Positions 1-40,550 of a DNA stretch of 40,550 nt are shown in pieces. Source of the stretch: Polyangium jinanense. Its GTDB lineage: Bacteria > Myxococcota > Polyangia > Polyangiales > Polyangiaceae. Under the pieces are notes generated by a model. That model was not told the origin of the DNA. It did not search any database and saw only the letters and a program-made list of their open reading frames with translations. A program made the translations under genes and the position numbers. The stretch covers positions 1 through 40,550 of the forward strand of contig NZ_JAGTJJ010000081.1 in assembly GCF_028435365.1 (NCBI RefSeq), in the 5' to 3' direction. Position 1 is the first letter of the stretch, and the number at the start of each line of letters is the position of its first letter.

Positions 1-163
1 AACGGCCGCTGACGACAAGACCTCCGTGGTCTTGCCACGGGCCCGTGGGAAGAACTGCGCATCGCGCAGTTCTTCCCCCCTCGGTCCAGGCCGTGCCTGG
101 TCCGGGTGCAGGGGCGGATAGCCCCTGCCGGGGTCCGGGGCAGCGCCCCGGCGCGACGGCCCG
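1..163. repeat. Compound hairpin repeat, copy 1 (right arm only in window)
   Basis: This is the right-hand module of the element seen complete at 11761-12078 and 19117-19455. It holds a 14-bp perfect stem GGGAAGAACTGCGC with a 3-nt loop (47-77). A 'ggtccagg..cctggtcc'-type hairpin and a CCGGGGC..GCCCCGG hairpin follow, ending in 'gcgacggcccg'. The left arm, if present, lies outside the window. The element ends about 10 bp beyond the stop codon of the minus-strand kinase gene at 174, so it is that gene's 3' flank. Confidence 0.85.
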
Positions 164-173
164 CCCCCAGGGG

Positions 174-3100
174 TCACGCCAGCGCGGCGCAAAGCTCGCG
201 GAGCTGGAAGGACTCTGCCAGTGCCCGCACCTCGGCTACCCATGGCGAGAGCCGCGTGTCTTCTGCTTCGACGGCGTCGAGCATTTGCAGGAGCTCCGGG
301 ATTCGCCCTCGCTCGGCGAGATCGAGCAGGCGCGCCATGGCCTCCGCGGGCGGCTCGATCCGTGGACCGACCTCCTCGGCATCTGCGACGACGCGTGGTG
401 CGCGGATCCAGGTGATATCGAGATGCTGCGCGAGCACCTCGAAGAGTGCTGGGAGACGTACGGGTTTGGGGAGGAATTCGTCGCAGCCGGCTTCCTTTGC
501 GCGCCGTTGTTGCGCTTCGTCGACGCTCGCGGAGGAGACGACGATGGGCACATCGGCGAGCGTGGGGAGACGACGCAGACGCCGCGCGATCTCGTCGCCT
601 GCGAGGTCCGGCAGCGCGAGATCGAGGATCACCAGATCTGGCTTCCGGGCCTCGATCAAGGCGAGGGCTCGCGTGCCGTCCTCGGCTTCGAGGACCTCGA
701 ATCCGAGAGGCTCGAGCGCGTCACGCACGAAGGCACGATTGCTTTCGTTGTCGTCGACGACGACCACGACGCGGGGCTCGCCTTCGTAGCCGGTGATGAC
801 CTCGGCGGGGCGCACCTCTTTCGCTGGCAGGCCCCGCGCGAGGATGGGCAGACGAAGCGAGACCAAAAATGTGCTGCCCTCGCCGGGTGTGCTCTTCACG
901 TCGAGCTGACCGCCCATTTGCTTCACGATCCGCCGGCTGATCGCGAGCCCGAGCCCGGCGCCCTCGGCGCGCGCCCTCCGATCGCTGGCTTGCTCGAAGG
1001 GCTCGAAGATCCGCGCGACATCGGCGGCCGCGATCCCTGGGCCTGTGTCCTCCACCCGGAAAACGAAATCACCGCTGCCCTGGGCGGAGGCTCGCAGGGT
1101 GACGCTCCCCTCCCGGGTGAACTTGATGGCGTTGCCGAGCAGATTGACGAGAACCTGCGTCAGTCGTTTTGGATCGACCTCGACCCATTCGGGCAGCGCA
1201 CCGGCGATCACGTACTGAAACACGAGCCTCTTCTGCTCTGCGCGGACCCGGCATAGGTCCGCGACGCTCTGCAGGAGCGACGGCAGATGGACCTCCGACG
1301 GGACGAGCGCCATCTTGCCCGCCTCGATCCGCGCGAGGTCGAGCACGTCGTCGATGAGCGCGAGCAGGTGCTCGCCCGAGCGCTGCACCACATCGAGCCC
1401 GGCGCGATCCTTCCGCGAGAGCTCCGGTGACTGGGCGAGGAGCTGTGCGTATCCGAGGATTCCATTGAGCGGCGTGCGCAGCTCGTGGCTCATGCTGGCG
1501 AGGAAGCTCGATTTTGCCTGGTTCGCCGCGTCCGCCGCCTCTTTGGCGGCCAGAAGCTCGGCCGTCCGCTCTTCCACTTGTCGCTCGAGCTCGAGATTGC
1601 GCCGCGCGAGCGCGCGGAGCCGGAACCTCACGCCGCCGTACACGAGCCCCGAAATCGCCACGGTATACCCCAGGTACGCCCACCACGTCCGCCAGGGCGC
1701 GGGTTTCACCTGGAATGCGATCGCCGCCGGCCCCGCGACGACGCCCGCGTGATCACGGCCCCAGACCTGGAACGTGTACGCGCCCGCCGGCAGGTTCGTG
1801 TACCGCACCTTCCCGTCCGCGGTCCACGCGCTCGGCGCCGCGTCGAAGCCGACCATCTGCGTGCGATATTGCGTGCTGCGCTCGTGGAGGAAACTGAGCA
1901 GCGCGTAATCGAACGACACTGTGTTCTGGTTCCAAGCGAGCGACGCGCCGGGCGAAAGCGCGAGCATGCCGTCCGCGGCGCGCGTGGACGAGAACACGAG
2001 AGGCCCGCCCGCGTGATCCGGGACCTCTTCCGCCGGATCGAAGACCGCCGCGCCCTCGGGCGTGCCCACCCAGATGCGCCCGCGGCTGTCGACCGAGGCG
2101 GTCCCCGCATTGCACTCATCGCCCGGCAGCCCGTCCTCGCGCGTGAAAACGTACACGGAAAACTCCGCGGGGTCCTCGGGGGTCGGCGTGCGAGGGGTGA
2201 GGCGCGCGACGCCCCGGTTGGTGCCGAGATACACGCGGCCCAGCGCGTCCGCGCGCGCGAAAAGCACGGAGCTGTCCGGCAGGGCCGGGTTCGACGTCTC
2301 GTTCAGCGACGGGAGCCACGCCTCCGCGTCGAGATCGTATCGCGCGGCGCCGCCGCCCCCGGTGCCCACCCAGAGGACCCGCGCCCCGCGCACGTCGCGG
2401 AGTTCGCTGAGCGTCGCGATGATGTTCGTGCCGAGGGGCGAATTCGTGGCCGTGTACGTCCGCCAAACGCTGTCGTCATCGAGCCGAGACAACCCTTTTG
2501 TCGTCCCGAACCACGTCGTCGTCTTCCCGCCAGGGCGCGTGGTCTCGAGAAGGGCGAGCAGGTTGTTGTGGATGAGTCCGTCGGTGCTCTGCTTGTAGAC
2601 CGGCCCCCTGCCCTGTTCGTCGAGGCGCGCGGCGCCGGCCGTCGTGCCGACCCAGAGCGCACGCCCGTCCAGCGACTCGCTGGCGGCGTACACGACCTCG
2701 TACGGGAGCGAGGAGTTCTGCCGGGTGAAGGTGGAAAGCTTTCCATGGGCCCAGCGGTGCAGCCCCTTGCTGTTGCCGCCTGTCCAGACCGCGCCCGGCT
2801 GATGCCGCGAAGGCACGAGGAAAGCGAGCCGCTGGCTCATCTCGGCGCCTTCCTCGGGCGAGAGGACTGGCACAAAACCCTGCTCCGAGGACCGGAGGAG
2901 CTGGTTGCGCACGGCGAGCCAGATCTCGGGCGCGCCGCCCGGCGGGGTGACCTCCGCGACGCCGCGCACGGCACCGGGGACGCCCGCGCTCCGCTCGGTG
3001 AAGCCGACCCAGCCGTCGTGCCGCAGGCGACCGAGGCCTCCGGTCTCGGTGCCGATCCACAACGTGCGGCCGAAAGACGCGCCCCCGCTCGCCAGGAGCG

Positions 3101-4052
3101 TCGTGAGGTAATCGTCTGGCAGGCTGCTGTTTTGCTTTGTGAGCGCCGTCCACACCCCGTCCTCCAGGCGGGCGAGGCCCCCGCCGCCGGTGCCGCCCCA
3201 GAGCGTCCGTTTCCCGGAGCCGCTCACGGTCTCGGCGAGCACGCGGATGCCCTGGGCCGGACTCGCCGCGCCCGAAGGCGCGACGAGCTCCCAGCGCCCT
3301 TCCGCATACCGGGCGAGCCCCTTGGACGTGCCGGCCCAGAGCACGCGACGGCGCGCCTCGTCGGTGCTTTCCAAAAGCGCGTTGATGACCTTGTCCGGCG
3401 GTCCTTCCCCGAGGGATTCGAAGGGCGCGCAGCGGTGATCCTCGCAATGGAAGAGCCCCCGACCCGTGCCGACCCAGAGCGTCGGCTCGCCGCTCGGGAG
3501 CGTCCCCGGATGAAGGGCACGCACGTCGATGTATCCGAGCTCCGGCCCGAAATCGATCCGCGAAAAGCGCTCGCCCTCGAACCGATAGAGCCCGTCGAGC
3601 GTCCCCGCCCAGAGCGCGAATCCATTCGCGGAAGGCGCTTCGACGAGCGCTGAGACCTCCCGCTCGGCCGTGAGGCCTTCACCGGCCCCGAAGCGGGTGA
3701 AGCGGCCCTCCGCATGACGGAGGATGTGACCGGTGTACATCCCGAGCCAGACGGCCCCGTCGCGCGTTCCGGCGATCGCCTGCACCCAGCTCGACGCTTG
3801 TTCGGGCGGCAGCGACAGGGGCGTGAAGCGGCGCCCGTCGTAGGAGGCGACCCCGCCCTGCGTGCCGATCCACAGAAGGCCCGCGGTATCGAAGGCGATG
3901 GCATTGACGGTGCTCTGCGGGATGCCGTCCTCCAGGCCGAACGTGCGGATCCAAGGCACGCCGCGGGTCCGGATGTCGGTGGCTGCGGAGGACGTGGACG
4001 CGGAGGTGGCCGCGAGCGCGACGGCGAGGACGGTGACGAGGCGACGGGGCAC
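174..4052 (-). CDS. Hybrid histidine kinase with periplasmic two-component propeller sensor
   Basis: A membrane sensor kinase of about 1292 aa. Order: signal peptide (RRLVTVLAVALAATSAS); about 14 propeller blades with recurring 'LWIGT..GGLARL' motifs (Reg_prop type, roughly residues 30-640); a Y_Y_Y-like domain; one membrane segment near 788-812 (WWAYLGYTVAISGLVYGG); a coiled coil; HisKA with phospho-acceptor His856 in SHELRTPLNG; HATPase with NLLGNAIKFT, EDTGPGIA and GAGLGLAI; and a receiver with Asp1144 in ILDLALP. A helical tail follows. The architecture is the Bacteroidetes-style 'hybrid two-component system', where the propeller reads a periplasmic ligand. The frame is open upstream to 4358, but that would overlap the Coq4-like gene. 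The GTG at 4052 puts the signal peptide at the N terminus, although no good ribosome site is visible. The HK-REC-tail is closely related to that of kinases A and B. Confidence 0.9.
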   Translation of the reverse strand: MPRRLVTVLAVALAATSASTSSAATDIRTRGVPWIRTFGLEDGIPQSTVNAIAFDTAGLLWIGTQGGVASYDGRRFTPLSLPPEQASSWVQAIAGTRDGAVWLGMYTGHILRHAEGRFTRFGAGEGLTAEREVSALVEAPSANGFALWAGTLDGLYRFEGERFSRIDFGPELGYIDVRALHPGTLPSGEPTLWVGTGRGLFHCEDHRCAPFESLGEGPPDKVINALLESTDEARRRVLWAGTSKGLARYAEGRWELVAPSGAASPAQGIRVLAETVSGSGKRTLWGGTGGGGLARLEDGVWTALTKQNSSLPDDYLTTLLASGGASFGRTLWIGTETGGLGRLRHDGWVGFTERSAGVPGAVRGVAEVTPPGGAPEIWLAVRNQLLRSSEQGFVPVLSPEEGAEMSQRLAFLVPSRHQPGAVWTGGNSKGLHRWAHGKLSTFTRQNSSLPYEVVYAASESLDGRALWVGTTAGAARLDEQGRGPVYKQSTDGLIHNNLLALLETTRPGGKTTTWFGTTKGLSRLDDDSVWRTYTATNSPLGTNIIATLSELRDVRGARVLWVGTGGGGAARYDLDAEAWLPSLNETSNPALPDSSVLFARADALGRVYLGTNRGVARLTPRTPTPEDPAEFSVYVFTREDGLPGDECNAGTASVDSRGRIWVGTPEGAAVFDPAEEVPDHAGGPLVFSSTRAADGMLALSPGASLAWNQNTVSFDYALLSFLHERSTQYRTQMVGFDAAPSAWTADGKVRYTNLPAGAYTFQVWGRDHAGVVAGPAAIAFQVKPAPWRTWWAYLGYTVAISGLVYGGVRFRLRALARRNLELERQVEERTAELLAAKEAADAANQAKSSFLASMSHELRTPLNGILGYAQLLAQSPELSRKDRAGLDVVQRSGEHLLALIDDVLDLARIEAGKMALVPSEVHLPSLLQSVADLCRVRAEQKRLVFQYVIAGALPEWVEVDPKRLTQVLVNLLGNAIKFTREGSVTLRASAQGSGDFVFRVEDTGPGIAAADVARIFEPFEQASDRRARAEGAGLGLAISRRIVKQMGGQLDVKSTPGEGSTFLVSLRLPILARGLPAKEVRPAEVITGYEGEPRVVVVVDDNESNRAFVRDALEPLGFEVLEAEDGTRALALIEARKPDLVILDLALPDLAGDEIARRLRRLPTLADVPIVVSSASVDEAQQRRAKEAGCDEFLPKPVRLPALFEVLAQHLDITWIRAPRVVADAEEVGPRIEPPAEAMARLLDLAERGRIPELLQMLDAVEAEDTRLSPWVAEVRALAESFQLRELCAALA

Positions 4053-4117
4053 GCGGGAGGATGCTACAGGGAGCAGAGGGCGCTCGCCACAGAAGGCCGA
4101 GCAGCCGCCCGGCGAGG

Positions 4118-4819
4118 TCAGTTCATCCGCTCCGCAGGGGCGCAGAGCCGCGCGCGCAGCGTGGCCACGGGGGTCTCCCAGTGGTCCTCGAACCTGAAGT
4201 CCAGGAAAGGAGCGGAAGCGTGGCCTCGCCGGTACGCGGCCCAGACGCGCTGCAGGTACGCGGATCGCCCGACGCCGGACTGTGGCGTTTTGAGGAGGAA
4301 GAGCGAGCCGTTGAGCAAGACGAACGCCGTTGTCCGGAGCCCGACGTTGCCCAGGCAATACGCTTGCAGCTCCATCTCGCCCACCACGTCCGTGCCGTAG
4401 CCCGTCAGCACGTGCAAGAGGTCATGGATCTCGCGGTAGCGCTTGGAGATGAATTCGATGTCGCTCTTGAGCTCGAGCGTCGTCTCGAAAGGAGAAATCT
4501 TGTTGTCGCGGAAGTAGCGCGCGAACGCATGGCCGAGCGTCCCCTCGGGCAGGCGCTCGAGGGCGGTGAGGTCCAGGTCCTTGCCCTGCAGAGAAGGCCG
4601 CTCGGACAGGATGCGGCGCCCCTCCTGGCTGCGACCGAGCTCCTCCACGAGCGATGCGAAGACATTGCCATTCAGGCTCAGGCTGAGCGTCTGGCCGGCG
4701 GTGGGATTCCCTGCGTCGTTCTTGAGCACCTCCAGGCATTGGCGCGCCACGCGCAGGCGGGTGAACAGGGAGGCGTTGTCGGGGAGAGACACGGGTTGGC
4801 TGACCTGACTTGCATTCAT
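4118..4819 (-). CDS. Coq4-like protein
   Basis: A 233-aa soluble protein with the hallmark Coq4 metal motif HDxxH-(x)11-E: His132, Asp133, His136 and Glu148 in 'REIHDLLHVLTGYGTDVVGE'. In eukaryotes and proteobacteria Coq4 acts at C1 of the ubiquinone ring. The motif and length fit the family, but no other quinone gene is nearby. Myxobacteria are known as menaquinone users, so a ubiquinone role is doubtful and the substrate here is unknown. The start at 4819 (MNASQV) is preceded by GAAAGGA about 11 nt upstream; an in-frame ATG four codons earlier (4831) is an alternative. It is divergent from the TetR gene at 4990, a common regulator-target layout. It ends 66 bp before the kinase start at 4052. 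Confidence 0.85.
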   Translation of the reverse strand: MNASQVSQPVSLPDNASLFTRLRVARQCLEVLKNDAGNPTAGQTLSLSLNGNVFASLVEELGRSQEGRRILSERPSLQGKDLDLTALERLPEGTLGHAFARYFRDNKISPFETTLELKSDIEFISKRYREIHDLLHVLTGYGTDVVGEMELQAYCLGNVGLRTTAFVLLNGSLFLLKTPQSGVGRSAYLQRVWAAYRRGHASAPFLDFRFEDHWETPVATLRARLCAPAERMN

Positions 4820-4989
4820 CGCAGCACACATCCTTTCGTCGAGCGAGACGCTCGCCGTGCTCATGCATGACATAAAGGCTACGAACTTTAGCCATAGTAC
4901 CCGCCTGGAATTGGCGTCGCAACCAGAAGTTGCCTTTGGGTGAGGGGCAGGCAAGATCCGCTAGGATTCGATCCGGAAGAGGTCTGCCC
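4820..4989. promoter_or_regulatory. Divergent promoter region, Coq4-like / TetR
   Basis: A 170-bp gap between divergent starts must carry both promoters. It contains two short imperfect palindromes that could be regulator sites: GGCTA-N7-TAGCC at 4877-4893 and GCAAC-N5-GTTGC at 4919-4933. Both arms are only 5 bp, so these are candidates only. No confident -35/-10 boxes were recognised. Confidence 0.35.
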
Positions 4990-5685
4990 ATGCATCACGA
5001 GAGCACCCCCCCGCCCGCTCGTCGAAGCCGACGCACCGAAGGCACACGCGCCGGGGGACGCGCCGAGCGCGTGGTCGCGGCCGTGCTCTCCGCGACGCAA
5101 GAGGAGCTCGGGTGCGTGGGCTACGGCGCGCTACGCATGGAGGACGTCGCCGCGCGCTCGGGGGTCGCCAAGACGACCATCTACCGGCGCTGGCCGACCA
5201 AGGCGGAGCTCGTGGCGGCGTCCCTGCGCGCGGTGAACGCGGAGCAGGAGCCGCCGGACACGGGCACGCTGCGCGGGGATCTCCTGGCCGTGGTGATGGG
5301 GTCCGTGCGGACGTGCCAGACGAAAACGGGCCGGGGCATCGTGCGGATGCTTCAGACGGAGCTCGCGGATCCGGAGGTCGAGGCCCTTTCGAGGGGCCTG
5401 CGCGATCGAAACCGGCAGCGCAACAAGGCCCTGCTCGAGCGAGGCATCACGCGCGGCGAGCTGCCCGCGGACGTGAACACGGAGCTCATCCTCGATCTGA
5501 TCTTCGGGGGGATCTATGGGCGCCTCATCCATCGCGGCGAGGACGTGAGCGAGGACTACGCCGCCGCGGCCATCGACACCGTGCTCGCAGGCGCCTGCGC
5601 GGGGGCGGCGCGCCTGCCGAAGGAGGTCGCCGGCAAGCGCGGGGACGACCACGGCTTCGTCGCGCAAAGGTTGCCCGAAAAGTAA
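4990..5685 (+). CDS. TetR/AcrR family transcriptional regulator
   Basis: A 231-aa regulator. The N-terminal helix-turn-helix is at about residues 47-72 (MEDVAARSGVAKTTIYRRWPTKAEL), the typical TetR signature. The C-terminal ligand domain resembles the TetR_C_16/YxaF-like type, with a conserved 'ELILDLIFGGIYGRLIHRGE' helix. The start at 4990 is preceded by GGAAGAGG at a normal distance; upstream in-frame codons (from 4930) add a basic stretch without a ribosome site. It is divergent from the Coq4-like gene and probably controls it, itself, or both. The inducer is unknown. Confidence 0.9.
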   Translation: MHHESTPPPARRSRRTEGTRAGGRAERVVAAVLSATQEELGCVGYGALRMEDVAARSGVAKTTIYRRWPTKAELVAASLRAVNAEQEPPDTGTLRGDLLAVVMGSVRTCQTKTGRGIVRMLQTELADPEVEALSRGLRDRNRQRNKALLERGITRGELPADVNTELILDLIFGGIYGRLIHRGEDVSEDYAAAAIDTVLAGACAGAARLPKEVAGKRGDDHGFVAQRLPEK

Positions 5686-5722
5686 AAACTCCCCAGAGAC
5701 CGAGGGTCACATCCCGCCCCGC

Positions 5723-5737
5723 TCGATCTAGGATCGA
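5723..5737. promoter_or_regulatory. Palindrome upstream of kinase A
   Basis: A perfect inverted repeat TCGATC-TAG-GATCGA lies in the 94-bp gap between the TetR gene and kinase A, about 45 bp before the kinase start. It could be an operator or part of a promoter. There is only one copy, so the assignment is weak. Confidence 0.25.
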
Positions 5738-5782
5738 TGCGCTCGGACGGCAGCGCCTCTGGAAAGGCCACGAGGAAGTATG

Positions 5783-8700
5783 ATGGACCTGCGGGATTAC
5801 ACGCTCGGAGAGGTCGTCTACGACGGGACCGAAACACGGGTCTGGCGCGCGGTCCATGTTCCCTCGGGGGCGCATGTGGCCATCAAGAGCCCGGTGGCCG
5901 TGGTGCCCAATCCGCGCGTCTTGGGGCGGCTGATCCACGAGCACCAGGCACTCATGCACCTCGCAGAGGTGCCCGGGGTGGCGCGCGCACGGGCGCTCGT
6001 GCAGCAGGGCGGCACGGTGGCGCTGGTGCTGGAGGATCCTGGCCTCGACTCGCTCGATCACCTGCTCGCCAAGCAGGGGCGCTTGCCGGTCGGGGCCGCG
6101 CTACGGCTCGGCAAGCTCCTGTCGCGGGTGCTCGAGGGGGTGCATGCCGCGGGCGTGATGCACAAGGACGTCAAGCCGCAAAACGTGCTGGTGGACGAGG
6201 CCTGCGAGAAGGTCACGCTGCTCGACTTCGGCATCGCCTCGCTCTTGTCGCAGGAGGCGACCGAGGCGAGCATCCCCGAAGCGCTGGAGGGGACGCTGGT
6301 GTATATCTCCCCAGAGCAGACGGGGCGCACGGCACGCGCGCTCGATACACGCACGGACCTGTATTCGCTGGGGGTGACGCTCTTCGAGGTGATGTCGGGG
6401 CGGCTGCCCTTCACGGAGCGTGATCCGCTCTCGCTGGTGCACGCGCACCTGGCCAAGGACCCGCGTCCGCTCGATTCCGTCGCGCCGGACGTGCCCAGGG
6501 CCGTGGCGGCCATCGTGGCGAAGCTTTTGGCGAAGGATCCCGAGCGGCGCTACCAGACGGCCCGCGGCGTGGCGGAGGATCTGGAGGAGGCGCTCCGGCA
6601 ATGGAACGAGCGGGGCACGGTGGAGCCGTTCCGGCTGGGAAGAAAAGATTTTTCGCGAAAGCTCCGGATTCCGCAGACGCTGGTGGGGCGGGAGCGCGAC
6701 GTCGAGCGGGTGGGCGAGTCCTTTGCGCGCGCCGCGCAGGGTACGACGGAGCTTTTGCTCGTCGGGGGTCCCTCGGGCATCGGCAAGACGGCGCTGGTGC
6801 GCACGGTCTACAGGGATATCGCGCAGGCAGGGCGCGGGCTCTTGATCGCGGGCAAGCACGATCAGCTCGCGCGGTCGACACCCTTCGCGGCATTGGCGCA
6901 AGCGTTCGGGGCGCTGATGCGTCAATGGCTTTCCAGCTCGGAGACGGTGCTCGAGGCCTGGAAGGAGCGAATTCGGCGCGAGGTCGGGGACAATGCGCGG
7001 CTCATCGCGGACGTGGTGCCGGAGCTCGACCTGGTCATGGGCAAGCTGCCACCGGTGCCGCCGGTGGAGGGCGACCAGGTGCTCAACCGGCAGAAGCTGA
7101 CGTGGCTGAATTTCGTGCGAGCCGTCACGGCGCCGAACCCGCCGCTCGTGATGTTTTTGGACGACATGCAGTGGGCCGACAGCGCCACGCTGCTCATCCT
7201 GCAGACGCTGCTGACGGACGTGGAGCGAAAATCGCTGCTCGTGATCGCGGCGTACCGCGATAACGAGACGCCGCCCGAGCACCCGCTCTGGAAGCTCGTG
7301 GAGGCGGTGGAAAAGAGCGAGGCCAAGGTCTCACGAATGACGGTGGGCCCGCTGTCGGCAGAGCAGGTGCAAAAGTGGCTCGCGCGAACGCTGGAGAGCG
7401 AGCCTGTGCGGGTGTTGCCGCTTTCGCGCGTGCTTTCGCAAAAGACCCGCGGAAACCCCTTTTTCCTGGAGCAGCTCCTGCTCTCGCTGCACCGGCAGCA
7501 GCAGGTGGTGCGGGACCCGGAGAGCGGGGCGTGGCGCTGGGACCAGTCGTCGCTGGAGAGGGCGGGCGTCACCGATAACGTGGTGGCGCTCTTGACGGAC
7601 AAGGTGCGCGAGATGCCCGAGCCGACGCAAAAGCTCCTCGGGCTCGCGGCCTGCGCAGGCCACACGTTCCACCTGCAGGACCTCACGCGGCTCACCGGGT
7701 GGGAGCGCGCCCCGGTGACGGCGGCGTTATGGCCAGCGCTGGATGCGGAGCTGGTGGTGCCGGTCGATGGCGCGTACCGCCCCGCGCAGGCGCTCGGAGG
7801 CATGGGCGATGTGTCGCTGGACGCGGCGTACCGATTCCTGCACGACCGCGTGCAGCAGGCGAGCTACGAGCGGATCTCGCCGGAGCAGCGGGTGCTCGCG
7901 CATCTGGAGATCGGCCGGCGGCTCCGGGCGCGTTATCGTGACGAGGGGGGTACGGCCCAGCAATTCCTGGAGCTCGTGCGGCATCTGAACCTGGGCTCTT
8001 CGCGGCTCGCATCCGCGGAGGAGCGCAAGGAGCTCGCGCGGCTGAACCTCGAGGGCGCGCGCACCGCGAAGGCGGCGAGCTCGTACCGATTGATGGCCAA
8101 TCTGCTGGACAACGCGCAGGCGCTCCTCGGGGAGCGGGCCTGGGAGGAGGAGCGCGATCTGTCGGCGGAGATCGGGCTCACGCGCCTGGAAGCCGCCTAT
8201 CTGCTCCGGGAGTTCGACGACGTCGAGGCGCGAGCGCTCGCCTTGCTGGACAGGCCTCTGCCGGAGGTGGCGTGGCTCTCGGCGCAGGAAATCCGCACGC
8301 GCTGCTGTGTCGCCACGGGTCAGTATGCGCGAGGAATTGGAATCGGAATCGCCGCCCTCGCAAAGCGGGGCATCACGTTCCCCGACACGGACGACGCGTG
8401 TCTGGCCGCACTCCTGCAAGAGTCCACGGAGCTGGATCAATGGCTCGAACGCAACCCGGACGGGTTCGATCGAATGCAGGCCGATCCGTCGCTTTCGCAC
8501 CGGCTCATCGATGCCCTGATGACGCAGGCGCAGCTCTGCACGATCTACGGCGGCCGGCCGATGTTGTATTCGCTCATCATCGCCCGCATCGTGTCCGAGG
8601 CGATACGGCGGGACGCGCTCACGCCTGCCGCCACGTTCATGATCTGCAGCTTTGCCAATGTGTGGTCGGTGGCGACGGGCATGTACCGCCGTGTCATGCG

Positions 8701-11700
8701 ATGGCTCACGCCCGGGGTGCGCGCCGCAGAACGTGTGGGCTCCCCGATGCTCCCCGAATGCCTCGCGCTCAAGGGGATTTACCTGGCCCACACGAGGCCC
8801 GTCGATGAAGCACCGCCCGTCTATGAGCAAGGCATCACGGCCGGCTTGAAGATCGGGTCCTTTCAAGGCACGAGCTGGGGGATCTTGTCCGAATTGGCTT
8901 ACTACCGGGTGTGGCGTGGTCTGCCGCTCGGCCAGGTCGATGCGCAGCAAAAAGCTCGCTGGGATCTGGTGCAGCGCGCAGGGGACGCCGTCGGGCGACA
9001 CCACTTCGAGCTGGTCGCGTCGTTTTGCGAAGTGCTCATGTCTCCGGACGGAGCCAAGAACCTCCTCGAGGAGGAGCCATTGCCACGAGGTTCGCGCTCC
9101 CTCCTGGCCGATGGAGACAAGTTCACCGGAGGGGTCGCTCGGACCCTGGAAGGGTATCTGTTCTGTGCGGTCGGCAAGTGGGAGCAGGCGTTGTCGAGGA
9201 TGCGGGAGGCGGAGCAATTCCAGGCAGACATCCTCGGGATGCCACCCGTGACGGACATCGCGCTCTTTCTCGCGCTCGCAGCGGCGAAGTGCTGGCCCGA
9301 CGCCGCCACGAGCGAGGAACAGGCGCGGCTCGGGCAGCACATCGAGCACAGCCTCACGCGATTGCGCTATTTCACCGAAGGCTGCGAAGAGAACTTCCTC
9401 CACAAGCTGCGCCTCGTCGAGGCCGAATACGCCCGCGTCCTCGGCAAAACCAAGGAGGCAGCGGACAAATACGACGAGGCCATCGAGCTCAGCCGCGAGC
9501 ACCGCTTTCTGCACATCGAGGCCCTGTCCGCCCAGCTCGCCGCCGAGTTTCGCCTTTCGATGGGCAAGACCCACATCGGGGCGATGTACCTGCGCGAGGC
9601 TCGTGATGCCTACGCGCGCTGGGGCGCTTATGCCGTGGTCGCCCACCTGGGCGCGAGGTATCCGGCCGTGCTCAAGGTGTCCATGCTCGAGCCTGCCTCC
9701 GAGCGCACGACCATGACGGCGACGACCACAACCACGGGTGAAGCCACGAACGCGAATTTCGACGTAAAAACCGCGGTGCGCGCGGCGCAGGCGCTGTCGG
9801 GCGAGCTCGACCCGGGGCGCGTGGTGGGCCGACTGATGGAGCTCACCCTGGAGAACGCGGGGGCGCAACGCGGCGCCCTGGTGCTCAGCGAAGGGGATGC
9901 GCTCTCCGTCGTTGCGCGGTTATCGGTGGAAGGGGCCCGCATCGAGACGGGGCTGTCGGAGCCTCTCGGGCAGAGTCACGACGTGCCAGTGGCGGTAGTG
10001 AAATATGCAGCCCGCACAGGCGAGCCGGTGGTGACGGGCGATGCGAGGTCCGAGGCGCGCTTCGCCGGCGACCCGTACCTCACATCGCACGCGGTCCTCT
10101 CGCTGCTGGCGTTGCCCTTGACGCATCGGGGCCACGTGGTGGGCGTGCTGTACCTCGAGCACCGCGACGTGCCGTCGGCCTTCCCTCCCGCACGCGTGGA
10201 GCTCTTGTCGGTGCTCGCCTCGCAGGCAGCAATCGCCGTCGAGAACGCCGTGTTGTACCGGGACTTGGAGGTCAAAATCCAGGAGCGCACGGCGCAGCTA
10301 CAGATCGCCAAGGAGGCGGCCGACCGCGCCAATCGAGCGAAGAGCGATTTCCTCTCGAGCATGAGCCACGAGCTACGCACGCCACTCAATGGCATCCTGG
10401 GGTACGCTCAATTCCTCATGCGAGCGCCCGAGCTCTCGCCAAAGAGCCGCGAAGGGGTGCAAATCGTGAAGAAGTCGGGCGAGCACCTGCTTTCGTTGCT
10501 GAACGATCTCCTAGACCTGGCGAAGATCGAGGCCGGCAAGATGGAGCTCGTCCCCCTGAAGTTCGACTTTCCCTCCTTCGTGCGCACCATCGTGGACCTC
10601 TGCCGTGTGCGCACCGAACCAAGGGGCATCGCCTTCACCTACGAGGTGCGGGGCCCAGCGCTCGCCGCCGTGCACGCCGACGAAAAGCGCTTGACGCAGG
10701 TGCTCCTGAACCTGCTCGGCAACGCCATCAAGTTCACCGAGCGCGGCGCAGTCACCCTGCTCGTCGACGTGCTGACCGAGGGCGGAAGTGGTACGCGCGA
10801 GGTGCGCTTCCGAATCGAGGACACGGGCCCTGGCATCGCCCCAGAGCACCTCGCGCGCATCTTCGACCCCTTCGAGCAGGTGGGCGACCAGAAGGCAAAG
10901 AGCGAAGGGACCGGGCTCGGCCTTGCCATCACCAAGAGGCTCATCGAGCAGATGGGCGGAACCATTCACGTCGAGAGCGAGCTAGGCAAAGGGAGCGCAT
11001 TCACAGTGACGCTCACGCTGACCGAGGCGCTCCCTCCCGCGGCCGTCGACGAGGCCCCGGGGTGGGACACAATCACCGGGTATCGCGGCGAGCGCCGCAA
11101 GATCCTCGTCGTGGACGACAACCCCGGCAACCGCGCCTTGTTCTGCGATCTGCTCGTCCCCATCGGCTTCGACGTCATCCAGGCCGACGGCGGCGAATCC
11201 GCGCTGCGGCTGGCCCTGGAGCACAAGCCGGCGCTGATCCTGATGGACCTGGCCATGCCAGGCCTCGACGGCTACGAGACCACGCGCCGCCTGCGGCAGA
11301 TGCCCGAGCTCGACGGAGTGGTCATCCTGGCCTCGTCAGCGAACGTGACCGCCGCCGAACAGCCGAAGGGCGCCCACACCGGCTGGGACGATTTCTTGCC
11401 CAAGCCCGTGCAGGCCAGCGTGCTCTTCGAAAAAATCGCGCGATTCCTCGGCGTGGAATGGACGCATGAACCAGTGAAAGCCGCAGCCCCCACGGCGGAG
11501 CAGGATGGCGCGCTGGTGCCGCCCTCGGCCGAGCAGCTATCGCTGCTCTCGCGGCTGGTGGCGTCGGGTCGTATCCGGAACGTGCTGGCGGAAGCGGAGC
11601 GAATGCAACAAAACGAGCCGCGACTCGGCCCCTGGCTCAAGCAGTTCCAGACGCTAGCATTGACCTACCAGATACGGAAGCTGCAGGAGTTCGTCGAGGA

Positions 11701-11743
11701 GTATGCCGCGGTAGGCCAGGCAGCGGCGAGCGAGAGCACCTGA
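5783..11743 (+). CDS. Kinase A: Ser/Thr kinase-AAA-GAF-histidine kinase-receiver fusion
   Basis: A giant cytoplasmic signalling protein of 1986 aa resembling the cyanobacterial HstK/'multi-sensor multi-kinase' type. Order: Ser/Thr kinase (about 5-270; VAIK Lys35, HKD catalytic Asp129, DFG Asp148); AAA ATPase (Walker A GPSGIGKT 329-336, Walker B LDDMQWAD with Asp460/461); helical TPR-like region (about 650-1270); GAF (about 1330-1490); HisKA with His1529; HATPase; receiver with Asp1822; helical tail. The kinase loop is HKD, not HRD. The start at 5783 (second of two adjacent ATGs) has GAGGAAG at 5772-5778 and matches the MDL start of paralogue B. Key residues then have identical numbers in A and B. 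No membrane segment is seen. The TetR gene lies 94 bp upstream, and repeat copy 2 starts 17 bp after the stop. Confidence 0.93.
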   Translation: MDLRDYTLGEVVYDGTETRVWRAVHVPSGAHVAIKSPVAVVPNPRVLGRLIHEHQALMHLAEVPGVARARALVQQGGTVALVLEDPGLDSLDHLLAKQGRLPVGAALRLGKLLSRVLEGVHAAGVMHKDVKPQNVLVDEACEKVTLLDFGIASLLSQEATEASIPEALEGTLVYISPEQTGRTARALDTRTDLYSLGVTLFEVMSGRLPFTERDPLSLVHAHLAKDPRPLDSVAPDVPRAVAAIVAKLLAKDPERRYQTARGVAEDLEEALRQWNERGTVEPFRLGRKDFSRKLRIPQTLVGRERDVERVGESFARAAQGTTELLLVGGPSGIGKTALVRTVYRDIAQAGRGLLIAGKHDQLARSTPFAALAQAFGALMRQWLSSSETVLEAWKERIRREVGDNARLIADVVPELDLVMGKLPPVPPVEGDQVLNRQKLTWLNFVRAVTAPNPPLVMFLDDMQWADSATLLILQTLLTDVERKSLLVIAAYRDNETPPEHPLWKLVEAVEKSEAKVSRMTVGPLSAEQVQKWLARTLESEPVRVLPLSRVLSQKTRGNPFFLEQLLLSLHRQQQVVRDPESGAWRWDQSSLERAGVTDNVVALLTDKVREMPEPTQKLLGLAACAGHTFHLQDLTRLTGWERAPVTAALWPALDAELVVPVDGAYRPAQALGGMGDVSLDAAYRFLHDRVQQASYERISPEQRVLAHLEIGRRLRARYRDEGGTAQQFLELVRHLNLGSSRLASAEERKELARLNLEGARTAKAASSYRLMANLLDNAQALLGERAWEEERDLSAEIGLTRLEAAYLLREFDDVEARALALLDRPLPEVAWLSAQEIRTRCCVATGQYARGIGIGIAALAKRGITFPDTDDACLAALLQESTELDQWLERNPDGFDRMQADPSLSHRLIDALMTQAQLCTIYGGRPMLYSLIIARIVSEAIRRDALTPAATFMICSFANVWSVATGMYRRVMRWLTPGVRAAERVGSPMLPECLALKGIYLAHTRPVDEAPPVYEQGITAGLKIGSFQGTSWGILSELAYYRVWRGLPLGQVDAQQKARWDLVQRAGDAVGRHHFELVASFCEVLMSPDGAKNLLEEEPLPRGSRSLLADGDKFTGGVARTLEGYLFCAVGKWEQALSRMREAEQFQADILGMPPVTDIALFLALAAAKCWPDAATSEEQARLGQHIEHSLTRLRYFTEGCEENFLHKLRLVEAEYARVLGKTKEAADKYDEAIELSREHRFLHIEALSAQLAAEFRLSMGKTHIGAMYLREARDAYARWGAYAVVAHLGARYPAVLKVSMLEPASERTTMTATTTTTGEATNANFDVKTAVRAAQALSGELDPGRVVGRLMELTLENAGAQRGALVLSEGDALSVVARLSVEGARIETGLSEPLGQSHDVPVAVVKYAARTGEPVVTGDARSEARFAGDPYLTSHAVLSLLALPLTHRGHVVGVLYLEHRDVPSAFPPARVELLSVLASQAAIAVENAVLYRDLEVKIQERTAQLQIAKEAADRANRAKSDFLSSMSHELRTPLNGILGYAQFLMRAPELSPKSREGVQIVKKSGEHLLSLLNDLLDLAKIEAGKMELVPLKFDFPSFVRTIVDLCRVRTEPRGIAFTYEVRGPALAAVHADEKRLTQVLLNLLGNAIKFTERGAVTLLVDVLTEGGSGTREVRFRIEDTGPGIAPEHLARIFDPFEQVGDQKAKSEGTGLGLAITKRLIEQMGGTIHVESELGKGSAFTVTLTLTEALPPAAVDEAPGWDTITGYRGERRKILVVDDNPGNRALFCDLLVPIGFDVIQADGGESALRLALEHKPALILMDLAMPGLDGYETTRRLRQMPELDGVVILASSANVTAAEQPKGAHTGWDDFLPKPVQASVLFEKIARFLGVEWTHEPVKAAAPTAEQDGALVPPSAEQLSLLSRLVASGRIRNVLAEAERMQQNEPRLGPWLKQFQTLALTYQIRKLQEFVEEYAAVGQAAASEST

Positions 11744-11760
11744 CGAGGTCTCATCTGGAG

Positions 11761-12078
11761 GCGCTGAGCTGGGGCGTTGCCCCAGGCCCCACCAGGGGCT
11801 ATCCGCCCCTGGACCCGGACCAGCGCAAGCGCTGGACCCGGGGTCGATGAACTGCGCAATGCGCAGTTCATCGAACAGGCCGCAGTCAAGACCAGCGAAG
11901 GCCCTGCCAAGCAAGACCGCCGTGACTGGCAACGCCGTTCCTGGTCTTGCCACCGGCCTGTGGGAAGAACTGCGCATCGCGCAGTTCTTCCCCCTGAGGT
12001 CCAGGGCTTGCCCTGGTTCGGGTCGAGGGGCGAACAGCCCCCGCGGGGTCCGGGGCAGCGCCCCGGCGCAACGGCCCG
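11761..12078. repeat. Compound inverted hairpin repeat, copy 2 (complete)
   Basis: Left arm: GGGGC..GCCCC hairpins, CCAGCGCAAGCGCTGG (11820-11835), then a 14-bp perfect stem TCGATGAACTGCGC with a 3-nt loop (11844-11874). Spacer: about 70 bp. Right arm, the same module inverted: 14-bp stem GGGAAGAACTGCGC (11962-11992), CCAGGGCTTGCCCTGG (12001-12016), then a CCGGGGC..GCCCCGG hairpin. It fills the gap between two convergent genes (stops at 11743 and 12085) and could act as a bidirectional terminator. No coding sequence or transposase is present. Confidence 0.9.
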
Positions 12079-12084
12079 TCGTGG

Positions 12085-14259
12085 CTACACGGACCGGACG
12101 CGGCCATCGGGGCTCGTCTCGACCCCACCATGGTTTCGCCCGGCCAAACTTGCCACGTGCGCCACCAGCTCCGACGGCTTCACTGGCTTGGCCAGATGCA
12201 TCTGGTAGCCGGCCAAAAGCGCCCGCGCGCGGTCCTCGGCGCGCGCGAATGCGGTCAATGCCAGCGCTGGCACGCTCCCCCCACGCTCCCGGGGCAACTG
12301 CCGTACCTTCTGGATCAGCTCGTACCCGCCCTCTTGCGGCATGCCGATGTCGCTCACCAGAACCGTCGGCTGGTCTCGGATCAGCTCTGCCAGAGCCTCC
12401 ACGACGGAGCCTGCCGTCCGCACCTCCGCATGACACTCCACCAGGATCCGCAGGAGTAGCTCTCGCGTGTCCGGCTCGTCGTCCACCACCAGCACCCGCA
12501 CCCCCGTCAAATTCAGAAGCTCCCCGCCACGGTGCGACAAGGGCCGGCGCTGCGGCATCGAGAGAGGCCGTTCTCCGACCAAAACCTCGGCATGCTTGGC
12601 CTCCAGCGGCAGCCTCACCGTGAAGCTCGCCCCCTGGTCCTTCCCTGCGCTCTGCGCCTCCACCGTCCCCCCGTGCAGCTCGACCAGGTGCTGCACGATC
12701 GAAAGCCCCAGACCCAGCCCGCCATGCTCGCGCGTGGTTGAAGCGTCTTCTTGCCGGAATTGCTCGAATACGTACGGCAAAAAATTCGGATCGATGCCGA
12801 TCCCCGTATCGCTCACCGCGAGATGCGCATACGAGCCCTCGCGACGCAGCGATACCTTTACCTGCCCGCCCTGCGGCGTGAACTTCATCGAGTTGCTGAG
12901 CAGGTTCCACACGATCTGCTGGAGACGATTCGGGTCCCCCATGACCAGTTCTCCGGCCGACGCGATGTTGAGCTCCAGGCGGATTCCCTTCGTCTTCGCC
13001 GCCGGCTCCGCCGATACCAACATCGTTTCGAGCATCTCGGCCAGATCGACCACCTCCATCTCGAGGCTCAGCCGCCCGCTGATGATACGCGACATGTCCA
13101 GGAGGTCGTCGATGAGCTTGGCTTGCGTCCGTGCGTTTCGCTCGATTGTCCCGAGCCCCCGGCGCTGGATCTCGTCCGAGGGACCGCGGGTGAGGAGCAA
13201 CTGCGACCAGCCGAGGATCGCGGTGAGCGGCGTCCGCAGCTCATGGCTCAAAAGCGCCAGGAACTCATCCTTCAGCCGCCCGGTACGCTCGAGCTCCGCG
13301 CGCGCCGCCTGTTCGCGGGAGAGCAGCCTCTCCCGCTCCGCCGCCGTCCGCGTTCGCTCGCTGATGTCCGTGGAAATCCCGCAAACCGCATACGTCCGGC
13401 CCGACTCGTCGAACAGCGGGCACTTGATCGAGATGTACGTGTGGACCCCATCGTCCTGGGGCACGATCTCTTCCCTCTCCAGGACCTTCCCGGCCGCTGC
13501 CACCCGCAGGTCGAAAGCGCGAAATGCGTCGGCATACTCCGTGGTGAACAAGTCATAGTCGGTCTTGCCGAGGAGCGACTGCTCGGTCACATGAAATAAT
13601 TCTTTGAAACGGCGATTGACCATCAAATAGCGGCCTTCGAGGTCCTTGACGTAGAGGACCGCCGTGGAGTTGTCGGCGATGGCCTGGAGCAGATGCTGGC
13701 TCTCGCGCAAAGCATCTTCCGCGCGCCTTCGCTCGGCATTCTCCGCCTTGAGAGCCGCGTTCGAGGTCGCCAACTCGGCCGTGCGCTCTCGCACCCGTTG
13801 TTCCAGCTCCTGATGGGCATGCTGCAGCTGCGCGTTCTTCGCTTCCAGCTCTTTTTGTGCCTCGCGTAAGCTCAGGTGCGTCCGGATCCGCGCGAGCACC
13901 TCGTCAATCTCGAATGGTTTGGTGATGTAATCGACGCCCCCTGCCTCGAACCCCTCGAGCTTGTTTGCCGCTTCTCCGAGACAGGTCATGAATATCACCG
14001 GGATGTCTCGGGTGCCTTCCGCCGCTTTCAGGCGCCGGCACGTCTCGAAGCCGTCGATCCCAGGCATCACCACGTCCAGCAGAATCAGGTCGGGTTTCAT
14101 GAGGCGAGCCCGCTTCAAGGCGTCTTCCGCGTCCTGTGCGACGAGCGCCTGATGACCTGCGGATTCCAGATGATCCACGAGCACGGCCAGGTTGATGGGC
14201 ATGTCATCCACGATGAGGATCGTGCCCTCACGAACACCGGGCGCCGGGGCTCTGCTCAT
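12085..14259 (-). CDS. Hybrid histidine kinase REC-PAS-HK-REC
   Basis: A soluble 724-aa kinase. The N-terminal receiver (ILIVDDMPINL, acceptor Asp62 in LLDVVMPG, Lys in TKPF) is followed by a coiled coil (about 125-190). A PAS/PAC domain comes next (about 200-310, ending in CGISTDISERT). HisKA has His339 in SHELRTPLTAILGW. The HATPase shows NLLSNSMKFTP, VSDTGIGID and GLGLGLSIVQ. The C-terminal receiver has Asp637 in VSDIGMP and Lys in AKPV. The chosen ATG at 14259 directly precedes the receiver; the frame is open to 14379 but adds low-complexity residues. There is no membrane segment, so input must come through the first receiver or the PAS. It belongs to a different HK subtype from kinases A and B. 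It ends 7 bp from repeat copy 2. Confidence 0.92.
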   Translation of the reverse strand: MSRAPAPGVREGTILIVDDMPINLAVLVDHLESAGHQALVAQDAEDALKRARLMKPDLILLDVVMPGIDGFETCRRLKAAEGTRDIPVIFMTCLGEAANKLEGFEAGGVDYITKPFEIDEVLARIRTHLSLREAQKELEAKNAQLQHAHQELEQRVRERTAELATSNAALKAENAERRRAEDALRESQHLLQAIADNSTAVLYVKDLEGRYLMVNRRFKELFHVTEQSLLGKTDYDLFTTEYADAFRAFDLRVAAAGKVLEREEIVPQDDGVHTYISIKCPLFDESGRTYAVCGISTDISERTRTAAERERLLSREQAARAELERTGRLKDEFLALLSHELRTPLTAILGWSQLLLTRGPSDEIQRRGLGTIERNARTQAKLIDDLLDMSRIISGRLSLEMEVVDLAEMLETMLVSAEPAAKTKGIRLELNIASAGELVMGDPNRLQQIVWNLLSNSMKFTPQGGQVKVSLRREGSYAHLAVSDTGIGIDPNFLPYVFEQFRQEDASTTREHGGLGLGLSIVQHLVELHGGTVEAQSAGKDQGASFTVRLPLEAKHAEVLVGERPLSMPQRRPLSHRGGELLNLTGVRVLVVDDEPDTRELLLRILVECHAEVRTAGSVVEALAELIRDQPTVLVSDIGMPQEGGYELIQKVRQLPRERGGSVPALALTAFARAEDRARALLAGYQMHLAKPVKPSELVAHVASLAGRNHGGVETSPDGRVRSV

Positions 14260-14629
14260 GATCGCTGACCGCCCCAGGTGCGCCGCGCACCGCGACCCGG
14301 CATCCCCTTCCACGCGAACCCCTGGGCCAGCCGGCCCGAAAAAAGCCAACGCCGCCCGTTCGCCGCGCCAAGGCGCCACCCGGCGGATTTCCCGCGTGTC
14401 AAAAGCCGAGGCTCGCTCGCACGCAACATCCTCTGTCTCTGCTGCGCCCGGGAGTCCATTCGTATAGGAACCTCGCTACTCGCTATCCAACTGCTCGATC
14501 CTGGGACCTTCGCGAGGCGGCGTCAATTCCAAACCGCGACCCCCTCGTGGGCAGGAGCCCTCGTCTGGCCGGGCGTACGTCTGTCTGTCCGACCTACGGC
14601 CGTGCTCACGCGCCTGGCCCGCGCCTGTT
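14260..14629. other. Intergenic stretch without recognisable gene
   Basis: The upstream region of the minus-strand kinase. Short open frames exist on both strands, but none has recognisable motifs, a ribosome site or codon bias that stands out. The promoter of the 12085-14259 gene should be here, but no clear boxes are recognised. Confidence 0.5.
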
Positions 14630-14714
14630 AAGCCGAACGAGGACGGCTGCGCTCGACATGGACAGGGACGGCCTCCCGGACGACGAGGACAAGTGCCCGA
14701 AGCAGCCATCATGA
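14630..14714 (+). pseudogene. Fragment of a thrombospondin type 3 repeat (OmpA/TSP3 protein remnant)
   Basis: The plus strand encodes PNEDGC (14633-14650). After a frame change it encodes 'DMDRDGLPDDEDKCPKQPS' up to a stop at 14712-14714. Together these match the calcium-binding TSP3 repeat pattern (PNEDGCPD.DRDG.PD..DKCP..P) common in myxobacterial OmpA-family proteins. Only about 28 residues survive, across two frames, with no start or outer-membrane domain, so this is a gene fossil. It abuts the methyltransferase remnant on the other strand. Confidence 0.5.
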
Positions 14715-14995
14715 TAGGCGTCGCCGCAGCTTGTAAATAGGGTGGGTCGACGCCCCCTGCTGCATGTCGTGATAGACCTTCGAGCCCGGCGTGCCCAGAA
14801 AGTTCCCCAGGGATTCGGCGTCATTGCTGCGCGCGAAGGCGTCGAAATGTGCCGTGCCAATCTCGTCGCACCACGTCGAACGCGCTGTCGGCGAAGGGCA
14901 ACCTCTCGGCGTCCCCCTCGACGAACCGCGTGTTCGGGAAGCGGTGGGTCCGCTGGTTGAAGGCCACGCAATCAACGCGGTCGATTTCGGATGCT
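14709..14995 (-). pseudogene. Collapsed SAM-dependent methyltransferase remnant
   Basis: In one minus frame (about 14995-14865) the sequence reads VDCVAFNQRTHRFP, then RFVEGDAERLPFADSAFDVV. This is the acidic motif and following strand of class I (Methyltransf_11-type) methyltransferases. In another minus frame (about 14876-14709) it reads HFDAFARSNDAESLGNFLG, then TPGSKVYHDMQQG and IYKLRRRLS, which looks like the C-terminus of the same kind of enzyme. The segment between them (about 100 or more residues in a normal enzyme), and the SAM-binding glycine motif before them, are missing. This suggests an internal deletion and frameshift. The remnant runs into the 3' end of the TetR gene. Confidence 0.6.
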
Positions 14996-15655
14996 CGTCG
15001 GGCGCTTGGGAAGGTGACGGAGGCCCATCCACGCGAGGGCCGCGATGTGCGTGGCGACCTCCTCAATCGGGGGCTTGCGGGCCGTCGTCCACCACTGGCC
15101 CACGAACGTCACCATGCCGACGAGGGCATGGCCGTAGATGGGCGCCGCGCGAGCGTCGTAGCCGCCGGCTTTGAAAGAAGCCGTGAAGACCTCGCTGACC
15201 CGCACGCCCAGGTCGCTGAGTAGCGATAACATCCCGCCGCCCGCGGCGGGGGCGTCGTGGGCGAGGATCGCGAAACCATCGGGGTGATCCTTGACGTAGG
15301 TGAGGAAGGCGAGGGCCCCCTGCTCGAGTCGCTCGCGCGGTTCACCTTGAGCGATCGCCTCGGAGATCCTCCGGACCACATAGTCCATCTCGCGGTCGAC
15401 CACGACCGCGTAGAGCCCTTCTTTCCCACCGAAGTGCTCGTAGATGACGGGCTTGGAGACCTTGGCGCGTTCGGCGATCTCCTCGACCGAAGTGGCCTCG
15501 TAACCGCGTCGTGCAAAGACAAACCGACCCGCGTCGATGATGGAGGCGCGGCGGGCCGAAGCTGAAAGGCGGGGCGCTCGGGGCGGCATCGCGCCGAGTT
15601 TAGCCTCGCGGGTGTCGACATGCCGGCCGTTGTGACGGACTCTCACCGTAGCCAT
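14972..15655 (-). CDS. TetR family regulator, autoregulated and divergent from hemolysin III operon
   Basis: A 227-aa TetR protein. Its helix-turn-helix is TSVEEIAERAKVSKPVIYEHFGGKEGLY (about residues 55-82), followed by an all-helical ligand domain ending near 'VATHIAALAWMGLRHLP'. The start at 15655 has a strong GAAGGA immediately upstream, though spacing is short. An internal ATG at 15589 (MPPRAP, 205 aa) is the alternative and fits the usual family length better. The divergent gap carries three related palindromes (15666-15683 and 15798-15829), one of them just upstream of this gene's ribosome site. Autorepression and control of the 15864-17796 operon are therefore likely. The 3' end overlaps the methyltransferase remnant, so the last 10-14 residues may not be ancestral. 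Confidence 0.88.
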   Translation of the reverse strand: MATVRVRHNGRHVDTREAKLGAMPPRAPRLSASARRASIIDAGRFVFARRGYEATSVEEIAERAKVSKPVIYEHFGGKEGLYAVVVDREMDYVVRRISEAIAQGEPRERLEQGALAFLTYVKDHPDGFAILAHDAPAAGGGMLSLLSDLGVRVSEVFTASFKAGGYDARAAPIYGHALVGMVTFVGQWWTTARKPPIEEVATHIAALAWMGLRHLPKRPTSIRNRPR

Positions 15656-15665
15656 GATTCCTTCT

Positions 15666-15683
15666 ACCTACGGTCGAGTAGGT
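15666..15683. promoter_or_regulatory. TetR operator candidate O1
   Basis: A perfect palindrome ACCTAC-N6-GTAGGT lies 10 bp upstream of the TetR start codon. The same pattern recurs at 15798-15829 on the other side of the divergent gap, which supports a dimeric regulator site. Confidence 0.6.
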
Positions 15684-15797
15684 TTCATGGCCCACGCGGC
15701 CGGTCTCGCGCGCCTTCCCGCAGACGATCGCCCCTGGGAAGCTTGGTCATGTTTCGGTCAGGATCGCGAACGGCGCGACGGGCCGTTTGACCTGCTA

Positions 15798-15829
15798 CCC
15801 TACTCGATCGTATCTACGTTTCCGTAGGT
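15798..15829. promoter_or_regulatory. Overlapping TetR operator candidates O2 and O3
   Basis: O3 (15812-15829) reads ATCTAC-N6-GTAGGT and differs from O1 at one half-site base. O2 (15798-15815) reads CCCTAC-N6-GTATCT and matches O1 on its opposite strand at 14 of 18 positions, including the core CCTACTCGA. The two overlap by four bases, with centres 14 bp apart. They lie 35-66 bp before the hemolysin III start, where a repressor would cover the promoter. Confidence 0.55.
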
Positions 15830-15863
15830 AAGCGCGCCGTCGCTGACCTCGAGAAGGCCTCCC

Positions 15864-16544
15864 ATGAACGACGACCTGCATGCACCGCTTGCGAACGGCT
15901 TCGAACCGCACTCCGAGAAGCCCAAGCTCCGGGGCGTCCTTCATCAGTGGGCGGCGCTCGTCGCGTTCGTCGCGGGTGTGGCGCTCGTATGCATCACCGC
16001 CGAGATCCGCCGTTCGGTGGCTGCCGCAGTCTACAGCCTCAGCCTGCTCACCCTCTTCACGGTCAGCGCGACGTACCACCGGATCAACTGGGGCCCGAAG
16101 GCGCGCCTGCGCATGCGTCGCCTCGATCACGCGGCCATCTTCGTGCTCATTGCTGGCACGTACACGCCCATCGCCCTGATTGCCCTGGGCCCAGGAGACG
16201 GGACGAGGCTTTGCACGCTGGCATGGGCGTGCGCCGCCGTGGGCATCGTCAAGTCGATCTTCTGGTCGGGCTCGCCGAAATGGGTGACCGCTGCCGTGGC
16301 CGTCGTCGCCGGCTGGTGCATCGTTCCGTTTCTGAGCGCCGTGGGGCGCGCGCTCGACCTCACGCAGCTCTTCCTGATCTTCGGCGGAGGCGCCTTCTAC
16401 ACCCTCGGCGCCCTTGCCTACGCATCGAAGCGCCCGAACCCCGTCGTCGGCGTCTTCGGCTACCACGAGGTGTTTCACGCCTGCACCGTCGTCGCCGCCG
16501 CGATGCATTTCACGGCCGTCGCGACGATCGTTCGAGGGGCGTGA
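15864..16544 (+). CDS. Hemolysin III family (PAQR-type) membrane protein
   Basis: A 226-aa integral membrane protein with seven predicted hydrophobic segments. It carries the metal-binding signature of the HlyIII/PAQR superfamily: Ser68-x3-His72 (SATYH), Asp88 (LDHAAIF) and His201-x3-His205 (HEVFH). In the family this Zn site suggests a hydrolase, possibly ceramidase-like; the name 'hemolysin' is historical. GAAGG lies a few bases before the start at 15864. It is the first gene of a tight three-gene operon behind the TetR operators. Its stop (16542-16544) lies 8 bp before the lipase ATG. A role in membrane lipid turnover under TetR control is inference. Confidence 0.88.
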   Translation: MNDDLHAPLANGFEPHSEKPKLRGVLHQWAALVAFVAGVALVCITAEIRRSVAAAVYSLSLLTLFTVSATYHRINWGPKARLRMRRLDHAAIFVLIAGTYTPIALIALGPGDGTRLCTLAWACAAVGIVKSIFWSGSPKWVTAAVAVVAGWCIVPFLSAVGRALDLTQLFLIFGGGAFYTLGALAYASKRPNPVVGVFGYHEVFHACTVVAAAMHFTAVATIVRGA

Positions 16545-16552
16545 CGGCCGCC

Positions 16553-17506
16553 ATGCGAAAGAACGTGGAGCTCTTGATCGGGGTGCTGAATGGTGCCGTC
16601 GGCGACTATTTGCACCGCACGGGCAATGGCCTCGCCACGCCGATGACGTTCGTACACGGAGAAAAACCCCTCCGTGCCACGCGCCGCGCGCTCCTCGATG
16701 CCTACCCCCACGCGACGGCCCGCATTGCCGTGCTCGTGCACGGCTTGATGAGCGTCGAGAGCATCTGGCAGATGCCCGACGGCGAGACGTACGGCTCGCT
16801 CCTCGCCCGCGACCTGGGATTCACGCCCGTGTTCGTCCGCTACAACAGCGGGCTGCACGTTTCCGACAACGGCGAGGCGCTCGACGCGCTGTTCGAGCGG
16901 CTGGTCGACGAATACCCCGTCCCTGTCGAGGAGATCTTGCTCATGGGCCACAGCATGGGCGGCCTCGTCTTGCGCAGCGCGACCCACGTCGCGAGCGAGA
17001 AAGGACGGCGCTGGTTGCCCCTCGCCACGCGCGCCTTCTACATCGGCACGCCCCACCTCGGCGCCCCGCTCGAACGCATCGGCAACGTGGTCTCCTGGAC
17101 GCTGCAAAAGGTCGGCAATCCGGTCGCGACGCTGATCGCCGACATCCTCAATCTGCGCAGCAGCGGCGTGAAGGATTTGCGCTTCGCCAACCTGCGGCGC
17201 GAGGACTGGGAGGGCGCGGACGAAGGCGCGCTCTTGCAGAACCGCCGCCACCCCGTGCCGCTTCTGCCGCACATCCGTCACCACCTCATCGCGGGTACGC
17301 TGTCCAAGGATCCGCGCCTCGGCCTGCTCTTCGGCGACGCGCTGGTCGCGGTGGCGAGCGCGACGGGCCGGGCAGAGCCCAGACACCGTTGCTCTCCCTT
17401 CCCCCAGGAGCACGTGCGGATCATGGCGGGAATGGATCACCTCCGCATCGCCGCGGACCCGGACGTCTACACGCAGATTCGCGCGTGGTGCGAGGAGACA
17501 ACATGA
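16553..17506 (+). CDS. Alpha/beta-hydrolase, lipase/esterase-like
   Basis: A 317-aa alpha/beta hydrolase without a signal peptide. The oxyanion motif LVHGLM (His63-Gly64), the nucleophile elbow GHSMGG (Ser134), an acidic residue in GDALVAVAS (Asp262) and His296 in GMDHLRI form a credible triad in the usual order. 'YIGTPHLGAPLE' after the elbow is typical of triacylglycerol lipase/PGAP1-like members. The ATG at 16553 is preferred. A GTG at 16541 would overlap the hemolysin III stop, but its ribosome site is too close. The stop overlaps the next gene by 4 bp (ATGA), so the genes are translationally coupled. Probably a cytoplasmic or membrane-associated lipid esterase. Confidence 0.87.
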   Translation: MRKNVELLIGVLNGAVGDYLHRTGNGLATPMTFVHGEKPLRATRRALLDAYPHATARIAVLVHGLMSVESIWQMPDGETYGSLLARDLGFTPVFVRYNSGLHVSDNGEALDALFERLVDEYPVPVEEILLMGHSMGGLVLRSATHVASEKGRRWLPLATRAFYIGTPHLGAPLERIGNVVSWTLQKVGNPVATLIADILNLRSSGVKDLRFANLRREDWEGADEGALLQNRRHPVPLLPHIRHHLIAGTLSKDPRLGLLFGDALVAVASATGRAEPRHRCSPFPQEHVRIMAGMDHLRIAADPDVYTQIRAWCEETT

Positions 17507-17796
17507 TGGAACGATGGCGAGGCGCGAAGGCGCTCGTAGCGGACACGATCGACCAGGGCTCGCGCGCCGTGGAGCGATTGCAGAAAGAGACGGCCCGAAG
17601 GCCGCTCGACCTGCTCGCGCGCATCCCGCCCCTCGAGGTGCCCGCGAAGGGAATCCTCGAGATCCATCACCTTCTGGTGTCGAACACCCACGCAATGATC
17701 CGGCTCGTCAATCGCGTCGTCGCCGACACCCTGGACGTCGTGATCGACATGGTGGACAAACGCAACGAGCACGCCTCCCGCTCGGCGAGCCAGTGA
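17503..17796 (+). CDS. Small helical protein of unknown function, operon partner of lipase
   Basis: A 97-aa protein starting at the ATG in the ATGA overlap with the lipase gene (GAGGAG at normal spacing). A second ATG follows immediately. It is predicted mainly helical and amphipathic ('ILEIHHLLVSNTHAMIRLVNRVVADTLDVVIDMVDK') with basic N-terminal and hydrophilic C-terminal ends. There is no signal peptide and no recognised family. Tight coupling suggests it works with the lipase, perhaps as a membrane or lipid-interface helper; this is inference. Confidence 0.75.
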   Translation: MMERWRGAKALVADTIDQGSRAVERLQKETARRPLDLLARIPPLEVPAKGILEIHHLLVSNTHAMIRLVNRVVADTLDVVIDMVDKRNEHASRSASQ

Positions 17797-18234
17797 CCAG
17801 GCCGTCATCCATGAGGGTGACCACGGGGCGTCGAGATGCTGCTCGACGGCGGGCGTGTCGCGGCCGCGGGCAAACGTGAGGTCGAGAACGACAACTGCAC
17901 GGAGCACGAACCGAACGCCTTCGCCGTGGCCGGAGCGCTCGCCTCGACATCGGGCTTGACACAGCGGCTTTCGTGATGTGCGGGGGCGCCGGCGCAGCAC
18001 CTCGCACCGTGACAGCTCGTGACGAGACCTGCGCACCTTCCGTCCCGAACACGCATTCCATGTTCCGGGACAACTGGACTTTTATGCTGGTGCGCCTCCT
18101 TCCGCATGAAGTTCGTCTTCAAAGCACTGGATTCTGCCCGCGAGGTTTGCGAGTCTCCCTTGCAGACACCCCTTCGTCGGGGCCTCGCGGCTCCGATCGA
18201 TTTCTGCCTCGCAAGAGGCACGGAGACCTTGCTC
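17797..18234. other. Intergenic stretch without recognisable gene
   Basis: 438 bp between the lipase operon and the OmpA-like lipoprotein. A 46-codon plus-strand frame from ATG 17837 and several minus-strand frames are open, but none shows a ribosome site or known motifs. The promoter for the lipoprotein is probably in the AT-richer part around 18055-18125. Confidence 0.5.
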
Positions 18235-19023
18235 ATGAATCGACGCCTCCTCGTGACTCCGCTCATTCTGGCCTCTCTCGTCGCCGGCTGCGGCCATTCC
18301 GAGGACGAGTGGAGGGCTCAGCTCGACAAGTACAATCAGCTCCAGGACCAGAGCGCTAGCAAGCAGGCCGAGCTGGAGAAAGAGCTCGCCGCGGCCAAGC
18401 AGCGCGTCGCCGACCTCGAGAAGCAGTTGCAGGACGCCGGCGCGGACGTGAAGAAGATGAGCTCGACGCTCGAGGATCAGGAGAAAGCGCTCGCCGAGTA
18501 CAAGGCGCGCGCGAAGCAACTCGAAGCCATCAAGGCGCGCTTCGACCTCCTGCGCAAGAAGCTCGACGAGCTGACCAAGCTCGGACTCGCAGTCAGCATC
18601 CGCCGCAACCGCATGGTGATCTCGCTCCCGGGCGACGTGCTCTTCGATACCGGCAAGGTCGAGCTGAAGAAGGAAGGCGAGGACATCCTCAAGAAGGTCG
18701 CCGGGGTCATCAAGAACGACCGATCCCTGGCCGATCGTGATTATCAGGTCGCTGGTCACACCGATAACCAGCCCCTCAACGGCGGCACGTACCAGGACAA
18801 CTGGGGCCTGTCGCTGATGCGCGCCCGCTCGGTGTTGATCTTCCTGGTGGGCAAGGGCGGAGCGCTGCCGCGGTCGCACTGGAGCGCGGCCGGATTCGCG
18901 GACACGGATCCGGTGGCCAACAACGGGACGAAGGACGGTCAGCAGAAAAACCGGCGCTGCGATCTGATCGTGGTACCGGACGTGGACGAGATGATCGACC
19001 TCACGAAGCTGACGAAGGAATGA
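18235..19023 (+). CDS. OmpA-family peptidoglycan-associated lipoprotein with coiled coil
   Basis: A 262-aa envelope protein. The signal peptide ends in the lipobox LVAGC (Cys20). A long coiled coil follows (about residues 25-105, KQAELEKELAAAKQRVADLEKQLQ), then a C-terminal OmpA/MotB-like domain (about 120-250). That domain shows VLFDTGKVELKKEGEDIL, the peptidoglycan-binding GHTDNQPLN and the LSLMRARSVL helix. It should anchor in the outer membrane and bind the cell wall. The start at 18235 has GGAG nine bases upstream; the frame is open further up but without a signal peptide. It appears monocistronic, with a hairpin terminator candidate at 19033-19074. Confidence 0.9.
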   Translation: MNRRLLVTPLILASLVAGCGHSEDEWRAQLDKYNQLQDQSASKQAELEKELAAAKQRVADLEKQLQDAGADVKKMSSTLEDQEKALAEYKARAKQLEAIKARFDLLRKKLDELTKLGLAVSIRRNRMVISLPGDVLFDTGKVELKKEGEDILKKVAGVIKNDRSLADRDYQVAGHTDNQPLNGGTYQDNWGLSLMRARSVLIFLVGKGGALPRSHWSAAGFADTDPVANNGTKDGQQKNRRCDLIVVPDVDEMIDLTKLTKE

Positions 19024-19032
19024 GGGGATGTA

Positions 19033-19074
19033 GGAGGGGCGTGACGCGGTCCTGAGCATCGCCTCCGCCCCTCC
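19033..19074 (+). terminator. Hairpin after OmpA-like gene
   Basis: A perfect 9-bp stem GGAGGGGCG / CGCCCCTCC with a 24-nt loop begins 10 bp after the stop at 19023. There is no T-run, which is usual for GC-rich genomes. It could also be chance complementarity in a GC-rich stretch. Confidence 0.4.
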
Positions 19075-19116
19075 GACCGCCTCCGCATCCGCTCCTTGCG
19101 CCCGTATCGACCTCGG

Positions 19117-19455
19117 GCGCTGCGCTGGGGCTTTGCCCCAGACCCCACCGGGGCTGTCCGCCCCTGGACCCGGACCAGCGCAAGCGCTGGACCCGGGGTC
19201 GATGAACTGCGCGATGCGCAGTTCATCGAACAGGCCGAGTCAAGACCAACGACGACCCTGCCAGCCAAGACAGCAGCGCTGACGTCTCGACCCATGACGT
19301 CGCCAGCGTGGAACGCACCTCCATGGTCTTGCCACCGGCCTGTGGGAAGAACTGCGCATCGCGCAGTTCTTCCCCAAATGGTCCAGGGCTTGCCCTGGTT
19401 CGGGTCGAGGGGCGAACAGCCCCCGCGGGGCCCGGGGCAGCGCCCCGGCGCGGCG
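19117..19455. repeat. Compound inverted hairpin repeat, copy 3 (complete)
   Basis: It has the same arrangement as copy 2: a left arm with GGGGC..GCCCC and CCAGCGCAAGCGCTGG hairpins and the 14-bp stem TCGATGAACTGCGC (19199-19229). A longer spacer of about 115 bp follows, then the inverted right arm with stem GGGAAGAACTGCGC (19344-19374), CCAGGGCTTGCCCTGG (19383-19398) and CCGGGGC..GCCCCGG. The arms are almost identical to copy 2, while the spacer is clearly diverged and longer. It lies between two co-directional genes and ends about 56 bp before the von Willebrand gene start. Confidence 0.9.
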
Positions 19456-19511
19456 GTTTACGATTCTTGCTTCCTCCCCTCACCCGGGCACGGCCCGGGA
19501 AGGAGGTTTCC

Positions 19512-21056
19512 ATGCAGATCCTCTTGTTTCTCGCGACGCTCGTCCTCTTCGGGCAGCCTGCGCTCGCCGCGTCACGCGTCGAGGTCTCCTGGCGTTACGA
19601 GCGCGCAGACAATGCACGCACCGAATCGGGATCCCGATCCATCGAAATCCCGCCGCTCGGGGGCCCTGGCCTCGTCGCCACCGATCCCGGGATCGAAAAG
19701 ACGATTTTCTTGGCGCAGACTGCCCAGACCCTCGTGGATTTCCTCGACCGGTACGAGAACGCCTGCCCGGCCCCCGTTCGCTCCGAGATCGGGCGGGTCG
19801 CCATCGATTGCGCCACCCCTCGAATGGCTGTCGCTTCTGCATTGCGCACCGAAATCCAGGCCATGGACGCCCGCATCCTGGCGAATCCGCGGCTTCGCGT
19901 GGATCAGGACGTCGTGGAGGTCCTGGATCTTACGCGCTCCCTCGCGGCGAACATGGCGCAGGGTCATGCGCCCGTCGGCGGTTATTCGCCGCCGCAGCCC
20001 GCTCCGCTGCACGGGGCGCTGTATTTCGCCGCGCGTGCGGGCGGCGGTGGGCTCGCCCTCGGGGGCGGCGGGGCGCAGGGGTTCGGGTATTTCCGCAAGC
20101 TCGTGCGGGATGGAAGCGTACCCAAGGCCGACGTGCTCACCGTCGAGGGATTTTTGCGCGAGTTTTCCCTCCCGCTCACCCGCGCCGAGGCCTGCTCGTC
20201 CCTCGTTTGCGTGAATCCAGCCGTGGCCGTCGATTCCGAAAAACGCCGGCTGTACGTGCAGCTCGGCATGAGCTCGAATGTGACTGAGGAGGCCTTCCGG
20301 CGCGATCCGCTGAACCTCGCTGTGGTGCTCGACGTCAGCGGCTCGATGGGTGCCACGGACGGCACCGAAAAATCGCGGCTCGAATGGGCCAAGGACGCGC
20401 TCATTCGCACGATCGAGGAGCTCGACGAGCAGGACATGCTGTCGATCGTCCTCTTCGAGACGAACAGCGAAATCCTCGTCCGGCCCGCGCCCGTGCGCGA
20501 CAAGCCGGCGCTCATCGCCAAGGTGAGGGCTCTCCAAACCCGCGGCTCGACGAACCTGGAAGCCGGGCTGCGCGACGGATTCACGCTCGTCCGGGAAAAC
20601 GTGGACCGCCTGCCGGGCTACGAGCACCGCGTGATCCTCATCTCGGACGCGGGGCTCAACACGGGCGTGACGGATACCGCCTCGCTCGAGCGGCTCGTGA
20701 CCGAGCAGGCGAACGCTCGGATCGGCCTGACCGCGCTCGGGGTCGGGGAGAATTTCCACCAATCGGTGATCCACGCGATCACGAACAGCCGGGGCGGCAA
20801 TTACTTGTTCGTACAATCGGGCGAGGACATGCTCCGGTATTTCCGGGCCTTCGATTATCTCGTGACGCCCGTGGCTTACGATTTCAACGTCGCGGCGTTC
20901 GTGCAAGGGCTCGGCGTCGAGCACGTGCGCTCATATGGCGTGACGACGGAGGGAGGCGCACAGCCCTCGCGGAACCTGATCGATTTGAAGACGTTGTTCT
21001 TCACCGAGACCGGCGGCGCAATCTTGCTCGAATACGCGCTGCCGCAAGCCCGGTGA
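19512..21056 (+). CDS. Secreted von Willebrand factor A domain protein
   Basis: A 514-aa exported protein. It has a signal peptide (LLFLATLVLFGQPALA), a novel N-terminal region (about 20-235, with a Gly-rich turn GGGGLALGGGGAQG), then a VWA domain (about 265-445). A complete MIDAS is present: DVSGS (Asp274, Ser276, Ser278), Thr347 in GSTNLEAG, and Asp379 in LISDAGLN. MIDAS domains bind Mg2+ and protein ligands. A perfect AGGAGG (19501-19506) sits before the ATG at 19512. The C-terminus ends soon after a beta-rich segment, so it lacks the long extension some YfbK-like proteins have. The beta-lactamase-fold lipoprotein starts 45 bp downstream and is probably co-transcribed. Confidence 0.88.
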   Translation: MQILLFLATLVLFGQPALAASRVEVSWRYERADNARTESGSRSIEIPPLGGPGLVATDPGIEKTIFLAQTAQTLVDFLDRYENACPAPVRSEIGRVAIDCATPRMAVASALRTEIQAMDARILANPRLRVDQDVVEVLDLTRSLAANMAQGHAPVGGYSPPQPAPLHGALYFAARAGGGGLALGGGGAQGFGYFRKLVRDGSVPKADVLTVEGFLREFSLPLTRAEACSSLVCVNPAVAVDSEKRRLYVQLGMSSNVTEEAFRRDPLNLAVVLDVSGSMGATDGTEKSRLEWAKDALIRTIEELDEQDMLSIVLFETNSEILVRPAPVRDKPALIAKVRALQTRGSTNLEAGLRDGFTLVRENVDRLPGYEHRVILISDAGLNTGVTDTASLERLVTEQANARIGLTALGVGENFHQSVIHAITNSRGGNYLFVQSGEDMLRYFRAFDYLVTPVAYDFNVAAFVQGLGVEHVRSYGVTTEGGAQPSRNLIDLKTLFFTETGGAILLEYALPQAR

Positions 21057-21101
21057 GAACAGAACTTTCCCTGCCAAGCACGCGCGTGTAGATTGCGCGC
21101 C

Positions 21102-23162
21102 ATGCGTTCGCTCCTACCTGTTATCGCGCTCGTCACGCTCGCCGCCTGTTCGTCCGCACCGGAACCCGCGGCCCCTACGCCGCCCGTGGAGCCGACGGGC
21201 CCGTCCGCGCCCGCCGCTTCCGCCACGCCTACGGCCGCGCCCGAGGCCCCTGCCCCGCAGGCGGTCGCGGGCGAGCGGCTCGCCGCGGATACGCCGAAGA
21301 CCACCGTCGCCGGAAATACGTTCATCGCGCCGAGCGGCTGGAAGATCAGCGTGAAGGGTCCGGCCACGATTCTCGAAGCCCCCGAACCGGGCTCGCGCAT
21401 CGCGCTCGTCGACGTGCAGGCGAAGGACGCGGACGCTGCCGTCGCGCTCGCGTGGGCGGCCTATGGCGCCGAGAAGAAATGGCCGCTCAAGGCGACGGTC
21501 GACGCCCCCGACAAGGACGGCTGGACCCGCATCAAGATCTACGATTATCAGACCTCGCCCAACGAAAAACGTGATGTCGGCGCCATGGCGCGGTTCGCGA
21601 ACGATACGTGGACCGTGGTCATCTACGACATGGACCAGGCCGTCGGCGAGAAGCGCGGCTCGCAGGTCGGGTTGATCTACGGCCGCCTCCTGCCCAAGGG
21701 GCGGGCGCGCGAGTCGTTCGCGGGGAAAACCGCGAATACGCTCGATCCGGCGCGTATCGCCGCGCTCGGGAAGTTCGTCGAGACCGCGCAGCAAAAGCTC
21801 GGCGTGCCGGGCGTCTCCGTCGGCCTCATCCAGGGCGGCAAGGTGGTGTTCGCTGGCGGCTTCGGCGCGCGGGAGCTCGGCAAGAAGCAGCCCGTGGACG
21901 CGGACACGAAGTACATCATCGCGTCGAACACGAAAGCGCTGACGACGCTGATGCTCGCGAAGCTCGTCGAGGAAAAAAAGCTCACGTGGGAGACGCCGGC
22001 GACGAGCCTCTTTCCCTCGTTCAAGCTCGGGGATGCGGACACGACGAGCCGCGTGCTGGTAAAACACCTGATCTGCGCGTGTACGGGGATGCCGCGGCAG
22101 GATCTCGAGTGGATCTTCCAGTTCCAGGGCGTGACGCCCGACAGCGCGCTCGGCACGCTTGCGACGATGCAGCCGACGAGCAAATTCGGCGAGCTCTTCC
22201 AGTATTCGAATCCGCTCGCCGCGGCGGCCGGGTTCCTCGGCGGGCACGTGGCATTCCCGAAGCTCGAGCTCGGCAAGGCCTACGACGAGGCCATGCGCAC
22301 GCGCGTGTTCGAGCCGCTCGGCATGAAGGGGGCCACGTTCGATTTCAAGCGCGCGCAGACCGGCAATTACGCGGTCCCGCACGCGCAGGACATCGACGGT
22401 AAGCCCGCGCGGGCCATCGCGGCGGTGAACGACGCCGTCATTCCCGTACGCCCGGCGGGCGGCGCCTGGGCCACGGTGAACGACGTGCTCAAATACGTGC
22501 AGATGGAGCTCGCCGAGGGCAAGCTGCCGGACGGAAAACCCTACATCGAGAAGGACATCCTCCTCGCGCGGCGCGCGCCTCAGGTCGCCATCAATACGGA
22601 CGCGACCTACGGCATGGGCCTCATGGTCGACAAGAAATGGGGCGTCACCGTGGTGCATCACGGCGGGGACCTCATCGGCTTCCACAGCGACATGATGTGG
22701 CTGCCCGAGCACGGCGTCGGGGCCGTGGTCCTGACGAACGGCGATCCGGGTTGGCTCATCCGCAGCATCTTCCAGCGCAAGCTGCTCGAGGTGCTGTTCG
22801 ACGGGAAAGCCGAGGCGGACACCGAGGTCGCGACGATGGGCAAGATGTACTTCGAGCAAATGGCCGCCGAGCGCAAGCTGCTCACGTCTCCGGCCGACGC
22901 CGCGGAGTCCAAGAAGCTCGCCGCCCATTACACGAACGCCGCGCTCGGCGACGTCAAGGTGTCGCGCGCCGGCGCCGCGACGATCTTCGATTTCGGCGAG
23001 TGGAAGAGCGAAGTCGCGACGAAAAAGAACCCGGACGGGACGATCTCGTTCGTCACCACGACGCCGGGCATGATCGGGGTGGAGTTCGTGGTCGGCGGCG
23101 GGGCAAAACGGACGCTGACGATCCGCGACGCCCAGCACGAGTACGTGTTCAACGAGAAGTGA
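21102..23162 (+). CDS. Serine hydrolase lipoprotein, beta-lactamase/transpeptidase fold (family S12)
   Basis: A 686-aa lipoprotein: lipobox LAACS, then a Pro/Ala-rich linker (about 22-65), then an unassigned N-terminal domain (about 65-215) and a serine beta-lactamase domain (about 220-560). The catalytic set is visible: Ser275-x-x-Lys278 (SNTK), Tyr368-Ser-Asn370 (YSN) and His520-Gly-Gly in the KTG position. The C-terminal about 120 residues form a beta-rich add-on seen in several S12 esterases. Likely substrates are peptides or esters in the periplasm, not beta-lactams; this is family knowledge plus inference. An ATG at 21102 starts the signal peptide; a TTG three codons earlier is less likely. 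Its end overlaps the convergent kinase C gene by 14 bp. Confidence 0.9.
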   Translation: MRSLLPVIALVTLAACSSAPEPAAPTPPVEPTGPSAPAASATPTAAPEAPAPQAVAGERLAADTPKTTVAGNTFIAPSGWKISVKGPATILEAPEPGSRIALVDVQAKDADAAVALAWAAYGAEKKWPLKATVDAPDKDGWTRIKIYDYQTSPNEKRDVGAMARFANDTWTVVIYDMDQAVGEKRGSQVGLIYGRLLPKGRARESFAGKTANTLDPARIAALGKFVETAQQKLGVPGVSVGLIQGGKVVFAGGFGARELGKKQPVDADTKYIIASNTKALTTLMLAKLVEEKKLTWETPATSLFPSFKLGDADTTSRVLVKHLICACTGMPRQDLEWIFQFQGVTPDSALGTLATMQPTSKFGELFQYSNPLAAAAGFLGGHVAFPKLELGKAYDEAMRTRVFEPLGMKGATFDFKRAQTGNYAVPHAQDIDGKPARAIAAVNDAVIPVRPAGGAWATVNDVLKYVQMELAEGKLPDGKPYIEKDILLARRAPQVAINTDATYGMGLMVDKKWGVTVVHHGGDLIGFHSDMMWLPEHGVGAVVLTNGDPGWLIRSIFQRKLLEVLFDGKAEADTEVATMGKMYFEQMAAERKLLTSPADAAESKKLAAHYTNAALGDVKVSRAGAATIFDFGEWKSEVATKKNPDGTISFVTTTPGMIGVEFVVGGGAKRTLTIRDAQHEYVFNEK

Positions 23163-26100
23163 CCCGCGCGAGGCGCGCCGCATGCGCGACGCCTCGCTTC
23201 AAGCTCCCGAACGTGAGAATGCCGCCGAGGTCGATGCCCAGGGCAATGAGCGTCTGGGCCACCTCCTTTCGCACGCCCGTGAGCCACGCCTGCATCCCGA
23301 GCAGGCGCAGCGCGGACGCCGCGCGGATCAGCGCGGACGCGGCCTCGGCGTCGACGGTCTTCATCCCCGTGATGTCCATGATCACCACCCGGGCCCCACT
23401 GCTCTGCGCCCCGGAGAGCACGGTATCCATCACGCGCTCGGCGCGCCGCGCGTCCATTGCGCCGATGAGCGGCATGACGAGGATCTCGTCCGTGATGGGA
23501 ATCAGCGGCGTGGAGAGCTCCACGAGGAGGTCGGTCTGCACGCGGATGATTTCCTCCTGGAGCGCGACGCGCGCCTGCTCGGCGCGCTCTCGCTCCACGA
23601 GCTCCTGCGTGAGCCGCGTGTTGACCTCGAGCAAATCGTGGGTCCGCTGGGCGACCTCGGCTTCGAGCCGCTCGTTCGATTGCCGGAGCGCCTGGCTCGC
23701 CTCCTGGAGATGCCCGACGAGGAGCGCATTCTCCAGCGCCGTCGCCGCCTGCGCGCAGAGCAATTCCAAAAACTCGACCCGCTCGGCCCCGAACGCGTCG
23801 CGGACGAGGCCATTCTCCAGGTAAAGCACGCCCACGAGGCGGCGCCGGTGCACGAGCGGGAGGCATACAATCGACAGGACCCCGCGGCCGCGCAGGGAGG
23901 CGTCCTTCGCGAAGCGCGAATCGGCCGCGACGTCACCCAGCATCACGGCCTCGCGGGTGCGCGCCGCATACCGGATCACCGAGATCGGCAGGTCGGCGGA
24001 AGCATCCATCGGGCCTTCGTCGCATACCGTGACGACATCGGGCCCGAGGGTGATCGTCGCCTCGATCCGCAGCTCGCCTTCCCGATCGAGGATCAGGGCT
24101 CCCCGCGTGGCGCCCGCATTGCGAAGCACGATGCGCATGAGCTGCTCGATCACCTTGGGCAGCTCCATTTCCCCGGCGAGGGCCTGCCCGAGGCGCAAGA
24201 CGGTGGCCATATCGACGACGCCGCCTACGCCCCGGCCCACGGAGGTGCTCGCGCTGGTCGAGGCGTGCGTCGCCGGCACACGCGCGAGGCCGTGGGCCAC
24301 GATGTGCGGGTGCTCCTTCGTCAGGAGCTCGGCCTTGTGCGCCGCGCCCCAGCGGACGTAGGCGGCGTGCGCCTCGCGTAGATACATGGGCGCGAGGAGC
24401 TGCCTGCCGCGCGCGAGGAGCGCCCGGCCCGCAAGCTCGTTCCCGAGCGCCTCGTACGGCGTGAAGCCATTCGTCCGGGCGGAGAGGATGGCCCGATCGT
24501 AAAGGTCGTCCGCTTCGAGATGGCGCCCCGCGACACGCGCCGCCTCCGCGCGCACGAGCAGATGTTTGTGCTCGTAATTTTCGGGGCCGAATTCGGCATA
24601 ACGCGCGAGTTTGTCGCGGCTCGCGTCAATTCGCGCTTGATCCCGCCGCGCGGCCTCCGCGTCCCCGACGGGGCCACGTGCGAGCAGGGCGAGCGCCTCG
24701 TACAGGTAAAACGTCGGCTCGATGGGCAGCGTCGGCACGGCGTCGAGGACGTCGCGCGCGCGGTCGGCCGATGCCACCGCCTCCTCGTATTGCCCGGCCG
24801 TGTAATGCAGCATGAGCAAGGTGATGTGATAGAAGGCGATGCCCGTGCGGAATCCCGCGCGCGTGAAGGTCGCGAGGACGAAGTCGCCGGAAAATCGATC
24901 GTCGTCGAGGGGCCGATCTGGGAGCCAGGGGCGCGCGAGGCTCCGGGCAAACTGCTGCGTGAGCTGAACGGCAAGCAGGATGAGCTCGTTCCGGCTCTGC
25001 TTCGCGAAGGCGGCGAAGCGCTCGGAGAACCGGACGACGTCGTCGAGCGCATCCCCCCGCTCCAGGGCGAGCCATGTGACCGCGTGGGCAATGAAGCCCG
25101 CATTGACGAACTCTCCGACGGTGAGGCAAGCGTCGAACGCCCGCTCGACGATGGGGAAACACGTGCGGTAATGCCTGATCCAGAAATGGATGTGGTTGCC
25201 GTGCACGTGCAGCACGCGGCCGCGCGACGCGGCGTCGTCGAAGCGCTCGTTCAACGCCATCGCCATCTCGGAGACCGCGACGGCGGTCGGGATCTGGTCC
25301 CATGTGACGAGAAGGACGGCGTAGCAGCTATACGAGTAGCAGGACTCGGGCGAATTCCCGTGGATCAGCGAATGGCGGACGGCCCGCATGACGCTGAACG
25401 CGAACACCGCGGGCCTGCCGATGTACGAGCAGGACAGGAGCTCGTTCAGGATGCCCATCACCGCGATCGGCTCGGGGTCGGTCATCACGGGCGCGTCGAC
25501 GAGCGCCTCGATGGGCGTTTCGCCGAGGAGCGCCTTGACCTCCTGCATCTCGCGTATCGTCGCGGCCTGCACGGCTTCGTCGGTCTCGGGGGTCTCGATG
25601 CCGAGGCGCCCGAGCGCCCGAAAGCCGACATCGACAGCCTCGGCGTACTTGCCCGCTACCTGATGGAGCCGAAGCACCAGGGCGAACACGTTCCCGAGGT
25701 CGACCTTCGACCGGGCCCTCTCCACGAGGCGATCGAACGAGGCCTCGGCCTGCCCGAAGCGCCCGCAGAGGTAATCGCATTCGGCGAGCTCCTTGTGCAG
25801 GGCGAAGGTGAGCGCGTAGAGGTCCTGCCAAGCCGATTCCGGGAGCAGGGTCGTGCCGACGCGGAAATGGTTTGCCGCCGCCTCGTACGCATTCGACGCC
25901 TTGGCCTTGCGGCCGACGTCGAGGTTCCGCTCGGCGAGCGCGAGCCTCTCGGCGGGATCCTGCATCTGCGCCTCGCCATGATTGAGGTGGAAGGCAACCT
26001 CGAAGTGGGCCCGATCCGGCGCACCCGGATCCATTCCCGCGAGGAGGAGCCGCCCGATACGCAGGTGCGTCGCGGCCCGGTCCGCTTCGTCGATCGTCGC

Positions 26101-28110
26101 ATAGGCGGCCTGCTGCACGCGGTTGTGCAGGAAGCGGTATCGATCGGACGCTTCCTGCACCACGAGCCCCTCGCGGATCGCGGGCAACAAGGCATCAGCG
26201 GTCCGATCGGGAGACAGCTCGTCGATGGTGGAGAGGGTTTGCAGCGTGAAGGTATGGCCGATGCACGCGGCGAGGCGGAGGACGCGCTGCGTTTCGCCCG
26301 CGAGGAGCGCGAGGCTACCGACGATCAGATCCACGACGTTGTCGGTGACCTCGCGCGCCTCGATGGCCTCGAGGTCCCAGTGCCAGGCGCTCTGCTCGGC
26401 GTCGTAGCGGATCTGCTGGCCTTCGTGCAATGCGTGCAGGAACTGGCCCACGAAAAACGGGTTTCCCTGGGTCTTCGCCAGCACGGCCATGGCGAGCGGG
26501 CGTGCGCGTGGCGGGTCCACGGCGAGCGCGTCGCCGAGCAATTGCTCGAGTTCCGGGGCGCCGAGCGATCGGAGCCCGATCTCGCTCACGGCGACGCCCT
26601 CGTTCCGCAGCACGGCGAGGGTCACCGTCAAAGGATGCGCCGCGTCCACCTCGTTGTCGCGGTACGCGCCGAGAATCAAGAGACCGGGGCAATCTCGGTC
26701 CGCGAGCAGGACCTCGAGCAGCTTGAGCGAGCCGGGATCGGCCCATTGCAGATCGTCGAGGAACAGGACGAGCGGCCTGTCCGGGCTCGTGAAGACCTGC
26801 ACGAAGCTCTTGAGCACGAGGTTCATGCGATTCTGCGACTCGCCCGGCCCGACGATGGGGAGCGCGGGCTGCGGGCCCAGGATGTTCGCGAGCTCGGGGA
26901 CGAGATCCACGATGACCTGGCCATTGCCCGAGAGCGCCCGCGACAGGCGCGCCTGAAAGGACGCGAGCTCGCCTCCGCTCTCGCCGAGGAGCTGCTGCAA
27001 GAGCTCGCGGAATGCTTGAATGACGGGGCCGTACGGGACGCTGCGGCTCAGGAGATCGAATTTACCGGAAATGAAGCGCGCGCCATCACGAGGAAGGCTC
27101 CGGCGGAGCTCGTGGACGAGCGCCGACTTGCCGACCCCGGAGGGACCCGCGATCAGGACGAGCTCCGCCGGCCCGAGACGTGCCCGCTCGAATGCATCGA
27201 GCAAGGCCTTCCCCTCGACGGATCGGCCATAAAGCCGCTCCGGCAAATGCAGCGCCGCAGCGGTGTCGTGGCGCCCGAGTACGAAGGTCTCGACCGTGCC
27301 CGTTTCCTCGATCTGGCGGATGCACGCGGCGAGATCGAGCTCGACGCCGCGCGCGGTCTGGTATCGATCCTCCGGCGCCTTGGCGAGAAGCTTCATGACG
27401 AGCGCCGAGACGACCTCGGGGATCCGCCCGTCGACCTCCCGCGGCGCGGCGGGGACGCGCGCGATGTGGCTGTGCACGAGCTCGACGGGGTCGGTGGTCG
27501 TGAAGGGCAAATACGCCGTGAGCATCTGGTAAAGGGTGACGCCGAAGGCATAAAGATCGGCGCGGTGATCCACCGTTCGATTCATGCGGCCCGTCTGCTC
27601 GGGCGCGAGATAGGCGAGCGTCCCCGTCATGGCCTCCGCGCCGCGCCCGGTCGCCTCCGACATCCGCATGGCCAGACCGAAATCGAGAAGGTAGACGCTC
27701 CCCGTCTCCGGGTGATAAAGAAGATTCTGGGGTTTTACGTCGCGGTGAACGATCCCGCGCTGATGGACGCTGGCGAGAATGCCCGCGATGCCACGGCCGA
27801 TCTTCAGCGCCGTCGCCACGTCGAGGCGCCGCGCGCGGAGGAGCGCGGCGAGCGTCTCGCCCGGGAGCGCCTCCAGCACGAGCGCGACGCTTCGCTCGGA
27901 CGGCTCGAGCGAAAGGGCCTTGACCACGCCGGGCGCGTCGATGCTCTTCAGAATCGAATACTCGTGCCGGAGCCGCTCGATGTCACGCGGCGTCACCTCT
28001 CCGCGTGGGAGCTTGATGACAACCGGGGTCGGGTCGTCATCCCGCTGTCCACGATGGATGACGGTGCACGAGCCTTCGTGAATCGCGGCTCCGACGAGGC
28101 GATAGGCCAT
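23149..28110 (-). CDS. Kinase C: Ser/Thr kinase-AAA-GAF-STAS (RsbR-type output)
   Basis: A 1653-aa cytoplasmic protein with the chassis of kinases A and B but a different output. Ser/Thr kinase (about 5-265; HRD Asp124, DFG, PEQTGR), AAA ATPase (Walker A GPSGVGKS with Lys328, Walker B LFLDDLQWAD), helical TPR-like region (about 650-1240), GAF (about 1290-1450), and a coiled coil. An RsbR-like STAS domain begins at ELSTPLIPI (residue 1531). Thr1581 (DITGM) and Thr1620 (VRKEVAQT) align with the stressosome phospho-sites of RsbR. The usual kinase/receiver end is absent. The start at 28110 (MAYRLV) directly precedes the kinase fold. The gene lies downstream of the Cys-rich lipoprotein by 112 bp. 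Confidence 0.92.
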   Translation of the reverse strand: MAYRLVGAAIHEGSCTVIHRGQRDDDPTPVVIKLPRGEVTPRDIERLRHEYSILKSIDAPGVVKALSLEPSERSVALVLEALPGETLAALLRARRLDVATALKIGRGIAGILASVHQRGIVHRDVKPQNLLYHPETGSVYLLDFGLAMRMSEATGRGAEAMTGTLAYLAPEQTGRMNRTVDHRADLYAFGVTLYQMLTAYLPFTTTDPVELVHSHIARVPAAPREVDGRIPEVVSALVMKLLAKAPEDRYQTARGVELDLAACIRQIEETGTVETFVLGRHDTAAALHLPERLYGRSVEGKALLDAFERARLGPAELVLIAGPSGVGKSALVHELRRSLPRDGARFISGKFDLLSRSVPYGPVIQAFRELLQQLLGESGGELASFQARLSRALSGNGQVIVDLVPELANILGPQPALPIVGPGESQNRMNLVLKSFVQVFTSPDRPLVLFLDDLQWADPGSLKLLEVLLADRDCPGLLILGAYRDNEVDAAHPLTVTLAVLRNEGVAVSEIGLRSLGAPELEQLLGDALAVDPPRARPLAMAVLAKTQGNPFFVGQFLHALHEGQQIRYDAEQSAWHWDLEAIEAREVTDNVVDLIVGSLALLAGETQRVLRLAACIGHTFTLQTLSTIDELSPDRTADALLPAIREGLVVQEASDRYRFLHNRVQQAAYATIDEADRAATHLRIGRLLLAGMDPGAPDRAHFEVAFHLNHGEAQMQDPAERLALAERNLDVGRKAKASNAYEAAANHFRVGTTLLPESAWQDLYALTFALHKELAECDYLCGRFGQAEASFDRLVERARSKVDLGNVFALVLRLHQVAGKYAEAVDVGFRALGRLGIETPETDEAVQAATIREMQEVKALLGETPIEALVDAPVMTDPEPIAVMGILNELLSCSYIGRPAVFAFSVMRAVRHSLIHGNSPESCYSYSCYAVLLVTWDQIPTAVAVSEMAMALNERFDDAASRGRVLHVHGNHIHFWIRHYRTCFPIVERAFDACLTVGEFVNAGFIAHAVTWLALERGDALDDVVRFSERFAAFAKQSRNELILLAVQLTQQFARSLARPWLPDRPLDDDRFSGDFVLATFTRAGFRTGIAFYHITLLMLHYTAGQYEEAVASADRARDVLDAVPTLPIEPTFYLYEALALLARGPVGDAEAARRDQARIDASRDKLARYAEFGPENYEHKHLLVRAEAARVAGRHLEADDLYDRAILSARTNGFTPYEALGNELAGRALLARGRQLLAPMYLREAHAAYVRWGAAHKAELLTKEHPHIVAHGLARVPATHASTSASTSVGRGVGGVVDMATVLRLGQALAGEMELPKVIEQLMRIVLRNAGATRGALILDREGELRIEATITLGPDVVTVCDEGPMDASADLPISVIRYAARTREAVMLGDVAADSRFAKDASLRGRGVLSIVCLPLVHRRRLVGVLYLENGLVRDAFGAERVEFLELLCAQAATALENALLVGHLQEASQALRQSNERLEAEVAQRTHDLLEVNTRLTQELVERERAEQARVALQEEIIRVQTDLLVELSTPLIPITDEILVMPLIGAMDARRAERVMDTVLSGAQSSGARVVIMDITGMKTVDAEAASALIRAASALRLLGMQAWLTGVRKEVAQTLIALGIDLGGILTFGSLKRGVAHAARLARVTSR

Positions 28111-28222
28111 AACGTGCCAGCAAAACACAGGCGCCCGGCCGACGCCAAGCACAATCGTGCTCTGCCTTTCGTGGCTTCACGCACGAACACGTATGACCAT
28201 CGCCCCGGAGAGGGCAGCCTGG

Positions 28223-30286
28223 CTACTTGAGGATGACGCGGCCCATTGCGAACCGGAAGAAGCTCGAATAAGCGGCCGCGTCGATGCAGGTGGAGAGGTT
28301 CACCGCGGCGTTGTTCTTGTCGGTGCAGCCCGTCACGACCTTCTGCGCATTGACGGTGAGCTTGTAGGGCGCGCCGGCTCCGCCGACGGGCGCGGCCGGA
28401 TCGGCCTGATCGGGCTGCGTCGGGTAGAGGGCCGGAACGACGAACCCCACGTTGATCGAGCAGCCGGAGACGAGCAGGTCGAGGAAACTATTCGCGGCGC
28501 TGTAGCCCTGCGTGCACGCGAGCGAGCCGCCGGGCAGAAGCTCGGGCGGAATGGTGGCCTGCGCGAGCGAACGCGCGCTGATGTCGCCGCAGAGCAGGCC
28601 GGAGAACGTGGCGTCTTTCTGCCCCAGGCTCGCGAAGCTCTGCAAAGAGGGGTTCAGGTGCTCGGAAGCGAGGTGGCCGGGCGGCGTCCCATTCGAGACG
28701 AGCGGCGTCGAGCCCGCGTTGACGGTGACGCGGAGCTTCGTGCTCGACATCCGGAGGGTCGTCACGGCGCTCGGGAAGAAATTGATGGCAATGCTCATCG
28801 TGCCGGGCCCCGCATTCAAGACACCGCCGGTGATGTTGCCCGTGAGCTTGTCGAGCGGGTTCCGGGCCGCGTCGAGCGTGGCCGTGTTCGTGTTGTACCA
28901 CCAATCGAGGTCGTTCGCTCCGCTGTAGCCCGCGCCCGCCACGGGCGTCGCGCGCACGACGCCGAGCTCGACCGACGGATCGTCGACGCCGACGAGGGCC
29001 GCGAGGCCGAACATCTTGAAGAGGAAGCCCGTCGTTCCAGCATTGACGCCCTGATCGATGTAGGTCTGGACCTGGGAACCGGCCACACCCGGGTCAATCG
29101 CCGTGCCGAACCGGTTCGCCGCGCAGAATGCGTCGGTGGCGAACTGCATCTTCAGGTAATTCGACCGCAGGTCTTGCTCGAACTTGCAGACCCCATCGCA
29201 CCCGTCGAGGTTCACCTGGTTCCCGTCGTCGCAATCCTCGCCGGCCTCACGAATGCCGTTGCCGCACATGGACGTGGGGGCGGTCTTGCACATCGCGTCG
29301 CAAAGGACGGTCCCCGGCGGCTCGCATTGCTCGCCGTTCATGGGGTCGACGCAGCCGTCGCCGCACACGGACGCCTTGCACATGCCGGAGGCGCACACGC
29401 CGGAGGCGCACGCGGTGCAGTCGAGGAGCTGCACGCCCGGCATGCACTTTTGCCCGACGTTCGCGCCGTTCATCACGGTCGTGCACGTCTCGACGCCGTT
29501 GCAGGTCTCGGCGTCGGGGCACGAGTCCGGCCCCTTGGTGCACGAGAACGTGCAGTTCGCCTCGCACCCCGCATTGGGTCCGTTCGCCGCGCCAAAATCG
29601 CATTGCTCGCTGCCCTGGACGACGCCGTCGCCGCAGACGGGGGCCGTGCAGACGCCGGCCTTGCAGGTCGCGTTCGGGCCACACGTGGTACCCTCCTGCG
29701 CGGGGTCGGCGATGGCGACGCAGGTATGGTTCGCGAGGCACGCGTTCTGCTGGCAAACCGGCGCCGCGGGGCAATCGGCCGCGGCGTCGACGCACGAGTA
29801 CGTACAATCCTGATCGCAGCCGTCGCCGTCGACGAGGTTGCCGTCGTCGCACTGCTCCGGGGGGTTTACGACCCCATCGACGACGCAAGCAGGAGGAGCG
29901 CCGCCCCCGCCGCCGTTTCCAGCCGCGCCGCCGCCGCCGCCCATGCCCCCTGCCCCACCCGCGCCGCCGCTGCCGCCGCTGCCGCCGACGCCGCCCGCCC
30001 CGCCGATTCCTCCGCCGCCGCCGCCCATACCGCCGCCGCCGCCCATACCACCGACGCCGCCCGCGCCGCCGGCGCCGCCCATACCGCCGCCGCCGCCCAT
30101 ACCACCGACGCCGCCCGCGCCGCCGGCGCCGCCCGTGCCGCCGACTCCCCCATCGCCGCCGACGCCGCCCGCGCCGCCGCTGCCGGAGCTGGAAGTGGAG
30201 TTCGTGCCCGTGGTTTGGGTGGAGCCGTCGCTGCAAGCGACGAGGAGGAGACTGCCGAGAGAAATACCGACAAAGAGACGCTTCAT
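28223..30286 (-). CDS. Gly-rich, Cys-rich lipoprotein with Myxo disulfide repeats
   Basis: A 687-aa surface lipoprotein: lipobox LLLVACS, a Ser/Thr patch, a long Gly-Gly-X linker (about 37-130), then Cys-rich modules. At least three follow the Myxo disulfide (DUF4215) pattern CGDGxxxxxEQCDDGN..DGC...C: CVDGVVNPPEQCDDGN, CGDGVVQGSEQCDFG and CGNGIREAGEDCDDGN. The C-terminal half (about 380-687) is an unassigned beta-rich domain with few cysteines. Such repeats occur in many exported myxobacterial proteins; their role is structural, and the partner is unknown. The linker DNA contains a perfect 54-bp tandem duplication (30026-30133). It sits in a run of minus-strand signalling genes, so it could be the surface part of one of those pathways; this is inference. 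Confidence 0.88.
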   Translation of the reverse strand: MKRLFVGISLGSLLLVACSDGSTQTTGTNSTSSSGSGGAGGVGGDGGVGGTGGAGGAGGVGGMGGGGGMGGAGGAGGVGGMGGGGGMGGGGGGIGGAGGVGGSGGSGGAGGAGGMGGGGGAAGNGGGGGAPPACVVDGVVNPPEQCDDGNLVDGDGCDQDCTYSCVDAAADCPAAPVCQQNACLANHTCVAIADPAQEGTTCGPNATCKAGVCTAPVCGDGVVQGSEQCDFGAANGPNAGCEANCTFSCTKGPDSCPDAETCNGVETCTTVMNGANVGQKCMPGVQLLDCTACASGVCASGMCKASVCGDGCVDPMNGEQCEPPGTVLCDAMCKTAPTSMCGNGIREAGEDCDDGNQVNLDGCDGVCKFEQDLRSNYLKMQFATDAFCAANRFGTAIDPGVAGSQVQTYIDQGVNAGTTGFLFKMFGLAALVGVDDPSVELGVVRATPVAGAGYSGANDLDWWYNTNTATLDAARNPLDKLTGNITGGVLNAGPGTMSIAINFFPSAVTTLRMSSTKLRVTVNAGSTPLVSNGTPPGHLASEHLNPSLQSFASLGQKDATFSGLLCGDISARSLAQATIPPELLPGGSLACTQGYSAANSFLDLLVSGCSINVGFVVPALYPTQPDQADPAAPVGGAGAPYKLTVNAQKVVTGCTDKNNAAVNLSTCIDAAAYSSFFRFAMGRVILK
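30026..30133. repeat. 54-bp perfect tandem duplication in lipoprotein linker
   Basis: Two identical 54-bp units (30026-30079 and 30080-30133), each encoding 18 residues of the Gly-Gly-X linker (GGAGGAGGVGGMGGGGGM). They are in frame, so copy-number change would alter linker length without a frameshift. Confidence 0.85.
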
Positions 30287-30387
30287 GGGGGCGGCATCCT
30301 ACGCGGATCTTTCACTCCGAGGCGGGAAAAATTCGCCTGCCGGTGCCGCGTCTCCCACCCCGGCCCGTGGTGGCGCTCATTTCGCCG

Positions 30388-30411
30388 GACAGCAGGGGGC
30401 TAGCTGCTGTC
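30388..30411 (-). terminator. Hairpin across the stop of the PAS-STAS gene
   Basis: An 8-bp perfect stem GACAGCAG / CTGCTGTC with an 8-nt loop spans the stop codon (30400-30402). There is no T-run. It may terminate or attenuate transcription into the lipoprotein gene. Confidence 0.3.
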
Positions 30412-31290
30412 GCGCGTGAGCTTGACGGCATGCGCGACGGCCGTTTGCAGGTTCGAACAGGTGACGATGCCGGACAGGTCGGCGCCGATGGAGATCAACG
30501 TGCGCGCCACCTCCGGTCCGATACCGCTCAGCACCATGCGCGTGCCGAGCAGCCGCACAGCCTGCGCAACCCGCAAGAGGGTGCTCGCCACCTGCTCGTT
30601 CACCGCGACCACGCCGGTGACGTCGACGATCGCCACGCGCGCGCCGGTTTTGCTCACGCCTGTGAGCAGGGTCGTGAGCACCCGCTCCGCACGCTCGGAA
30701 TCGATCGCGCCGATGAGCGGCATGACCATGACATCGTCGCGGATGGGAATGAGGGGCGTGGAGAGCTCGGCCAGCCTCGCGCGCAGGGTCTCCTCGACGC
30801 GCAGCTTCTCGGTGACGTCGAGGATCTGCGAGATGAAATGGAGCGGCTCGCCACGCCCATCGCGCACCATGGAGACGTGCAGCTCGGCGTGGATGACTGC
30901 GCCGTCCCTGCGAAAGTATCGCTTGCGCAGCTCGTACCGCGCGAGCTCGCCCCGGAGCACGCGGTCGACGAGCTCGAGGTCACTCTGCAGGTCCTGCGGA
31001 TGCGTGATGTCCTGGAAGCGCACCTTGATGAGCTCCGCGGGTGCGTAACCGAGCAGCTCGCCGAGCGCGTGATTGGCGCGGATGAATGAGCCATCGAGCC
31101 CGACGAGGGCCATCCCGATGGGGGCGCCGTCGACCGTCAGCCGGAAGCGCTCCGCCTCGAGGCGCTGCCCATGCTCGGCAGCCTCGAGCTTGCTCTCCAG
31201 CTCGGCGATGCGGCGCTCCAGCTCGGTGCGCATAGGTTCGTGGAAACGATGATTCTCGACGTCCGAGACCTCGATCGCATGGATATACAT
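30400..31290 (-). CDS. PAS-STAS protein (RsbR-like)
   Basis: A 296-aa soluble protein. It has an N-terminal coiled coil (about 20-45), a PAS/PAC domain (about 47-160, GAPIGMALVGLDGSFIRANHAL to ISQILDVTE), and an RsbR-type STAS domain from ELSTPLIPI (residue 175). Thr225 (DVTGV) and Thr264 (EVART) sit at the two stressosome phospho-sites. It is likely a stress sensor whose PAS detects redox, oxygen or a small molecule and passes the signal by STAS interactions. Start 31290 has GGGGG upstream; ATG 31233 is an alternative that skips a short tail. It lies between kinase B and the Cys-rich lipoprotein on the same strand. Confidence 0.9.
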   Translation of the reverse strand: MYIHAIEVSDVENHRFHEPMRTELERRIAELESKLEAAEHGQRLEAERFRLTVDGAPIGMALVGLDGSFIRANHALGELLGYAPAELIKVRFQDITHPQDLQSDLELVDRVLRGELARYELRKRYFRRDGAVIHAELHVSMVRDGRGEPLHFISQILDVTEKLRVEETLRARLAELSTPLIPIRDDVMVMPLIGAIDSERAERVLTTLLTGVSKTGARVAIVDVTGVVAVNEQVASTLLRVAQAVRLLGTRMVLSGIGPEVARTLISIGADLSGIVTCSNLQTAVAHAVKLTRDSS

Positions 31291-31431
31291 GCACGTGCCC
31301 CCCTACTCGCGCAGCATAGATCGGACGTGAGGCGATGCACAAGGCCTCGATGGTCCAATGACGTACGCGGGGAGCTTGCCAGGCGCCCATTCCCAGAACG
31401 GTAGCCGTCGGGTACGAGCGACATCGACCCG

Positions 31432-31476
31432 AAGAGACGGTCCTTTACCCGGTGGAGTCTTGCATACCCGTCTCTT
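31432..31476 (-). terminator. Hairpin downstream of kinase B
   Basis: A 9-bp perfect stem AAGAGACGG / CCGTCTCTT with a 27-nt loop lies about 35 bp past the kinase B stop. There is no T-run. It is a candidate factor-assisted terminator separating kinase B from the PAS-STAS gene. Confidence 0.35.
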
Positions 31477-31510
31477 GCTCCTGTCTTTCGCTCCGTCCTG
31501 GTCGTGCGCG

Positions 31511-37468
<5,958 letters not shown>

Positions 37469-37600
37469 CTTCGAACCCCTCCCGTGCGTCTCGTACAGAT
37501 GCACGATCCCGATCTGCACCAGAGTAACCTCGGAAAGCCGATGCACGTCAATGCAATTGTGAACGATGCGAGGGCCTGTCGTGTCGTGCCAAACCGTGCA

Positions 37601-37639
37601 TACACACGATCGAAGCCCACCACTTCGAGATCGTGTGTA
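37601..37639. promoter_or_regulatory. Long inverted repeat in divergent gap of kinase B and REC-STAS gene
   Basis: An 11-bp perfect arm TACACACGATC / GATCGTGTGTA extends by four more pairs (GAAG/CTTC) across a 2-nt bulge, with a 7-nt loop. It sits in the 311-bp divergent intergenic region (37469-37779), which otherwise shows no gene. The position suits a shared operator controlling both genes. A structured leader RNA is the alternative. Confidence 0.5.
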
Positions 37640-37779
37640 AATCGAATCACGCCCACGCTACAGAATCGCGTTTTTTCAGCCTCGCCGACCCCGCGCTCCC
37701 TGCAGCGGCGCCAAATGCTTGGCGCTTTACTGCCGTGATACTTCTTGATAGGGTCCGCGCTAAACTCTTCGGGGGTTGG

Positions 37780-38769
37780 ATGGACGCTCTGACGCAATAC
37801 AATGGACTCGTGGTCGCGGTGGACGACAACCCCGTCAACCTCGACACGCTTCTCGAAGCATTGTCAGGCGAGCGTCTGGACCTCGCCGTTGCCACGGATG
37901 GCAACATGGCGATGCGCCTGATCGAGCGCGAGCAGCCTGATCTCGTTCTCCTCGACGTCATGTTGCCGGACATCGACGGCTTCGAGGTGTGCAGGCGCTT
38001 GAAAGCCAACCCACAAACCGCCGACACGCAGGTCGTCTTCATGACCTCCTTGAGCAGTCGGGAGCACCGGCTGCAGGGGCTGCATGCGGGCGCTGTGGAT
38101 TTCATCAGCAAGCCCTTCGATTCCGAGGAGCTCCTGGCGCGCATACGCCCGCACATCGCCGTCCGGCGCATGACGCGGACGCTGCAGGAAAAGAACACGA
38201 GCCTGGAGGCGGAAGTTCGTCAGCGCGCCGCCGTCGAGGCCGCGCGCGAGGCGCTCCTCGTCGAGCTCATGACCCGTACCGAGGAGCTGCGTGATGCCAA
38301 GGAGCGGCTCGAGCGCGAGCTCGTCGAGAAAGGGCGCGCGAATGCGGAGAAGACGGCGCTCCACGAGCAGATCATCGCCGCGCAGCAGACCCGGCTCCTC
38401 GAGCTCTCCACGCCCCTCATTCCGATCACGGATCGCATCCTGGTCATGCCGCTCATCGGGACGATGGACGCCGACCGGGCCGAGCAAGCCATCGAGGCAA
38501 TGCTCGAGGGCGCCAGCAGCCGATCCGCCGAATTCGTCATTCTCGACATCACGGGCCTCAAGCGCGTGGACGAGAACGTCGCCAGCATGCTCCTCGCCGC
38601 TGCCAACGGCCTCAGGCTCCTGGGAACGCGCACGGTGATCACCGGGATACGTTCGGAGGTCGCCCGGACGCTCGTCCACATCAACGCATCCCTGCAAGGA
38701 ATCGTCACGAAGGCGACGCTGCAGGACGGCATTGCGGTCGCAATGCAGGCCGCCCGTCATCGAGCGTAG
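37780..38769 (+). CDS. REC-STAS protein (receiver fused to RsbR-like domain)
   Basis: A 329-aa protein: receiver domain (about 8-130) with Asp15/16, acceptor Asp59 (LLDVMLP), Thr89 and Lys111 (SKPF) all intact. A coiled coil follows (about 135-205), then an RsbR-type STAS from ELSTPLIPI (residue 208) with Thr258 (DITGL) and Thr297 (EVART). It could link histidine-kinase phosphotransfer to stressosome-type STAS signalling; kinases A or B are plausible donors by proximity, but this is inference. ATG 37780 has GGGGG just upstream; the frame is open to 37633. It is divergent from kinase B, sharing the inverted repeat at 37601-37639, and convergent with the kelch-like lipoprotein. Confidence 0.92.
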   Translation: MDALTQYNGLVVAVDDNPVNLDTLLEALSGERLDLAVATDGNMAMRLIEREQPDLVLLDVMLPDIDGFEVCRRLKANPQTADTQVVFMTSLSSREHRLQGLHAGAVDFISKPFDSEELLARIRPHIAVRRMTRTLQEKNTSLEAEVRQRAAVEAAREALLVELMTRTEELRDAKERLERELVEKGRANAEKTALHEQIIAAQQTRLLELSTPLIPITDRILVMPLIGTMDADRAEQAIEAMLEGASSRSAEFVILDITGLKRVDENVASMLLAAANGLRLLGTRTVITGIRSEVARTLVHINASLQGIVTKATLQDGIAVAMQAARHRA

Positions 38770-38798
38770 CTGTCAGATTCGTTGTTCGGCGGAGGGAA

Positions 38799-38823
38799 CG
38801 AGCGGCCGCCTCGGGACCGCTCG
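38799..38823. terminator. Bidirectional hairpin between convergent genes
   Basis: A 7-bp stem CGAGCGG / CCGCTCG with an 11-nt loop lies in the 71-bp gap between two stop codons (38769 and 38841). Short and GC-rich, it may serve both strands. Confidence 0.35.
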
Positions 38824-38840
38824 CAAAGGCCGGCATCGCG

Positions 38841-40223
38841 TCAGGGCTTGATGGCCCAGAGCTTTTCGCTGCCTTTCGGCAGGAACAACACGACGCCCCA
38901 TTCCGCGATGTAGGTCAGCTCGTACGTCAGCGCGGGCGAGGGCATCCCCGAGGGCGGGCGAGCCTCGCGCGTGGACGACAGCACATAGGGCTCCGCCTCG
39001 GTGCCGGCGCCGCTCTTGGGCTCGAGATCGACGCGGAAGAACGCATCGAGATCCGCTTCGACGCTGTAGTTCCAGAAATTCATCTTCGCCCCATCGTAGA
39101 AGACCGGAATGCCCTCCTGCTTCGGGGAGATTTGAGGCCAGCTCGGCAGATCGCCGGTGAGCGTCAGGTGCTCGACCGCGCGTGTCGCCTTGTCGATGCG
39201 CCAGCCACGCGTGGCGGTCGAGGTACCGTTGGAATTCGTCGGCGTGAAGACGTAGACGTACGGCCCGCCGATCACGATCGACGAGCTGCCAGACACCTCC
39301 CACTTGGCGTCCACCACGTTCTCGATCGTGCGCGTGGCGGGATCCATCTCGAGCACGCGATTGCGCCAGTTCAATCCAGCATCACCGGCGATGAGGGTCG
39401 TCCACGCCTTGCCGGTCGCCGGATCGTTGGCCGTCCGCGTGCCCGCCTGGAGCACGACCTCGAAGTAGTTGGGATTGAACTTGACGAGCTGCGGCCCGTA
39501 CACGTCCTTCTCGAGAGAGGTCCACTTTCCGCTCACCACGTCGGCGACGCGCACGGGGCCATAGTGCAGGATCATCTTGCCGTCGACGAAGCTCATCGCG
39601 GAGTAGGTGTGGCTCGACGCGGGCGCGGCGAACGGCGCCGCATAGGGCAGATCGGCGGGATCCGTCAGCGTCTCCGCGGTCTGGAAAAACCCGTTCGTCG
39701 CGCCGGAAGGATAGACGATGGGGGAGTTCGGCGCGGTGTAGGCAGGTGGATACGCGGAGGGCGGCGTCGGCGGCACGACGATGCTGTACTTCAGCGTCGC
39801 CGCGTCGAGCTTGAAGACGGCGTTGACGCTGCCGTCACTGTGGCCCCCGCCGAAGAGGTAAAACGCCTTGCCCGCGTGATCGAACACCGGATTGCAGTAC
39901 GCGTCGCGCACGGCGTCGATCGGCGCCGAGCCGACGTAACCGGCGTTGGGCTCGAGGTTCGCCTTGACCCACGCCGTGAAGGGCTCGGACTCCCCGAGCT
40001 CGGTCCAGCTGCCGCCCGCGGGCAACGACGTGGCCCAGTCGGGCGCGGGGCTGCCGCCGCCCGAAGCGGTGGACGAGGACGAGCTGGAGGCGCCGCCGCC
40101 CCCCATCGCCGAGGACGACGTCGCGCCGCCGCCCCCACCCGTGTCGCTGTTCGTCCCTCCTTCGCCGCACGCGGCGAGCAGCGCGGCAGCAAACACCATC
40201 CCGACTCCAATCGAGCGGCTCAT
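38841..40223 (-). CDS. Lipoprotein with Gly/Ser linker and kelch-like beta-propeller
   Basis: A 460-aa exported protein: lipobox LLAACG, then a low-complexity Gly/Ser linker (about 22-60), then a beta-rich domain. Segments such as 'FYLFGGGHSDGSVNAVFKLD' resemble kelch/galactose-oxidase blades. Further repeats (KMILHYGPVRVADVVSGKW, YVYVFTPTNSNG.RGWRID) suggest a propeller of 5-7 blades. No catalytic motif was recognised; the role is probably binding at the cell surface. The ATG at 40223 is preceded by GGAGAG; the adjacent TTG (40226) is less likely. Repeat copy 4 lies upstream, so this gene is not in an operon with the next one. Confidence 0.75.
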   Translation of the reverse strand: MSRSIGVGMVFAAALLAACGEGGTNSDTGGGGGATSSSAMGGGGASSSSSSTASGGGSPAPDWATSLPAGGSWTELGESEPFTAWVKANLEPNAGYVGSAPIDAVRDAYCNPVFDHAGKAFYLFGGGHSDGSVNAVFKLDAATLKYSIVVPPTPPSAYPPAYTAPNSPIVYPSGATNGFFQTAETLTDPADLPYAAPFAAPASSHTYSAMSFVDGKMILHYGPVRVADVVSGKWTSLEKDVYGPQLVKFNPNYFEVVLQAGTRTANDPATGKAWTTLIAGDAGLNWRNRVLEMDPATRTIENVVDAKWEVSGSSSIVIGGPYVYVFTPTNSNGTSTATRGWRIDKATRAVEHLTLTGDLPSWPQISPKQEGIPVFYDGAKMNFWNYSVEADLDAFFRVDLEPKSGAGTEAEPYVLSSTREARPPSGMPSPALTYELTYIAEWGVVLFLPKGSEKLWAIKP

Positions 40224-40357
40224 CAATTTTCACTCTCCAGGGTTGAAGTGAGACGTGGGAAATATCGAGCCACAGGTCGTATTGCAAGGGGGATGACGAG
40301 GATCGCACACGCACACCCCACCCAGCGGCGGAGCATGGGTTTCATGTCGAAGCCGTT

Positions 40358-40427
40358 GCGCTGGGGCGTTGCCCCAGGCCCCACCAGGGGCTGTCCGCCC
40401 CTGGACCTGGACCAGCCAGGGGCCTGA
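40358..40427. repeat. Compound hairpin repeat, copy 4 (truncated left arm)
   Basis: It starts like copies 2 and 3 (GCGCTGGGGC..GCCCCAGG, GGGGCTGTCCGCCCC, CTGGACC) but stops at 'accagccaggggcc', before the 14-bp hairpin. The right arm is absent. It lies just past the stop of the partial gene at the window edge. Confidence 0.8.
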
Positions 40428-40436
40428 GCATTGGTC

Positions 40437-40550
40437 TCATCTCGCGAGCCCATTCTCCCTGAGCACCCGTAGCATCTCTGCTGCGGGTGCCAGTCGTTCG
40501 AGCCCGCGGCTGATGGTGACGGATCCGGGGGGTCCTCCGGAGGACTTGCC
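40437..40550 (-). CDS. 3' end of an unidentified gene (possibly transposase-like)
   Basis: The last 37 codons of a minus-strand frame run into the window edge. They end in GGPPGSVTISRGLERL, then APAAEMLRVLRENGLAR, and a TGA at 40437-40439. The 'GPPG..TI.RGLERL' pattern loosely recalls the C-termini of IS4-type transposases, but this is too short to call. It could be an unrelated protein or a chance frame. The rest lies outside the window. Confidence 0.35.
   Translation of the reverse strand, partial: GKSSGGPPGSVTISRGLERLAPAAEMLRVLRENGLAR

Follow-up and report, generated by a model that had tools for sequence, protein, structure and literature searches.

The compound inverted repeat at positions 11746-12082 of the Polyangium jinanense DNA analysed here (40,550 nucleotides, hereafter the window) belongs to a family of MITEs of a Tn5-like insertion sequence (IS), an assignment that is well supported by the terminal repeats shared with the IS together with the duplication of the target. 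The fuller reading, which we hold to be very probable, is that of a non-autonomous MITE, mostly of 320-390 bp, which would depend on a Tn5-like transposase of the IS4 family acting in trans, would be directed to palindromes and would afterwards lose its ends by decay. The family occupies sites that are empty in related genomes, its targets are symmetric, the IS and some members of the family nest in older copies, and its copies are strongly biased towards gene 3' ends.

The element, designated copy 2, is about 340 bp long and complete, with eight hairpins, four in each arm; it fills the gap between the convergent stop codons at 11743 (+) and 12085 (-), which close the genes 5780-11743 (+) and 12085-14259 (-). 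An inverted-repeat search placed the arms at 11781-11909 and 11927-12055, 129 nt each and 78% complementary, which bears out the original prediction of a single module present in opposite orientations and diverged; the differences between arms quoted there, CCAGCGCAAGCGCTGG (11820-11835) against CCAGGGCTTGCCCTGG (12001-12016) and TCGATGAACTGCGC against GGGAAGAACTGCGC, are likewise present. From the outside inwards, the arm consists of h1 (CTGGGGCGTTGCCCCAG), h2 (around GGGGCTATCCGCCCC), h3 (CCAGCGCAAGCGCTGG) and h4 (TCGATGAACTGCGC..GCGCAGTTCATCGA). On the + strand h1 lies at 11769-11785, h2 at 11792-11812, h3, the hairpin used as IS target in other copies, at 11820-11835, and an h4 of T-A type at 11844-11874; on the - strand an h4' of A-T type is found at 11962-11992, followed by h3' (12001-12016), h2' (12027-12041) and h1' (12050-12066). 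The hairpins at 11844-11874 and 11962-11992 are perfect. A pattern of the hairpin core, with up to three mismatches allowed, matches five times in the window and never in any of 100 shuffles, and RNA folding of 11744-12084 gives a z of -16; in the RNA structure of lowest energy computed for one copy, the outer arms are paired together. No Rfam family matched anywhere in the window at the gathering score, and the search for an intrinsic terminator, that is a T run after a GC hairpin, gave a single weak match over the 501 bases that surround copy 2, with 0.3 expected. The left end is degraded: alignment by eye of CTGACGAGGTCTCATCTGG with CTGAGCATGGGTCTCATCTGG indicates a probable degraded terminal inverted repeat at 11740-11758 (+), whose first CTGA falls on the stop codon of gene 5780-11743; the right end and the duplication are not clear.

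Covariation was evaluated on 163 non-redundant arms, using a FastTree tree and 60 null alignments in which the inferred changes of each column were randomly placed on the tree. Three of 6,555 column pairs reached E <= 0.05, all of them hairpin pairs (h1 10-24, h4 84-112 and h4 87-109); when the 34 proposed pairs are taken alone (E x 34/6,555, our own conversion), five more are added, namely h1 15-19, h2 38-44, h3 63-70, h4 83-113 and h4 88-108. Loop columns 97-99 score too, yet they are unpaired and were left out of the support; in 16 of 147 arms the two positions of the h3 pair 64-69 do not pair. For nine variable pairs in 78 two-armed elements, Watson-Crick pairing is found locally in 1,383 of 1,385 cells and between arms in 683 of 1,385 (plus 134 G-U), counts to be read as non-independent, since founders are common to copies; at h4 84-112 and 87-109 the arms are never Watson-Crick complementary to each other (0/156 each, with nine G-U at the first). 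The near-perfect local pairing, as opposed to the poor pairing between arms, indicates that the conserved structure is a string of local hairpins. G-U pairs make up a share of 0.0002 of 5,107 local cells; thus there is no sign of RNA selection acting on one strand, and palindromes at the DNA level, or a transcript from each strand, are a better fit.

The original prediction held that paired changes imply selection on structure. Covariation does exceed the tree-based null at the three hairpin pairs, but the implication goes too far, because the variable pairs are almost devoid of G-U or mismatched intermediates and thus fit poorly with one-strand RNA selection. An explanation that requires no selection, and that falls only just short of probable, is that a few founder subfamilies with perfect palindromes, or a correction of palindromes at the DNA level (template switching), were copied genome-wide. 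It agrees with the 2-15 inferred changes per covarying column and the near lack of mismatched intermediates, as well as with the unlike letters carried by the two arms at h4 84-112 and 87-109 in 78 of 78 elements, as a single unlike-armed founder would give; however, the three hairpin pairs are the sole pairs of 6,555 that rise above the tree-based null, and several pairs changed repeatedly, with 5 to 15 inferred changes per side.

The link with the IS comes from the 19-bp ends common to IS and element, CTGAGCAYTGGTCTCATCT / CTGAGCATGGGTCTCATCT: the MITE ends match those of the IS at 18 of 18 and 20 of 21 bases. Outside h1, CTGAGCATGGGTCTCATCT is recognised at 17 of 214 arm ends with up to 4 mismatches, a level at which shuffled queries gave none, and 15 of these 17 ends begin exactly 32 nt outside h1. 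In the window the IS itself is visible at the right edge, where it interrupts copy 4 (40329-40423, +), which retains a left end with 3 mismatches, CGGAGCATGGGTTTCATGT, followed by h1, h2 and the initial portion of h3. Inside this h3 stands the 19-bp terminal inverted repeat of the IS, CTGAGCATTGGTCTCATCT (40424-40442, -), which overlaps the C-terminus of an IS4-family Tn5-like transposase (40437-40550, -) that runs off the window; the DNA of this last segment is 96% identical to the end of an intact IS at locus L124. Hence a Tn5-like insertion sequence of the IS4 family has its end at 40424-40550, where no transposase had been thought to be in view. The intact relative (L124:187-1614) encodes 475 aa with matches to Tnp_DNA_bind and Dimer_Tnp_Tn5 (Pfam) and NF033590 IS4 (NCBIfam); it carries the IS4-family YREK motif at Y331-K345, YSTRWRIEDFFRTWK, and D97/D196, and the IS has AACCAGGGC on either side. 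PMC2266710 defines the IS4 family by YREK, DDE and a duplication of about 10 bp, and the transposase shows Y(2)R(3)E(6)K, the DDE residues and an about 10-bp duplication. The YREK signature and the duplication are those of the IS50/Tn5-like IS4 members described there, and a D(98)D(141)E spacing (our own count) and a single-ORF transposase of 475-481 aa are further points of likeness to the family.

Full transposase copies are found in genome G089 (four, 84% identical to L124) and in G004 (one), and pieces in G001, G002 and G090; G003 has 181 core copies, yet it gave no transposase match at E <= 1e-30, which counts against the MITE reading. The end pattern (<=2 mismatches, both strands) occurs 48 times in G001, 73 in G002, 19 in G003, 27 in G004, 32 in G089 and 11 in G090, and not at all in seven other genomes of the bacterial family, one of which (G098) has a single core match; three of these seven contain transposase relatives with 42-48% identity.

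Duplications were sought at 80 loci with end matches, of which 42 gave a two-ended unit and 38 none, several of the latter being cut by contig ends. A duplication of 9 or 10 bp (<=1 mismatch) flanks 20 of the 42 units, compared with 3.4% for flanks taken from different units, and is absent in the other 22, including a 1,504-bp IS (L274). It is present in 14 of the 22 units that measure 252-1,033 bp and have <=2 mismatches at each end, and in four of five units of 1,504-2,090 bp. Nineteen of the 22 shorter units measure 320-392 bp, the rest 252, 1,011 and 1,033 bp. Two MITEs compared with the IS match it at the ends only; the 1,033-bp unit (L268) is a hybrid in which a MITE part and the 3'-terminal 164 bases of the IS (89% identity) are enclosed by the same ends. 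The 1,011-bp unit (L267) has an internal tandem-like repeat, and a 2,090-bp unit lying in an h3 (L276) shows no match to the IS in its interior. At L103:2638-2900 and L106:1131-1550 the elements have an additional arm and an h4 of a third type, CATCGACTGCGC..GCGCAGTCGATG, a sign of internal duplication. In 16 one-ended copies sampled by pattern, the second end was never better than 7 mismatches and no duplication was found.

Such degraded copies are the rule: about nine in ten of the arm ends sampled are without a recognisable end, and 193 of 213 differ from the end sequence at -32 by more than 6 mismatches. The end-less arms preserve a weak trace of it, with 13.41 mismatches at -32 and 13.33 at -31 as compared to 14.06 +- 0.13 at control offsets. 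An end is retained in 19 of 163 non-redundant arms, and these arms are dispersed over the arm tree (19 changes; shuffles 15-19). This scatter, together with the weak trace, is most simply read as ends having been lost in many lineages; on account of the same scatter, the idea that IS ends captured the core once and recently was rejected. A comparable case is QMITE2, whose truncated copies without ends and repeats resemble REPs (PMC10969869).

The element, of which soil bacteria of the genus Polyangium carry many copies, has a narrow distribution. The h4 core pattern matched at least 120 stretches in GTDB species genomes, a scan that also constitutes the coverage outside the family, and the loci listed from it all come from four Polyangium strains. 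In the whole genomes of these strains (G001, G002, G003 and G004) the pattern is found 463, 236, 181 and 412 times, with none for the reversed control. A shorter core pattern was positive in seven of 108 family genomes (G001 480, G002 248, G003 183, G004 431, G089 177, G090 37 and G098 1), the match in G098 being the only one in the 102 genomes other than the first six; a second pattern, spanning h1-h2, is found in G001-G004, G089 and G090, with one match in G091. The element is thus restricted to about six genomes of the family. Over 3 kb of a gene, identity between the window and the four genomes amounts to 92-94%. A plasmid-borne and a viral element were also considered and rejected, as there was no match in the plasmid collection and the core pattern occurred in no viral contig.

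Comparison of orthologous sites reveals both occupied and empty states. At the site of copy 2 the element is present in G001, and spacers of roughly 4 to 40 bases are found in G002, G003 and G004. Orthologous loci, 80 in all and drawn from four genomes (80 of 88 matches taken), were compared for 23 of 26 additional sites in strain 15x6: an arm lies within 700 nt of the stop in 23 and is lacking in 57, and both flanks were matched in 32 of the latter. Four of these 32 are unclear, one having another repeat (L183) and three overlapping flank matches (L203, L207 and L234); in the other 28 the locus is empty, and the flank that starts 20 nt beyond the element comes 9-98 nt after the stop. Site 5 has one junction common to G002, G004 and G089, a copy joined differently in G001 and no element in G003; the unlike junctions indicate that it was probably used repeatedly. 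A clean duplication was not found at the compared orthologous insertion sites inspected in detail. From this, and from the lack of duplication in the one-ended copies, it follows that for most copies, including copy 2, transposition is inferred by homology. The synteny search from G003:C4 around 150 kb gave matches of 70-83% and no clear orthologous stretch. In P. fumosum, L183:121-311 and L229:121-249 contain a different palindromic repeat with GAGCGCCGACCCGTTCGGCGCTC behind the stop codon; at these sites other species have the element or nothing.

As for the choice of target, 20 insertions were examined and, once four in an h3 of CCAGGCAC type were set aside, 16 sites remained, 15 of MITE-like units and one of an IS. 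Around the midpoint of the duplication, symmetry amounts to 5.5 of 11 pairs, as against 3.3 at other offsets (p 5e-5), and palindromy outside the duplication to 3.81 of 7, as against 2.20 of 7 (p 5e-5, the floor of 20,000 draws). Four of the 16 targets are hairpins of CCCCTCTCC..GGAGAGGGG type, and with these left out p is 0.005; the CCCCTCTCC-type hairpin has just two matches in the 141 annotated loci, and at several of the 16 sites a strong hairpin is lacking. Among the larger units checked (L124 and L272-L276) five of six lie in an h3, as does the IS end in the window; h3 is also used by the 252-bp MITE (L266) and by the element of L115, whose duplication does not survive. The duplications are thus centred on GC-rich palindromes, including terminator-like hairpins, and this small sample supports hairpin targeting. 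A target of this type is already known: ISRm22 of Sinorhizobium meliloti, also of the IS4 family, inserts on the symmetry axis of a GC-rich palindrome (PMC1525189, which also cites palindromic, GC-ended targets of Tn5). The target of ISRm22 is a REP, whereas the main palindromic target of the IS described here, h3, belongs to a MITE that shares its ends, and copies of the MITE insert in palindromes as well; a partner MITE that supplies the palindrome is, as far as we have found in the literature, new.

The position relative to genes was studied with an arm profile built from 159 arms and run on the window and 120 loci, with genes called by our own codon-usage script. It returned 151 element clusters, 38 of them at locus edges; the 113 that could be placed lie between convergent (73), tandem (30) or divergent (8) genes, and two are inside an ORF. 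Unoccupied gaps of the same loci are 63 convergent, 274 tandem and 104 divergent (chi-square p about 3e-28), so that the association with gene 3' ends foreseen for the family is confirmed as a strong bias. Between convergent genes a median of 4 nt separates the stop codon from the arm edge, with 110 of 146 distances at <=30 nt; in tandem pairs the median is 7 nt on the 3' side and 115 nt on the 5' side. Longer flanks were taken for 20 end-bearing units (16 with a duplication, 4 without), a small and non-random sample, in which 8 are convergent, 9 tandem, 2 divergent (one being an IS) and 1 at an edge. Six of them overlap a gene end by 4 nt, the TGA in CTGAG being the stop codon of the neighbour. 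Some copies have a stop within their own edge, GCGTAGCG. In the window and L001-L120, TAG is commoner close to arms, where it accounts for 41 of 138 stops within 60 nt, than elsewhere, where it accounts for 86 of 482.

Palindrome targeting best explains the location of copies at 3' ends. In the mechanism proposed, the Tn5-like transposase of the IS with the same 19-bp ends would move the MITE in trans, and would favour the symmetry axis of GC-rich DNA palindromes as its insertion point, producing the duplication of 9-10 bp. The palindromes available to it would be terminator-like hairpins behind stop codons and the h3 of existing copies; copies would thus gather at 3' ends, chiefly between convergent genes, the IS and some MITEs would nest in the h3 of older copies, and the ends would later decay as the hairpins persist. 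The hairpins may then have taken over termination or protection of 3' ends; a terminator function is plausible.

A contrary account, possible but somewhat less than probable, regards the elements as bidirectional terminators or 3'-protecting hairpins maintained by the host, so that selection and not targeting would set and keep the 3' position, and mobility would merely belong to the past. The short distances to stop codons in convergent and tandem pairs accord with it, as do the near-perfect hairpins beside decaying ends and the L183 and L229 sites, at which another hairpin repeat stands where other species have the element. However, the same gene ends are without the element in relatives, as the 28 clear empty loci document, and neither a U tract nor G-U tolerance was found. 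Moreover, end-bearing copies are already near stops, so that long selection is not needed, and such an early location favours targeting, within the limits of that sample. Hairpin targeting, rather than selection alone, is probably the cause of the bias. An extension of the targeting model, which we put forward as a doubtful speculation, is a self-targeting partnership between a hairpin-homing transposase and a hairpin-array MITE: insertion would swap a terminator hairpin for eight able to end the transcription of both convergent genes, would supply a stop (TGA in CTGAG) where needed and would make landing sites for the IS, the unlike arms would preserve perfect local hairpins and yet avoid a long unstable palindrome, and the cost to the host would be close to nil.

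A bias towards gene 3' ends, as in the element here, is also a trait of REP/BIME repeats. Spread of the element as a REP/BIME/REPIN family by RAYT (a Y1/HUH transposase), the logic invoked in the original prediction, is nevertheless highly improbable: it would suit hundreds of palindromic, extragenic, 3'-biased copies with opposite-oriented arms, and PF01797 has one full match in G002 and one partial in G001, but the search, which covered G001-G004, gave none in G003 (181 core copies) or G004 (412), and the reading is largely refuted by the 9-10-bp duplications, which REPs are not known to have. The 19-bp ends shared with a Tn5-like IS also speak against it and for a MITE. There is a general likeness to REP/BIME and to REPINs with RAYT, in that these are dispersed extragenic palindromes with opposite-oriented units (PMC2817692 and PMC3116915); the element differs in the lack of a consistent RAYT, in the ends and duplications of a DDE-type IS, and in a unit length some ten times that of one REP. 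Prokaryotic IS-derived MITEs, according to PMC10969869, are similarly short and intergenic, with IS ends, target duplications and stable stem-loops; they are typically AT-rich, whereas the element here is GC-rich, has eight conserved local hairpins in two unlike arms, lies within nucleotides of stop codons and inserts in palindromes, including its own. The debate over whether hairpin repeats at bacterial gene ends owe their position to targeting, to selection or to both is of long standing; since the family described here offers copies with ends alongside decayed ones, sister species with sites that are empty, and a transposase that can be named, the two are separable by experiment. The suggested route, by which a MITE of a DDE transposase decays into a REP/BIME look-alike, calls for caution in classing repeats by their appearance.

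The dispersal of copies within the window is real, with arm matches at 44-161, 19113-19465 and 40335-40427 in addition to copy 2. Copy 1 is represented by its right arm (44-163, -; h4' 47-77, h3' 86-100, h2' 111-125, h1' 135-151), the remainder being beyond the window edge, and its h1' is 22 nt from the stop of gene 174-4052 (-). Copy 3 (19113-19465) is complete and lies between the tandem genes 18106-19023 (+) and 19512-21056 (+), starting 90 nt past a stop and ending 47 nt ahead of a start; copy 4 is 106 nt upstream of a gene start. The view that each copy abuts a gene 3' end thus applies to 1-163 and 11746-12082, but not to 19113-19465 and 40329-40423. The right edge of copy 3 (19465) is the exact point where synteny with the closest relative, G001, resumes, and 14708-19464 has no collinear match of at least 300 bp in that genome. 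Two genes of about 2,000 codons each, 5780-11743 and 31511-37519, look like paralogues; 31544-37444 matches the G001 orthologue of gene 5780-11743 at 81%, and the latter gene contains kinase, AAA, GAF, histidine kinase and response regulator domains.
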